Shown piece by piece: positions 1 to 46,737 of a stretch of 46,737 nt of DNA; positions within the stretch are counted from its first letter, which is position 1; the number at the start of each line of letters is the position of its first letter. The DNA comes from Deltaproteobacteria bacterium (lineage in GTDB: Bacteria; Desulfobacterota; DSM-4660; Desulfatiglandales; HGW-15): the NCBI GenBank assembly GCA_016931115.1, contig JAFGFM010000127.1, positions 1 through 46,737 of the forward strand. The letters are read 5' to 3'. A model generated the notes under the pieces. That model worked only from the letters and a program-made list of their open reading frames with translations, was not told the origin of the DNA and did not search any database. The position numbers were made by a program, and so were the translations under genes.

Positions 1-370
1 ACCTGATGGAACCTGTGAAGCAACAGGCATCCCCACCCTCTCTGAATGGAAACAGATTTTTCTCACATTGCTTATGTTGTCTTTGGTGATGGGTTTTATT
101 CCCGCTCGATCCTCTCGATACAACCTTAATAGTGGCGCTATATCCAGTATTATCGGAGTGAATCTGATTGTTTTTAATAAAGGTCTCTTTTGGTCTGTTC
201 TGAAATGGATTGGTCTTGCTGTTGTTTTAGGACTGATAAGTACTAAAGTTGTATTCGGACATGTAAGCCCCCTGGATATTACAGGCACACTCTTTTGTGC
301 CCCGCTCGTTGCCTATATCCTGCACTTTCTGATTCTATGCAAATGTAATATCGATGAAGCTGAACTATAG
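1..370 (+). CDS. C-terminal part of an IPTL-CTERM surface protein (5' end outside window)
   Basis: The frame is open from base 2 and ends with TAG at 368-370. The first visible residues lead into IPTLSEW at bases 29-49, the signature of IPTL-CTERM sorting signals, which exosortase H (XrtH) recognises. A hydrophobic helix and a basic RSSR patch follow, giving the normal tripartite tail. The protein does not stop there: about 70 more residues with two further predicted membrane helices follow, ending in a short acidic tail. The residue after the motif is K rather than the usual G. The XrtH-like gene starts 84 bases downstream, so the pair is probably an enzyme with a substrate. A start at the internal ATG (base 68) would remove the motif and is less likely. 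Sure of the motif; the rest of the protein is unseen. Confidence 0.75.
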   Translation, partial: PDGTCEATGIPTLSEWKQIFLTLLMLSLVMGFIPARSSRYNLNSGAISSIIGVNLIVFNKGLFWSVLKWIGLAVVLGLISTKVVFGHVSPLDITGTLFCAPLVAYILHFLILCKCNIDEAEL

Positions 371-453
371 AAATGTAAAAGTAATGTGTTGTATAACTCG
401 GCTATTATATTAAATTGCCATCGGATAAATTCAGACAGCTCATATAAAGGAAA

Positions 454-969
454 ATGAAAATAAAGCAGCCGCAATATAATCCCACACTGAAAAGTGCTTT
501 TATCTTTATAACGCTATTAATTATAGTGTGCCTTTGTCTCTATCCTTTACCTGTAAGAGAAAAACTGATTAATCCATTTGTGAGGGTGATATGTGAACAA
601 GCATCATATCTCATAAATTTGTTTGGTACGGATGTTTTTTCACGCGACACAATTATTATAGGATCAGGTTTCAGCGTTGATGTAAAAGATGGTTGTAATG
701 CCGTTTATGAAATCAGTCTTTTTATTTGCGCTGTGCTGGCTTATCCATCCAGGCTTAAATATAAATTATTGGGAATAGCATGCGGATCTCTTATCATATA
801 TCTTTTTAACCTGATACGAATCGTTGTGCTGTATATGACAGGTAAGTATTATAATAATATTTTTAAAATGGTGCACGATCATGTTTCACAAAGTCTATTC
901 ATTTTTCTCGTGGTTGTTTTATGGCTACTTTGGGCTTCAGGAGCAAAAAAAAGTACCATTACAGATTAG
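454..969 (+). CDS. xrtH: Exosortase H-like transpeptidase (IPTL-CTERM sorting)
   Basis: A 171-residue integral membrane protein of the exosortase/archaeosortase family. These enzymes cleave C-terminal sorting signals at the outer face of the inner membrane. Catalytic-type residues are visible: Cys81 in DGCNAVYE, Arg122 in NLIRIVVL, and a His in HDHVSQ (His141 or His143). About four to five hydrophobic helices are present. The short length fits XrtH rather than the longer EpsH-type PEP-CTERM exosortases, and the upstream gene ends with an IPTL motif, XrtH's known target. AAAGG just upstream of ATG454 supports the start. The next gene overlaps its 3' end. It is not expected to process the VPIP-type PEP-CTERM proteins elsewhere in the window. 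Confidence 0.85.
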   Translation: MKIKQPQYNPTLKSAFIFITLLIIVCLCLYPLPVREKLINPFVRVICEQASYLINLFGTDVFSRDTIIIGSGFSVDVKDGCNAVYEISLFICAVLAYPSRLKYKLLGIACGSLIIYLFNLIRIVVLYMTGKYYNNIFKMVHDHVSQSLFIFLVVVLWLLWASGAKKSTITD

Positions 970-1546
970 GATTGCTAGTTTTTCATTAAGGTTAATCATT
1001 TTTTACATTGTGACCATGCTCCTATGGAGCTTTATCCATATGTACTATGAAGCGCTCCTTTGGCAAGTTTCAATAAGAATAGGATATCTGATAACTGAGC
1101 TGCCATTAGGCCCTCCTGAGATTAATCTGCATAATAATATTTTCTGCGATATAAGTGAATTGAAGTTTATCCCCAATACCGGATGGCATACCTTATGCAC
1201 AATTACCGCTATCCCACTTATCTTTGCATCATCGGGAATACGATGTGACAAAAGGTTGGAAATGGTCGTGATAGGTGTCTTTATAATATTTATTTTTCAG
1301 GTTATTTGTGTTTTTAATAGCATCTATGTATGGTTGTATCTCCATTACCCGAAATGGTTATCCGATGAATCAAAAAGAATGATCGAAATTATCAAATATC
1401 AATATGCATATGCAAATATGGTGTTCTGGTTTGATCATTTTTTAAGGGTATTTTTTCGCTATTTTATAATCATTGGTGTATCAATTGGTTTAGCATGTTT
1501 TTATAAAAAAGGGGATTCTGATTCCTTTGTTAATAAAATATTCTAA
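881..1546 (+). CDS. Probable exosortase H-associated membrane protein
   Basis: A 221-residue protein with at least four hydrophobic segments. It immediately follows and overlaps the exosortase gene, and is followed with a 2-base gap by the TPR gene. Its position and topology match the membrane protein that commonly accompanies XrtH; I recognise it mainly by context, not by a diagnostic motif. The start is uncertain: ATG881 lies 89 bases inside the upstream gene and has no clear ribosome-binding site. ATG1013 would cost the first hydrophobic stretch, and a rare start near the upstream stop codon (967-969) is possible. Role in exosortase function is inferred only. Confidence 0.6.
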   Translation: MFHKVYSFFSWLFYGYFGLQEQKKVPLQIRIASFSLRLIIFYIVTMLLWSFIHMYYEALLWQVSIRIGYLITELPLGPPEINLHNNIFCDISELKFIPNTGWHTLCTITAIPLIFASSGIRCDKRLEMVVIGVFIIFIFQVICVFNSIYVWLYLHYPKWLSDESKRMIEIIKYQYAYANMVFWFDHFLRVFFRYFIIIGVSIGLACFYKKGDSDSFVNKIF

Positions 1547-1548
1547 AG

Positions 1549-3141
1549 ATGATTTTGAAAATAGTAACTACTCCAAAGATACGCCGAATGATATTATTTA
1601 CATGTATAATTATTTTTGTAGTTTTAGCCTGGCTCTCCTTAAAGGATATCCAATCACGGTGTATTTGCCCTGATGCAACAGGAATTTATTCTGAAGGTAT
1701 AAATCAGGCAAACGGTAAGAACTATCAAAAAGCCGTTGAAAAATTCACAAAGACACTTAAACTGTCTCCAAAATATGCTCCGGCTTATTTCAACCGGGCA
1801 ATGGCATATGATGCAATAAAGATGTATGATGAGGCCCTTTCAGACTACCCAAAAACCATCGAATTTAATTCAAGACATTACAAGGCATTAAATAACCGGG
1901 GTGTGACATACAGGAAAATAGGGAAAATAGATCTGGCAATTCGCGATTATTCGGAAGCATTGAGAATATTTCCAAGATACTGTACCGCACTTAAAAACAG
2001 GAGCATTGCATATCGTCGTGAAAAAAAGACTAAAGAAGCGCTTTTGGATTTGGAGAAAGTTAGAAGCATTGATCCGGCAGATAATGAAATAATGCTCCTC
2101 CGCGGAAAAGTTTATAATGAAGCAGGTCAATTTTTAAATGCTGTAACCAGTTTGAATGAAGCTATTGAAAAGATACCCGAAGATTTGATTTCATTGGAGC
2201 TAAGAGGGAAAGTCGCATTAAAGTTAGGTCTTTATGAACAAGCCATTAACGATTTTGAAAAATCGTTTGAAAGCAACCCATCTTACTGCCAAGTCCTTAT
2301 TGATAAAATAAATCGAAACAGGTCTGAAATAAATCATATGGTAAAACTAAAAGGGCAGATAAACAATTTGAAATTGAATGTTACAGTTTTTAAGCATAAT
2401 ACACGAGGATTGGATTTCTATAAACATAATAAGTATGATCTTGCCGTTAAAGAATTTAGTGAAGCTATTGTGTTAGCGCCATTCTACATGCCTCTATTTT
2501 ATAATCGAGGGCTTGCATTTCGAGAATCGGGTGATGACCAAAATGCCATTTTTGATTTCGGAACGGCCATTCTTTTGGATACAGGATGTGAAAAAGCATA
2601 TTTAAGCCGTGGTCGATTATGTATGAGGTTTGGACTTTATACTCAGGCAATTACCGATTTTACCAAAGCTATTCAAATTAATCCTAAGAATCTTAATGCC
2701 TATTTTAATAGAGGAATGTGTCATAATAGATGTTATTCTCCTAAAAAAGCTTTAGCAGACCTTGGAAAAGCGCTAACGATAGAACCCAAAGCATACGAGG
2801 TATACAACGAGAGAGGACTGATTCGATATTCACTTAATCAATTTGATGAGTCTTTATCTGATTTCAATATGGCAATTTACCTGAATCCAAAATATGCGCA
2901 GGCATATAGAAACCGGGGAGTAGTTAAAACCGAGATGAAACAGAATCAAGAGGCTATCATAGATTTCAGCCACGCAATTGAAATTGACCCCAAGGATGTT
3001 CTTGCTTTTATTACTCGTGGAACCATCTACATGACACATTTTAAAGATAATCAAAAAGCATGTGCTGACTGGAAGTACGCTTGTGAATTGGGGAGTTGCA
3101 GTAATTATGAAATAGCAAAGAATAAAGGCTTATGTAAATGA
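1549..3141 (+). CDS. Membrane-anchored TPR-repeat protein
   Basis: A 530-residue protein with one N-terminal membrane helix (about residues 14-32) followed by about 13 tetratricopeptide repeats. These fall into two blocks, roughly residues 48-250 and 285-525, separated by a linker lacking the TPR pattern. The repeats show the usual A-x-x-x-R-(G/A) and DPxD/NPKxxxAY spacing. TPR arrays are protein-binding scaffolds; the partner cannot be read from sequence. The gene starts two bases after the XrtH-associated gene ends, so it is probably translationally coupled and could be an assembly factor for the sorting system. An alternative is an unrelated adaptor that happens to share the transcript. 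Confidence 0.85.
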   Translation: MILKIVTTPKIRRMILFTCIIIFVVLAWLSLKDIQSRCICPDATGIYSEGINQANGKNYQKAVEKFTKTLKLSPKYAPAYFNRAMAYDAIKMYDEALSDYPKTIEFNSRHYKALNNRGVTYRKIGKIDLAIRDYSEALRIFPRYCTALKNRSIAYRREKKTKEALLDLEKVRSIDPADNEIMLLRGKVYNEAGQFLNAVTSLNEAIEKIPEDLISLELRGKVALKLGLYEQAINDFEKSFESNPSYCQVLIDKINRNRSEINHMVKLKGQINNLKLNVTVFKHNTRGLDFYKHNKYDLAVKEFSEAIVLAPFYMPLFYNRGLAFRESGDDQNAIFDFGTAILLDTGCEKAYLSRGRLCMRFGLYTQAITDFTKAIQINPKNLNAYFNRGMCHNRCYSPKKALADLGKALTIEPKAYEVYNERGLIRYSLNQFDESLSDFNMAIYLNPKYAQAYRNRGVVKTEMKQNQEAIIDFSHAIEIDPKDVLAFITRGTIYMTHFKDNQKACADWKYACELGSCSNYEIAKNKGLCK

Positions 3142-3228
3142 AGGCACTATATTTTTTAAGATAATTATTTTAATCTATACAGAAAGAGTAATTTTTAACG
3201 ACCATTGATAAAAACCTTGAGATCGCTA

Positions 3229-4986
3229 CTATTCATACGGCGCTGTCTGTAAATAACGGCTCATGAATATAGCGTAATCACCGCTATCTGCTACACCGTT
3301 TCCATTAAAATCAACGTCCGCATTCCACATTGCTGATGAGGGGTTTATAGTAGAAAACAGCCGCCATCTCCAATAATCACCGGCACCCACCCTGTCATTG
3401 TTGTCCAGGTCACAGTCACACATATTGCCATAACCATCCTCATCCGAATCAAGCTGGCTCCTGTTGGCTGTTTTGGGGCAGTTATCCTGTTCATCAGGGA
3501 TCATATCAAGATCAGTGTCCTTTTCAAGTCTCCATGCCAGGCCATAGTCCCATACAAATGCAGCCTGTTCAGTCGCCCTTTTGACCTTCAGAATATAGGT
3601 ATGCCCCGGCGCAAGAGATACCCATATGTGCTCGCTGTTTGTACCGCTAGAAGCCGATACTGCAATGGTCTCATCAGTTGTCTGGTCATAAAGCTCCATA
3701 TCAAGGTTATAGAGCGTTGCTGTATCATTAAAATTGTACTGTGTGCCCCCATCTATCTTTATATGCCATACAAGTGCCGCTGTTAAAAGATTGTGATCAG
3801 AATCAGGCTGTATTACATATGTTGCCGTTGAGTTGCTGCTGTTCAATCCTCCGAAAGACGGGTCATAGTCAAACCCTGTAAACCCTGATACCTGAACACC
3901 CCCATCCTCAATACTGTTCTGTTCCCCTGCGGCAATTATGTGATAACTGTTGTAGATATTCACCTGCCCTGCCCCGTACCGGGCATCCAGGCTATTGGCA
4001 GTCCGGTTTTCCTCTTTGAGCCGGTAATCCTTTATATCTGCGCTTGAAGAGTTTACAGTAAATCTGTCAGCGCCTGCCATAAGGGCTGCTCTGATTGTTT
4101 CTACCCTTTCCGCATTATAGACAACCTTCCCGGCCCTGGTTGTTTTATATTGCATAACCGGGTCTGTTGAAAGGGCAGTATCATTATGCCCTTTATCCAT
4201 AAGAAGAAGGGCTGCTGAACCAATCATCGGGGTGGCGCCGCTTGTCGTTGTCTGTGGCGCAACGATATCAGGCAGGTTTCTCCCTCCTGTGTATATTTCA
4301 TCAACCGCGGATGTCAGCCTTGAATGCATGCCGTCTGTCCTGCCAACAGGGATAACATTAAAGGCCGCGGCAAGCAGTGGTCTGGTTGAAGATGTATTAT
4401 TGTTAATACCAACAGTCTGTATATACTCATCCCGGTCAATTGCCCAGTCAATACGCCTTAAGAGTTCCGATGTACCCTCAGCAGGGTCAGTATACCCGCC
4501 AACCCAGCTATGGTTTGCTAGACGGCAATCCGATGTAAACGGTTGATACGAATAACCATACAGAAGATACCCGTTCTGCATCCAGTGCCCTGCATAATAG
4601 AGCAGTATATCGGTTACCCCCGGAGCCATAGAAGTGGAAGTCCCATAGAGCAGGCGACCTACTGATGTGGCATGGCTTGAATATGCCCCATCCGGAGCCC
4701 CTGTCATATCAGTCAGGGTCTTTTCTGAAAATGCCGAATTATCAGGGTCAGGCATCCAGGTTGATTCCTCATTTACAGTGACTGCTGCTTCAACATGGCA
4801 TACAGGTATGCCTGAGCCATCCGGCAGAAGGAGACCAAGCTCGTTAGAGAGTTTTGTATATCCGACATCTCCCTTCCAGTCCGCATGTGCGTATGAAAAG
4901 GTGAAAAGACTGATAATAAAAAGTTGTCTTTGAAGTAGTTTCAATCTTTTAATAAAAGCATTATTTTTTATTTGATGAAATAACAT
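3229..4986 (-). CDS. Secreted subtilisin-like (S8 fold) protein with thrombospondin-3/dockerin-like tail
   Basis: 585 residues with a signal peptide ending near residue 35 (AHA). Subtilase landmarks are present in order: a His motif SSHATSVG (His105), an oxyanion-type Asn in NHSWVG (Asn159), and a Ser motif TTSGATPM (Ser249) preceded by DIVAPQ, the usual approach to the subtilase serine. The Asp motif, normally near V-x-V-x-D-T/S-G, reads VCHVEAAV, so Glu66 stands where Asp is expected. Activity may be changed or lost. A beta-rich domain follows. The C-terminus (about 490-585) has calcium-binding thrombospondin type-3-like D-x-D repeats and dockerin-like EF-hand loops. It is divergent from the TadG-like gene and convergent with the TPR gene, so probably a single-gene unit. 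Confidence 0.75.
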   Translation of the reverse strand: MLFHQIKNNAFIKRLKLLQRQLFIISLFTFSYAHADWKGDVGYTKLSNELGLLLPDGSGIPVCHVEAAVTVNEESTWMPDPDNSAFSEKTLTDMTGAPDGAYSSHATSVGRLLYGTSTSMAPGVTDILLYYAGHWMQNGYLLYGYSYQPFTSDCRLANHSWVGGYTDPAEGTSELLRRIDWAIDRDEYIQTVGINNNTSSTRPLLAAAFNVIPVGRTDGMHSRLTSAVDEIYTGGRNLPDIVAPQTTTSGATPMIGSAALLLMDKGHNDTALSTDPVMQYKTTRAGKVVYNAERVETIRAALMAGADRFTVNSSSADIKDYRLKEENRTANSLDARYGAGQVNIYNSYHIIAAGEQNSIEDGGVQVSGFTGFDYDPSFGGLNSSNSTATYVIQPDSDHNLLTAALVWHIKIDGGTQYNFNDTATLYNLDMELYDQTTDETIAVSASSGTNSEHIWVSLAPGHTYILKVKRATEQAAFVWDYGLAWRLEKDTDLDMIPDEQDNCPKTANRSQLDSDEDGYGNMCDCDLDNNDRVGAGDYWRWRLFSTINPSSAMWNADVDFNGNGVADSGDYAIFMSRYLQTAPYE

Positions 4987-5148
4987 ATTATAACTCTTAA
5001 GGCCGATGGCACATGCCTGCCCAGATAGATTTATTTAGGTGATTTACTCTTACCCTGTTTTTAAGATAAACCTTACCAGAACAAGACTATTTTTCTTTCA
5101 CAAAAATGCTTTTGAATATCAAAATATTGCTAATAAAGGCTGACATGA

Positions 5149-6618
5149 TTGCTTTTTTATTTCAGTAAATCTATTATCGCCAGCATGTTACTTATAAGTT
5201 TATTAATAAATAAAATTAAAACTCAATCCGGGGGTATTGCTGTCTCCTTCACCCTGTTTCTTACCATTATTGTCGGCATCCTCACCTTTGTGCTTAATCT
5301 TGGTTACCTCTATGCGCAAAAAAATAAATACCAGAATGCAGTGGAGGCAGCAGCAATGGCAGGGGCCTTAAGCCTCTGTGAGGGTGACAGAAATTATGTG
5401 GAAAGGATTGCAAGAAAGATTGCAGCAGAAAATGGCCTTGCCGGTGAAGAGGGCAACCTATCAATTGTTTTTGGTTTTTATGATGAGATGGACAATTATG
5501 ACGATTTCTCTACATATAAGGACTTTGTCCCTGAAGATAATATGCCTGATGACGAATATATTAATGCTGTTTATGTGTCATATAAAAAAGAGGATGCAGT
5601 CCTGATCAAAATGGAGAAGGAGACTTCATCCGGGGCTGCGGCGGTTGTGTATCTAAAACGGATTGATATAGCCAGCTTTGAACCGGATGGTGAAATTCAG
5701 ATAGGACACAACAGCGCCTGGGATGATGTGGTGTTTTTCAGCAATGGAGACATCAAGTATCCTCAGGGTATCAGCGCTGGAGGAAAATATTACAACAACC
5801 CGGAGTTTAATGACTGCCTGTTTTCAGCAGCAGGAAAAACACTATCCTGCGCGGTTGATCTCGTCTCTTCCGGTCTGTTATCAAAAAAAAGCGTCTTAAT
5901 ACGCTGGGACTCAGGTTCACAGGAATCCGGTGCAAACATCCTGTCTGGCATTGACCCCCTAAAAGTTTACAGAAAAGTAAATGATGAATATCTTGATGAG
6001 TGGCGCAGCAAGGCAGATGTTATTTACACTCCGGCTCAGGCTGGGAGTGATAAGGTATTTTACAAAAGCCAGGGTAATAAATACTACATTGATCCTGCAG
6101 GTGTTAATGGTGTTATCTTTTTCGATGCGGAAGGCTCAGGCCAGGCAAAGGTGTTTATAGGAAGAGAGCAGGATCACGCCCCAAACGGCGAGGCCATAAA
6201 AAATCTTACCTTTGTTGCCAATTGCCCTGTCCAGCTCATTAACAGCCTCGGTACAAGCTACAGCATGCCAGACAGTCTCCTATATGTTGGGGGAGAGAAA
6301 GATGATCAGGCAACATTTATATCAACAGGCGATATAGAGATTTACCCCTCTGCCGGCCAAATGATACGGTTTGATGGTGCGGTTTTTCGTACAGCAGGGG
6401 ATTTTATTCTGATGGACGGGGGTGGGTTTTTAAATCATAAAATAAGGGCTATCGCGGACGGTAGTGTTATCGGAAAAAGCGGACTCCATACATCCTCCTA
6501 TTCAATGTCAGGGAACAACATCGGATTATTCGGGATCAACTGCAACAGCCGTTTCGGCCCACCCTGCCCGCCTAATATACCTCGGCTGGGTACGCTTGAT
6601 CGAACCTCTTTAGAATGA
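5149..6618 (+). CDS. TadG-like protein (Flp pilus-assembly TadG N-terminal domain)
   Basis: 489 residues. The N-terminal part has SGGIAVSFTLF, a hydrophobic helix, and then QNAVEAAAMAGAL. This is the pattern of the TadG/TadE-like N-terminal region, which anchors pseudopilin-like proteins in the inner membrane. The remaining ~430 residues look extracytoplasmic and beta-rich, with no family I recognise. TTG5149 is the better start: AAAGG lies 9 bases before it. ATG5185 (residue 13) is the alternative, and ATG5145 is out of frame and closes after seven codons. No other tad/flp genes are in the window, so this is an orphan. It converges with the DUF1573 gene with 26 bases between. Confidence 0.65.
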   Translation: MLFYFSKSIIASMLLISLLINKIKTQSGGIAVSFTLFLTIIVGILTFVLNLGYLYAQKNKYQNAVEAAAMAGALSLCEGDRNYVERIARKIAAENGLAGEEGNLSIVFGFYDEMDNYDDFSTYKDFVPEDNMPDDEYINAVYVSYKKEDAVLIKMEKETSSGAAAVVYLKRIDIASFEPDGEIQIGHNSAWDDVVFFSNGDIKYPQGISAGGKYYNNPEFNDCLFSAAGKTLSCAVDLVSSGLLSKKSVLIRWDSGSQESGANILSGIDPLKVYRKVNDEYLDEWRSKADVIYTPAQAGSDKVFYKSQGNKYYIDPAGVNGVIFFDAEGSGQAKVFIGREQDHAPNGEAIKNLTFVANCPVQLINSLGTSYSMPDSLLYVGGEKDDQATFISTGDIEIYPSAGQMIRFDGAVFRTAGDFILMDGGGFLNHKIRAIADGSVIGKSGLHTSSYSMSGNNIGLFGINCNSRFGPPCPPNIPRLGTLDRTSLE

Positions 6619-6644
6619 CCTTCAGGGCGGATATTTATTCGCCC

Positions 6645-7655
6645 CTACCTGTATGCAACAGGCACTTCAATTACTTTATATTCCGGCCTGTTTGTCCGGA
6701 TAATAAGGATATCCTTTGCTGAATAATTTTTATCACGCATGCATTCAACCTCTATATTATATGCATGCTCCTTGATAAGGGGCTTCATCTCATATGTACA
6801 CTCAGGATAAGGCATTTCTATTGCAGTGATATTAAGAGGCTTGTCATCCTGTGCTTTGATCAGGATCTCTCCTGTAAACTTCCCTTTGCAGTTTCTGCAG
6901 CGTGATGTTTTTAATTCAAGATTATCAGGATACACACCCACAGCCCCCAGCATATTAACAAAGACCGGCAATGCGATTTTATTACGGCCAGGGTAATTGG
7001 TATTGAGGATTATTCTTCCCCTGAATGATCCCGCCTCTTTGACAACACTTTCCACTGACAAAAGATACTGTTTGTTTTTAATGACCGGTTTTAAGGATAT
7101 TTTTACTCTGTCACCAAGGTCATGCTGCTCTATCGTGACATCAAGGGGCATCTTACCCTCAGTATTAATGACAATCTCCTGCCTCATATCCTGCCCCGGC
7201 CTTCCCTTTAAAAAGATACGATCAGGTTTCAAAGTGAGAAGAGGTCTGATATCGGCTAATACAATTAAGGTGACTGCCGGGCGTTCCGGGTCATTTGAAT
7301 AGATCACGGATTTAAATTTCACCTTTCCGTGTATGTTAATGGTGTCGATTTTAAATTTGATATTTGCCGTCTCCCCTGCCGGTAGCTCCGGTAAATATTC
7401 CACACTGGTGCATTTGCAGCCCGATTTGATCTTTTCTATAACCAGTTTTCCAGCGCCATTATTTTTAATGGGGAAACTGGCTGTCAATGTATCTCCCTCC
7501 TTTACCTTACCCATATCAATATAGGTCTGTTCAATTGCCATTATGGGTCTTAGGGATTGCGCCATTTTCTTTTGGGGCATCTCAGCGCCTGCGGAGCCGC
7601 TTACAAGGAGGGCTGATAAAAATGCAGATAACAGCAGGTAAATATTTCTACTCAT
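6645..7655 (-). CDS. Secreted DUF1573-family protein
   Basis: 336 residues with a clear signal peptide (cleavage near GSAGA, residue ~24). Residues ~40-135 show the DUF1573 pattern: a beta-sandwich start (F/Y-x-D-x-G-x-V), IKNNGxGKLVIEKI, and a cysteine motif GCKCTS. Two more beta-sandwich segments follow, the last with CRNC. DUF1573 domains are Ig-like periplasmic or surface modules of unknown function. The ATG overlaps the end of the upstream gene by 8 bases with an AGG-type site before it, so the two are translationally coupled. No catalytic motif is seen. Confidence 0.75.
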   Translation of the reverse strand: MSRNIYLLLSAFLSALLVSGSAGAEMPQKKMAQSLRPIMAIEQTYIDMGKVKEGDTLTASFPIKNNGAGKLVIEKIKSGCKCTSVEYLPELPAGETANIKFKIDTINIHGKVKFKSVIYSNDPERPAVTLIVLADIRPLLTLKPDRIFLKGRPGQDMRQEIVINTEGKMPLDVTIEQHDLGDRVKISLKPVIKNKQYLLSVESVVKEAGSFRGRIILNTNYPGRNKIALPVFVNMLGAVGVYPDNLELKTSRCRNCKGKFTGEILIKAQDDKPLNITAIEMPYPECTYEMKPLIKEHAYNIEVECMRDKNYSAKDILIIRTNRPEYKVIEVPVAYR

Positions 7656-8469
7656 ATACCTGCCTCATATGGGGTCTGCCTCCTACCCAAAGGGTAACAG
7701 TGACTGGTCCTTCATAGCCTGTAGTTACCCTGTAAAGATCTGCGTTCTGGGCCATAATATCCTTTGATTCACTGGCATATTCAGCCTCTATCCTTATCCA
7801 TATCTCGCCATCCGGTGGCTGAATTTTTCCAAATTCCCCGTTCTCTGGCGCGGGCTCAGGCCCTTTATTTTCTGTATCTTCAGTTGCAGGTTCTGATTCG
7901 GATATATCCCCGGTTTCAGTTTCATGATTGGTTTCAGTTTTATCAGCAGTTTGGTTTTCAGATGCTGGCTCTTCTGTTATGACATTATTGCGCCTCCTCT
8001 GAAAGGCCGCTCCTGAAAATGTACCGGTCAACCTTTCCTGTACCCTTTGTTCAGCCTCCTGTTCAAGCTTCCATACAGGGTTATGGGTCTGGATAGAAAC
8101 CAATGGAAGCTGAGATCTGGCCTCAGTTTCAAACATCCTGTTGTATGTATTCTTAATCTCAGCCTCGGCAAGCAGTTCAGGATCTATTTGTTCTTCAGCC
8201 GCCTCTCCTTCAGAAGTGTTATCAATACTCTCGGGCACCCTTTCAGCGGTTAGCCCTGCCGGATTTCCGGCATTGTTATTTTGGCCTTTGCTATTTGGAA
8301 CAGAGCCACCGGGTGTTAAAGGCATTTCAGCGGTTTTTGAATTTGCCTGTTCCTGGCTGTCAGGCGCAGGGGTTTCATCATTAAAAACCCCTTTTTTGAC
8401 GAGCACGATCCCTATAACAGCAATAACGAAACACACACAGACAACAGCGTAAATATATTTTTTATTCAT
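7648..8469 (-). CDS. Unknown protein: N-terminal membrane anchor, low-complexity linker, small C-terminal domain
   Basis: 273 residues that I do not recognise as a family. It has an N-terminal membrane helix (about 6-26), then a long Pro/Glu/Asn/Thr-rich region (30-215) likely to span the periplasm or be disordered. A folded C-terminal domain of ~50 residues begins at GEIWIRIEAEYAS and ends at RQVYE. The anchor-linker-domain layout resembles TonB or other periplasm-spanning adaptors, but no TonB C-terminal motif is present. The stop overlaps the DUF1573 start by 8 bases, suggesting a functional pair. A 23-bp palindrome sits 21-43 bases upstream of the start. Confidence 0.5.
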   Translation of the reverse strand: MNKKYIYAVVCVCFVIAVIGIVLVKKGVFNDETPAPDSQEQANSKTAEMPLTPGGSVPNSKGQNNNAGNPAGLTAERVPESIDNTSEGEAAEEQIDPELLAEAEIKNTYNRMFETEARSQLPLVSIQTHNPVWKLEQEAEQRVQERLTGTFSGAAFQRRRNNVITEEPASENQTADKTETNHETETGDISESEPATEDTENKGPEPAPENGEFGKIQPPDGEIWIRIEAEYASESKDIMAQNADLYRVTTGYEGPVTVTLWVGGRPHMRQVYE

Positions 8470-8489
8470 TCTTATCTAATCCTTACCTG

Positions 8490-8512
8490 AAGACAGGTTT
8501 AAAACCTGTCTT
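8490..8512. repeat. Perfect 11-bp inverted repeat upstream of 8469
   Basis: AAGACAGGTTT and AAACCTGTCTT flank a single A. It lies in the leader of the gene starting at 8469. It could be an operator or mRNA hairpin, but sequences of this kind are also common dispersed intergenic palindromes, which I think is likelier. Confidence 0.6.
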
Positions 8513-8542
8513 TACAATATATAAATGCACATAATGTAGAAG

Positions 8543-8588
8543 GTCGAGTCGTAGGGGCGCAGTGCCTGCGCCCGCAACCCGACGTTAT
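8543..8588. repeat. Dispersed GC-rich palindromic element, copy A
   Basis: Contains GTAGGGGCGCAGTGCCTGCG, with the arms GGGCGCAG and CTGCGCCC and an outer CGAGTC/CGACGT context. It shares about 45 nearly identical bases with 14879-14930, including the following TTATTCC. It lies between the genes ending at 8593 and starting at 8469. Confidence 0.7.
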
Positions 8589-8592
8589 TCCT

Positions 8593-10722
8593 TTATTCAT
8601 CCTCCAGCAAAAGCATGAGAATAGGTGTAATGGAGGGCCTCTTTGTGCCCAAGACAATAGTCCCTGTAGCAATTACCTCTTCCATATCCTCTGCCCTGTT
8701 GATAAGACTGAAATTATATCGCCCATCCTCCTGTATATCCCAGTCATAGCTCCACGAACCTGTTACATTTGATGCAACGATCTCAAATGGGTTATTGCTT
8801 CCTATCTTAAGCAATATTTGGCTCCCCCATTCCTTGCTTCCGCTCAAGGTCACAGGTGATGTCTCAACACGCGTTGTTGTCCCACCATAGGTATTGAGTG
8901 TAGCCACAGGAAGCCTGTCAAACAGGTCATAACGTAAAAATTCCACCAGGGTATCATTACCGCTTGCATCTGTAAGTTTGCAGGATCTTATCCGGGCAGG
9001 GGTGTTGTGATCCTCTAGCACCCACCAATTGTGGTTTGCATCCTGAACAGCAGCACCTGAAAGCTCTACCCAGTTATCTTCAATATGGTTCTTTGCCCAG
9101 ACCCGCACCTCATCATCAATATTATCCAGATTATCCACAGGCCATTTAAGTTCAATATAGGCTGTGCCCTGCTCAGGTTCCGCAAGGTTGACCTGAAAGG
9201 TTTCGATTTCTGTCCAATCCCCTGTCAGCATCCATTCCACAGGGTTTCCTGTACAGCCAGTCTGTTCGTTTCCCGCAGCGTCAACAGGTATTGCAACTGC
9301 CTGGTGGGTTACTCCATCCTGTGCGTTGGGGCTTATAAAATTTCCCTGGCCGTAATTTTTTACCTGACCATTTTTTGCCCCATCCAGACAAAACTTAAAT
9401 CTGTTGGAGTCAGAACCTTCCGGAGATTCTGCGCGAATACCGACGTTATGTTTGCCCGAACCTGCCGAATAGTTACTTACTTCTGTCAATATACGTTCGT
9501 AAACAGGCACTTGTGGAGGCACAGTGTCATAGATAATTGTGCCTGTTGCAAAAACCTCTTCCACTTCCCCGGCCCTGTTGATAAGGCTAAAATCATATGT
9601 CCCGTCTGTTGTGATATTCCAGTCATAACTCCAGTCCCCATCCACACTTGGATCTACTATTTCAAATGGGGCACCACTTCCTACCTTCAGTAAAATCTGG
9701 CTTCCCCGTGCCTTGTCTCCATTAAGTAAAACCGGAGAGTTGTTCTTGTAGGTTGTTGTACCGCCATAAGCGCCAAGCGTTGCATCCAAAAGATCAACAG
9801 TAAGCTTAAACATAGCAGACGCAAACTTGTTGACATCGTTTGCATCAGTCACAGTAATGGTGATATTAGCCTCACCAGATCCGCTGTTGACTGGGATAGC
9901 AGTAACATACAGGGTTACCGGCACGCCAGCAGTGACTGTCATGGGGCCTGTTAGTGGCACTGTGCCCTGTTCATCTATGTAGTAAATTATATTTGCAGTG
10001 GGAACGAGAGCAGTGTTCGAAGAAAATCCTGTGACATTGACATTTCCGGTTACTGTTGGCGTTATAGTGAAGGCTATAGGATCGGTAGGGGTGTCGATGT
10101 TAGTGGTTTGGTCTGCAATTTCACTAAGGAAATAATACAATGTCTTAAGGACTGATGTGTTGTTTTCTTTGGTGATGATCAGATCTCCATCCTCTGCATT
10201 GTATACCGTACCATTGATGTCCACCAATTCGGTCAGGTTGGTTTCAGGAGAAAAATAAAAATTGACCATATCAGTGAATGTACCGGTTTGCAATGCCGTA
10301 AAGGTAAATGTTGCAACATGAGTTTCACCAGTAAGTACAGGATAAAATTCAGCCAGATGGTCCAAATCAGTCTCGCTTGAAATATCATACCATCTGCCCC
10401 TTTCGATATCAGGAATGGACGGTATAGTAGATTCACCCCACAATATGTATTTAGAAAATCCTGATCCTCTAATGTATTCTTCAAGATCAGGAAAATCGGC
10501 TAGTTCAAGCAATGAAGTATCCCATTCTATTGCAAAGCTTATGTTATCTAAATAATCTGTGGTATCGCCTTCGAATTCTACCGAGATAGTATAATTTTCT
10601 CCAGATGTCAGCACCCCGTCAACATCAGACATGACAAACTGACAAGCCATAGCGGTACCAGAAAATAAAAGTAACAAAATAATGGTATACTGCAAGCTTT
10701 TAGATAAAAAATAATGGCTCAA
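8593..10722 (-). CDS. Large secreted cohesin-like/Ig-like protein without sorting tail
   Basis: 709 residues. The start is TTG at 10722: GGAGG lies about 9 bases upstream and no ATG lies before the signal peptide. The signal peptide ends near TAMA. Residues ~27-190 are a cohesin-like beta domain closely related to the 10836-11495 product (shared TDYLDxxSFAIxWDTSLLE and DISSETDLDH). A cadherin-like stretch follows (ITVTDANDVN). Then one ~95-residue module occurs twice, at ~335-405 and ~620-690, each with YGGTTT, GSQILLKxGS and YxFSLINRA. Unlike its neighbour it lacks a PEP-CTERM tail, so it is probably released or held by a partner. A terminator precedes it at 10768-10810, so it probably has its own promoter. 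Function unknown. Confidence 0.65.
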   Translation of the reverse strand: MSHYFLSKSLQYTIILLLLFSGTAMACQFVMSDVDGVLTSGENYTISVEFEGDTTDYLDNISFAIEWDTSLLELADFPDLEEYIRGSGFSKYILWGESTIPSIPDIERGRWYDISSETDLDHLAEFYPVLTGETHVATFTFTALQTGTFTDMVNFYFSPETNLTELVDINGTVYNAEDGDLIITKENNTSVLKTLYYFLSEIADQTTNIDTPTDPIAFTITPTVTGNVNVTGFSSNTALVPTANIIYYIDEQGTVPLTGPMTVTAGVPVTLYVTAIPVNSGSGEANITITVTDANDVNKFASAMFKLTVDLLDATLGAYGGTTTYKNNSPVLLNGDKARGSQILLKVGSGAPFEIVDPSVDGDWSYDWNITTDGTYDFSLINRAGEVEEVFATGTIIYDTVPPQVPVYERILTEVSNYSAGSGKHNVGIRAESPEGSDSNRFKFCLDGAKNGQVKNYGQGNFISPNAQDGVTHQAVAIPVDAAGNEQTGCTGNPVEWMLTGDWTEIETFQVNLAEPEQGTAYIELKWPVDNLDNIDDEVRVWAKNHIEDNWVELSGAAVQDANHNWWVLEDHNTPARIRSCKLTDASGNDTLVEFLRYDLFDRLPVATLNTYGGTTTRVETSPVTLSGSKEWGSQILLKIGSNNPFEIVASNVTGSWSYDWDIQEDGRYNFSLINRAEDMEEVIATGTIVLGTKRPSITPILMLLLEDE

Positions 10723-10767
10723 ACTGCTTTACCTCCAATGTTGCGACATGGCCTTGATAAGAAGATT

Positions 10768-10810
10768 AAAAATTTCGCCCTCTGGGACAAGATTTCCACC
10801 AGGGGGCGAA
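10768..10810 (-). terminator. Intrinsic terminator after the 10836-11495 gene
   Basis: On the minus strand TTCGCCC...CTGG pairs with CCAG...GGGCGAA and is followed by ATTTTT. It lies about 26 bases past the stop of the PEP-CTERM gene and before the TTG-start gene. Confidence 0.75.
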
Positions 10811-10835
10811 TACAGGCTATAAATGTGTAATATAA

Positions 10836-11495
10836 CTATTTATCACGCCTTCTTATACTAACTAATCCAAGCACCCCACTACCTAATAACCAAACCGCAG
10901 CAGGAATTGGTACTGGTGCCATCACTGAATTTGATCCTTCCTTAAAAATAGCCAGTTCTCCGTATTGTGCGTTGTAACTATCACCGTTGATATCTACAAG
11001 TTCGGTAAGATTATTTTGTGGTGTATAATAAAAACCTGCAAGATTTTCAAAATACCCATCCTGTAACGCTTCAAATGTAAAGGTGGCCATTAAGGTTTCG
11101 TTTGTATTTACAGGGAAAAATTGGTGCATATGGTCCAGATCAGTTTCACTGGACACATCATATAACCTGCCAGACTCTATATCATCAAAAACTGGTGGGA
11201 TACTAGAGTCACCCCATAATGTGTATTTTGATAAACCTCTCCCTCTTGTATAATCTGCCAGCTCATAATCAGTGGCTTCCAATAATGATGTATCCCACTG
11301 AATAGCAAAACTAAGCAAGTCCAGATAATCAGTCTTCTCACCTTCAAAATATACATTAATTGTGTATTCCTCTCCTTCTTCCAGAGTGCCATCTACATTA
11401 GTCATGGTTATTTGCCAAGCAAATGAAGGTAGTGAAAAGGTGAAAGTAAACAACAAAGATGTTAAAAATATAAAAACAAGCTTTTTTATTTTCAT
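10836..11495 (-). CDS. PEP-CTERM protein with cohesin-like domain
   Basis: 219 residues from the chosen start. ATG11495 (MKIKK) is preceded by AGAGGAGATAGA, a strong ribosome site; the upstream ATG at 11519 only adds eight residues covering that site. The signal peptide ends at SFA. A cohesin-like beta domain (about 25-175) contains SFAIQWDTSLLE and DVSSETDLDH. The C-terminus has VPIPAAVWLLG, a hydrophobic helix, and SIRRRDK: a full PEP-CTERM signal for exosortase-dependent sorting. It is paralogous to the N-terminal third of the 709-residue neighbour. The matching exosortase is elsewhere. Ligand unknown. Confidence 0.8.
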   Translation of the reverse strand: MKIKKLVFIFLTSLLFTFTFSLPSFAWQITMTNVDGTLEEGEEYTINVYFEGEKTDYLDLLSFAIQWDTSLLEATDYELADYTRGRGLSKYTLWGDSSIPPVFDDIESGRLYDVSSETDLDHMHQFFPVNTNETLMATFTFEALQDGYFENLAGFYYTPQNNLTELVDINGDSYNAQYGELAIFKEGSNSVMAPVPIPAAVWLLGSGVLGLVSIRRRDK

Positions 11496-11541
11496 TCTAT
11501 CTCCTCTTTCTTTATTCATTAGTCATTTCAATAGATGGGAC

Positions 11542-13065
11542 CTAATACCAAGGGCCCTGAGTCCCATATTTCTGCCTAAATGCAGAATTATCAGTTTTAT
11601 CAACATCCCCGTCAGCATCAAAATCACTCTGGGGTCCTGAAGTTCCGTATTGCGATCGGAACGTATTGAAATCGTTACGATCCACATCACCATCATTGTC
11701 ATAATCAGCATCAGTAACGTCACCATACCCATCCCCATCACTATCCTGCTGACTCGGGTTAGAAGTAAGATATGCATTATCTGCGGCATTGGGTATGCCG
11801 TCACCATCCAGATCATGGGTGGCATCAAGTGCGCTGCCCGGATAATAGATAGTAAGCCTTGGTGTGACACCTGGCATCCAGTAATCATAAGCAGAACCAG
11901 GGCTCCCGGCGCATCCCCCTGATTCATCACCGGATGGATTCCACATAACAGCAAGCCCGCGTCCCCACCTGTCTGCAAGTGCTCCGGTGGCAGAGTCATC
12001 CTGGCATGCATCAGGGGCAAAATACTTATATTCACTGTTATCAACCTTATTTCCATCGGTCGCCGGTGTAGTGCGTATTCCATCAGCAATCTGATCCACT
12101 ATCCCGGCCTTGATAAGGGCTGCATAGCCGTTTTCATCCGGCCCGCCAACCCCAAAGGCATCGCCTCCGCCAATATGCAGGTTGCCTTCGGCATCCTGGC
12201 CAATGTGGGCGCCGCTCAGTAGGTTCTGAGCAACAACGCGGGAGTTGGTATCATAATTAAGTGAATTCGGAGTTGCAGGGTCCCAGTCTGCTGCATCCCA
12301 TACCTTTATTTCGCCTGTACGATTTGGATATGTGTAATAACCGATGCCAACCAGCAGATCGCCATTCGCGGTTACCTCCACGTCAGCGCTTGCGCCCGGA
12401 TGCGGTGTTAAAAGCACCCCGGTGTGGTCCTCAGGATCAGCAGCCTGGGTATCTACTGAACCGACACCTGATTCAAAAACACAATCAGGATCATTGTGGT
12501 AAGGATAGGTGCATTCCGGTCCGGGCCATGCCCCGCCATCTATAACAAAGTAGCGGTTATCAGCCCAGTCGCCTTCATAGTAGTTCACATTTTCAAATTT
12601 TTTTACTGATGCATGTGTATCAAGCACCGGCGGACTGGCAGCGCTGAGCACGCTGGTCGGGATAATAAGCAGCGGTGCGCCATATCCTATTCCAAGCGCT
12701 ATCTTGCTTCCATCCGGTGAAACATGAATAAAACTCGGATCCATTGTGCCGGTTACAGTTCCCACCACATCAAACTGGCTTGAGCCATAGGTACGTTGTA
12801 AATAAATTTTATCATTATTAGCAGCGATAATCCGGCCTTTAGCCGCAAACTTGCCATCGAGCATCCCTGTTGTACTCTCAGGGAAATAATCCGCTGCCAC
12901 AAACCAGCCCCCCTCAACCGTGGGCAGGTCAATATCTGCCTCGTAACCGATCTCAGGGTCCTTGTAGTCAGCAAAATCATCTGCCAGTATGGGTATTGGT
13001 ATGGCAGTAAGGCTTAACAAGACCGCCGCCCCTGAAAGGAGTTTAATTATTTTGTTGTTTTTCAT
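11542..13065 (-). CDS. Secreted propeller-like protein with C-terminal dockerin/EF-hand repeats
   Basis: 507 residues with a signal peptide ending near residue 28 (ILA-DD). The central ~400 residues look like a beta-propeller, with blade-type segments such as FIHVSPDGSKIALG, DVEVTANGDLLVGIG and GQDAEGNLHIGGGD. The last ~95 residues carry calcium-loop motifs: DLDGDGIPN, DSDGDGYGD, then two dockerin-like pairs NDGDVDRND and DADGDVDKTD. There is no PEP-CTERM tail; a dockerin-like end could attach it to a cohesin-like neighbour such as 10836-11495, which is inference. GAGGT precedes the ATG. It lies at the distal end of the run that starts with the DUF4465 gene. Confidence 0.65.
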   Translation of the reverse strand: MKNNKIIKLLSGAAVLLSLTAIPIPILADDFADYKDPEIGYEADIDLPTVEGGWFVAADYFPESTTGMLDGKFAAKGRIIAANNDKIYLQRTYGSSQFDVVGTVTGTMDPSFIHVSPDGSKIALGIGYGAPLLIIPTSVLSAASPPVLDTHASVKKFENVNYYEGDWADNRYFVIDGGAWPGPECTYPYHNDPDCVFESGVGSVDTQAADPEDHTGVLLTPHPGASADVEVTANGDLLVGIGYYTYPNRTGEIKVWDAADWDPATPNSLNYDTNSRVVAQNLLSGAHIGQDAEGNLHIGGGDAFGVGGPDENGYAALIKAGIVDQIADGIRTTPATDGNKVDNSEYKYFAPDACQDDSATGALADRWGRGLAVMWNPSGDESGGCAGSPGSAYDYWMPGVTPRLTIYYPGSALDATHDLDGDGIPNAADNAYLTSNPSQQDSDGDGYGDVTDADYDNDGDVDRNDFNTFRSQYGTSGPQSDFDADGDVDKTDNSAFRQKYGTQGPWY

Positions 13066-13102
13066 ATTAATACCTCGTTAAAAGTTAAACGCTATGAGTA
13101 AA

Positions 13103-13194
13103 CAGGAATAAAGAGGGCTGATTTTAGAAAATTGATCAAAATATCATCTTAAATTTTCTCCTTTCCTGTAATCTGTTGCTCCTCTTTATTCCTG
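13103..13194. repeat. 14-bp perfect inverted repeat between two surface-protein genes
   Basis: CAGGAATAAAGAGG (13103-13116) is repeated inverted at 13181-13194 with 64 bases between. It lies between the stop of the 13218-14171 gene and the start at 13065. No U-run follows on either strand, so it is not a standard terminator. It may be an mRNA stability or processing stem. Confidence 0.6.
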
Positions 13195-13217
13195 GGCCCG
13201 CCTTCATGGTAAAACGG

Positions 13218-14171
13218 CTAAAGGTTATTACGCCTCCTAATCCCTATAAGACACATTACCCCGGTTCCTAAAAGCCATATAGCTCCCGGTATTGGCACAG
13301 GGGCTACATCGGAAAAGGCGTCTATCTCACCGCCAGAATAGCCGCTGATGCCTTCCACCTTGATGTACTGAATCCAGTCCAGTTCAACCCCATAAAGAAG
13401 ATAAAGGTCATCCAGATCAAAGCCTGTTCCGCCTCCTGACCCCTGGTATGCCTCGATAGCATCAGCAGCAGAAACACCTGTCTGACCGAGCAACGCGCCA
13501 AAAACATCAGGATCGACCGGTTTGGTGAAATCCATCAAATTGGTTGTCCAGCCGTTTCCGGTTGCATCATATTGCGCCTGATCCCACTCATAGGCATGGG
13601 TAGGATATGCATTATCGCCATATGGTCCATTTGAATAGGCGTACCAGGTCCATTGCGATTGATCCTGACCTTCATATGCAGGTCCCTGGCTGACTGATAC
13701 GACTACGTTTTCAAAAAAACCCGCGCCATTAAATGAACTTCCTCCTGAAAGCATATATGTACTCATATTGGAGGCATCACTAACACTGCCACTACCAGTA
13801 TAAAATGCATTTCCAAAGACCAAAAAATCCAGGCCAAAGGGGTTGTTGGGGTCATTCATGACCTGGTGGTCAAAACCAGCCACGATATATTGCCCATTGT
13901 TAAGGGTTGTAATGAGCTTTGAACCATCCAGGCCGACGTTATAGGCCGGTTCCACCAGCTTTACATGGGCTGTTGCGGCGCTTCCCCATGTATTCTTGAA
14001 ATCTGTTGCTGGGGCACCGATTACAGCATTAGGGTCATTATAGAGGCTGCTGCCTGTTAATGTACTGGAATATGAAATAAGGTCTGTAGCATAAGGCGAC
14101 CCGAAAACCGTGGCAGACAAAGCTACAACCGCCATTCCAAATAAAAATGTTACTAATAAAAACTTTTTCAT
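13218..14171 (-). CDS. PEP-CTERM cell-surface protein (paralogue of 14955-16028)
   Basis: 317 residues. The signal peptide ends near VFG and AGGAG precedes the ATG. The body contains ISYSSTLTG, NDPNAVIGAP, a glycine-rich region with FGLDFLVFGNAF, and late FDLDDLYLLYG with YIKVEGISG. The same order of motifs (VVSYVP, GFDNAIYNGEGADF, FDLDDLL, YVRIVDIPG) occurs in 14955-16028, so the two are diverged paralogues, probably beta-sandwich surface domains. The C-terminus VPIPGAIWLLG, helix, IRRRNNL is a PEP-CTERM signal. Spacing to the upstream gene is 32 bases, consistent with one operon. I recall this type being called 'cell surface protein' in cobalamin-regulated loci, but cannot confirm it here. 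Confidence 0.75.
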   Translation of the reverse strand: MKKFLLVTFLFGMAVVALSATVFGSPYATDLISYSSTLTGSSLYNDPNAVIGAPATDFKNTWGSAATAHVKLVEPAYNVGLDGSKLITTLNNGQYIVAGFDHQVMNDPNNPFGLDFLVFGNAFYTGSGSVSDASNMSTYMLSGGSSFNGAGFFENVVVSVSQGPAYEGQDQSQWTWYAYSNGPYGDNAYPTHAYEWDQAQYDATGNGWTTNLMDFTKPVDPDVFGALLGQTGVSAADAIEAYQGSGGGTGFDLDDLYLLYGVELDWIQYIKVEGISGYSGGEIDAFSDVAPVPIPGAIWLLGTGVMCLIGIRRRNNL

Positions 14172-14203
14172 AAAAAATTACTCCTTCTTTTCCTGTCAAT
14201 AAA

Positions 14204-14848
14204 TTATTTTGAACGTTTACGTAATCCAATCAATCCAATAATCCCGCTGCCTAAAAGCCATAGAGCACCGGGGATGGGGACAGGGGCAGCAAAAGGAACG
14301 TCCAGGAAATAGGCGTTGGGGTCCCCATTGAACCATGTAATCGCATTTATGCCTTCAAGCTGACCATCTGCAAGCAACTCCTCATTATAACCGGCTCGAT
14401 TGGCGTACCAGTCCCCCAATGTTATCCAATCATCACTCATCGCACCCCACAGCGCAAAGGGATCGTTAGTACTACCGAGATTCCAGCTTCCCTCTTCGTC
14501 CGCGTGCGTATGGTTATCAACACCGTCGTTGTAGACGATGTCATAGATGAACGCCCCACCATAGCCGGAGGACAAGGTGAATACGCCCGCATCGTTTAAT
14601 GCATCGAGCATATCGGATTCGTAAGCTGTACCGTTCCAGCGGAAGCCAAATGCGTGCGATTCGGTTTGGTAGGGGCCTGAATAGATGTTCCAGTCCACGA
14701 CCAGAATTGTCTCGTTTTCTCCGCTGCCAGTCCAGGCATCCACCTCAATCCAGGCGCTGTTGCCACTTGCACCCGTGAAGTAATAGGGCGAGGCCTGAAC
14801 CATTGTGCCGATCAATAAAAAACAAATCACTAAAAATACTTTTTTCAT
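14204..14848 (-). CDS. PEP-CTERM protein of unknown family
   Basis: 214 residues. The signal peptide ends at VQA and AGGAG precedes the ATG. The mature part is a compact, Trp- and Gly-rich, probably beta domain with AWIEVDAWTGSGE, ETILVVDWN, SHAFGFRWNG and an HTHADEEGSW stretch whose His and acidic residues could bind a metal or ligand. The tail VPIPGALWLLG, helix, LRKRSK is a PEP-CTERM signal. I do not recognise the family. It lies between two paralogous PEP-CTERM proteins, 32 bases before one and about 106 bases after the other, where a palindromic element intervenes. Confidence 0.75.
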   Translation of the reverse strand: MKKVFLVICFLLIGTMVQASPYYFTGASGNSAWIEVDAWTGSGENETILVVDWNIYSGPYQTESHAFGFRWNGTAYESDMLDALNDAGVFTLSSGYGGAFIYDIVYNDGVDNHTHADEEGSWNLGSTNDPFALWGAMSDDWITLGDWYANRAGYNEELLADGQLEGINAITWFNGDPNAYFLDVPFAAPVPIPGALWLLGSGIIGLIGLRKRSK

Positions 14849-14878
14849 TTCTAATCTCCTGATAATTCTTTAATACGT

Positions 14879-14967
14879 GGATCGGATCGTAGGGGCGCAG
14901 TGCCTGCGCCTGCAATCCGACATTATTCCAAACATCAATTAGAGGAAAGTCGGATTAATAACCCGAC
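14879..14967. repeat. Dispersed GC-rich palindromic element, copy B, plus adjacent palindrome
   Basis: 14879-14930 repeats the element at 8543-8588 (TCGTAGGGGCGCAGTGCCTG, then GCAATCCGACATTATTCC). A second palindrome GTCGG...CCGAC (14949-14967) overlaps the stop codon of the 14955-16028 gene. Together they fill the space within the PEP-CTERM operon and could cause partial termination or protect mRNA ends. Confidence 0.65.
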
Positions 14968-16028
14968 CTACCTGACTTTCTTCGACGAATACCCAGAAGA
15001 CCTATTATCCCTGAACCTAAAAGCCAGATAGCTCCAGGGATTGGTACGGCATTGATAACGCCAAGCGCCTCAAAGTCCAGACCACCTGAACCCCATGTAA
15101 CCCATGCATCATAAATTGGATTACCATCAGCATCTGTCAATGTACCATTACCCGGGATATCAACGATTCTGACATAGTTAATTTCATTAAGGTCGACAGC
15201 ACCTGATAAAACCAGCGGATCATTCAGAAGATCATCAAGGTCAAAGGGAGTTCCCCAACTTGCGCTATAGGCATTTGCATGCTTTCCCACCAGGTTGTAT
15301 ATATTGCTGACATCCTGGGTAAGATAATTTGTGCTGACCATGGTTCCTGTTCCATTAAGATCTATCCGATTGTCTACCATTCCATTCGTGGTGGCATTTG
15401 GGTAATTCAGATAGTCGCTGGGAAAGCGTGCAAAGTCAGTCCCATTTGTTGACACATCCACAAAACCGAGTTCTGCAAACATCTGACCTGCAACACTGCC
15501 TGCACCTGTGCTGTAATTTGAAACAAAGCCGTTTTCAAAGGCCGCAAAATCGGCACCTTCACCATTGTATATTGCATTGTCAAAACCAAGGGTGAGTATG
15601 CCGGGGCCGGTGATTCCGCCAGGCGGGTTAATGCCCAGGTTGTTCGTCCAACTGTTGATCTCGGCCATATTCATATCGCCAAGGGTGACGATGTTCATAT
15701 TGTTGCCGGTTACAGGACCTAAAGCGAGCGCCGGATTTGCGAACTGAGTACCTATACCGTTCTGGCCATAGGCGCCAGTATTATCAGAAGGCACATAGCT
15801 CACAACTTCTGTTGCCCATCCAACAAAAATCGGGTTAACATAGTTGCCGTTAGTATCTGTAGCTGCTACTCCCTCGCCAGCAGGGCCTAAAAACCCTGCA
15901 ATCCCTGCATCAATAAAACCTACTTCATCAGCGCCTCCTTTGCCTGGTGAATATGGCCCTGCAAATGAACTGCTGTATGTTAACAAGGTAAAAACTAAAA
16001 AAACACTAAACAAAAATCTCTTTTTCAT
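14955..16028 (-). CDS. PEP-CTERM cell-surface protein (paralogue of 13218-14171)
   Basis: 357 residues from ATG16028 (MKKRFLF), with GGAG upstream; a TTG two codons earlier is less likely. The signal peptide ends near SFA. The body holds ATEVVSYVPS, a glycine/asparagine-rich segment, ILTLGFDNAIYNGEGADF followed by AAFENGF, FAELGFVDVSTNG, FDLDDLLN and YVRIVDIPGNG. This reads as a regular beta-sandwich with an F/Y-V-x-V-S-x-N-G strand typical of carbohydrate- or ligand-binding surface proteins. The tail VPIPGAIWLLG, helix, IRRRKSGRSGY is a PEP-CTERM signal. It starts 18 bases after the DUF4465 gene, certainly the same transcript, so it is under the riboswitch leader at 16.9-17.9 kb. Confidence 0.78.
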   Translation of the reverse strand: MKKRFLFSVFLVFTLLTYSSSFAGPYSPGKGGADEVGFIDAGIAGFLGPAGEGVAATDTNGNYVNPIFVGWATEVVSYVPSDNTGAYGQNGIGTQFANPALALGPVTGNNMNIVTLGDMNMAEINSWTNNLGINPPGGITGPGILTLGFDNAIYNGEGADFAAFENGFVSNYSTGAGSVAGQMFAELGFVDVSTNGTDFARFPSDYLNYPNATTNGMVDNRIDLNGTGTMVSTNYLTQDVSNIYNLVGKHANAYSASWGTPFDLDDLLNDPLVLSGAVDLNEINYVRIVDIPGNGTLTDADGNPIYDAWVTWGSGGLDFEALGVINAVPIPGAIWLLGSGIIGLLGIRRRKSGRSGY

Positions 16029-16046
16029 AATCAATAATTCTCCTTT

Positions 16047-16901
16047 TTAAACTTTCGATCTTTTTCTCCCAATCCCGATAAACCCCAGAAGACCGGAACC
16101 CAAAAGCAGGAGAGACGGGGGTATTGGAACCGGATTTACATCCAGATTATCCATTACAAAATAGGCTGGGGTGTTTATGCCCCAGGTTCCTGTATCTGAT
16201 GAGGTGAGGTCGAACTCAAGGCCGTATACCAGTCCAAGACTGGTCAAATCTACCCATGTCCAGTCAGTGATGATATAGTCACCCTCTGAATTTTCAGAGC
16301 GGTAATCCGCCAGGTAAAAATCAACAGAATTGCCGGTGCGGGCATATTCACTATCAAGACCATAAACAGTCAGCTTGAACCAGTCAGGGTCAGTACCGGT
16401 AGCGCCGCCAAATTTTTTTGCATAGGAATCACCTTCCATCATGGAATGATATGCATATGCATTGTTGGTGAAATAGGCGCCATTTACAACCTGGGCATAT
16501 TCACCAGACACAACCCCGTTGTAAGTCTGAGGATACCATCCCATCCAGGAACCGACACAGCTTACCCCATAGTTAGCTGAACCATTTACACCACCGCCTG
16601 CACCATTATTGCTGTATGCAACAAACTGTCCGTTAACCCCTGAAAGTGAGGTATTGGTCTGATTGGAATAGGCAAAATCCACCCAGAAATCATACTCATC
16701 CTCTTTAAAATTGGTAAAAGCTACGTCTCCGCTGGTAAATGAACCATGCGTACCAAAGTCATCTTCTCCTGATGTATCAACACCATTCCAGTATGACTCT
16801 GATGCAAGAGTCAAATCATCAAAAGTTGACACAGAAGCGCTTGCTGACGAGGCTATAGCCAATAACCCCGTTAAAATTAATAATAAAAACATTTTTTTCA
16901 T
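16047..16901 (-). CDS. PEP-CTERM protein with DUF4465 domain, headed by the multi-riboswitch leader
   Basis: 284 residues. AAAGGAGAGATAA precedes the ATG and the signal peptide ends near ASA. Residues ~24-255 match DUF4465 as I know it: an FDDL start with ESYWNGVDTSG, FTSGDVAFTN, an S-(V/G)-W-x-G-(F/W) core, FYLADYRSEN, and WTWVDLTSLG with YGLEFDLTSSDTG. The tail VPIPPSLLLLG, helix, IGRKRSKV is a PEP-CTERM signal. DUF4465 genes recur, to my knowledge, in cobalamin-riboswitch loci of Bacteroidetes, where several surface lipoproteins bind B12; here the protein is PEP-CTERM-sorted instead. The 5' leader holds two cobalamin riboswitches and a GEMM riboswitch with terminator. B12 binding is inference from context. 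Confidence 0.8.
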   Translation of the reverse strand: MKKMFLLLILTGLLAIASSASASVSTFDDLTLASESYWNGVDTSGEDDFGTHGSFTSGDVAFTNFKEDEYDFWVDFAYSNQTNTSLSGVNGQFVAYSNNGAGGGVNGSANYGVSCVGSWMGWYPQTYNGVVSGEYAQVVNGAYFTNNAYAYHSMMEGDSYAKKFGGATGTDPDWFKLTVYGLDSEYARTGNSVDFYLADYRSENSEGDYIITDWTWVDLTSLGLVYGLEFDLTSSDTGTWGINTPAYFVMDNLDVNPVPIPPSLLLLGSGLLGFIGIGRKRSKV

Positions 16902-16929
16902 TTATCTCTCCTTTTGGTTAAAAATTAAT

Positions 16930-16964
16930 AAAAAAGCCGGATCACCTATCAAAGGCAACCCGGC
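16930..16964 (-). terminator. Terminator overlapping the 3' strand of the GEMM aptamer
   Basis: On the minus strand GCCGGGUUGCCU pairs with AGGUGAUCCGGC and is followed by six U. Its 5' arm is the 3' closing strand of the GEMM aptamer, so aptamer folding and termination are mutually exclusive. Ligand binding is therefore predicted to switch expression on. It ends 29 bases before the DUF4465 start. Confidence 0.8.
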
Positions 16965-17082
16965 TATCCAATCTGTTTTTGAGCCTTGAGCTTTGAGCTT
17001 TGAGCTTTGAGCTTTCAGCCTTGAGCTTCTTCTTTGGATCCGCGGCTTTCCGGCCCCCGGTTACCCGGGGTGTGGCTTTTTC
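16950..17082 (-). promoter_or_regulatory. GEMM / c-di-GMP-I class riboswitch with expanded P3 loop
   Basis: Minus-strand order: AAGCC-ACACC, a stem CCCCGG-GUAA-CCGGGG capped by a GNRA tetraloop, GCCGGAAAGCCGCGGAUCC, a long loop, then GGAUAGCCGGGUUGCC. This matches the GEMM-I layout (AAACC, GNRA-capped P2, GCAAAGCC, P3, AGCCGGGUUACC). P3 (AUCC/GGAU) encloses about 60 extra bases, mostly AGCUCAA heptamers. The base aligned to Vc2 G20 appears to be A here, the change found in cGAMP-sensing GEMM-Ib; that alignment is by hand. It lies downstream of two cobalamin aptamers and upstream of a terminator. Confidence 0.75.
16976..17032. repeat. TTGAGCT heptamer array inside riboswitch loop
   Basis: About seven units of a 7-base repeat (TTGAGCT with variants TTGAGCC and TTCAGCC). 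The same heptamer occurs at 23404-23434. The array lies entirely in the P3 loop of the GEMM aptamer. The unit length is not that of a CRISPR repeat and there are no spacers. Confidence 0.85.
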
Positions 17083-17091
17083 TTTTTAATA

Positions 17092-17185
17092 GACTCTAAA
17101 GAGGGGCGGCAAGGAGGGTAATATCCGTTAAAAATGAAGCGTCAGAGTAAATAATTCTTCATTCGCACCCCACCCCTCGATAGAG
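17092..17185 (-). promoter_or_regulatory. Expression-platform hairpin after cobalamin riboswitch 1
   Basis: On the minus strand CUCUAUCGAGGGGUGG pairs over about 60 bases with CCGCCCCUCUUUAGAG. Nested inside is UGAAG...CUUCAUUUUU, a small hairpin with a U-run. The same nested structure follows riboswitch 2 at 17611-17703, so it is conserved and probably functional as a terminator/antiterminator switch. Confidence 0.6.
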
Positions 17186-17201
17186 TCCCACAGCTTCATA
17201 T

Positions 17202-17364
17202 GGCAGTTGAGGTCTCCTGGCTCTCCCGGCCCTGGCCGCCTTCCCATAATGTCCGTGTCATTACAGTGGCATGTTGATCAGGGCTATGATTCCTTTTACT
17301 GGAATCAGGATTACAGTTGCGGGGCAGCAGCGGCTTTTCACCGCTTTCCCTTCCTCTGCCTGTG
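17202..17364 (-). promoter_or_regulatory. Cobalamin (B12) riboswitch 1
   Basis: The minus strand reads AGGCAGAGGAAGGGAAAGCG, GGUGAAAAGCCGCUGCUGCC, CCGCAACUGUAAUCC, AUGCCACUGUAAUG, GGGAAGGC, and closes with the B12 box GAGAGCCAGGAGACCU. All conserved cobalamin-aptamer boxes are present in order. It is the second of two aptamers in series and is followed by a GEMM riboswitch and the DUF4465 gene. Confidence 0.93.
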
Positions 17365-17610
17365 CTGTTCGTTGAAAATATAATTAATGAAAATCCTGAA
17401 TAATTACTTGGTATATTTTGCTGTTCTTTTCAATAAGATTGCGAATCAGCGGAAATATATTTAAGGGAAACAGGTTGTAGAATTAATTAAAAAAGTTTAT
17501 TGCAAGATTCTTTTCATGGATATTTCTTTTCAGGAGATGCCAATGTAATACCGATAGAGCTTTTGCTTTTCAGCTCAGGTTATACAAAATGTATATTTAA
17601 TTTTTTAAAA
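17365..17610. other. Spacer between the two riboswitch modules; possible remnant start
   Basis: There is no gene here; the plus-strand frame 17500-17715 is a shadow of the regulatory RNA. On the minus strand an ATG opens MKRILQ followed by a stop (about 17516-17496). It resembles the beginning of a signal peptide like those of the adjacent genes, so it may be a relic of a lost gene between the duplicated modules, or chance. Confidence 0.35.
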
Positions 17611-17703
17611 GACTCTATAAAGGGGTGGAAGGGGGAGGCTTCTCAGGCAAAAATGAAGGAACCAGGCAAAAATACTTCATTCGCACCCCACCCCTCGATA
17701 GAG
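17611..17703 (-). promoter_or_regulatory. Expression-platform hairpin after cobalamin riboswitch 2
   Basis: The minus strand has CUCUAUCGAGGGGUGG...CCACCCCUUUAUAGAG followed by UCUUUU, with an inner AUGAAG...CUUCAUUUUU. It is homologous to 17092-17185 with compensating differences in the outer stem, and here the outer hairpin is closer to a standard terminator. Confidence 0.65.
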
Positions 17704-17719
17704 CTTTGCAATTAAATTC

Positions 17720-17887
17720 GGCAGATAAGGTCTCCTGGCTCTCCCGATTCCGGTCACCTTCCCATAACCCATGTCTAGTTACAGTGGTATATTGATCGGA
17801 ACACTGATTTCATATATTGAAATCAGGATCACAGTTGCGGGGCAGCAGCGGATTTACACCGCTTTCCCTCCATCTACCTATGCTTAC
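17720..17887 (-). promoter_or_regulatory. Cobalamin (B12) riboswitch 2
   Basis: The minus strand shows GGGAAAGCGGUGUAAAUCCG, CCCCGCAACUGUGAUCC, UACCACUGUAACU, GGGAAGGUGACC, and GAGAGCCAGGAGACCUUAUC. It is a complete cobalamin aptamer, the first of the series leading to the DUF4465 operon. It begins about 83 bases after the CRP/AraC gene stops, so it can be reached from its own promoter or by read-through. Confidence 0.92.
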
Positions 17888-17970
17888 ATCAGCAGATAAT
17901 AAAAGAGCTTCAGGAATTTTGCTTGTTTTATTTTGCTTTTTAATAAGATAAATTTGCTTTAATAAAAAGA

Positions 17971-18801
17971 TTAACCCGATTGTTGTTTTATTTTTACCTG
18001 GGATACATGCTGAAAGGACTTTTTATAATGTGAAGGTGTAACACCTTCCAGTTTCAGGAAAACCCTGCTGAAATATGAGAGGTCATTGAAGCCAACAGCA
18101 AAGGCAGCCTCGGTAACATTCATGTCATTATTTTCCATAAGATATTTTGCTCTTTGGACACGTTTGACATTAATATAATCCTTTAACGAGGCCCCTGTTT
18201 TGGTTTTGAAGATTCTTGAAAAATGGTACCTGCTCATTGCGTTTGCCTGGGCTATCTCATCTAGGCTAAGAGGATTCATGAAGTTTTTTTCAATATATAT
18301 GAGCGCCTTTTTTATAGTACGGGGGAAAAAATCAGATTCATCCTTATTATCTATATTTTTTTTTGAGAAAGATAATGAGTTATTTACCTTTTCAAAGGCC
18401 CTCATGAAACTGGCAATAGCTGATTTATAAAAATATTCCTTTACATGCGGATAGCTATTGAGAATACCAATAAAATCTTTTCTGGAAAGCCGATAGCCTT
18501 GAACATGTGTCCTGCTGTACATGTTCACAATGGATAATTTTCCGACCATCAATGAACCGCTTCCAAAAAAATCTCCTTTAGTTAAACAACCGCACTCAAT
18601 CAAATCATTGTTGGCCGCCATCAATACAGTCAGTTTACCGGAGCTTATAATGCCAACTTCCTTTACAAGATCACCTTCTTTAATGACCTGCTGCCCCTCT
18701 TTGTAATTAAAGGGGAAAAACCTCTGGCAAATGGCATCCATTTCCTTCTCGGATATATTTTTAAAAACAGGTATATCGGCCAGTAATTCTCTAACATCCA
18801 T
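17971..18801 (-). CDS. CRP-like (cNMP-fold) / AraC-type transcriptional regulator
   Basis: 276 residues from ATG18801 (MDVRELL); the 14 residues before it in the open frame are the riboswitch terminator hairpin read as protein. Residues ~5-115 are a cyclic-nucleotide-binding-fold domain (IPVFKNISEKEMDAI, EGDLVKEVGIISSGKL, KGDFFGSGSL). The usual phosphate-cassette Glu and Arg are not visible, so it may not bind cAMP. Residues ~165-265 are an AraC DNA-binding domain with two helix-turn-helices (LSLDEIAQANAMSRYHFSRI and VTEAAFAVGFNDLSYFSRVF). It is expressed behind cobalamin riboswitch 3 and ends next to riboswitch 2, so it likely regulates the neighbouring B12-linked genes. Confidence 0.85.
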   Translation of the reverse strand: MDVRELLADIPVFKNISEKEMDAICQRFFPFNYKEGQQVIKEGDLVKEVGIISSGKLTVLMAANNDLIECGCLTKGDFFGSGSLMVGKLSIVNMYSRTHVQGYRLSRKDFIGILNSYPHVKEYFYKSAIASFMRAFEKVNNSLSFSKKNIDNKDESDFFPRTIKKALIYIEKNFMNPLSLDEIAQANAMSRYHFSRIFKTKTGASLKDYINVKRVQRAKYLMENNDMNVTEAAFAVGFNDLSYFSRVFLKLEGVTPSHYKKSFQHVSQVKIKQQSG

Positions 18802-18836
18802 AAAAAACCCCTTTATGCCGCAGGCACAAGGGGTGT
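18802..18836 (-). terminator. Hairpin of riboswitch 3 that also covers the ribosome site of the regulator gene
   Basis: On the minus strand ACCCCUUGUGCC pairs with GGCAUAAAGGGGU and is followed by six U, directly touching ATG18801. The AAGGGG of the 3' arm is the best ribosome-binding sequence for that ATG, so the hairpin could stop transcription, hide the ribosome site, or both. Confidence 0.75.
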
Positions 18837-18893
18837 TATCCATATACCAACCTGGAAAACCTGTACCTCGCAGGCATCCAAACTAACTATCAT

Positions 18894-19050
18894 GGCAGGT
18901 CTCCTGGCTTGTGAATCATCCTAATAGCCATCTCCTTCCCATCCCGTAATAGGCGGAACAGTGGATATTTTGGCTTTCGTCCTCACTTACAGTGGCGGGT
19001 CCGCAACGGCTTTACACCGTTTTCCCTATAAAGCCCATGTAGGGCACCAG
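18894..19050 (-). promoter_or_regulatory. Cobalamin (B12) riboswitch 3, upstream of the CRP/AraC regulator
   Basis: The minus strand has GGGAAAACGGUGUAAAGCCG, GACCCGCCACUGUAAGUG, UAUCCACUGUUCCGCC, GGGAAGGAGAUGG, and AAGCCAGGAGACCUGCC. These are the cobalamin aptamer boxes in order. It is not part of the 17.1-17.9 kb duplication; peripheral stems differ clearly. It controls the regulator through the hairpin at 18802-18836. Confidence 0.9.
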
Positions 19051-19319
19051 AATAGTTTTTAGAATTCTCTTCTTGTTTAATCTTCTTTAAAAAAAACCGC
19101 AATATATTAATAATTAATATTACAATAGACGAACTATAGCTTGCGTTAAATTGCTATTCTTTTTAACTTTCTTGCGCATGTAAAGGTATTAACTAAATGG
19201 TATAAATTTTGATTGCAGCTAATAAACTAATTTTATTATGATCGGACATGCTGTGATTTATTGACTATATGAGTAGGTTAAATTATACTCTTAATAAAGC
19301 AACTTAAGAAAGGATTTTA
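19051..19319. other. AT-rich intergenic region upstream of riboswitch 3
   Basis: About 270 bases between the response regulator stop and riboswitch 3. I see no gene. A promoter for the riboswitch 3 transcript should lie here on the minus strand (very AT-rich around 19090-19130), but I cannot assign -35 and -10 boxes with confidence. Confidence 0.4.
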
Positions 19320-20036
19320 CTACCCCTTGAGGCGGTAACCCACTCTCCATATTGTCTCAATACAGTCTCGTGATTCACCCAGTTTTTTTCTTAACCCGTA
19401 AATATGAACATCAACAGATCTTTCAGTGACTATAAATTCTTCGTTATGTATGGCGTTTGCTATCTGCTTTCTTGAGTACACATTGCCAAGGTTTCTGGCG
19501 AGAAAGCTGAATATCTTGTATTCCACCTGGGTTAATTCTATTGATTTCTCTTTGGCAGTAATCTTTAACTGTTTTGGATTCAGGACAAGGTCACCTGCAT
19601 AAATCATTTCATTACTCTCATCCTGATCATCATCGCCTATACTGTCCATCGAGCTTCTCAATAAGGCCCTTGCCCTTGATATAAGCACCTTTACGCTGAA
19701 GGGTTTGGTTACATAATCTGAGGCTCCAAGCTCCATACCTATTACAATATCTGTTTCTTCATTTTTTGCAGAAAGGATTATAACAGGTATGTTACTTGTT
19801 TTTGGATTACTCATCAGGAGTTTTAACAGTTCAAGGCCGTCTATTCCAGGGAGCATCAGGTCAAGGATAATAAGATCAGGAGTCTGTGTTTTTAGAATCT
19901 TTAATGCCTTTTCACCTGTATCCGCACATGTTACCCTGAAACCCCTGTTTGAGAACTGAAACTTGAGCAGATCAAGGATATCCTCTTCATCGTCTATGAC
20001 CAGCAAATTCTTTTTAAACGCTATAAAATTATTCAT
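19320..20036 (-). CDS. OmpR/PhoB-family response regulator
   Basis: 238 residues. The receiver domain (about 10-125) has the acidic pair IDDEED, the phosphorylatable Asp59 in LIILDLMLPGIDG, the Thr/Ser switch in VIILSAKNE, and the conserved Lys in VTKPF. The winged-helix DNA-binding domain (about 140-238) has ELTQVEYKIFSFLARN and VDVHIYGLRKKLG. No histidine kinase gene is adjacent, so its partner is elsewhere. It is the last gene of the minus-strand run from TonB/porin (spacing 25 bases to the coiled-coil gene), so it probably regulates that transport/secretion set or senses its state. Confidence 0.92.
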   Translation of the reverse strand: MNNFIAFKKNLLVIDDEEDILDLLKFQFSNRGFRVTCADTGEKALKILKTQTPDLIILDLMLPGIDGLELLKLLMSNPKTSNIPVIILSAKNEETDIVIGMELGASDYVTKPFSVKVLISRARALLRSSMDSIGDDDQDESNEMIYAGDLVLNPKQLKITAKEKSIELTQVEYKIFSFLARNLGNVYSRKQIANAIHNEEFIVTERSVDVHIYGLRKKLGESRDCIETIWRVGYRLKG

Positions 20037-20061
20037 TTTTTATTTTCAGAAATAGTTAATA

Positions 20062-20760
20062 TTAAATATCCTTCTTTTCCTTCTGTTTTTTTATTTCATC
20101 CCTGTATTCCTGAACCAGCTTTTCAAGTTCAACCCTTTCCATCTGGGTAACAGGCTCCTTTGACATTATTGCAGATATTACCCCTTTATCCTCATAACGT
20201 TTGAGCAGTTCATCCGCTATGATGCAAAGCCTGGCATTCTTTTTAATGCAGCTTTCAAGCCTGCTCTGAAATGATTTCAAAGAGGAATCCAGCTCTGATA
20301 TCTTTTCCTCACTTTCCATCTTAAGCCCTGCCACAAGCTCATCATGTTCCCTCTTTGTTTTTGCAAGCAAAGAGCTTTCTTCTTTTAATTTTGATTCCAG
20401 CCCTTTCTTCTCATCCGAAAGTTTTTTGTAATCTTCTTTGCATTTGGCATAAATATTCTCAGTGTCCTTAAAATCGGTTTCCAGTTTGGCAAGCTCTTCT
20501 TTTGTTTTAGATAGCTCTGCCTGGAGTTCGCTCTTTTTAGCCTCAATGGATATCTGCATCCTTTGAAGGTTTTCAGAAACAGCCTTTTGTTCAACATATC
20601 TGCGTTGAAGTAATTCCGCCTTCTGTAATGTCTTATCAATCTCACCCTGCATATGCACACGCTGCTTTTCAATCCTGTAATTGCCATAAAAAATGGAAAT
20701 TGTAAGAATGGCGACAAGTAAAACTAAATAAATTATTCCGGTTCGTCCTTTTTTCATCAT
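20062..20760 (-). CDS. Membrane-anchored coiled-coil protein
   Basis: 232 residues with an N-terminal membrane helix (about 8-26) and a short lumenal or periplasmic start NYRIEKQR. A nearly continuous heptad-rich coiled coil rich in Lys/Glu/Leu runs from ~30 to ~185, followed by a short Met/Glu/Lys tail. No catalytic motif is present. It sits between the porin (22 bases) and the response regulator (25 bases), so it belongs to the same transcript and may bridge the inner membrane to envelope parts of the system. Function unknown. Confidence 0.7.
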   Translation of the reverse strand: MMKKGRTGIIYLVLLVAILTISIFYGNYRIEKQRVHMQGEIDKTLQKAELLQRRYVEQKAVSENLQRMQISIEAKKSELQAELSKTKEELAKLETDFKDTENIYAKCKEDYKKLSDEKKGLESKLKEESSLLAKTKREHDELVAGLKMESEEKISELDSSLKSFQSRLESCIKKNARLCIIADELLKRYEDKGVISAIMSKEPVTQMERVELEKLVQEYRDEIKKQKEKKDI

Positions 20761-20782
20761 ATTAACCCTGTTTTTTTATGGC

Positions 20783-22447
20783 TTAGAACCTTGCATTCAG
20801 GTCAATAAAAAATTTATCAATGGCTATAGGTACAGATCTAACCTCATCACTGCTTATCCAGCGGATCGAAAGCCACAACCTCTCTGACAAGCCGAACTGT
20901 GATTGCAGTATCCACCCTTTTGCATTAGCCCCGCTCAGGTGAAAATCTGAGTCGGTAAATGCGTCAAAAACAGCATCCCCTTCAACATACCTGTATGTCA
21001 GGGAGGTATTCCATTCTGCAAAACCCATAGGCTTGGGATATCCATATAGCAAACCTATCTGATAACCCTCTATCTCCTCAGGATAGGATGTGAGATTCAT
21101 CATTCTTGCTACATCCTTCGCGTCAAACCCAATATTTTTCACATAATCTGTTTTTAGGATTATGTGTTTAGGGAACCAGTAGTCATAATCCAGTTCGGTA
21201 GATATATTTAAAAGCCTGTATTCCCCTGCAAGGGCATAGGTCTCATTGTTAGGATCAGTATTGATATCTATCATCGCGTTTCCTATCTGCCTGAAGAGCG
21301 GTTCAGTACCAAAGGAGACACTTCCTGACGGGTCATTAAAAAACTCCCCCCTGGTTCTTTTATAGTTATAATATGAGATTGCAGTGGTTGCGCTTAAACT
21401 CATTGATTTTTCATACTTAATCACAAACTGCCCTGCAAAAAGCCATTTATCCTTTTCATAGAGTTCAAGCTCCTGAAGGGGAAAGGCTCCCATGGTAAGA
21501 AAAAATTTAAGGGGATTAGCAAGGAGTGTATCACTCTCCAGTTTCACTGCAAGACCCTCAAAATTAACATCACTGTCCCATACCATATCAGTGGAGTAAA
21601 AGGGGTTAGCAAATCTTCCTCCCCATGCTGTCACCTGCGGGAACCTTCCGAATTTTGGGTAGTCAGGTTTGTATGTCCATTTCAAATAGGCATTATCCAG
21701 AACAATGCTGTCCTTGTTTAAATAATCACCAAGGGTATCGTTTGTTGATACCGGGTCATTTGTGCTTCCCGTTGCTATCCTTGCCCCTGCATCAACCTTT
21801 CCCACATTCATATCAGGGTTTTTCTTCATGATCTCCGCGTTTGCCTCAAGCCTTACCCTGTACCTGTAACGCGCTCTGTCAACTGTAGTATTTACTATCT
21901 CATTTTTTTCCGGGTCATATAACTGGTCGTAATTCTCTTCATCATAAAAATTCTTCTCATATCTGAGCCGTATATCTCCACCCCACCTCATCCGATTTGC
22001 CCATGAGACCTGATTGAGTTTATTACCCACATCTTCAACCAGTTTTTTATCTATAGCATCTGCCCTTTTTTCAAGGAGCCTTGACCTGGTCATAAGCTCA
22101 TCAGACATATAATCAAGATCCTCTTTTGTCTTGACAACATCTTCCTTGAGCGCCTTGTTTACATCTTCGGTTATTCTTTCAATATATTCCTGACCCTCCT
22201 GTTCAGGGATAATGGTAACAACTGTGCCCTTTTCCCTTTTTGCAGGTATGCCACTTTTGTATCTCTTTATAAATTTATCAGCCTCTTCGTCACCAATAAC
22301 CCCTTTTGACTTTAGCAGATCAATAAGCGCCTCAATGGTGTCCTCCATTGGCGGTTCTGCCTTTGTTTCATCTGCAAACAATACCGGTGAAGTAAGCACA
22401 CCCATTACCAGTATGAATACTGATATTCTTTTTAATATCTTTCCCAT
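20783..22447 (-). CDS. Putative outer-membrane porin (Porin_5-like)
   Basis: 554 residues from ATG22447 (MGKILKR), which gives a proper signal peptide ending at FA-DE; the longer frame adds 35 unlikely residues. A short helical region (about 25-140, with KSKGVIGDEEADKF and coiled-coil-like segments) precedes a beta-barrel. Typical pieces are MRWGGDIRLRYEKNF, ARYRYRVRLEANAEI, VDAGARIATGS, LDNAYLKWTY and WGGRFANPF, ending in FFIDLNARF with a C-terminal Phe as in outer-membrane proteins. This matches the putative porin family that frequently sits next to TonB/ExbBD. It probably passes an unknown substrate; TonB may energise something else in the same envelope complex. Confidence 0.8.
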   Translation of the reverse strand: MGKILKRISVFILVMGVLTSPVLFADETKAEPPMEDTIEALIDLLKSKGVIGDEEADKFIKRYKSGIPAKREKGTVVTIIPEQEGQEYIERITEDVNKALKEDVVKTKEDLDYMSDELMTRSRLLEKRADAIDKKLVEDVGNKLNQVSWANRMRWGGDIRLRYEKNFYDEENYDQLYDPEKNEIVNTTVDRARYRYRVRLEANAEIMKKNPDMNVGKVDAGARIATGSTNDPVSTNDTLGDYLNKDSIVLDNAYLKWTYKPDYPKFGRFPQVTAWGGRFANPFYSTDMVWDSDVNFEGLAVKLESDTLLANPLKFFLTMGAFPLQELELYEKDKWLFAGQFVIKYEKSMSLSATTAISYYNYKRTRGEFFNDPSGSVSFGTEPLFRQIGNAMIDINTDPNNETYALAGEYRLLNISTELDYDYWFPKHIILKTDYVKNIGFDAKDVARMMNLTSYPEEIEGYQIGLLYGYPKPMGFAEWNTSLTYRYVEGDAVFDAFTDSDFHLSGANAKGWILQSQFGLSERLWLSIRWISSDEVRSVPIAIDKFFIDLNARF

Positions 22448-22490
22448 TATCTGAAATCTCCACATCTCATTTATCATTTTCTTATATCTT

Positions 22491-23186
22491 TTATCCCTTG
22501 GATGAAACCCTGAGCTTGATAGCCTTTGGCATATCAAATGGCGGGGGGTCATCTGCCTTTATATTTTTTACTGCTAAACTTATAGCCTTATCCATATTCT
22601 GATTACCTGAAGAGCCCACAATCTGGAAGGTTACAATTTCTCCGGCATCACCGATAACAATTCGTACAGTTGCATCATGGTCTCCTTCAGGGATACCGCC
22701 GTTCTTCTCAAGCTCTTTTTGAAGCCTCTCCTGTATCAGCCCCTGAAGCATCTGTGTGTACCATGAATATTTTTTTAAAAGGCTCTCATTACCAAAACCA
22801 CCTCCGATAAGAGACTTCCCCCCCTTTTTTGATACAAGACCAAAACCGTCAGAACCAGCAACTCCATCAGCATCAACACCTAAATCGCTCCCGGCCTCCT
22901 GATCTGAACCATCATCCGGCATCTCTTCATGTGTCTCTTCAATCGCCTGCTCAATAACCTCTTCCTTTTCCTTCAGCTCAGGTTCAGGGGGTATCTCTTC
23001 AACCTTGGGTGGCGGAGGAGGATTTAACAGGGTCACCATCTGCACCTGTCTCTTCATTTTGGCTGCATCTTCAGATACGAGTGCCTTTACGATGAAAAAA
23101 CAGGCAGTCATAAGCATCAGGGAAACAACAATGGAAAATATTATTATTTTTTTCTGCGTAGAATTCTTTTTTTTGCTTTTTTCCAT
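22491..23186 (-). CDS. tonB: TonB-family energy transducer
   Basis: 231 residues. It has an N-terminal membrane helix (about 13-35), a Pro-rich PPPPPKVEEIPPEPE and acidic linker, then a Gly-rich segment. The C-terminal TonB domain (about 135-231) contains YTQMLQGLIQERLQKELEK, ATVRIVIGDAGEIVTFQIVG, DKAISLAVKN and MPKAIKLRV. TonB proteins pass proton-motive energy from ExbBD to outer-membrane receptors. It is followed by the porin gene 43 bases downstream and preceded by ExbB/ExbD genes across a repeat-rich 262-base gap. Confidence 0.9.
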   Translation of the reverse strand: MEKSKKKNSTQKKIIIFSIVVSLMLMTACFFIVKALVSEDAAKMKRQVQMVTLLNPPPPPKVEEIPPEPELKEKEEVIEQAIEETHEEMPDDGSDQEAGSDLGVDADGVAGSDGFGLVSKKGGKSLIGGGFGNESLLKKYSWYTQMLQGLIQERLQKELEKNGGIPEGDHDATVRIVIGDAGEIVTFQIVGSSGNQNMDKAISLAVKNIKADDPPPFDMPKAIKLRVSSKG

Positions 23187-23448
23187 ATCTCATCCATTAT
23201 ATTTTTTTTCGAGTTGAAGGGCACGATGCGTCTTGCCCCTACTGTCTCCCTTGGGCACAATGCGCTGTGCTCCTTCTGTCTTCCCTGTCCGCCATAGCAT
23301 TGTCGAAGGAGTCTACCTTCTGGGCGAAATATTTTTCGCCCCTACGATTCTCCTGTCTTCTGACTCCTGACTTCTGTCTTCTGCTTTCTTTCTTCTGTCC
23401 AAGCTTACAGCTTTGAGCCTTGAGCTTTGAGCTTTTTTAACCTTTCCC
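23187..23448. repeat. Intergenic repeat cluster between exbD and tonB
   Basis: There is no gene. The region contains two GC-rich palindromes of the GGGCAC...GCCCCTAC type (23219-23242 and about 23251-23273), a GGGCGAAATATTTTTCGCCC palindrome followed by CTAC (about 23331-23346), a pyrimidine-rich CTGACTTCTGTCTTCTG-type stretch (23353-23400), and TTGAGCT heptamers (23404-23434). All have relatives elsewhere in the window (6624-6648, 8543, 14879, 16976, 35773). Confidence 0.75.
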
Positions 23449-23856
23449 TCACTTCACCAGCTTCTGGGTAACAAGGCCCAGTTGTGTAATCTCAAGCCGC
23501 TGCAGAAGATCAAGCACATTGATCACACTCTCATAATAAACCTTCCCATCACCCTTTATAACTACAGGCAGGGCAGGGTCTGCCGCCTTGTACTGCCTTA
23601 AATAGGTTTCAAGCTCCGCAAGGGTAACAGGATAGGTATCAAGAAATATCTGCCCATCGGCCAGTATTGATATGGCCTTTGTCCTTGGTTTTGTAAGGCT
23701 CTGCGCCGCGCTTGCCTGGGGCATATTTACCTTTATGCCCTGTATGGCCGCTGTAATTGAGATGATAAAAACCACAAGCAGGGTCCATGCAAGGTCAAGC
23801 AGAGGCGTTACGTTTATCTCATCAAGTATCCTGTTTTCGGTTTTACGCCTTCTCAT
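23449..23856 (-). CDS. exbD: ExbD/TolR biopolymer transport protein
   Basis: 135 residues with one membrane helix near the N-terminus. It carries the conserved INVTPLLDLAWTLLVVFII, with the functional Asp in PLLDLAW, and a C-terminal periplasmic domain with ILADGQIFLD and KGDGKVYYESVINVLD. It forms the proton-conducting stator with ExbB and drives TonB. The start codon overlaps the ExbB fusion stop in ATGA, so the two are translationally coupled. Confidence 0.92.
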   Translation of the reverse strand: MRRRKTENRILDEINVTPLLDLAWTLLVVFIISITAAIQGIKVNMPQASAAQSLTKPRTKAISILADGQIFLDTYPVTLAELETYLRQYKAADPALPVVIKGDGKVYYESVINVLDLLQRLEITQLGLVTQKLVK

Positions 23857-25634
23857 TTATTTTCCCCGAATTTTTCTTCAATTTTCAGCATAAACTGCTC
23901 AACAAATATATCCATATCCGCAATGATGCCTTTGATCTTGATTGCCAGAAAGTTGTACCCAAACAGCGCGGGTATGGCCACGATAAGGCCAAATACTGTT
24001 GTTGCCAGGGCTGAGGCAACGCCTGGCGCGATAGCTGCAAGATTTGCCTCCCCTGCTTCTGCAAGGGCTGCAAAGGTATTCATAACGCCCCATACAGTTC
24101 CTAAAAGCCCCAGAAAGGGGCCGCCTGATATGGACATAGTCAGGATCGTAAGCATTGAATTGATCCTGAGATCTTCCCTTACAAAACCTTCATCAATATA
24201 GGTCCTTATTGTGTTTATCTCATGTTTAGTCAGCTTTTTTCCACCGGAGGATATTTTATCAAGAAGGTGGTTAAGGCGGTTACATCCTGCATTATACAAC
24301 TTACAGATGGATGAATTTTCAAAATTATCCTTCTCTATATTATTATGGAGGACATCATAATTATTCAGAAAGGATTCCCAGAACAATTTGTTTTCTTTTT
24401 GTATGAATACAAGCTGAAATGCTTTATTCATGATGATAAACCAGCTACCAATAGCAAAGAATACTAAAACAATTATTATAATCCAGCCATCGAGCGAGAT
24501 GTTTTTTACGATGGTCGCAAAGTAAAAAACCGGCATCCCTCGCCCTTTGTTAATCTCTTCACCCTCTACTACAAGAAATTTTGGATCAGGCCCCTCTGTC
24601 ATGTGTGCAAGGCCTATGTATGAAATTGTTCTTGATCCCTTTGATACCCTGATTTCATCAAGGTCACCCAGAAATGGTTTTGACCTGTCTATAGAATTTC
24701 CGACCACCATATTGCTGTTTATTTGAGGCATTGAGAATTTCATATCCGCCCATGTGGACTCTATGCCGTCAAGAGTTATTGTTATCCTGCTATTTGGCAT
24801 AACTGTAACAAAAAGGTGCTGCCATTTCATGGAGGCGATAGCTGTTGTCTTTTCAGTTGATACAATAACGCCGGTATCGGACTTTACACTGCAATAGATC
24901 ATGGAGTTCTCAATGCCTATTAACACCTCGCCGCTGCTTCCCGACATTGTAAAGAGGTGGGCTTCACTTACCGCGTCAGTCATTCTTACCCAGGCGGAAA
25001 ATGTGAGCCCGGCATTAAAGTCCATAGATGGAGAATTGTTTATCACTATTCCATCCTCAATGCTTGCAATCGTAGCCCCTGTGCCTATTATTGACGGCAA
25101 CCCAAGCCCGCCCTTGAATTCTACGGCATTGTTTTTATAGGCAGTAGCATCCTTTGGGAGACCTTCCACCTCATCCATATGCATAACAAGCACCTGGTCA
25201 ACCGCATAGGTGCCGTTCATGTCCTGCCCTCCCACCGCGCTCTCATTGCCATAATACATCCATATATATTCAGTCGCGGTCTTTGCGGATACCCTGGGTA
25301 GCCTCACCCACAGAAGCGCGATTTCATCTACAGGATCAAACCTTTCTATATGATGCTTGAGAAGATTTTGGCCGTCACTTGAAATTAAACGAATATCAGT
25401 GCCGTCATCCTTTGCGTTCGCAAAATTAAAATTTCCTGAATGGAGCCTTAATAAAACCGGAAAGTCATCGATGTTCTCACTGATATCAGCGCCGGAGGGC
25501 GTCGTATCAAAGGATATCTTCTGCCTGTACTGCCATGATTCATTCCACCATTCAGGGGCCTCTCCTGATGCTGCGAATGGGATAAACAACAATAATGAAA
25601 TTATAAAAAAAGCCCGAGTAATAATATTCTTCAC
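23853..25634 (-). CDS. DUF2341-LamG-ExbB fusion: proton channel with large extracytoplasmic domain
   Basis: 593 residues starting with GTG25634, with AAGGAG seven bases upstream. After the signal peptide (ending near ASG), residues ~25-120 form a DUF2341 domain (WWNESWQYRQKISF, YIWMYYGNE) and ~150-350 a LamG/concanavalin-like domain (HMDEVEGLPKDATAYKNNAV, LTFSAWVRM, LGDLDEIRVSKGSRT). The C-terminal half is MotA/TolQ/ExbB: a membrane helix at ~385-405, a cytoplasmic loop, then helices with MLTILTMSISGGPFLGLLGT, VWGVMNTF, and APGVASALATTVFGLIVAIP. So an ExbB is fused to lectin-like domains facing the periplasm. It directly follows the exoprotein gene (22 bases). I have seen this architecture named before, but its role is unknown. 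Confidence 0.85.
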   Translation of the reverse strand: MKNIITRAFFIISLLLFIPFAASGEAPEWWNESWQYRQKISFDTTPSGADISENIDDFPVLLRLHSGNFNFANAKDDGTDIRLISSDGQNLLKHHIERFDPVDEIALLWVRLPRVSAKTATEYIWMYYGNESAVGGQDMNGTYAVDQVLVMHMDEVEGLPKDATAYKNNAVEFKGGLGLPSIIGTGATIASIEDGIVINNSPSMDFNAGLTFSAWVRMTDAVSEAHLFTMSGSSGEVLIGIENSMIYCSVKSDTGVIVSTEKTTAIASMKWQHLFVTVMPNSRITITLDGIESTWADMKFSMPQINSNMVVGNSIDRSKPFLGDLDEIRVSKGSRTISYIGLAHMTEGPDPKFLVVEGEEINKGRGMPVFYFATIVKNISLDGWIIIIVLVFFAIGSWFIIMNKAFQLVFIQKENKLFWESFLNNYDVLHNNIEKDNFENSSICKLYNAGCNRLNHLLDKISSGGKKLTKHEINTIRTYIDEGFVREDLRINSMLTILTMSISGGPFLGLLGTVWGVMNTFAALAEAGEANLAAIAPGVASALATTVFGLIVAIPALFGYNFLAIKIKGIIADMDIFVEQFMLKIEEKFGENK

Positions 25635-25655
25635 CTTGATTCTCCTTATAGTTCT

Positions 25656-28600
25656 TTAATCAACATAAAATCCGATTACTTCCACACTCAGCCATTTTGC
25701 GATAAAGTCTTCCAGCGCCTTCATTGCATCCTGCATGGCCTGATCCCTTTCGCCGGCAAGTGATGATGTGGCATTATCCGCCATGCCTGCGGTATCTGTA
25801 AGGCTGCTCGCCCCTGCTGACAGTGCCCCCATATTAATAGCAGTTGTTGTAACAGGGAGACCAACAGACCCCTGTGAAAAATTGATGTTCTGTGCGTTCA
25901 CGATCTCTGTCGCGCCAAGGATAACATTTGACCCGGAAATACCAGCCTCACCGGCATCTATTTCGCCCTCTGGAGCAAAGAGATACACATCACCTGGCAG
26001 GGGCTCTTGTTTAGGCCCTTCAAGACCATCAGGGTCAAAGGTAAGGGATCTTATACCGCTACCTACTGCAGGGGGTTTAAACTCGATCGACCATGTGCCT
26101 GAAACCTGGTCATATACAGCAACAGATTCTGTTGCATTTATGCTTGTCTTTGAACCACGCCCTGCATTTATATTACCCTTATCCGACCATACTGTGATAT
26201 CTCCCCCTGCAAATGTCATTATCCTTGATTCGTTTACATTGAGATCCCCTTTAGACAAAATATTCAGGGAACCGCCGGACGCGGTAAATATGCCTGAATT
26301 TTTAGCTGCGCTTCCAGGCCGTGAAAAGGTTGTCTTGCCAACATTTATATCTCCCATTGCAGCCATATAAATGCCGCCTTCGCTTCCTGTGATGCTTATC
26401 TGGGATTCCACCATATCAATATTGCCAGGACCTGATATATACTCATTTAACAGCGGATCAGAGATCATTTCTCTGGCCCGGTTTACCAGATCTTCAGCCT
26501 CATCTTTTTTACCTTCTGCCAGTATTTTACTGTATATTGCCCCTGCAAGCTGGATGTTCAGGCCAGCCACAAGGCTGTCTGCCTCATAATCCATATTCTT
26601 ATCAAAATATTCCAGATATCTGCCGGTAAGTTGCAGGATTATCATCCTATCCCTGGTCTGATTTATAAGTGTCTCTGCTTTACCATCCTCCCCTGCTGAC
26701 AAATAGGCATTATAGGCGGCTGTATCCTGCTCGATTCCAAACTGTGCTGCAAGCTCTTCCGCCTCAGAATACTTTCTTTCTGCCATCAGGCGTATATAGG
26801 TATCCGCCACCGACTTTATATCAGCAGGGATATCGGTATACTTATAATTGATATCACTTCCGAATAATTTTTTTACAGCGGCCAGGGTTAAATCCCTGTT
26901 AATACCGGAAAGCAGCACAAGGTCATTATCCTCCCTGCCAAGATACGGGTTAAACTGGTTTCCTATGAGCTGAATACCGTCTGTTGTGCCAAGATCAATG
27001 CTGTTACCAGCCCTTACCAAAAGTGTGCCCGGCCCCCCGTGCAGTATCCCTGACTGAAATGGATTTACAATGCCTGATGAAAAGAAGATATCCCTTTCCG
27101 CGCTTATTATGGAGAGGTCAGAACCCCTGGTATTCTGTCCACTGTAATATATATCCCTTATATCTCTGCCTGCTGTTATTCGGGTCTCTTTGGGGAGATA
27201 CAGTAATATCTTATTAATATCCCTGCCTGCTTCTATGGTTACAGGGGTATAATCATTAATATGGAGCACACCAGCACTATGGCCTGACTGAAGTAATAAG
27301 ATAAGATTATTCACATCACCCGCACTGTTTAAACCTCTTATGTTCCCGTATATTTGAGCAGGGTCAATATCAGACATGTATATACTGGCCTTTTTATTAG
27401 GGCTTATATCTAATCCTGCCCCACTTATGTCATTTCCTGCCCTTAATAAAAGGTTACCTGTGGGTGAAGGGGCTATGAAAAAGGTAGAATTAAAAATAAT
27501 ATCGCGCCCCGCTGTAAAGGATAGGCTAGCTGGCAGTAAATTCTGCTTTTGTGCATTCTGAATATTTTTATCATAGAAGACTGTATTACCGGTCAGGATA
27601 ATATCATTGTTAAGGGCATTAAGGTTTACAGATGTGCTGGTGGTGTAACCAAGGTTCCAGGATGATGGGGTGGTAAAACCCATTTTTGCAAGAGTGGGGT
27701 TTACAATAGTGCCAAGCTCTATTTTCCCTCCTGCTGCTAATGAAAGTTGTGCATCAAAGAGCTCTATGTGCTGATTTTTCAGATTCGATCTTGTCCCGAA
27801 ATCCCCCGCAGCATAAAGCTCCCCAGCACCTTCAGATATCAGAAATCTTCCGTTCAGATCTCCGCCTGAATATACCTCAAGGTCTCCTTTGCCAAATATG
27901 CCTATGCCTGCGGTAATCTCTTTACCGGCCTTTACCCTGATGTCTCCTCCGGACATTGCGACAATACCCTGTGAAGCATCCCTTCCTGAAATCCCGCCAT
28001 CATATGAAGCAGCCCAGACATCCTGTAGAGTCATGCTCACAGAGTCACGAACTCTATATACTGCATCCCACGCGTCGTTTTTTGTCGGAATGGCTTCAAT
28101 CTGGCCTCCGGAGTTGATAAAAACATTTCCGCCCCTACCGTATTCAGTATATTTATTAAGGCCGCTTTCCGGAGGCGCCCCAAGGGACCTGACAGCGCCC
28201 AGGATATTATTACTCCTTGTCAGTGATAGACCATTTAATATGTTGAAAGTTATATCCCCGGTAGAAGATTGAACTGCCCCGCCCTTTAAATAGAGTGACC
28301 CTCCCACATCTCCTCTTATATCTCCGCTGTATGTGGCCAGGTTGAAGCCAATGTTTCCCGATGTGACCATTGAATTGAGATTAATCTGGTTTATGGTTGT
28401 ATCCCCTGCTGATGAAAACCCTAGACTACCCCTTTCAGTATAGATAAGTGCCTTGCTTTTTATCTCCAGATTACCTGATGCCGTATTATGGTTCCAGGCA
28501 GAGGGGTCTGCTACCGAAAGATCAGATCCGGCAGAAAAGTTCAGGTTCCAGGATTTCACATTCGAATCTTTCCACAGCTCCTGTTTATTTGTGGGGGCAT

Positions 28601-31600
28601 CCTTTATATTTGCATTGATATTAAGATTGCCTGCTGCCCTCAGATAAAGCGAACCCGCTGTTTCCGCGCTGCCATCCTGATCAACATCATATCGCCACCC
28701 GGTGAGGTCCCATTCCATTTCAATGGAAAGATCCCCCTGGCTTTGCACCTCTATGCCAGGGGCATAATAAAGAGATGTACCAGGGCCAGTAATCAGGTCT
28801 TTGTAAACAGTTTCTTTTTTTTCTGGGGCTGTTTGCATGTAATTAGCTGTTTCCGTCTTCCAAAGTGCAATTTCGCTGTTGATTATCCCGTCATGGTCTT
28901 TAGCATTATAGATCCTCACTGCTTCAACAGTTACTGTATCAGTCCCTGTTACAGAGCCCTTAAGACTGATATTTACGCCTGCATCATCCCTGAGTGAACG
29001 GAATAGAATAGATTCTCCTCCGGAAATGGCAGCACCCTCATCAAAGGTCACGATCTTCATACTGCTTAAGACAGCTTTACCGCCTGATGTAAGTCCAATA
29101 CTGCTGTTTGTATGAAGTGTGAGATCATTAGCCGCATATATGCCTATCCAACCTTTTTCAGTATTATTTGTTGAAACAAGAGCCCCGTATATGTCAATAT
29201 TACCTTCGCTGTCTAACCCGTCAGCAGATAATGTGATGTGATCGCCATAAATACTTGCATCAGATTCAAGGATCATATTCCCTTCTCGCGCCCTGATATC
29301 CAACTTCCCTGTTAATCCGCCCTGATAAAGGGTATTGGAAAGCACGCCAAGGTCATTTATGGCTGCGGTATCAATGGTAAAGGAGCCTTTAGCGCCGTTA
29401 TCCTTTGCCATACCGAGCAGGTATCCGTCTATAACAGCAGCCTTTGCAGGAGAATATATCTCTATTGTTCCCGCATCACCCTGCGCTCCGGCAGAGACAT
29501 CAAGTATTGTGCCCTCTTCCAGGCTGACAACACCCTTTCCAGATGCGAGTCTTATTCTTCCTGCGGGTGAATATGCATCTCCTGAAGAAACAATGGCTGC
29601 ATTTTCAATAAGAAATATCCCATCTCCCTCTTCTGCACCGGCAGCATCAAACAGGATATAACTCCCGGGCATATTCAGCATACCTGACTGGGTTATATTT
29701 TCTGCCCTGATTTCAAACCTGCCGCCTGAGGATGGCTCTACGTTGACATTGTTTGCACTATATGCGCCTGATAATATAGCTACACTCCCCTTTCCGGCAT
29801 TAATCATGTAATCCATCACATTGTATGTGTTCTGCGTTTTATAAGCAGATGATAACAATCCCCTGCTTTTTATTGAAAGATCAGCTCCCCCTGTTACAAG
29901 GCTGCCTCTTCCCTGAAAAAAGGTATTATCAGAGAGAAGGTTTATCTGTGAATAGCCGTCAAAGGTTACAACTCCCATATTCAGGGTAATTTTATCAGCG
30001 CTTATATAAAATTCACCAGCGCCCTTATCAAATGCGCCGCCCCATAATGAGCCTGAATTCTGAAAGGTTATTTCAGCCGATTTTATATCAACCTTTTTCC
30101 CTGACCCGCTAATAAGTGACGCATCAATGGTAAGACCTGAAGCGATATTCAGATTAAAGGCGTCTTTGAATGTGATCTCAGAGCCGTAACCAAGTGTTAT
30201 ATAATCTGATTTTTTAAGCATATCCCACAGGCTCTGGGTGATATAGCCCCCTGCTTCGCTTCTGTCTGTATAATCATTCGGCATAAAAAATATCTTTTTG
30301 CTTGTAATGTTCAGGGAGCTGTTATCCACAATAAATTCACCCTTTATATCAAAGTAGCCGGTATTGATGGTTATATTGTCAGAGGCATGTACCTGCGCAT
30401 TATTCTCAACCAGTAATTTCCCCTGTGGAGAATTAAAGGTTATGACACCATCGCCTGATCCGGACAATGCTGCAACATTTGCATTACCTTTTATATTTAT
30501 GGCATCACGGGCATTCAGTTGAATGGCCTTTACATTCAGATCCACCCCTTCTTCTAACTCTATATTGTCTGTGGTTGCAGTATCCCCAAGGATGATATTC
30601 TCCATGCCTCTGCCTGATACAGAGGCATCAGCGACAACAAGCCTGTTCAGGAGATCATCTGATAACTGACCCGCAAGTGAACCTGCAGGGTCAAAATTTT
30701 CAGGAAGGGAACTTTCGTTTTCAGACCCGGCAGCGGTTACAAGAATATTTTTTCCGCTGAGATTAAGCTCCCCACCCTTATATTCATCGCTTAAAGGGTT
30801 GCCTATAATGTTTCCTTCTATAAATGTTGTATTGCCTTTAAGCGTAATGTTTCCGCCATCTCCTGCAACTATATTTCTTATCTCAAAGTACCCTTCGGTA
30901 AGCAGATCTTTTGCCTCTCTCAGGGAATAAAATCGCACGCCTGAATCCTCTATAGCTGTGCCTGCAACTGCATTCTTTCCTGTAATAACTGTGTATCCCT
31001 GGCTGGTAGTGTGATACTGTTCAGGATTATATCCTGTCCCAAGGTCGGTCAGTATAATGGCACCCTCTGTAAAGGCATACTCCTCTGAAAGCAGATAATA
31101 TTCACCGGCAGGTATCTCCCTGTTAGTATCTATAATAATAGTTTTCCCAGGGTTAGGTACAGAGTTGTCAGGCAGAATTACATACTGCCTGCTTTTTTTA
31201 AGGGGGTCATTAGAGCCCTCTGTTCCTGGCAGAAATTTGTAGCCAAAGAGCTCCCCTCCGCCTGACACATCAATATCAGATCCGCCTACTGCTATTACCT
31301 CATTTGCCTGCACAAAAACAGAACCGGAAGGGGCAGACTCAACAGGTTTATCCGGGTCAATTCCTCCATCATCCTTTTTAAGCCCCCATATTATTCCGCT
31401 GTCATCAAAAATGCCGTAATTTATATGCGCGCTGGTGTTTGTTGAAAGGGTGCTGCCGTCTCCAAGGAATATTCTTCCTGCATCTCCTGATGTTTTAAGT
31501 GTTATGCTGCCCAACGGCGCATAGATATCCCCATAATGGTAAATGTTTGCGCCCGTCAATTCAAGATTTGCCCCTGCTGAATATATTGGGCCATTAAGGT

Positions 31601-34600
31601 TATCACCATTATCATTTACAGTAATGTCACCTGTTGCCCTGATGGAAAATGAGCTGAGTGTCTCAGGATATATCCTGTCTGCATTTAAAACCAGATCGCC
31701 GCTCTGCAGTATGCCGCCCCACCGCCCGGCGAGGCCACCTGTACTGTTATAATAATAATAATCCGAAAGGCGTATATCCTGCGCTGCATTGAGTTCAACC
31801 CTTTCAAAGGAAGAGAGAGTTATAAAACCATTTATATCCAATATTCCTGCATCAAGGGTTAATAGAGAGCTTCCAGAAATAGAGCTGTATCTTCCAGCAT
31901 AATATTCATAGCTGTTTTTTAATGTAATCCAGGGTGATGATATCTTTATTTCACTGACAGGAGCCGCATCAATAACCGGCGCATCAAGGGATAAGAGCCT
32001 GCCTATTGAAACATTCATGGAATCAATAAAATTTATACTATGAGCACTTTTAAGAGCTATTGAATCAAACCCCTGGGTGATAAAAGCACTTAATTCTTTA
32101 CGGACTATTTTCATGGACTGGCTTGTATTGCTGCTGACAAGCGAGAGAGAAGCGCCGGGAAGATTTGCCAGGCCTGCCTCTGCCCTGATATCACCTTCCA
32201 GTTTAGGCTCGTTAAAATACTCTATGTTCAGTATCCCGGGGGCGCCTGCCTCAGTTAAATGTAATATTTTGCCATCAACACCCCATGAGTAATTTGTAAC
32301 AGCCTCTGATCCTGATATATCTATAACAGAACCTGCCTCAGTTGAAAGGTTATCAGCCTTAATCTTTACACTACCTCCGTCAAAAACATCTCTCCCCACA
32401 GGAAGACCAGAAATCAATGGACTGGTTGCTGGATTATCATAACCCTTTACACTAAGAAGGGCGCCTGGAGCCATATTAATGTCAACTGCATTTAGGCCGA
32501 TAGCACCCCCCGGCGCATCAAGCGCACCTGATATATTAATATTCAAACCGTCAAGATTTATTGAACCCTCCTGAAACACCCTTAAAAGAGCATCTTCTCC
32601 TATTTGAAGGATTTCTTCTGAGCTTGAGACTACATCCACAACAACACCATCGAATACCTCACCGGTATTAAAGGTAATTGATGAATCCCCAATATAAATG
32701 TCAGGGGCGCTTATCAGGGAAATGGCAGGGTCATTAAATCTCTTTACACTAAAAATATCTATTTCTGCTGCTGCAGCAATATCTTCTCTCTTTGAAATAA
32801 TTTTGATGGGTGATGGGCTGAAAGATGTACCTTTTTCAACATGAATACCTTTACTGGAAAGCAATATAAAATGGACAATGCCTGTTTCATCAAAATAGTT
32901 ATCATCAATATTAAACCTGCCAAAGAGTTCTGAAGGGATCTCCTGTTCAATCGTATTAACACCTGATGAACTATTATGAGAAACAATGGATATATCCCCT
33001 GCATGGACTGATATGGAACCGCCTTCCTTTCCAATTGCAGAATAACCTGCTACGCTTCCATCAAGCAGTACAGTTAAACCATGTATGGTCAGTGCACCTG
33101 CATCTCCGCCTGAAATATGACCCTTGTTATTTGTTTCCACACCCCCGCTTATATCAATGAAGGCCCCCTCTGAAACAACCACACCCTCACCATTAAAGGA
33201 TTCATCTGAAAGAACAATACTCCCCCCTTTCAAAAGGCCCTTTTCATAATCGAAAATGTTATTATTACCATACATGGAGTTATTGATTATTTCACCTGCA
33301 ACAGAGATGCTGCTGCCTGGCAGGAGGTGTACCCTTTCATCTCCTATAGCCTCATGGCTTATATATTCAGGATTGATTTGTCCGGCTATAGATGGATCTG
33401 TTGTTATATTACTCTTGAGGTACAGCTTTATATTTCCGCCTGGTATTGTTAGATCCCCTTCATACTGTATCTTTCTTGCTGTTACTTCAAAAGTTCCTCC
33501 GGGTTGAAGTGAAACAACTGCATCCTCAAATATACTAATACCTGCCCTGGTGTAAAGGCCGATACTATAAGCCCCTGATGAGCTTAAAAGATCGGACGAA
33601 ATATAACTTATTCCGTTCCTGTGCTCAGGAAATGGGTCATTAGGCCTAAAGCTATCAGGCAGTATTTCAACAGAGCCTGAAAGAACAATCTCCTGAACAA
33701 AAGGATCAAATGCAGGGTACATGATGGAGGAAGCAAATCCGACTTTTATATCATCTCCTATCTTTAATGTACCCGCCTCAGGCACAGAAATACCCATTGC
33801 CTCATATAGCGTTTTATTTGAGGCATCAGGATACAACAACTGATATTTACCCTGTGTAACAGAGAGGTCAACCATACCGTCAAGGGCAAGTTTTGAACCG
33901 ATTAAGGTTACACCCCCTGCATTTGCCCCCTCCAGAAACCCGGCAGAGTAGTTTACAAGGGGTGCAACACCTCCGTAATAAACCCCGCTGTATTTTGTAG
34001 TTCCGTATCGCTCATTAACATATTTAAAATCACCCAGTATGCCTTCATAGCTCTCCCACTGAGGGGCATTGCTGATATCATAAACAACATTATTTGCTGA
34101 AACCAGTTTGGTTGTATTATAGGCCCCGTCAAGGTATTCCACCCCTCCCCCTGATGCATCAATCAGGGAGCCTTCACGCAGAATAATATCTCCGAAACCG
34201 GCATTAAGCGTGATGGTGCCGCCCTTTACTGCCATTTCACTGGCTGTTCTTTCATCCTGTGAAAAATGACTGCTCACATTACCTATTGAGGAGCCTTGAA
34301 GAGATGATATGGTAACAGTATCACCCTTAAGTACCCCACCCTCACCCTTCTGTCCATAATCGTCCCTGAGTTCAACACTGTTCAACTGTACATCTATCAG
34401 CTTCTCGCTAACAGGCTTTTGAACCCATAATCCGCCGGCATCTATTCCGGCATCTTCTCCTATATATATACGCTCACTTGCCTTTAATTCTATTGTGCCT
34501 GCCGGGGCCTCAATTATTCCATAACCCTCTATTCGCTTAAGGGGGTTATTAATGTCTGTTCCGGCTATTTTTATTTGACCTCCGGTAAATACAAATGACT

Positions 34601-35582
34601 CATGAACCTTTTCGGCAGAATCAATTATTGGTGATGATGTAATGCTCTCCTTACCAAGAATAACCCTGTCAGTTGCAAGCAGTTCGATCTTTCCATTTTT
34701 TCTGACAGCAGTAAGCGCCTGAATTGTCCCATCCTGGGTCACAGTGCTGCCATACATACCGGCTTGACCAAGATCGGCATTTATAATGCCATCTACATAA
34801 TTAGTTACCTCTCCGCCATTTTCAACAGATACAATGTTGGATATGATATTTTCTTTACTATCCTGATAAATATTTACCTTTTCTCCTGCAGCAAGACCTG
34901 CCCAGCCAATAAAGGCAGATATCTCACCATTGTTTTCAACATGGGTGCCAAGTAGAAAGAGAGAGCCGTACTGGGCAGTATTTATAATCCCGTGATTGGA
35001 TACCACACCCTCTGTATTTAACAGTTCTCCTGGAAAGATATAATTTTCTCTCCCAAACTTTCTATTGCCGGTTATAAAGTCACTGTCTGAGATGTTAAGT
35101 GAGGATGCGACAAGTGAGCCCACATTAACCCTTGAGCCGGGTGAAAAAAAGATGCCGTTCTGATTTATCAGGTAGACATGTCCGTCCGCAGTAAGCCTCC
35201 CGTAAATAAGGCTTGGGTCATTGTCAAATATCCTGTTTAAGACCTTCCATGCGCTGTTATTCTGCTGATTATAATGTACCCAGCCGTTAGCCCCTATATC
35301 AAATGAATCCCACTCTATTATGGCGTTGCTTTGATTCTGGTGTATAATAAGCTGATTATTGCCTATATTCTCAAGAGAAGAGACCCCCTGCACAATATTT
35401 TTTAAAGAGGGCAAAGAGTTAATATTGGGCGCTATAACACCTTTTGAAGGATCGCCATAGAATCCGGGCAAAAGCCCGGCGCCAAAGGCTGTTCCAGCAG
35501 TCTGCGTAATGGTAAAAATGCTGAGGACAATAATTACAGCCTTCTTAAAAAAGCGCCTGTTTTTTAATTTTATAGAAATCAT
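25656..35582 (-). CDS. Giant FHA-like exoprotein (TpsA of a two-partner secretion system)
   Basis: About 3308 residues from ATG35582; a TTG two codons earlier is the alternative. The signal peptide has an N-terminal basic extension and ends near AFG. The TPS domain follows (about 36-280), with IIEWDSFDIG, VLNRIFDNDPSLIYGRL, and the NQNGIFF motif at ~140 (NPNG/NxNGI type) needed for TpsB recognition. The remainder is a very long beta-helix-like run of repeated strands (GGxxxLxAxxxI, IDVSGG, SGxIxLxAxxI). A late segment with ELFDAQLSLAAGGKIELG fits the DUF3739-like FHA region. A helical insertion with Tpr-like EAEELAA and EAEDLVNRARE lies at ~2870-3000. No Cys-rich or toxin end is seen. It is probably an adhesin or surface fibre, exported by the TpsB at 35904-37535. 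Confidence 0.9.
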   Translation of the reverse strand: MISIKLKNRRFFKKAVIIVLSIFTITQTAGTAFGAGLLPGFYGDPSKGVIAPNINSLPSLKNIVQGVSSLENIGNNQLIIHQNQSNAIIEWDSFDIGANGWVHYNQQNNSAWKVLNRIFDNDPSLIYGRLTADGHVYLINQNGIFFSPGSRVNVGSLVASSLNISDSDFITGNRKFGRENYIFPGELLNTEGVVSNHGIINTAQYGSLFLLGTHVENNGEISAFIGWAGLAAGEKVNIYQDSKENIISNIVSVENGGEVTNYVDGIINADLGQAGMYGSTVTQDGTIQALTAVRKNGKIELLATDRVILGKESITSSPIIDSAEKVHESFVFTGGQIKIAGTDINNPLKRIEGYGIIEAPAGTIELKASERIYIGEDAGIDAGGLWVQKPVSEKLIDVQLNSVELRDDYGQKGEGGVLKGDTVTISSLQGSSIGNVSSHFSQDERTASEMAVKGGTITLNAGFGDIILREGSLIDASGGGVEYLDGAYNTTKLVSANNVVYDISNAPQWESYEGILGDFKYVNERYGTTKYSGVYYGGVAPLVNYSAGFLEGANAGGVTLIGSKLALDGMVDLSVTQGKYQLLYPDASNKTLYEAMGISVPEAGTLKIGDDIKVGFASSIMYPAFDPFVQEIVLSGSVEILPDSFRPNDPFPEHRNGISYISSDLLSSSGAYSIGLYTRAGISIFEDAVVSLQPGGTFEVTARKIQYEGDLTIPGGNIKLYLKSNITTDPSIAGQINPEYISHEAIGDERVHLLPGSSISVAGEIINNSMYGNNNIFDYEKGLLKGGSIVLSDESFNGEGVVVSEGAFIDISGGVETNNKGHISGGDAGALTIHGLTVLLDGSVAGYSAIGKEGGSISVHAGDISIVSHNSSSGVNTIEQEIPSELFGRFNIDDNYFDETGIVHFILLSSKGIHVEKGTSFSPSPIKIISKREDIAAAAEIDIFSVKRFNDPAISLISAPDIYIGDSSITFNTGEVFDGVVVDVVSSSEEILQIGEDALLRVFQEGSINLDGLNINISGALDAPGGAIGLNAVDINMAPGALLSVKGYDNPATSPLISGLPVGRDVFDGGSVKIKADNLSTEAGSVIDISGSEAVTNYSWGVDGKILHLTEAGAPGILNIEYFNEPKLEGDIRAEAGLANLPGASLSLVSSNTSQSMKIVRKELSAFITQGFDSIALKSAHSINFIDSMNVSIGRLLSLDAPVIDAAPVSEIKISSPWITLKNSYEYYAGRYSSISGSSLLTLDAGILDINGFITLSSFERVELNAAQDIRLSDYYYYNSTGGLAGRWGGILQSGDLVLNADRIYPETLSSFSIRATGDITVNDNGDNLNGPIYSAGANLELTGANIYHYGDIYAPLGSITLKTSGDAGRIFLGDGSTLSTNTSAHINYGIFDDSGIIWGLKKDDGGIDPDKPVESAPSGSVFVQANEVIAVGGSDIDVSGGGELFGYKFLPGTEGSNDPLKKSRQYVILPDNSVPNPGKTIIIDTNREIPAGEYYLLSEEYAFTEGAIILTDLGTGYNPEQYHTTSQGYTVITGKNAVAGTAIEDSGVRFYSLREAKDLLTEGYFEIRNIVAGDGGNITLKGNTTFIEGNIIGNPLSDEYKGGELNLSGKNILVTAAGSENESSLPENFDPAGSLAGQLSDDLLNRLVVADASVSGRGMENIILGDTATTDNIELEEGVDLNVKAIQLNARDAINIKGNANVAALSGSGDGVITFNSPQGKLLVENNAQVHASDNITINTGYFDIKGEFIVDNSSLNITSKKIFFMPNDYTDRSEAGGYITQSLWDMLKKSDYITLGYGSEITFKDAFNLNIASGLTIDASLISGSGKKVDIKSAEITFQNSGSLWGGAFDKGAGEFYISADKITLNMGVVTFDGYSQINLLSDNTFFQGRGSLVTGGADLSIKSRGLLSSAYKTQNTYNVMDYMINAGKGSVAILSGAYSANNVNVEPSSGGRFEIRAENITQSGMLNMPGSYILFDAAGAEEGDGIFLIENAAIVSSGDAYSPAGRIRLASGKGVVSLEEGTILDVSAGAQGDAGTIEIYSPAKAAVIDGYLLGMAKDNGAKGSFTIDTAAINDLGVLSNTLYQGGLTGKLDIRAREGNMILESDASIYGDHITLSADGLDSEGNIDIYGALVSTNNTEKGWIGIYAANDLTLHTNSSIGLTSGGKAVLSSMKIVTFDEGAAISGGESILFRSLRDDAGVNISLKGSVTGTDTVTVEAVRIYNAKDHDGIINSEIALWKTETANYMQTAPEKKETVYKDLITGPGTSLYYAPGIEVQSQGDLSIEMEWDLTGWRYDVDQDGSAETAGSLYLRAAGNLNINANIKDAPTNKQELWKDSNVKSWNLNFSAGSDLSVADPSAWNHNTASGNLEIKSKALIYTERGSLGFSSAGDTTINQINLNSMVTSGNIGFNLATYSGDIRGDVGGSLYLKGGAVQSSTGDITFNILNGLSLTRSNNILGAVRSLGAPPESGLNKYTEYGRGGNVFINSGGQIEAIPTKNDAWDAVYRVRDSVSMTLQDVWAASYDGGISGRDASQGIVAMSGGDIRVKAGKEITAGIGIFGKGDLEVYSGGDLNGRFLISEGAGELYAAGDFGTRSNLKNQHIELFDAQLSLAAGGKIELGTIVNPTLAKMGFTTPSSWNLGYTTSTSVNLNALNNDIILTGNTVFYDKNIQNAQKQNLLPASLSFTAGRDIIFNSTFFIAPSPTGNLLLRAGNDISGAGLDISPNKKASIYMSDIDPAQIYGNIRGLNSAGDVNNLILLLQSGHSAGVLHINDYTPVTIEAGRDINKILLYLPKETRITAGRDIRDIYYSGQNTRGSDLSIISAERDIFFSSGIVNPFQSGILHGGPGTLLVRAGNSIDLGTTDGIQLIGNQFNPYLGREDNDLVLLSGINRDLTLAAVKKLFGSDINYKYTDIPADIKSVADTYIRLMAERKYSEAEELAAQFGIEQDTAAYNAYLSAGEDGKAETLINQTRDRMIILQLTGRYLEYFDKNMDYEADSLVAGLNIQLAGAIYSKILAEGKKDEAEDLVNRAREMISDPLLNEYISGPGNIDMVESQISITGSEGGIYMAAMGDINVGKTTFSRPGSAAKNSGIFTASGGSLNILSKGDLNVNESRIMTFAGGDITVWSDKGNINAGRGSKTSINATESVAVYDQVSGTWSIEFKPPAVGSGIRSLTFDPDGLEGPKQEPLPGDVYLFAPEGEIDAGEAGISGSNVILGATEIVNAQNINFSQGSVGLPVTTTAINMGALSAGASSLTDTAGMADNATSSLAGERDQAMQDAMKALEDFIAKWLSVEVIGFYVD

Positions 35583-35903
35583 TTCCAATATCTCTCTTGA
35601 TCAATATCTATTTTAAACATCAGCAACCTGTTGTTTTAAGGGAATTTGAATTTTCACTACGAAGCACGCTGAATTCGTAAAAATATATAAATAAAATTCT
35701 TCTCCGTGTCCTCCGTGCTCTCCGTGGTGAATGGTATTTTTGAATTTCCCTTTTCCCTCGTTACTCACCCAAGGGCACGGTGCGCAGTGCCCCTACAGTT
35801 TTACACTATTATGATGTTCTAAATTCCGGCCTTTCATTCCTGTTTTCTGACTTCCGATTTCCGCCCTCTGACGACCTGTTAGCATTCAGTGGCGGTGAAT
35901 TTT
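35583..35903. repeat. 321-base intergenic region of dispersed repeats between tpsB and tpsA
   Basis: There is no gene. The region contains a CTCCGTGTCCTCCGTGCTCT-type repeat with CTCCGTGGTGAA (about 35700-35731), the palindrome GGGCACGGTGCGCAGTGCCC followed by CTAC (35773-35796), and a CTGACTTCCGATTTCCGCCC-like pyrimidine stretch (about 35848-35870). I see no promoter I would defend, although one for tpsA is expected on the minus strand near 35620. Confidence 0.6.
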
Positions 35904-37535
35904 TTAAAAAGCATATTTAACCATGAAATAACCTGTATCATCACCGCTCTTCACCATGTCAGTGTCTTCCAGTGCAATAGCCCAGTCAAACCTGTATTCA
36001 AAATTATTGAACAATGTTCCCTTTACTCCCCAACCGACGCCCTGAATACCAGTGGATTTATCTTCGCCCGGAAGAGGATTTTTTTTCCACACCTTTGCAA
36101 TGTCATAAAAATAATAAAGAGTGGCGTTTATCCTGCTTTTTTTAAACCCAAGAGCATTTATCAACTCCGGAAAATTAATCTCTACAGTGCTGTGTACTGC
36201 ATAATCGCCTGCCAGTTCTGATTCCTTGTAACCTCGAACGCTCTCCATGCCTCCCGCTATATACTGCTCATTTGATATCAAAGGTTCGCTCGCTATCTGA
36301 CCGTCCAGTTTAGCGTACAGGCTCATTTCAAGGGGGAGTTTGTTTGTCCTCTCTATGCCTGCGGTCATATAGAGGTAATCACCCCTTGCATACTTTCGTT
36401 TAATTTCAAACTCCCGCTGGTCTGTAACAAGGTTTCTGAATGTCCAGTTCAGGCCAAGACTGTATTGGGTCTTGCCCATTTTATCTGCCTGTGTGGCGCT
36501 GTATGTAACCAGAAAGGGTAAATATGCAATGGGTGTTGTTAAATCCTCCTCTTCACTGTCATGAAAATTGATATCTTCATTAAAATCCTTATAATCAACA
36601 CCAATTGTAATATTGTGGTAAAGATTCTTAAGCGCAGGCAGAGGTACAATATATCTTGCCCCGTATATAGAACCATTTCCTATAACCTCAAGCCCTTCAG
36701 CAAAGGCAGTATCACTGTCAGACCATACACCATAAAGGGCTATCATATGCATGGTGTTCCAAGGCGCGGAAAAGACATAACTCTCCGCCAGCATCTTCAC
36801 CTGATCTGTCTCCTCTGGCGCAGTCTGGTACTGAATGGAAAATGAGTGTTCCTTCTGCCAGAGGTTGTCATATCTTAAAGATCCGTTTAACCTTAACTTT
36901 TCAGTGCTGTGTGAAGACCTGTTGCTGAATTCAAGGCTGCCGTGAAGCGGTAGCTTATCTGTCACCTTGAGCTCAACATCTATTGTTCCCGGCTCTCTTC
37001 CCGGTATCATAACAGGGGATATCTTCATATCAGGATTTCTGTTGGCAAGGCCAAACTCCTGTATAATATGAGGCAAAAAAATATCATCACCGGGTGACAG
37101 GGATGGAAGGCGGTTTACAATGCTTTCCCTTGTAAAATACCTGTTACCAGTTACCCTTACATCCCTTATCTTGCTTTCTGTCACAATCAGCCTTACAAGC
37201 CCGTCTTCAACAGTCTGCTGAGGAACACCCACCTGAACTGCCGGATAGCCTGCTTTGTGGTAATATGCCTCAAGGGCCTGCCTCGCCTTTTCAACATCGC
37301 TTCCTGTTTTATCTTTGCCTGCAAGCCCCTTCAGGGCTTGAAGCATCATGCTCTCAGTCAAAATGGAGTTACCTTCCACTGTATATCCTATGATCTCAAA
37401 GGATGCATCCTCCGACTCGTCTAAAGCAAATGTGTCTGAAGAGGTAAAAATAGAGAATAAAATTACTGCCACAGCAACCCGAATGAGTCTATTGCTGACT
37501 AAATATTTTCTAATAAGATAACTGCAAATATGCAT
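35904..37535 (-). CDS. TpsB/ShlB-type two-partner secretion pore (POTRA + beta-barrel)
   Basis: About 543 residues from ATG37535; the longer frame starts with TTG37556 and neither has a clear ribosome site. The signal peptide ends near TFA. POTRA domain 1 (about 55-125) has IGYTVEGNSIL, EKARQALEAYYHKAGYPAV, and a VxLxVTES strand. POTRA 2 (about 130-200) has VRDVRVTGNRYFTRE and DIFLPHIIQEFGLANRNPDM. The 16-strand barrel follows, with the loop motif VRGYKESELAGDYA and a C-terminal YFMVKYAF ending in Phe. This matches Omp85-superfamily TpsB proteins that recognise the TPS domain. It lies directly upstream of the 9.9-kb exoprotein gene on the same strand. Confidence 0.9.
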   Translation of the reverse strand: MHICSYLIRKYLVSNRLIRVAVAVILFSIFTSSDTFALDESEDASFEIIGYTVEGNSILTESMMLQALKGLAGKDKTGSDVEKARQALEAYYHKAGYPAVQVGVPQQTVEDGLVRLIVTESKIRDVRVTGNRYFTRESIVNRLPSLSPGDDIFLPHIIQEFGLANRNPDMKISPVMIPGREPGTIDVELKVTDKLPLHGSLEFSNRSSHSTEKLRLNGSLRYDNLWQKEHSFSIQYQTAPEETDQVKMLAESYVFSAPWNTMHMIALYGVWSDSDTAFAEGLEVIGNGSIYGARYIVPLPALKNLYHNITIGVDYKDFNEDINFHDSEEEDLTTPIAYLPFLVTYSATQADKMGKTQYSLGLNWTFRNLVTDQREFEIKRKYARGDYLYMTAGIERTNKLPLEMSLYAKLDGQIASEPLISNEQYIAGGMESVRGYKESELAGDYAVHSTVEINFPELINALGFKKSRINATLYYFYDIAKVWKKNPLPGEDKSTGIQGVGWGVKGTLFNNFEYRFDWAIALEDTDMVKSGDDTGYFMVKYAF

Positions 37536-37572
37536 TTTAATATCATCACAATCCAAATGACTGAGTTTAAGA

Positions 37573-38766
37573 TTATTTTTGTACTATTCTTTTTCCATCT
37601 AACATGCTTACTGGTATCTGTTTCGTTTTATTCAGCGCGCTGTTAAGCCAATCTCTTAAAACAGGGGCAGACTGATACCCTGCTATCTTTTCAATTACCT
37701 CTCCATTTTTATTTAAAATGACTATTGATGGATATGAGTCCATTTCATAGGTATCCATAAGCTCATGATATTTTTCTCCATTCATCTTTGCCCATACAAA
37801 TTCCTTATCAAGGTTTATTACTCTGGGATCTTCCATGGTTTCATCAAAAAGCCTTTCGCACCAGGGGCACCCCTCTCGTGACAATATAAGGACAAGAGGT
37901 TTATCTTTCTTTTTTGCATTATCAATGGCCTTTAAGTGATCCTCGCTCCAGGATATCTCATTATCCTTGAATTCTGACGCTTTTTTAATGTTATCTACAG
38001 TCACATTTAGAACCAGGCTTTTCCCTGCCAGGGGGTGATTAAAATCAACAGAAAAGCTCTCCTTATCGCTTGAAACGATATACCCATTATTGCTTCCCAT
38101 ACTGAATGGGGCGCCCAGTTTGGGTTCAAGGATAATATTTATAGTATCCTTATCAGGTATTACTGAGACCTTCCCAAAGCTATCATCAGAAATAAATGGG
38201 TCCGTAAGATCTGCATAGAGGATAACCTCACCCTTTTCAACATTCGCTACTGTATGGGTAAAGTATGGGACAAACCCGACTCTTACCTCCTTTTGAGGTT
38301 CATAGCCATATCTTTTTCTAAACTCATCAAGGTGTATCATTACACGCCTTTCAATGACCTTTTTTAAAGGCATTGTCAGTATTCTATCTGCCCTCAGTGG
38401 GCCATATGCCTCTTCAGGCGTAAGAGTTACGCTCTTTGTCTCCTTTGGTTTCATGCCTGTGACAATATTGTGTATGGCAGGGATAGTATCTTCCTGCCCG
38501 GCAAGCAGGGTAATGGTTTCGAATGGCCCATTTTCATTATCCTCTTTAAGGGAGTATTTTACGGTAACAAGATCACCATGCTCCACCGTTCCATGTCTTT
38601 CTCCAAGCACGATATCTATTCTGCTCAGACCTTCATTTTCGGCCTTATTAATGGCAGGGCTGCCCATTTCTATCATGCTTTTATCACCCGCAATGCTGGA
38701 CATTGAAAAAGAATAAAAAAGGGAAATGGCAATCACCAGGTTTACTATATTTCTATTCAACTGCAT
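37573..38766 (-). CDS. SlyD/FKBP-type prolyl isomerase fused to a thioredoxin-fold domain
   Basis: About 397 residues from ATG38766 (MQLNRN), with AAGGGAG before it; the upstream ATG38811 lies deeper in the neighbouring gene. The signal peptide ends near SIAG. Two FKBP/SlyD-like regions are seen, first HGDLVTVKYSL...MKPKETKSVTLTPEEAYGP and later VDFNHPLAGKSLVLNVTV, the typical SlyD end. Residues ~290-390 form a thioredoxin-like domain with the CPWC motif in SREGCPWCERLF and a cis-Pro loop DSYPSIVILNKNG. It overlaps the preceding FKBP lipoprotein gene by 14 bases. It is plausibly a periplasmic folding and redox factor for the large exoprotein or TpsB. Confidence 0.82.
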   Translation of the reverse strand: MQLNRNIVNLVIAISLFYSFSMSSIAGDKSMIEMGSPAINKAENEGLSRIDIVLGERHGTVEHGDLVTVKYSLKEDNENGPFETITLLAGQEDTIPAIHNIVTGMKPKETKSVTLTPEEAYGPLRADRILTMPLKKVIERRVMIHLDEFRKRYGYEPQKEVRVGFVPYFTHTVANVEKGEVILYADLTDPFISDDSFGKVSVIPDKDTINIILEPKLGAPFSMGSNNGYIVSSDKESFSVDFNHPLAGKSLVLNVTVDNIKKASEFKDNEISWSEDHLKAIDNAKKKDKPLVLILSREGCPWCERLFDETMEDPRVINLDKEFVWAKMNGEKYHELMDTYEMDSYPSIVILNKNGEVIEKIAGYQSAPVLRDWLNSALNKTKQIPVSMLDGKRIVQK

Positions 38767-39610
38767 CTCCCTTATGGACAGTGATCTCACACTCCAGCCC
38801 CTCACCTCCAAAGGGGTTTATATAATCCACCCTGAACATCTCTTCACCCTTATCAACAACCCTTCCCATGATCCCGCCTGATCTTATTTTATGCCCCGTT
38901 TGTATATCTATAATGGTCTCAATATAGTCGCCTGCTTCACGCATATAACCTTTTCCAAGGGGCAGATAGACCTCTGTGCCCTCTTTAACATTAAGATGTA
39001 TAACAACCTCATTTTCTGTAACCGATATTATGTTTATTGTAACACCAGGTCTTTTTTCAGAAGTAAATATAATTCCCTTAATAGGCTCTCTTTTATATGT
39101 ATTTTTAAATGCCATTGGGTGGATTTTTCGTTCCCTTGGCGAACGCCTTGTATGGGTCATCTCAAGAAACCGCTCTTCATCAGTGAGGTTTTTATTATCC
39201 TCTGCTGTCAGAGACCTTACTGTTTTCGCCCCTGACTCCATACCGATAACAGCAAGACTTATATTTTCCAGAAGTTCATTTTCAAAGGTCTTTAACGGCC
39301 CGTAATCAGGCCCTTTTTTTTCGCTACCAGCAATAAGTTCTATCGGGCCATACTCCTTAAGGGGCAGGAATACCGGTGACTTTTTTCTATCTATCTTTTC
39401 TGCGATGCTTGAATCGGTTGTAATAACAACCTCGCCACTTTTAAAACGGCATGTAAAATCCACCATTACACTGTCGCCTTCAACTATTTTTTCCGGAATA
39501 GCTGCTTTGGATGGTTCAGGTTGTTGAACCACGCGGGTCGCAGAGCACCCCGAAATAACAAGAAAAATGGCTATATGTAAAACTGCTGTTTTTATTGTTC
39601 TGTATTTCAT
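38753..39610 (-). CDS. FKBP/SlyD-like lipoprotein
   Basis: 285 residues from ATG39610 (MKYRTIK); the longer frame adds residues with no signal sequence. The lipobox is IFLVISGCSA, so it is a probable lipoprotein. The body has GDSVMVDFTCRFKSGEVV, an FKBP strand pattern with LPLKEYGPIELIAGSE, a helical region with LTDEERFLEM, and the SlyD-like end VDYINPFGGEGLECEITV, where the usual NHPLAG is degenerate. Catalytic FKBP residues are not all recognisable, so it may act as a chaperone. It overlaps the FKBP-thioredoxin gene at its 3' end; the upstream terminator separates it from the PstS-like gene. Confidence 0.75.
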   Translation of the reverse strand: MKYRTIKTAVLHIAIFLVISGCSATRVVQQPEPSKAAIPEKIVEGDSVMVDFTCRFKSGEVVITTDSSIAEKIDRKKSPVFLPLKEYGPIELIAGSEKKGPDYGPLKTFENELLENISLAVIGMESGAKTVRSLTAEDNKNLTDEERFLEMTHTRRSPRERKIHPMAFKNTYKREPIKGIIFTSEKRPGVTINIISVTENEVVIHLNVKEGTEVYLPLGKGYMREAGDYIETIIDIQTGHKIRSGGIMGRVVDKGEEMFRVDYINPFGGEGLECEITVHKGDAVE

Positions 39611-39715
39611 AATTTCAAATCTTTCCTTTGCTTCAGATGATACCACTATCCGATACAATTATTAGGGAGTTCTTAATCTTTTGTTAAGATTTTATGAGTT
39701 GTGAAAATTTTAAAT

Positions 39716-39753
39716 AAAAAAAGGGCCTCCAAAAGAGGCCCTTAAATTCAACA
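39716..39753 (-). terminator. Intrinsic terminator after the PstS-like gene
   Basis: On the minus strand AAGGGCCUCUUUUGGAGGCC and CUUUUUUU form a strong GC stem with a U-run. It separates the PstS-like gene from the secretion locus downstream. Confidence 0.9.
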
Positions 39754-39781
39754 GAAAATTACTTATCTTTTTACATAAACC

Positions 39782-41104
39782 CTATTTAAACTTCGGATAT
39801 GAAAAATCAGTAAATTTTTCTACCTTCATCTCACCCTGTGCAGCCCAGAAGGCTGCCTTTGATGCAGGAATATTTTCCGGGTTTGATGCATAGGCATCAA
39901 GCGCCCTGACAAGTGAGCCAGCTCCAGAATCAGCAGGTGAAGCATAGAGCCACTGTGCTGCCCAGAAATCATACACACCGTTTACGATGTTGCTTCTTGT
40001 AGGCATTTCACCCTGCCATGTCATGAGTTTAACATCACCATAATTAGCTGCATCATGATATTCACCGGCAATATTGTTCGGGGCTGGCAGTGTGCCGTCT
40101 GACATTATAACCTTGTCGCCATCAGCATAACCCACAGCACCTACTCCTGTGTAGGGATCATAACCCGATCTGTTTCCAGCGCCGCCTACACACCTCATCA
40201 TATCTGATGAGCCGTCATTAAAATATATTGCAGGTGCAATACCATCAAGTACATCTTCATCATCATACGGCACTTCATTTTTAACTAATGAATAATCGCC
40301 TCTCATAACTGCGGCGTCAAGGGTGGCAACTGTTCCTGAACCTGCATGGCGCATACATACTATAACTGGCATATCTGCATTCGGATTGGATGGGTTAAAA
40401 GCGCTCCAATTTGCCACCTGGCCACTGAAGATTGATGTTGCCATTAATCTCGTCATATTGTCATAAGGAACTGGTGTGGTTGGGTTAGCGTTCCTGAAAA
40501 AGGCAAAGGGGACAACTATGGGCCTAAAGACATTATATGATGGATCCATAGTCAGATCGCCAATTGACCTTGTTGCTGTAGGATTTGATGTTGTTCTAGG
40601 CCCATATAGGTGGCCTGAACTCTGCTGCCCGAACGTCTCAGCAGCAACATCTGATGCACCTATGGTGACATCCTTGCATGAAAGTGAAGTAACCGCTCCT
40701 GTACCCCAGTTAACTGTAGCTTCATTAGCCATCTCACGTTCGCCTGGATTTGTACAACCTGGAGTATTAAATTGATTTGAATTCTGGACTGATGCTATCC
40801 CGTCAAAAGATGCCTTTGAACTGTATCTCAGGTAATAGGTGTTACCGTTACCATTAAAACCAAGCCCGCCCTGTTCAGTGCCTCTGCATATTGCTATACC
40901 ATGTGCGCCTGAATCCTTTGCTGTAGATATATCTTGAGTTCTGCAACCCTGGCTCTGCAGAAACCCCGGGGCTGCTGCTGTCCAGAATTCATACTGCGCT
41001 GATGCGCCATAAAGGTTTACATCTATTGTTGCAGCATTCGCTGCACCAACCATACCAAGCAATGAACCGCACAGAACGGTAGTCTGAATAATCCTTTTAA
41101 TCAT
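39782..41104 (-). CDS. Secreted PstS-like substrate-binding protein
   Basis: 440 residues. AAGGAGAAATAAAA precedes the ATG; the signal peptide ends at ANA. The mature start IDVNLYGASAQYEFW and later pieces are arranged as in PstS-type periplasmic phosphate-binding proteins: VVPFAFFRN, RLMATSIFSGQVANWSAF, CMRHAGSGTVATLDAAVM, and GAVGYADGD. There are additional cysteines (GCRTQD, CKDV, MRCVGG) and inserts not typical of PstS, so the ligand may differ. No ABC-transporter genes are adjacent. It follows the GEMM-controlled PEP-CTERM gene by 69 bases and ends at a strong terminator, so the two form a small unit next to the exoprotein locus. Confidence 0.75.
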   Translation of the reverse strand: MIKRIIQTTVLCGSLLGMVGAANAATIDVNLYGASAQYEFWTAAAPGFLQSQGCRTQDISTAKDSGAHGIAICRGTEQGGLGFNGNGNTYYLRYSSKASFDGIASVQNSNQFNTPGCTNPGEREMANEATVNWGTGAVTSLSCKDVTIGASDVAAETFGQQSSGHLYGPRTTSNPTATRSIGDLTMDPSYNVFRPIVVPFAFFRNANPTTPVPYDNMTRLMATSIFSGQVANWSAFNPSNPNADMPVIVCMRHAGSGTVATLDAAVMRGDYSLVKNEVPYDDEDVLDGIAPAIYFNDGSSDMMRCVGGAGNRSGYDPYTGVGAVGYADGDKVIMSDGTLPAPNNIAGEYHDAANYGDVKLMTWQGEMPTRSNIVNGVYDFWAAQWLYASPADSGAGSLVRALDAYASNPENIPASKAAFWAAQGEMKVEKFTDFSYPKFK

Positions 41105-41142
41105 TTTTATTTCTCCTTAAATAATTTTATTATTAATAATAT

Positions 41143-41159
41143 CCCCGGTGTAACCGGGG
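41143..41159 (-). other. Hairpin between the PEP-CTERM and PstS-like genes
   Basis: CCCCGG and CCGGGG flank a five-base loop. No U-run follows on the minus strand, so it is more likely a processing or stability hairpin or a weak attenuator than a terminator. Confidence 0.55.
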
Positions 41160-41173
41160 AAAACTCCATGATA

Positions 41174-41932
41174 CTATGATCTCTTTCTGCCTATGCCCAG
41201 AAGACCAAGAATACCTGAGCCCAGAAGAAGTAAAGAACCCGGTATTGGCACTGCTGCGGCTACTGGGTTTAATACTGTGCTACCATCAATGTTGAACCTT
41301 AATATTGCAGTATAATCGGTAGATATATCAGGGCCTTTAACCAGGTTTGAACCTGCATAATCATAAAGATACATGTCAACATACCCGTCAGTATATAATT
41401 TACCCAGTTTTACTTCACCGTATTGAATGTTAGCAGAGGGTATAATTCCACCATATGCCCCGGGTGCTGTATCATTTATATTCATTCCTGTTGCATATGT
41501 GGTTCTGCCTTGCTGTAATGCAGGGCCTACAAAAACATTGCTATCTCCTGAATAGGTATACATGGCAGTGCCAATACTCCTAAAATTTAAAAAACCAGCA
41601 GTGCTTAAACCTGAAGCATATGCAGTATCACTTGTTGATGCAAACCAATAGTGGCGAGGAGATTCTTGCCTGGAACCGAAAAATGCAATGGACAGATTAT
41701 TCCAACTGTCTATTGTATTAAACTGATCAAGATTTACAGTCCCGACTGGCGCAAGCTGAAGATTAGTTGCTGCCATATCTATATTAGTCAGGCTGCCAAG
41801 ATTTACAAGAACCTCGTTATCTGTACTATTATAAACAACCTGGGTAAGGCTATAAGTAGGAAAAGCCATAACCTGACCGGCGATTCCGAATAACAGCCCA
41901 ACTGCTATAACCAAACTAAATAATTTCTTCAT
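41174..41932 (-). CDS. PEP-CTERM protein under a GEMM riboswitch
   Basis: 252 residues from ATG41932 (MKKLFSLV), with GGAGGGAATAACA immediately upstream. The frame upstream to 42112 reads the riboswitch as protein and is not coding. The signal peptide ends at VMA. The mature part YSLTQVVYNSTDNEVLVNLG... is beta-rich with GSRQESPRHYWFAS and ATGMNINDTAPGAYGG; I do not recognise its family. The tail VPIPGSLLLLG, helix, IGRKRS is a PEP-CTERM signal. It lies upstream of the PstS-like gene, so the pair may act together at the surface. Confidence 0.8.
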   Translation of the reverse strand: MKKLFSLVIAVGLLFGIAGQVMAFPTYSLTQVVYNSTDNEVLVNLGSLTNIDMAATNLQLAPVGTVNLDQFNTIDSWNNLSIAFFGSRQESPRHYWFASTSDTAYASGLSTAGFLNFRSIGTAMYTYSGDSNVFVGPALQQGRTTYATGMNINDTAPGAYGGIIPSANIQYGEVKLGKLYTDGYVDMYLYDYAGSNLVKGPDISTDYTAILRFNIDGSTVLNPVAAAVPIPGSLLLLGSGILGLLGIGRKRS

Positions 41933-41983
41933 TGTTATTCCCTCCAAAAAAATAATAAATATTATTAATCTTCTTTTTTCCTC

Positions 41984-42062
41984 AGGCAGCCCGGCCATCT
42001 GATTATTCAGACCCGCAGCTTTCCGCCACCCGGTCACCCGGGGTTTGGCCTTTTCTGGAGGC
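41984..42062 (-). promoter_or_regulatory. GEMM / c-di-GMP-I class riboswitch, compact form
   Basis: The minus strand reads AGAAAAGGCCAAACC, then CCGG-GUGA-CCGG (GNRA-capped P2), GUGGCGGAAAGCUGCGGG, a short P3 UCUGA/UCAGA, and AUGGCCGGGCUGCC. All GEMM-I landmarks are present in order. The base aligned to Vc2 G20 appears to be G, as in c-di-GMP-sensing members. The expression platform is unclear: the AT-rich hairpin before the ribosome site (AATAATA/TATTATT) is a candidate. Confidence 0.78.
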
Positions 42063-42138
42063 AACCTAAATTTTGTAATTTTTATTCCTTTGCCCTTAAA
42101 CCCCTTTTTCACTCACCTCCTTTCCGGCTCAGGAACGT

Positions 42139-42187
42139 AAAAATAAAAGCCCAAACCAATAGTGTATAAATTTACTGATTTGGGCTT
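42139..42187 (-). terminator. Intrinsic terminator after the giant repeat-protein gene
   Basis: The minus strand has AAGCCCAAAUCAG...UUGGUUUGGGCUU followed by UUAUUUUU. It lies about 140 bases past the stop of the 42327 gene and upstream of the GEMM riboswitch. Confidence 0.75.
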
Positions 42188-42326
42188 CCTGTTTCCTTTT
42201 CAGACAGCAAAGTACCCTGCTGGACCTTTATTTTTTTATTGTTATTTGAAAAGCTGTTTTTCAATTAACTTGGGGAGATTGTATCCCCCCAGTATTAGAG
42301 TTTTATTACGGTAACATTAAAAGAAT

Positions 42327-45300
42327 TTAAATTTTCAGTTTTCTGCTGATATAAAAAAGCCTTCTTGAACTTCCTCTTTTTCTTAAAAGATACAGGGTAA
42401 AAATAATAAGTGCAGTAATTATAAGGATATATGATAACCCTGTGTTAAGAATCAACCCTGCCAGGGCTGTTACCGGTATAAGAATGAGCCTTGTAATACT
42501 TTTTAAGGTTTCATTTTCTGCTATAAAATCAGCAATGGGAGGTGAGACCCTGTAATAAAATTCCACAAATGCTGTGCCGGGAGCGCTCTTTAAAAGGATA
42601 TTATCCCTGAATTCACGCAGAGTTAAAACATGTGGCTCCATGTATGATCCAAATGCCGCAGTCGCTATAAAGCAGCCACCGCCTCCACCACCGCCGGCTG
42701 CGGGTGTATCACCACCAGTGCTGGAGCCGCCGTTTGATTTCCCAAGGGTAAATATTGAAAAATGCTCCACCTCGAAATCCAGTGTTTTATTTACACTGTC
42801 AGCGGATACAGGTGTAAGTATTTGCCACTCCGATGATGCGCTGCTGTAGGTATAGAGCCTCAAGTCAAGTGGATTGGTGGTTTTTGTCGCATCAAGATCT
42901 CCTTGGGTGTATGGCACCCTTATTATTACAGGCTCTTCAAATACTGTCCCTTCAGGGCCAAAGTGTATTACCCGCCCTGTTACAGCAACACCCAATGGTA
43001 ATGCGGGGATTTCTATTGCCTCACCAATGGTGATATTAATGTCTGTATCAATAGCACCCTTTGGTATGGATATGGTCACATTATTGAGTTTGCTTGAGGC
43101 ATCTTCAACTTTTACATCATAATATTCTCCATCCTCAAGGGTCTCCAGCATACCTGAGCACACAACCCTTGATTCAACTATCTTTACATCATAATCAGGG
43201 TCTGTCGATGATGCCTTAAATAAAAATGTGGAGGAGTATGAGCTGTTGTTTTTGCCGTCCGAGACATAGGCCCTCCAGTAATATGTTGATTCTGCAACAA
43301 GTTTGGCTTTAACCTGATATTCGGTTATTAAGCTGCCTTCATCCACTTCGCCTGACTCTACAAGGTCAGAGAGTATTATATTACTGTAGAGTTCAAAGTG
43401 GTAAATCAGATCATCCCCTTCATTATCTAAACTGTTTTTAACAGAAAGAATAATGGGGCTATTGATATTTACAGAACTACCTGAAACAGGGCTGTTCAGT
43501 TTCGGCGGATTAGGCGTATAATTTGTTACTACCATGAACATGCGGTTTTCCGACCAATCGCTCTCTGCCCCCTTTTCATCAATGGCCTTTACCGCCCATG
43601 TGTATTCTTTATTGTTTGTTAGCCCTGTCAGAGTCCATTCCGGCTTGTTTATCTGATCTGAAACCCAGCATTCTCCGCCGCTAATGCATAGCTCAAATAT
43701 ATAGAGTACACTGTTACCATCAGGGTCGGTCACAGAGTTTGCTTTGAGAGTAACCCCTGATGAATTTATTACAGCATTGTCATCAGGATACCTCAAAACA
43801 GGCATGGCTGGCAGTTCATTTACAACATCAACAGTAAATGATGATGATATCCACGCGCTCTCCGCGCTGCCGTCCGTTGCCTTTACCCTCCAGTAATATT
43901 TGGTATTTTCCATTAATTCCGATGTGCGCCATGATGTCTTCCCGTTACCGCCCTCTTTAACTATTGCCTCTTCCATAGGGCCGCTGCCTTTGCTGTTAAA
44001 GCTGTTCTGAGTATCTATCTGGAATGTGTAGGTGATAACATCGCCATAATCTTCATCAATTGAGTTTATAACAGTAAGTAAAGTTGTATATGAATCCACC
44101 CTGCTGTTTGAAACAGGGTTGTCAATTTCTGGTCTTGTTGGGGCACTATTGGCTAAATTGACAGTAAAACTAAAAAATCCGGCCCATTCGCCTGACATGT
44201 TATCCGCATCTATTGCCCTGGCACGCCACCAGTACTGGGTATTATCGTTCAAACCTGTAATCCCCTGACCTGATCCTGCCACCCATGATGTTGTGCCATC
44301 GGTTTCCTGATTTACCGTGCCATATGAAACAGGGCTCCCGTTTGGGGTATTTCCGGATGGCTCACTGTCATATATTTCAAAGCTATATGTTATATTATCA
44401 TTATCAGGGTCTTTGCTGTTGGTAATCTCCAGCACAGGTTTAAGGGAACTCACCTTTGTATTGTTACCGGGTGCGCTCAGGCCCGGCCTTGAAGGGGCCT
44501 CATCAAATTCATTAACAATAAATGATGCCTCTACCCATCCGCTTTCTGTAATGCCGTCATAAGCCTTTGCGCGCCAGTAATATCGCCTGTTTTCCTCAAG
44601 GTCAAGATCAGGGAACCGTTCACTTAATGCCCAGACAGTTATTGTGTCACCCTCAGGGATATCATAATCATCAGCTACAATAGTTATAAATGCCTGATCG
44701 GTTGCAAGCTCAAAGTCATATGTTACATCACCAGCAATGGAATCGGAGTTATTGATTGAGATATCAGGTGGATTATCTTTTGTTTCGCTGCCATCAGCAG
44801 GCGAGTTGACTCCAGGCGCTGTTGGTGGCGCAGGAATAACTGTAAACCTTACTGTTACAGAATCGGATGCCTCTTCAGGGTCAGTGGCCGTAAAGGTAAC
44901 ATCCTGGGTGCCATACCAGTTAGCCTCTGCCACAGAAATACTTGCTATCCTGCTTTCGGATATAGTAATTTCCAGGTTCTCATCGCTGCCTGTATATGTC
45001 CATGTTATCTCAGAATCTGTATTATCTACATCCTCAACATACTCATTCAGGTTAATATCCATGAAGGTCCCGGAGCTTAATATTGCCATGTCTTCAATTT
45101 CAGATACTACTGGCGCGTCATTTACATTTACCACTTCAATGCTGAATGGGGGCAGGCTTGCAGTTGTAGAATTATTATCTGTCACGCTTATAATAATGGC
45201 TGCTGTTATGCCGACATCATCATTATCAGGTGTACCTGTCAATGCGCCGGAAGATGAATTAAAGGATGCCCAGGCAGGTTTATTTGTAATTTCGAATGTA

Positions 45301-46737
45301 AGTGTATCTCCCGTATCAGGGTCACTTGCCACAGGAGTAAAATTGTAGGCTGTATCTTCCTGGACACTTGTTGCAGGGCTGCCTCCTATAACAGGGGCAT
45401 CGTTAACATTATTAACCGTAAGATTGAAGGGTGACAAAGATGCTGTTGCATTACTGCTGTCAGTCACCCTTATTATGATACCTGATGTTGTTCCCACATC
45501 TGTATTGGCAGGTGTTCCTGTCAATGCCCCTGTGCCTGTGTTAAAATTCGCCCATAAGGGTTTATTCACTATGCTGAAGGTAAACACATCACCTGCATCA
45601 ACATCACTTGCCTGAGGTATAAAGCTATATTGCGCGCCCTGATATACTGTTACTGCAGGCACGCCGCCGATAACAGGCGCGTCATTTGTGTTGATTACTT
45701 CAATACTGAATGCGGGCATAGATACAGGAGTCGCAATAATATTATCTGTTACACTTATAATTATGCCAGAAGAGGTTCCCACATCCCCATTGGCCGGGGT
45801 ACCTGACAACATACCTGTGACAGTATTAAATGTAGCCCATACAGGTTTGTTTGTAATACTGAAGACAAGAGGATTCCCATTCGGATCGCTGGCCGTTGGT
45901 GTAAAACTGTAGGCGGAATCTTCATTTACTGTTACATCCGGATTTCCATCTATTGTAGGCGGTTCATTTTCACTAACCACTGTCAGATCAAAGGCAGTCA
46001 GTGATACAGGTGCTGAATTATTATCTGTCACGCTTATAATAATACCTGTAGTAGCACCGATATCGCTTATTGCAGGTGTACCATATAGTCGCCCTGTAGT
46101 TGTATCAAAATCGGCCCATGCAGGCTTATTGGAAATTGTAAACTCAAGGATATCACCAGTATCAACATCACTTGCGGTTGGAGTAAAGGTATACTCCTGG
46201 CCCTGCAAAGCAACTACTGCTGGTTCACCGCTTATTACTGGGAGGTCATTAACCGGCTGCACTGTAACAGTAAAACTCTCATCTGCGGTCTTGCCATTGC
46301 TTGTTGCCCTGATTACTATATTGGCGTTTCCGTTTTGATCTGGCAGAAACGCAAGTGTAAGCGTATTCTCTAATATGGTTGCTATCACAAGGCCGGGGTT
46401 GCTGTTTGAGTTAACTGCCTTTGTTATAAGCCCATCATCATTATCAACGTCTGTAAACACACTGGTCAGATTGATTGTTAAATTAGCTGAATCCTCATCC
46501 ACAGTTACATCGCTTATGGGGTTTGCAACCGCAGGGGCATCATCAACAGGTGTTACTGTTACTGTAAAACTGTCATCAACTGTTTTCCCATTACTTGTTG
46601 CCCTGATCACAATCACGGCGGTACTGTACTGATTAGGCAGAAATGAGAGTGTAAGTGTATTACCCGATATGGTTGCATTTACAAGGCCCTGGTTGCTGTT
46701 TGAGTTAACCGCCTTTGTTATAAGCGCATCATCATTA
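42327..46737 (-). CDS. Giant surface protein: cadherin/Ig-like and FnIII-like repeats, ZU5-like domain, CFI-box C-terminus (5' end outside window)
   Basis: The frame is open to the right edge; about 1470 residues are visible. Order: cadherin-like repeats with NSNSNPGLV and [20 protein letters not shown]; about five putative-Ig repeats with NKPAWAxFxxxTGxLxGTP and GIIISVTDN; about six fibronectin III-like repeats starting with PxAPxxxSPxxGS and holding YYWRAKAxDG; a ZU5-like segment ([38 protein letters not shown]); a Gly-run; then [25 protein letters not shown], and [12 protein letters not shown]. This last block is the CFI-box-CTERM domain, a presumed surface-anchoring end. Two hydrophobic helices and a basic tail follow. 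The internal GTG46616 is not the true start. Function unknown; adhesion is the usual inference. Confidence 0.88.

What the first reader, a model, noticed from the sequence alone, without database searches (positions are those of the whole stretch)
11542..16901. Candidate PEP-CTERM-anchored B12-linked surface system
Downstream of the cobalamin riboswitches lie a DUF4465 protein, two paralogous surface proteins, a His/Trp-rich PEP-CTERM protein and a propeller-like dockerin protein, four of them with VPIP-type sorting tails. In Bacteroidetes, DUF4465-type and propeller-type (BtuG) surface lipoproteins occur in B12 uptake loci. Here the same theme seems to be built on exosortase sorting instead of lipid anchors and has no BtuB/BtuF/BtuCD genes alongside. 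That would be a new form of corrinoid capture or B12-dependent surface remodelling.
Basis: partly seen in the sequence, partly recalled or inferred. Interest (0 to 1): 0.85.

Follow-up and report, generated by a model that had tools for sequence, protein, structure and literature searches.

The report
Exosortase-anchored vitamin B12 capture operon
A sulfate-reducer-like bacterium carries an operon for surface proteins related to the vitamin-B12-grabbing proteins of gut Bacteroides, but anchored by a different sorting system and controlled by RNA switches that should make them only when B12 is scarce and the cell has chosen a sessile, biofilm life.

Summary
At 11542-16901 (minus strand) lie a DUF4465 protein, two paralogues, a His/Trp-rich protein and a dockerin protein; the first four end in VPIP sorting tails. 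DUF4465 proteins bind B12 (eight members tested, PMC13398666), and this one keeps the conserved binding motif. The paralogues, which have no Pfam family, prove to be remote BtuH relatives: profile E 2e-5 to a BtuH domain, and a confident AlphaFold model whose two best PDB matches are BtuH2 (with B12) and BtuG1. Each of 18 further DUF4465 loci with a readable leader and a full Rfam scan has a cobalamin riboswitch. So B12 capture is well supported. The 'propeller' (BtuG) reading is not. BtuB/BtuF/BtuCD exist elsewhere in this genome and beside the operon in relatives.

This gate was known only from Desulfobacca acetoxidans, with no function shown; five more genomes have it here, all before the same kind of operon. 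Exosortase-anchored, biofilm-gated B12 capture is a new variant of a known kind. Binding and gating are untested at the bench.

The parts
18877..19066 (-). cobalamin riboswitch 1, leader of the cNMP/AraC-type regulator; a terminator-like hairpin follows before the likely start codon at 18801
   Evidence: RF00174 115.6 bits; hairpin; sequence
17971..18843 (-). regulator with cNMP-binding and AraC HTH domains (true start probably 18801)
   Evidence: PF00027, PF12833; homologues at the same place in L016, L024 and in part L133
17710..17905 (-). cobalamin riboswitch 2, operon leader
   Evidence: RF00174 70.8 bits
17210..17351 (-). cobalamin riboswitch 3, operon leader
   Evidence: RF00174 70.4 bits
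16951..17086 (-). c-di-GMP-I riboswitch aptamer
   Evidence: RF01051 55.8 bits, gathering 35
16935..16965 (-). intrinsic terminator whose 5' arm overlaps the 3' strand of the aptamer (predicted c-di-GMP ON switch)
   Evidence: 13 pairs and T-tract; -21.8 kcal/mol, z -5.06
16047..16901 (-). DUF4465 (BtuJ-type) protein with VPIP sorting tail
   Evidence: PF14717 E 1.6e-49; PDB 9hmu E 1.8e-21; NTPAYF and TNNAYAYHSM motifs
14955..16034 (-). BtuH-type protein 1 with VPIP sorting tail
   Evidence: A8 profile to 8blw_B E 2.3e-5; model matches 7biz Z 11.5 and 8blw Z 11.1
14204..14848 (-). His/Trp-rich protein of unknown fold with VPIP sorting tail
   Evidence: 50% identical orthologue in L144; no Pfam or PDB relative beyond the tail
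13218..14171 (-). BtuH-type protein 2 with VPIP sorting tail
   Evidence: aligned with the family; 62% identical orthologue in L144
11542..13065 (-). secreted protein with unassigned N-terminal domain, TSP3 stretch and dockerin-like C-terminus, no sorting tail
   Evidence: TSP_3; Dockerin_1 on the orthologue; full-length relatives in 3 of 395 genomes
10836..11519 (-). partner candidate of the dockerin protein, with VPIP sorting tail (cohesin role hypothetical)
   Evidence: VPLPA-CTERM 30.8 bits; found next to the dockerin protein in the same 3 of 395 genomes
8593..10722 (-). protein sharing the N-terminal domain of 10836-11519 (56%), no sorting tail
454..969 (+). exosortase, XrtH type, with Cys, Arg and His of the active site
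   Evidence: PF09721 44.5 bits; TIGR04177 95.2 bits, cut-off 86; sequence
22491..25634 (-). TonB, ExbD, ExbB genes on the same contig
   Evidence: TonB_2 and MotA_ExbB; ExbD by similarity

Best explanation
This is a surface B12 (corrinoid) capture operon. The DUF4465 protein and the two BtuH-type proteins bind corrinoids outside the cell; exosortase processes their VPIP tails and fixes them to the cell envelope or exopolysaccharide, in place of the lipid anchor of Bacteroides. A TonB-dependent receptor plus BtuF/BtuCD, encoded elsewhere in this genome and beside the operon in relatives, would take the captured corrinoid in. The leader works as a gate: B12-bound cobalamin riboswitches stop transcription, and c-di-GMP lets it pass a terminator, so the proteins are made when B12 is low and c-di-GMP is high, i.e. 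in sessile or biofilm cells. Shown by computation: families, tails, exosortase, riboswitches, overlapping terminator, conservation. Established for relatives: B12 binding by DUF4465 and BtuH proteins. Inferred: binding by these proteins, anchoring site, hand-over to a receptor, OFF action of the cobalamin switches, docking of the dockerin protein on the 10836 protein.
For: DUF4465 match and keeping of the NTPAYF loop and DE-loop tyrosine that PMC13398666 names as conserved B12 contacts. BtuH relation by two methods: profile E 2.3e-5 to 8blw_B residues 432-501 and a model (pLDDT 81, pTM 0.83) whose best PDB matches are 7biz_A (BtuH2 with B12, Z 11.5) and 8blw_B (Z 11.1; Foldseek E 2.6e-4, the only one under 1e-3). 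Of the 80 nearest DUF4465 loci, 55 hold a BtuH-type gene, 13 of them in the same frame, 31 have a PEP-CTERM-like tail and 23 a BtuB-type receptor. Full Rfam scans: a cobalamin riboswitch at 18 of 18 further loci with a readable leader. Cobalamin plus c-di-GMP leader before the same kind of operon in window, L016, L018, L024, L027 and L144, with terminators overlapping the aptamer. Own receptor and transport genes under cobalamin riboswitches.
Against: No binding or expression data exist for these proteins. BtuH contact residues were not checked, and the structural margin over unrelated PAPP-A (Z 10.1) is small. Most PEP-CTERM HMM scores fall just below cut-off. The host has cobalamin synthesis genes, so capture is not obligatory. 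The two window hairpins after cobalamin aptamers 2 and 3 lack a good U-tract, so how these aptamers stop transcription is unclear. L144 has the leaders and BtuH-type genes but no DUF4465 gene was found there.
Confidence: 0.75

Rival explanations
1. B12 is only a regulatory signal: the operon makes PEP-CTERM matrix proteins of a biofilm, and low B12 with high c-di-GMP switches the surface over. The proteins do not feed B12 into the cell.
For: In L144 the same leader also precedes PEP-CTERM proteins without any sign of B12 binding (2470-3660, 4684-5307). In the own genome a cobalamin riboswitch precedes an XrtA-type exopolysaccharide export gene cluster (L021 15169-15352). No B12 receptor gene lies on this contig.
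Against: Three of the five genes in the stretch belong to or are related to B12-binding families. In L015, L016, L133, L134, L135 relatives sit with a BtuB-type receptor and in some with BtuF/BtuC. The polysaccharide link was not seen upstream of 11 related genes.
Confidence: 0.15
2. The proteins capture another corrinoid-like or tetrapyrrole ligand (for example cobinamide, other cobamides or haem) and cobalamin itself is not the main cargo.
For: [quoted passage not shown] the window proteins are distant from tested ones.
Against: The conserved leader class is cobalamin, at 18 of 18 scanned loci. PMC13398666 reports cobalamin binding for eight distant family members.
Confidence: 0.07
3. The gate serves conductive pili, as suggested for D. 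acetoxidans in PMC9481103.
For: Tad (Flp) pilus genes lie near the operon in L144 and L018 and have counterparts in the own genome.
Against: The genes directly behind the gate code for sorted surface proteins, mostly of B12-binding families, in six genomes, not for pili.
Confidence: 0.03

Closest known systems
Bacteroides thetaiotaomicron cobamide uptake loci (BtuB, BtuG, BtuH, BtuJ, BtuK; PMC8941943, PMC12751083, PMC10404256)
   Same: DUF4465 (BtuJ) and BtuH-type proteins encoded together under cobalamin riboswitches
   Different: PEP-CTERM/exosortase tails in place of lipoprotein anchors; c-di-GMP riboswitch in the leader; receptor and ABC transporter on another contig; a dockerin protein; no detectable BtuG
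DUF4465 B12-binding family, e.g. D5EK51 of Coraliomargarita akajimensis (PDB 9hmu, PMC13398666)
   Same: Closest solved structure by sequence; same HI and DE loop motifs
   Different: PEP-CTERM anchoring is not mentioned in that paper (0 occurrences), which reports over 70% lipoproteins and periplasmic signals for the rest
AdoCbl / c-di-GMP-I tandem riboswitches of Desulfobacca acetoxidans (PMC9481103, 'NOT A AND B', count 2)
   Same: Cobalamin aptamer followed by c-di-GMP-I with its own terminator; L144 is almost certainly this genome (same seven riboswitches in 7 kb)
   Different: Window has two cobalamin aptamers in series; L027 has the order reversed; function proposed here is B12 capture, the paper suggested conductive pili
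PEP-CTERM / exosortase systems
   Same: C-terminal tripartite tails; XrtH gene on the contig; polysaccharide export genes elsewhere
   Different: Cargo is a B12-binding set; which exosortase serves it is not shown
Cellulosomal cohesin-dockerin pairs
   Same: Dockerin-like C-terminus on 11542 and an adjacent anchored protein that co-occurs with it
   Different: No cohesin homology detected for the neighbour; pairing is a hypothesis

Membership tests
DUF4465 / BtuJ (PF14717) | match to the family model above cut-off | tested here: met
   169 bits against 25
DUF4465 / BtuJ (PF14717) | HI loop TPAYF with its tyrosine and the DE-loop tyrosine | tested here: met
   GINTPAYF and TNNAYAYHSM in the window protein, tyrosines invariant in A2; motif from PMC13398666; residues assigned by motif, not by superposition
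DUF4465 / BtuJ (PF14717) | cobalamin binding | not testable with these tools
   needs purified protein
Bacteroides-type BtuJ lipoprotein | lipoprotein anchor | tested here: not met
   No cysteine in the first 30 residues; VPIP tail instead. Not a defining feature of PF14717 itself
BtuH | sequence relation to the BtuH domain | tested here: met
   A8 profile to 8blw_B residues 432-501, E 2.3e-5, the only PDB hit; remote and partial
BtuH | BtuH domain fold | tested here: met
   7biz_A Z 11.5 over 166 residues, 8blw_B Z 11.1; Foldseek 8blw_B E 2.6e-4. Margin over unrelated PAPP-A is 1.4 Z units
BtuH | B12 contact residues (Tyr510, Trp511, Trp577, His476 of BtuH2) | not tested
   no residue-level superposition was made
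BtuG | match to DUF5074 (PF16819) | tested here: not met
   no match in 11542-13065 at E up to 10
BtuG | seven-bladed propeller fold | not tested
PEP-CTERM protein | C-terminal PEP-like motif, hydrophobic stretch, basic end | tested here: met
   five proteins at 10836-16901; one above an HMM cut-off, others below; tails alike between unrelated proteins
PEP-CTERM protein | exosortase in the genome | tested here: met
   XrtH type 454-969, 95.2 bits against 86
AdoCbl/c-di-GMP-I NOT A AND B gate | cobalamin and c-di-GMP-I aptamers in one leader | tested here: met
   also L016, L018, L024, L027, L144
AdoCbl/c-di-GMP-I NOT A AND B gate | terminator competes with the c-di-GMP aptamer (ON switch) | tested here: met
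   terminator 5' arm overlaps the aptamer 3' strand in the window; same layout in L016, L018, L027; ligand response not tested
AdoCbl/c-di-GMP-I NOT A AND B gate | cobalamin switch is OFF with its own terminator | tested here: inconclusive
   strong hairpins after both aptamers but no good U-tract in the window; canonical terminator in L018 and L144
Cohesin-dockerin pair | dockerin domain | tested here: met
   Dockerin_1 24.3 against 22.9 on the L144 orthologue; below cut-off in L018 and not found in the window protein itself
Cohesin-dockerin pair | cohesin domain on the neighbour | tested here: inconclusive
   no Pfam or PDB match for 10836; strict co-occurrence only

The most novel reading that the evidence does not exclude
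A biofilm-restricted B12 trap: B12-binding proteins are fixed by exosortase in or near the exopolysaccharide, some through a dockerin scaffold, and are built only in sessile cells short of B12, so that the matrix itself holds the vitamin for the cell or the community.
Probability: 0.35. Interest if true: 0.82.

Novelty: new variant of a known kind. Interest (0 to 1): 0.72.

Why it matters
It shows that B12 capture by the BtuJ and BtuH families is not a Bacteroidota lipoprotein speciality: in Desulfobacterota, Planctomycetota and Betaproteobacteria the same pair is found with exosortase sorting tails. It names a likely function for the BtuH-type family, which has no Pfam model, and it gives a testable reason for a riboswitch logic gate reported in 2022 without an established function: cells would link vitamin scavenging to sessile life. 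It makes a concrete prediction on what c-di-GMP adds to micronutrient uptake in biofilms.

Tried and rejected
BtuG identity of 11542: no DUF5074 match, no BtuG in the PDB profile search; dropped, fold left open. Cohesin fold for 10836: profile search gave only chance-level doublecortin rows. Relation of 14204 to any known fold: none found. First AlphaFold run on a six-row alignment was poor (pLDDT 49) and was replaced by a 54-row one. Cobalamin control of polysaccharide export as a conserved rule: seen only in the own genome among 12 loci; in L187 the riboswitch points away from the gene. A quick pattern search found cobalamin riboswitches in 42 of 80 loci; full Rfam scans found one in each readable leader tested, so 42 is an undercount. 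The same pattern search may also have missed c-di-GMP riboswitches in loci not scanned with Rfam.
Full report
What is there. The window is one whole contig (G000:C172, 46,737 bases) of a 5.2 Mb genome. On the minus strand, in transcription order: a cobalamin riboswitch (18877-19066) and a regulator with cNMP-binding and AraC domains (17971-18843); then a long leader with two cobalamin riboswitches (17710-17905, 17210-17351) and a c-di-GMP-I riboswitch (16951-17086); then DUF4465 (16047-16901), BtuH-type 1 (14955-16034), His/Trp-rich (14204-14848), BtuH-type 2 (13218-14171), dockerin protein (11542-13065), an anchored neighbour (10836-11519) and a longer protein with the same N-terminal domain (8593-10722). 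An XrtH-type exosortase with Cys, Arg and His lies at 454-969.

Which proteins bind B12 in relatives. PF14717/DUF4465 is an established B12-binding family: PMC13398666 reports binding by eight distant members, with contacts that include the HI loop (GTPAYF, tyrosine in 97%) and a tyrosine in the DE loop helix. The window protein has GINTPAYF and TNNAYAYHSM, and its nearest solved relative is that paper's 9hmu. The paralogous family has no Pfam model. A 54-member profile hits one PDB chain, 8blw_B (BtuG1 of B. thetaiotaomicron; BT1490, which carries a BtuH domain at its C-terminus according to PMC8941943), at E 2.3e-5, in residues 432-501. The AlphaFold model (pLDDT 81, pTM 0.83) has as its two best PDB matches 7biz_A (B12-binding lipoprotein, BtuH2) at Z 11.5 and 8blw_B at Z 11.1; Foldseek's only match under 1e-3 is again 8blw_B. 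The next rows are PAPP-A (Z about 10) and discoidin/CBM32-like folds (Z about 8), so the fold is a common one, and it is the agreement of sequence and structure that carries the claim.

Conservation. DUF4465 is rare in the phylum (5 of 297 genomes). The 80 nearest DUF4465 loci come from Planctomycetota, Desulfobacterota, Betaproteobacteria, Bacteroidota and others. In these, 55 have a BtuH-type gene (13 in the same open frame), 31 have a PEP-CTERM-like tail on the DUF4465 protein, and 23 have a BtuB-type receptor (counts from a script with simple tail rules). Full Rfam scans of 19 of them found a cobalamin riboswitch in 18; the nineteenth, L056, is cut off at the leader. Anchors vary in the same families: PEP-CTERM, Cys-containing GGCFI-type tails, Bacteroidota C-terminal sorting domains and dockerin-like ends (by eye). 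In L015, L134 and L026 members of these families sit near BtuF-, BtuC- and BtuB-type genes.

Where is the transporter? They are missing from this contig, but contig C143 carries two divergent TonB-dependent receptors behind cobalamin riboswitches, with BtuF- and BtuC-type genes, next to cobalamin synthesis genes. The genome also has CbiD, CbiG, CobB/CbiA, CbiB, CobT and CobQ, so the host can probably make cobalamin.

The gate. The c-di-GMP aptamer's 3' strand overlaps the 5' arm of a terminator (16935-16965; -21.8 kcal/mol, z -5.06), and L016, L018 and L027 have the same layout. This predicts that c-di-GMP turns the operon on. Six genomes have a cobalamin and a c-di-GMP riboswitch in one leader in front of this kind of operon: the window, L016, L018, L024, L027 (order reversed) and L144 with three such leaders. 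These six genomes hold 21 c-di-GMP-I riboswitches in all, and G280's only one is in this leader. With the riboswitch counts, chance would give about 0.02 such same-strand neighbours within 450 bases over the six genomes (own arithmetic), against eight seen; the genomes were chosen for having it, so this is a guide, not a test. Among the Desulfobacterota-type DUF4465 loci looked at, the five with the gate all have VPxP tails; L133 has the tails without a c-di-GMP riboswitch; loci with Cys or other tails lack it.

Prior art. PMC9481103 (2022) lists AdoCbl/c-di-GMP-I tandems as NOT A AND B gates, count 2, and describes three clusters in Desulfobacca acetoxidans, one of them with a c-AMP-GMP variant; c-di-GMP binding was shown by in-line probing, and a link to conductive pili was suggested. 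L144 has the matching seven riboswitches in 7 kb in a single-contig genome of 3,282,536 bases, so it is almost certainly that organism. Its third leader precedes orthologues of 14204 (50%), 13218 (62%) and 11542 (61%). The explanation offered here therefore applies to the published case too, although no DUF4465 gene was found in L144. Searches for papers joining PEP-CTERM or exosortase with BtuH or B12 capture found none in the held library.

The dockerin pair. The 11542 protein has no sorting tail but ends in a dockerin-like stretch. Full-length relatives occur in only 3 of 395 genomes, and the neighbour protein (10836 type) occurs in the same three, next to it each time. Docking on the anchored neighbour is a natural guess; cohesin homology was not found.

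Verdict. B12 capture with exosortase anchoring: likely (0.75). It is a new variant of a known kind. The binding, the anchoring and both riboswitch responses remain to be shown at the bench.

Noticed in passing
window 41981-42058: A c-di-GMP-I-GGC riboswitch overlaps the called start of ORF 41174-42112, a PEP-CTERM protein; the true start is probably further in, so another sorted surface protein seems to be under c-di-GMP control.
   Followed up: partly
L021 15169-15352 (own genome, contig C117): A cobalamin riboswitch with a terminator-like hairpin lies ahead of an XrtA-type exopolysaccharide export gene cluster; not seen at 11 related loci.
   Followed up: yes
window 17595-17712 and 17085-17200: Long stable hairpins after cobalamin aptamers 2 and 3 (z -3.2 and -4.1) share sequence with each other and, in part, with L016 and L024, but lack a good U-tract; their role is unexplained.
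   Followed up: partly
window 17971-18843 with L016, L024, L133: A cNMP-binding/AraC-type regulator, itself behind a cobalamin riboswitch, precedes the operon in several genomes.
   Followed up: partly
L031, L036-L041, L057, L070: In Planctomycetota DUF4465 and the BtuH-type domain are in one open frame that ends in a dockerin-like stretch.
   Followed up: no
alignment A8 (window 14955 family): 35 of 54 members weakly match NCBIfam LIC_13355 family lipoprotein (best E 3.2e-6), a hint that this Leptospira lipoprotein family may also be BtuH-like.
   Followed up: no
window 3229-4986: Another secreted protein carries the same TSP3-dockerin-like C-terminus as 11542-13065 (33% over 127 residues).
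   Followed up: no
L144 and L018, with counterparts in L021: Tad (Flp) pilus genes lie near the operon in the relatives; window genes 5149-8469 have counterparts in L144 there.
   Followed up: partly
window 23853-25634: ExbB is fused to a DUF2341 and a laminin-G-like domain.
   Followed up: no

Follow-up and report, generated by a model that had tools for sequence, protein, structure and literature searches.

A likely three-aptamer leader of two cobalamin switches and one c-di-GMP-I switch ahead of an operon for relatives of B12-binding proteins

Why would one bacterial operon have three riboswitch aptamers, of two classes, in front of it? The window (the whole stretch of DNA that we analysed, 46,737 nt) has such a series on its minus strand, ahead of a DUF4465 operon: cobalamin, cobalamin, and then c-di-GMP-I (GEMM). 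The preliminary description had read this series from the letters, and Rfam covariance models now call all three members above their gathering scores when the whole window is scanned with cmscan. Cobalamin copy 1 lies at 17710-17905 (RF00174, 70.8 bits, E 1.4e-15, against a gathering score of 31.5), copy 2 at 17202-17360 with an Rfam core at 17210-17351 (RF00174, 70.4 bits, same gathering score of 31.5), and the GEMM aptamer at 16951-17086 (RF01051, 55.8 bits, E 2.4e-8, gathering score 35). The extent first given for the series, 16930-17887, stops 18 nt short of the end of copy 1. The two cobalamin aptamers had also been described as complete; both are called, but the alignment of copy 2 covers just model positions 45-169 of 189 and omits the first 44 and the last 20; this copy has its core plus a short helix that closes it (about 17202-17360). 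By our own reading of the Rfam alignments the usual P2 hairpin, which is usual but not defining, is missing from both: P2 is unaligned in copy 1, and copy 2 has just the part mentioned.

The adjacency of the two classes is not expected by chance. The genome (5.18 Mb in 240 contigs, 98.5% complete) has nine cobalamin and seven c-di-GMP-I matches, and from these genome-wide counts one would expect about 0.003 cases in which a c-di-GMP-I aptamer begins no more than 500 nt downstream of a same-strand cobalamin aptamer. Both classes stand in series before one ORF with no gene between them. The only minus-strand, ATG-started ORFs of at least 25 aa between the regulator gene further upstream and the DUF4465 gene are 31 and 39 aa long. 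We think it likely that one leader RNA strings together two cobalamin aptamers that act as OFF switches and a c-di-GMP aptamer that acts as an ON switch, and that it controls a PEP-CTERM-type operon for B12 capture.

Behind the GEMM aptamer is an intrinsic terminator at 16930-16965 (minus strand, a 13-pair stem and a U-run), which takes the aptamer's 3' strand as its own 5' arm, so that expression platform and aptamer are mutually exclusive. Because the terminator uses the aptamer's own 3' strand, bound ligand should prevent termination and turn expression on, which is the direction predicted at the outset. This is the sole terminator-like site called on the minus strand in 16850-17900; there are three in all in 16850-19300, against 2.6 in shuffles. 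The overlap is found in 10 of the 12 leaders that we folded, or 9 of 11 without this one. The ten are this leader, a second one of this genome (contig C240), those of AUK045, B119, Anaeroferrophillacea, G350 and UBA2771, and three of G291, a genome that we take to be Desulfobacca acetoxidans. The same overlap is absent in the other two, the leader at 41981 in the window and an extra G291 copy (L195 4581).

A 7-nt tandem repeat of 7.3 copies (16978-17028, minus strand, found with TRF) enlarges one loop of the GEMM aptamer. The alignments have the ligand-contact letters G20, A47 and C92, in what we take to be the c-di-GMP-I numbering, and these point to c-di-GMP rather than cGAMP. The two inputs proposed earlier, B12 and a cyclic dinucleotide, are thus borne out as aptamer classes, and the letters favour one of the dinucleotides. 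We rejected cGAMP as the likely ligand on account of the G at position 20. Among ten leaders aligned for these letters (chosen after the terminator folding, leaving out the window's 41981 and L195 4581 of G291), only the third G291 copy has an A at this position, and it matches the published D. acetoxidans cGAMP variant. The window has another c-di-GMP aptamer at 41981-42058, ahead of another PEP-CTERM-like gene. Rfam names this one, and those at L068 and L189, c-di-GMP-I-GGC, a name that we distrust because position 47, in the same presumed numbering, reads as A.

One gene upstream of the chain there is a fourth cobalamin aptamer (18877-19066, minus strand, RF00174, 115.6 bits), in the leader of a CRP-like/AraC regulator gene (17971-18843, minus strand, with cNMP_binding, HTH_18 and HTH_AraC). 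This leader has an intrinsic terminator of its own at 18802-18833 (minus strand), with a CCCC...GGGG stem and six U; the site was called at 18813-18829 and we read the full stem from the sequence. The position of this terminator makes it more likely that the regulator truly starts at 18801, with the ATG immediately past it. A CRP/AraC-like gene also precedes the series in AUK045, Anaeroferrophillacea and B119; this gene has a cobalamin match to itself in the window and the first two of these, and a partial one in B119.

We infer that the three aptamers are carried on one transcript. It is a real possibility, although we lean against it, that there are two transcription units instead: copy 1 would damp read-through from the regulator when B12 is present, and a promoter in the AT-rich gap at 17370-17600 would start an RNA with copy 2 and the GEMM aptamer, which is an ordinary two-input gate. 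Copy 1 starts just 65 nt past the regulator stop, the gap between the cobalamin cores is 359 nt long and has one weak promoter-like match on the minus strand (17454-17481), and relatives carry one cobalamin aptamer before GEMM, all of which suits two units. However, the promoter-like matches in the region number 10 against 6.5 +/- 2.7 in shuffles, which is not clearly above expectation, and both copies would still be in series on any RNA begun upstream.

The series as we read it also depends on both cobalamin copies being functional RNAs. As modules of aptamer plus hairpin they are 77% identical over 290 aligned nt. With a set of 34 named pairs, copy 1 has 34 paired and copy 2 has 32, and seven pairs have changed on both sides with the pairing kept. 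Since we drew the pair structure by hand on copy 1, the percentages favour that copy: 97.1% of cells pair in the two copies, against 25-49% with the partner slid by 1-3 columns, and 4 of 500 shuffles do as well as the real copies. We also compared six P2-lacking modules, two from the window and four from relatives (B119, L130, was left out, with its variable region misaligned). Here both sides have changed at 15 pairs, and 92.6% are paired against 31-54% when slid; with shuffles that ignore relatedness, the observed values were reached in 0 of 500 on four measures and 15 of 500 on a fifth. Because seven pairs changed on both sides and still pair, the two copies are probably both kept as RNA, as a diverged duplicate.

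That either copy is a decaying duplicate without a regulatory role, with one cobalamin switch and the GEMM aptamer being what matters, seems unlikely to us. Decay would fit copy 2, which is without two outer P1 pairs, and it would fit the distribution, as none of 80 named DUF4465 loci (the best 80 of 556 relatives) has two cobalamin matches within 900 nt of each other. The seven two-sided changes argue the other way, as do the core letters, intact in both copies, and the G-rich hairpin arm, of which 29 nt are identical between them. The doubling looks local to this locus. Outside the 80 loci, G002 has two partial matches to our custom cobalamin model 155 nt apart, of which Rfam calls one. The idea that the cobalamin matches arose by chance, or that just one is genuine, is rejected by the Rfam scores and the compensated pairs.

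How the cobalamin copies would stop expression is harder to read. Each is followed by a long hairpin: at 17611-17705 after copy 1 (minus strand; 17610-17705 folds at -36.8 kcal/mol, with no clear U-tract) and at 17092-17189 after copy 2 (minus strand; 17085-17190 folds at -40.3 kcal/mol, with no U-tract). A terminator scan of the minus strand in 16850-17900 called no intrinsic terminator at either. Instead there is a CGAGGG box at the foot of the hairpin (17692-17697 and 17174-17179), 27-31 nt past the last ACCT of the aptamer in 7 of 7 modules. We hypothesize that the platform of P2-lacking cobalamin aptamers is this CGAGGG-closed hairpin, which would hide or expose its C-rich arm as a Rho-loading site. 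In the best 60 nt C outnumbers G by 13-19, where same-strand windows average -2.5 (sd 5.6), but we keep the idea at the level of a hypothesis because the window was picked by its maximum, a G-rich 5' arm yields a C-rich 3' arm anyway, and the copy 2 window reaches into the GEMM aptamer. By eye only, the G-rich arm can also be paired with CCCCGC of the aptamer. We flag this as a recurrent candidate platform of cobalamin switches, one without a U-tract.

Cobalamin matches are common ahead of DUF4465 genes among the relatives. Of the 80 named loci, 64 have one on the same strand in the 2 kb upstream of the gene, a count that comes from a custom model of 14 sequences (the window supplied three), and 80 of 81 cobalamin matches near DUF4465 are on the strand of the gene. 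The 16 remaining loci consist of eight where the gene is less than 800 nt from the start of the locus, six with a match further upstream, and two with none. GEMM is much less common: 4 of the 80 loci have it, as do 3 of 8 DUF4465 genomes among 395 of the phylum (G000, G350 and G354; in G037 the contig ends within the locus). DUF4465 itself is patchy, in 5 of 99 close relatives, and we found none in the one same-genus genome that was searched (G001).

The order of this locus recurs in part. Cobalamin and then c-di-GMP-I precede DUF4465 in four other genomes, AUK045 (L072/L068), B119_G9 (L130), Anaeroferrophillacea (L121/L187) and G350 (L189), but the doubled cobalamin of the preliminary description is in none of the 80 named loci, and these relatives place a single cobalamin aptamer, of one of two subtypes, before GEMM. 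The two aptamers of G350 are 354 nt apart. UBA2771 (L075) has the reversed order, GEMM and then cobalamin. In G002 the order is cobalamin, AraC-type gene, cobalamin, BtuH-like gene, DUF4465 and a TonB-dependent receptor, with no GEMM in the stretch searched; G044 also has a TonB-dependent receptor after DUF4465, as read from its ORF. G291 has three cobalamin/c-di-GMP clusters before orthologues of part of the operon, and proteins downstream of the clusters are 62%, 58% and 50% identical to the products of 11542, 13218 and 14204; homologues of 6645 and 7648 are there too. Since the cobalamin aptamers of G291 and G350 are of the other subtype with, by eye, ordinary terminators behind them, the cobalamin/c-di-GMP pairing may have arisen more than once.

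The operon products suggest what the switches are for. All of the genes named here are on the minus strand. The DUF4465 protein (16047-16901, with a PEP-CTERM-like tail) matches PF14717 with 169 bits (cut-off 25) and the DUF4465 protein D5EK in PDB 9hmu with E 1.8e-21. According to the accessible text of PMC13398666, eight DUF4465 members bind B12 and there is a structure of D5EK51 with B12; the protein here is likely B12-binding and BtuJ-like.

The next product (14955-16034, PEP-CTERM-like tail) appears to be BtuH-like. Its structural model has a mean pLDDT of 78; the best chain is BtuH2 7biz with Z 11.3 over 167 residues at 3.4 A, followed by the H domain of BtuG1 (8blw) with Z 11.0, while the next other fold reaches 8.8. 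Foldseek gave a sole hit at E <= 0.001, chain B of 8blw, BtuG1 (E 5.4e-5, query TM 0.31). By sequence the kinship is fainter, as the family profile reaches only BtuG1, weakly (E 0.0077), and the single sequence finds no convincing relative in the PDB (best E 0.24). Homologues accompany DUF4465 frequently (61 tblastn matches in the loci searched), and in several planctomycete loci a protein of this type is fused with DUF4465 in one reading frame. A second BtuH-like protein with a PEP-CTERM-like tail is at 13218-14171. Its single sequence has no PDB match, but a profile of four sequences without Bacteroidota matches BtuH2 7biz with E 5.2e-11 (3.9e-42 with Bacteroidota rows), and its family aligns with that of 14955-16034 at an hhalign probability of 98.9%. 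According to the portions of the papers available to us, BtuH binds B12 via its C-terminal domain (PMC8941943) and BtuG1 has a copy of that domain (PMC10404256). On sequence and modelled structure, then, three operon products, one DUF4465 and two BtuH-like, are related to B12-binding families.

The other products say less about function. The secreted protein at 14204-14848 has a PEP-CTERM-like tail, is 50% identical to the G291 protein and has no convincing sequence relative in the PDB (best E 0.023). The 507-aa secreted protein at 11542-13065 is 62-64% identical to a G291 protein, and G291 is the only genome besides this one, among 297, with a full-length homologue; its structure prediction, from two sequences, has a mean pLDDT of 37.6. 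At the 3' end of the cluster is a VPLPA/PEP-CTERM surface protein (10836-11519), which matches TIGR03370 above its cut-off (30.8 bits), whereas the tail models of the others score below cut-off. For 10836-11519 and 8593-10722, tblastn found no homologues in the loci searched. The genome has five Exosortase_EpsH matches above cut-off, and the products would presumably end up at the surface or in the matrix. The target had been described as surface proteins, but these are not generic ones, given the kinship of three of them with B12 binders. Next to the operon we noticed no gene for a TonB-dependent receptor in the window. The genome has cobalamin-synthesis genes, as we read the ORFs of contigs C143 and C50, so the host is not a plain B12 auxotroph.

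With three products related to B12-binding families, the simplest reading of the cobalamin input is that the captured nutrient feeds back to repress its own capture. Under plentiful cobalamin, either of the two copies would fold and stop expression. When it is scarce and c-di-GMP is high, as in sessile or biofilm cells, RNA polymerase would pass both cobalamin copies, and the c-di-GMP-bound GEMM aptamer would hold its 3' strand, block the terminator and allow the B12-binding proteins to be made. The logic would be NOT cobalamin AND c-di-GMP, and the doubled NOT term should steepen repression. Through the regulator's own cobalamin aptamer, B12 would act at two levels.

It is quite improbable, we think, that the operon has a role other than B12 capture, such as conductive pili or matrix structure, with B12 serving as a proxy for the metabolic state. 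In the accessible part of PMC9481103, conductive pili are suggested as the target of the D. acetoxidans tandem switches, at the orthologous locus; several operon members are without B12 kinship, and the c-di-GMP aptamer at 41981-42058 serves another PEP-CTERM-like gene. Against this stand one DUF4465 and two BtuH-like proteins in a single operon, the TonB-dependent receptor in the related G002 operon, and the planctomycete fusions. If B12 capture by the leader-controlled operon is the correct reading, then biofilm signalling is tied to vitamin scavenging via one leader RNA, and the locus is a natural three-switch chain whose two duplicates both look conserved at the RNA level. It would also give a concrete target, relatives of B12 binders, for the published puzzle of B12/c-di-GMP coupling in D. 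acetoxidans, and pili need not be invoked. A broader proposal is only tentative, and we are rather doubtful of it: Desulfobacterota may have repeatedly wired cobalamin and c-di-GMP riboswitches (standard AdoCbl, P2-lacking with CGAGGG, and reversed order) before PEP-CTERM-type B12 binders, so as to capture B12 in the matrix only when it is scarce and the cells are sessile, with the P2-lacking type acting via a Rho-loading hairpin and not an intrinsic terminator.

The closest known system is that of D. acetoxidans, for which the available text of PMC9481103 describes two AdoCbl/c-di-GMP-I tandems and one AdoCbl/cGAMP tandem, with a predicted NOT A AND B gate. These match the three clusters of G291. 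The two systems share cobalamin followed by c-di-GMP-I with an overlapping terminator, before orthologues of part of the operon. They differ in that D. acetoxidans has one cobalamin copy where two precede GEMM here, and a standard AdoCbl aptamer with an intrinsic terminator where we find the P2-lacking subtype with the CGAGGG hairpin. DUF4465 is present here, and we saw none when reading ORFs of the G291 stretch, while G291 has an extra upstream GEMM that is absent here. The same paper, in that part, reports 26 AdoCbl doublets, which share two cobalamin switches in series and an expected steeper response; in our locus a third, unlike switch follows.

Two further systems resemble single parts of the locus. 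The BtuG/BtuH/BtuJ lipoproteins of Bacteroides (PMC8941943, PMC10404256 and PMC13398666, as far as their text was available) are likewise DUF4465/BtuH-family surface proteins under cobalamin riboswitches, but here PEP-CTERM-like tails take the place of lipoprotein anchors and c-di-GMP control is added. Methylophaga nitratireducenticrescens GP59, according to the accessible sections of PMC12530212, has c-di-GMP riboswitches ahead of PEP-CTERM genes, and so shares a c-di-GMP switch before exosortase-substrate genes. In that account transcript levels were higher in biofilm for 10 of 11 riboswitches, but for one of the four c-di-GMP riboswitches ahead of CTERM genes the higher level was that of planktonic cells. 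The two cobalamin riboswitches there are grouped with genes of cobalamin synthesis and are not chained to the c-di-GMP ones. In the open-access literature within our reach, supplements aside, we found no cobalamin/c-di-GMP pairs beyond PMC9481103; a cobalamin-cobalamin-GEMM chain did not turn up, nor did any tie between DUF4465 and c-di-GMP. The preliminary description likewise knew of no such chain, but the cobalamin/c-di-GMP-I pair within it is already published in PMC9481103. What is already known is the pairing of cobalamin with c-di-GMP, and what this locus adds is the doubled cobalamin input and the kinship of the target with B12 binders.

In each of the seven modules that we compared, the hairpin with the CGAGGG box occupies the same position, 3' of a cobalamin aptamer that lacks P2. 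The two in the window lie on the minus strand at 17611-17705 and 17092-17189, and their 3' arm is C-rich and is not followed by a U-tract. Between both cobalamin modules there is also a short segment (17551-17566, minus strand) that is similar to the first part of the 5' arm of this hairpin and is perhaps the scar of the duplication.

Upstream of the chain, we found a fourth cobalamin aptamer (18877-19066, minus strand) with an intrinsic terminator, ahead of a CRP/AraC-like gene. Because the ORF start at 18843 comes before the leader's terminator, the true start of this gene is probably 18801. Genes of the Porin_5, TonB_2 and MotA/ExbB type are located upstream of the regulator (20783-25634, minus strand).

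A further c-di-GMP-I aptamer (41981-42058, minus strand) precedes a PEP-CTERM-like gene and has no terminator overlapping it. There is a partial exosortase match at 517-933 (plus strand). Elsewhere in the same genome, locus L060 (4504-4661 and 1918-2457) has a c-di-GMP-I aptamer in which one loop is very long; this aptamer precedes two secreted-looking proteins and is adjoined by a group II intron.

One other locus, L052, has a back-to-back pair of cobalamin aptamers on opposite strands (8467-8941), each of which, as read from the ORF, precedes a TonB-dependent-receptor-like gene. At planctomycete loci such as L088 (2613-4367), DUF4465 shares a single reading frame with the BtuH-like protein, according to the ORF coordinates. 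In UBA2771 (L075, 1937-2437) the order before DUF4465 is inverted, with c-di-GMP-I first and cobalamin second. In a genome that we take as Desulfobacca acetoxidans (L195, 4581-16985), AdoCbl/c-di-GMP clusters of the type published for that species (PMC9481103) precede orthologues of part of the window operon, BtuH-like genes included.

Follow-up and report, generated by a model that had tools for sequence, protein, structure and literature searches.

A cobalamin riboswitch as probable OFF switch of a lineage-specific CRP/AraC regulator beside a B12-controlled operon

The window considered here, a stretch of 46,737 nucleotides analysed as a whole, carries three cobalamin riboswitches, all on the minus strand, and two c-di-GMP-I-type riboswitches, as found by an Rfam scan of its full length. 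The highest-scoring of the three, riboswitch 3, matches the complete RF00174 model (positions 1–189; E 2e-28; gathering score 31.5 bits) and lies before the gene of a regulator in which a cNMP-binding domain is fused to an AraC-type DNA-binding domain. The original prediction of a cobalamin riboswitch at this place is borne out by the match, although the interval then given stopped at 19050 and left out 16 nt of the aptamer. The regulator gene and its leader comprise the following elements:

18877–19066, minus strand: aptamer of riboswitch 3 (RF00174, 115.6 bits)
18860–18874, minus strand: P13/L13 hairpin, CCUG-CGAGGUA-CAGG (folds and sequence)
18815–18876, minus strand: candidate antiterminator (competing folds; duplex against shuffles)
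18807–18834, minus strand: intrinsic terminator hairpin with the SD sequence AAGGGG (18813–18808) in its 3′ arm (−16.6 kcal/mol; pattern scan and fold)
18802–18807, minus strand: U6 tract, serving as terminator tail and as SD-to-ATG spacer (sequence)
17971–18801, minus strand: regulator gene, 276 residues, cNMP-binding domain and AraC HTH (Pfam PF00027, PF12833 and PF00165)

The 75 nt that separate the aptamer from the start codon are occupied by P13 and the terminator. The terminator hairpin (ACCCCUUGUGCCUGCGGCAUAAAGGGGU, 18834–18807) has AAAGGGG as its 3′ arm, and ATG18801 (18801–18799) directly follows the U6 tract. A hairpin of equal stability is found at this site in 0.2% of dinucleotide shuffles of the leader, and the local 66-nt fold around it has a z of −2.8; the earlier description of a hairpin with AAGGGG in its 3′ arm, six U residues and then the ATG is confirmed (shuffle fraction 0.002). 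Homologous proteins begin at ATG18801, which is therefore the likely start; ATG18843, which opens a longer frame, was rejected on the same ground. In the candidate antiterminator, AUGCCUGCGAGGUACAGG (18876–18860) pairs with CUUGUGCCUGCGGCAU (18830–18815), that is, with the 5′ arm and loop of the terminator, and excludes the P13 hairpin (18874–18860). AAGGGG and the AUG are unpaired in the antiterminator fold, while the SD is paired in the terminator fold. The best fold with the antiterminator reaches −24.2 kcal/mol, against −27.5 kcal/mol for P13 plus terminator over the same stretch; the minimum free energy fold contains the antiterminator when the transcript ends at 18814–18810 and the terminator when it ends at 18806, which is the folding order to be expected as the RNA is transcribed. 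An antiterminator duplex of equal strength occurs in 2.2% of shuffles, so that the candidate is modestly better than shuffles (0.022–0.039); truncated folds of the leaders of related regulators, the window included, were mostly no better than shuffles, and of the antiterminator candidates only the window's pairing was retained. In this riboswitch class, cobalamin binding is commonly relayed by kissing of L5 with L13. A candidate kissing loop of 4 bp with one G-U, picked by eye and without statistical support, joins AGGU in L13 (18868–18865) to GCCU in L5 (18954–18951); by the same visual inspection a relative, genome G291, has 6 bp (UUACCU/AGGUAA), and the pairing is ambiguous elsewhere. Altogether, the anatomy of the leader is consistent with a predicted B12 OFF switch acting on both transcription and translation.

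The association of riboswitch, terminator and regulator recurs in distant genomes. A search with the AraC domain covered the order of the regulator, 395 genomes of the phylum and the GTDB contigs, and the AraC domains of eight regulators, from the window, G002, G018, G075 (locus L056), G087 (L057), G291, G350 and G354, form one clade (support 95/87) among 48 AraC rows. G291 we take to be Desulfobacca acetoxidans. A cobalamin riboswitch lies directly upstream of seven of the eight (the window genome, G000; G002; G018; L056; G291; G350; G354), so that conservation of regulator plus riboswitch in relatives, which the original prediction had set as a check, is found across the phylum. At the remaining locus, L057, a low-threshold scan upstream of the regulator gave no cobalamin riboswitch, the only one there being downstream; outside the clade, none of 22 distinct AraC-type loci had one in the flanks scanned. 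Chance placement was rejected, given nine riboswitches in 5.18 Mb against seven of eight regulators. An intrinsic terminator (−16.6 to −28.2 kcal/mol) stands between aptamer and start in each of the seven riboswitch-bearing leaders. Contact between hairpin and start codon, as first proposed, is real in the window but peculiar to this genome: only there does the terminator overlap the SD, and in the relatives it stands about 85–320 nt upstream of the start. In G018 a gap of 317 nt follows the terminator, and another promoter could therefore serve the regulator there. The fusion of cNMP-binding and AraC domains is present in five of the eight proteins (window, L056, G291, G350 and G354), the cNMP domain being absent from G002, G018 and G087. 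A full-length homologue search of the classes of G291 and G354 gave no further members at 1e-40, and the module is therefore patchy; a genome of the same genus as the window's, G001, has neither a close relative of the regulator nor DUF4465. In the riboswitch of the G002 regulator (L015/L146, 4677–5040, plus strand), about 150 nt are inserted between the two conserved halves of the aptamer, 5′ and 3′, and its Rfam score falls to 37.7 as a result.

Downstream of the regulator gene and on the same strand lies an operon with a leader of its own:

17710–17905, minus strand: cobalamin riboswitch 2, downstream of the regulator gene (RF00174, 70.8 bits)
17210–17351, minus strand: cobalamin riboswitch 1, in series with riboswitch 2 (RF00174, 70.4 bits, model 45–169)
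16951–17086, minus strand: c-di-GMP-I riboswitch aptamer directly before the operon (RF01051, 55.8 bits)
16935–16965, minus strand: intrinsic terminator whose 5′ arm overlaps the 3′ end of the c-di-GMP aptamer (pattern scan against aptamer coordinates)
16047–16901, minus strand: DUF4465 secreted protein with a PEP-CTERM-like C terminus and HI-loop NTPAYF (PF14717, E 1.6e-49; translation)
6645–16034, minus strand: rest of the operon, with several PEP-CTERM-like proteins, a TSP_3 protein and a DUF1573 protein (domain matches)

Two cobalamin riboswitches and a c-di-GMP-I riboswitch thus precede one gene in tandem, and the same order of cobalamin and c-di-GMP-I riboswitches is found in loci L056, L141 and L158 and three times in L157. 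The overlap of terminator and aptamer at 16935–16965 is as expected of a predicted c-di-GMP ON switch. Riboswitches 2 and 1 have the appearance of a tandem duplication, a long, G-rich hairpin that is similar in the two cases following each of them, and the c-di-GMP-I aptamer holds a long insertion of TTGAGCTTTGAGC-like repeats. The first gene of the operon combines the PF14717 match with the TPAYF tyrosine of the HI-loop, and proteins with DUF4465 have been found to bind B12 in eight divergent cases (PMC13398666). The claim that the regulator sits beside a B12-controlled operon is therefore stronger than when it was made, because the first gene belongs to a B12-binding family.

Elsewhere in the window, the second c-di-GMP riboswitch, of the c-di-GMP-I-GGC type (60.5 bits, 41981–42058, minus strand), overlaps the start of the frame 41174–42112, whose true start probably lies further in. 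The region 23449–37556 (minus strand) has a frame of 3310 residues beside a ShlB-type two-partner secretion transporter (35904–37556), as well as an ExbB-like protein fused to DUF2341 and laminin-G domains (23853–25634) with ExbD/TonB partners.

Most regulators of the clade adjoin cobalamin plus c-di-GMP tandems, DUF4465 PEP-CTERM operons and/or Tad-pilus operons. L056 and G354 repeat the window's order of regulator, cobalamin riboswitch, c-di-GMP riboswitch and PEP-CTERM/DUF4465 genes, and G002 has it without the c-di-GMP riboswitch; G354 and G002 also have a TonB receptor in the neighbourhood. The regulator stands at the head of a Tad-pilus operon in G291 and G350, and this operon is directed towards a PEP-CTERM operon under cobalamin and c-di-GMP tandems. 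DUF4465 is present in the window genome, G002, G075, G350 and G354. The riboswitch array of G291 (L157, C1:899000–917500; array at 900.6–907.1 kb) agrees with the seven-riboswitch region described for D. acetoxidans (PMC9481103). The window operon is partly collinear with the array region and the genes downstream of it, with identities of 50% for the gene at 14204, 62% (312 aa) at 13218, 61% (503 aa) at 11542, 34% at 6645 and 41% at 5149. In several genomes a second conserved PEP-CTERM-like protein, with an N terminus PYAPAAGQ or PYSPGKG and no domain-family match, stands beside DUF4465 (window 14955–16034; L056 4625–5404; L144 5461–6267; L146 6105–6935), and is possibly another B12-capture protein. 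Moreover, in the window's own genome (contig C117, L011 15169–15352, plus strand) a cobalamin riboswitch of 100.5 bits precedes XrtA/PEP-CTERM-like exopolysaccharide export and chain-length genes, divergent from a Tad operon. B12 control may extend to the system that sorts PEP-CTERM proteins.

With a probability of roughly 0.7, riboswitch 3 in our reading serves to switch off a lineage-specific CRP/AraC regulator when cobalamin is bound. That B12 controls the regulator through a hairpin that ends transcription and sequesters the SD, as originally proposed, appears very likely and is well supported by the anatomy of the leader together with the conserved riboswitch (7/8) and terminator (7/7); the OFF direction is predicted with equally high confidence. 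With cobalamin bound, L5 and L13 would dock and P13 would keep AGGUACAGG occupied, so that the terminator would form and transcription stop, the SD being paired in any read-through RNA. In its absence, 18876–18860 would pair with the 5′ arm of the terminator, transcription would continue and the SD would be free. The regulator, made under B12 limitation and probably an activator rather than a repressor, would then most likely activate the nearby DUF4465/PEP-CTERM B12-capture operon; in relatives, the activated island would include the Tad-pilus operon. The operon leader would separately need low B12 (riboswitches 2 and 1) and high c-di-GMP (the c-di-GMP-I riboswitch), the outcome being a feed-forward gate of NOT B12 AND c-di-GMP AND regulator. 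The two-layer circuit of the original prediction, with the regulator acting on the adjacent operon, is an inference, and we see the chances that the regulator acts on the neighbouring island as evenly balanced.

Several alternatives bear on this picture. Regulator and operon could form one transcription unit in which riboswitch 3 would attenuate everything and riboswitches 2 and 1 and the c-di-GMP-I riboswitch would be internal attenuators. This arrangement, somewhat short of an even chance, is compatible with the preferred explanation, the regulator being the first gene of its own operon. Everything is on one strand, and regulator and riboswitch 2 are separated by 65 nt in the window, the corresponding gap in G002 being about 5 nt, so that a single transcript is favoured in both; gaps of about 125 nt in L056 and G354, however, could hold a promoter, and the operon under the tandems runs on the strand opposite to the regulator in G291 and G350. 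Alternatively, riboswitch 3 could control a regulator whose targets lie elsewhere (Tad pili or unlinked genes), the B12-capture operon answering to its own riboswitches only. We hold this to be a plausible minority view, with about one chance in three. The position of the regulator at the head of the Tad operon in G291 and G350 speaks for it, as does G018, which keeps riboswitch and AraC regulator but has no DUF4465, and no operator site for the regulator was identified. Yet the operon next to the regulator is under cobalamin and c-di-GMP control in the window, L056 and G354, and under cobalamin control in G002; in G350 the contig of the regulator also holds the DUF4465 operon, at a distance of about 16 kb.

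In cobalamin riboswitches of the E. coli btuB type, the ribosome-binding site is sequestered by a hairpin downstream of the aptamer. The window's hairpin resembles these, but it is also an intrinsic terminator and the gene that it controls encodes a transcription factor. Control of the regulator could be translational only, as for btuB, with negligible termination at 18807: the 3′ arm contains the whole SD, whose G residues are base-paired in the ensemble. We regard this as improbable, because the U6 tract directly follows the stem and the terminators of the relatives are canonical and away from the start codon; the conserved layer is therefore transcriptional.

The kind of signal that the protein itself may sense can be narrowed. 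The cNMP-binding match (PF00027) covers residues 32–117 with an E of 1.7e-9, and HTH_18/AraC residues 183–261 (E 3e-23); HTH_AraC matches in two stretches give the two HTH motifs within about 100 residues of the AraC/XylS family, and the DNA-binding domain is of this type and not the C-terminal Crp-type winged HTH of CRP/FNR proteins. The protein falls outside the PocR equivalog NF047788, with 77.6 bits (a match of the AraC domain) against a cut-off of 500. In a profile alignment of the N-terminal domain with cGMP-dependent kinase(s), the phosphate-binding Arg of the PRTA motif aligns with Ser90, and this Ser is invariant in the five fusions; a Glu near the same position is kept in three of the five and lost in two. 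Sensing of cAMP or cGMP is unlikely because the phosphate-contacting Arg is Ser in all five. A CRP-like response to cAMP, which would join B12 to catabolite control, is suggested by the PF00027 match but was rejected on the loss of the Arg, and is very doubtful also in view of the Glu lost in two fusions and of the three clade members that have no cNMP domain. Finally, expression from a promoter downstream of the riboswitch, which would make it irrelevant, has still less to commend it, since the weak sigma-70-like match at 18915–18886 belongs to a region in which promoter-like matches are near chance (16 found, 11.3 expected), P13 and the terminator fill the 75 nt available and the riboswitch is kept upstream in seven of eight clade members.

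The closest known case is pocR of Listeria monocytogenes, in which an antisense cobalamin riboswitch controls PocR (PMC9943018). Both pair a cobalamin riboswitch and a Rho-independent terminator with an AraC-type regulator, linked in the case of PocR to B12 use; however, the pocR riboswitch is 3′ and antisense, and B12 favours PocR expression, whereas the window's is in the sense 5′ leader and is predicted to be OFF with B12, and its regulator is a CRP/AraC fusion, unlike PocR. A 2004 survey of delta-proteobacterial B12 elements names, in its available part, only synthesis, transport and ribonucleotide reductase genes (PMC545781). In the literature covered, with subscription journals mostly outside its scope, no regulator of the CRP/AraC or AraC kind was found under a sense cobalamin riboswitch, only the antisense case of pocR. 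Cobalamin riboswitches, terminator and SD mechanisms, the antisense pocR switch (PMC9943018) and tandems of AdoCbl and c-di-GMP-I riboswitches, along with the seven-riboswitch region of D. acetoxidans (available part of PMC9481103), are already known, and the window's operon leader has the same predicted NOT B12 AND c-di-GMP logic as those tandems. The available part of that account mentions neither the regulator gene, found here about 20 kb from the array with its own cobalamin riboswitch upstream, nor a link of the region to B12-binding proteins, which is drawn here. Like BtuJ1 and BtuJ2 of Bacteroides, the DUF4465 protein encoded at 16047–16901 has the conserved NTPAYF loop and a locus with cobalamin riboswitches; unlike these lipoproteins (PMC13398666), it has a PEP-CTERM-like anchor, and its locus adds a c-di-GMP riboswitch and a regulator. 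A cultivated relative would allow direct testing of the module.

Enzymes or transporters are the direct targets of most riboswitches; a metabolite riboswitch placed on a transcription factor would put many promoters within reach of one RNA sensor. Distantly related members of the phylum keep the association, with B12-capture and/or surface-appendage genes nearby except in G018, and this recurrence beside B12-capture and pili genes suggests a surface programme for B12 starvation in which a protein regulator works alongside the RNA switches. It also offers a reason for the cobalamin/c-di-GMP array of D. acetoxidans, namely surface proteins made when B12 is scarce and c-di-GMP high, and the surface-protein genes in loci related to this array include a B12-binding family. 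Tentatively, the CRP/AraC family under sense riboswitches may represent a two-tier, phylum-wide programme for B12 starvation, which would coordinate B12 capture by PEP-CTERM proteins, Tad pili and c-di-GMP-dependent surface life, and in which the CRP-like domain would sense a ligand other than cAMP.
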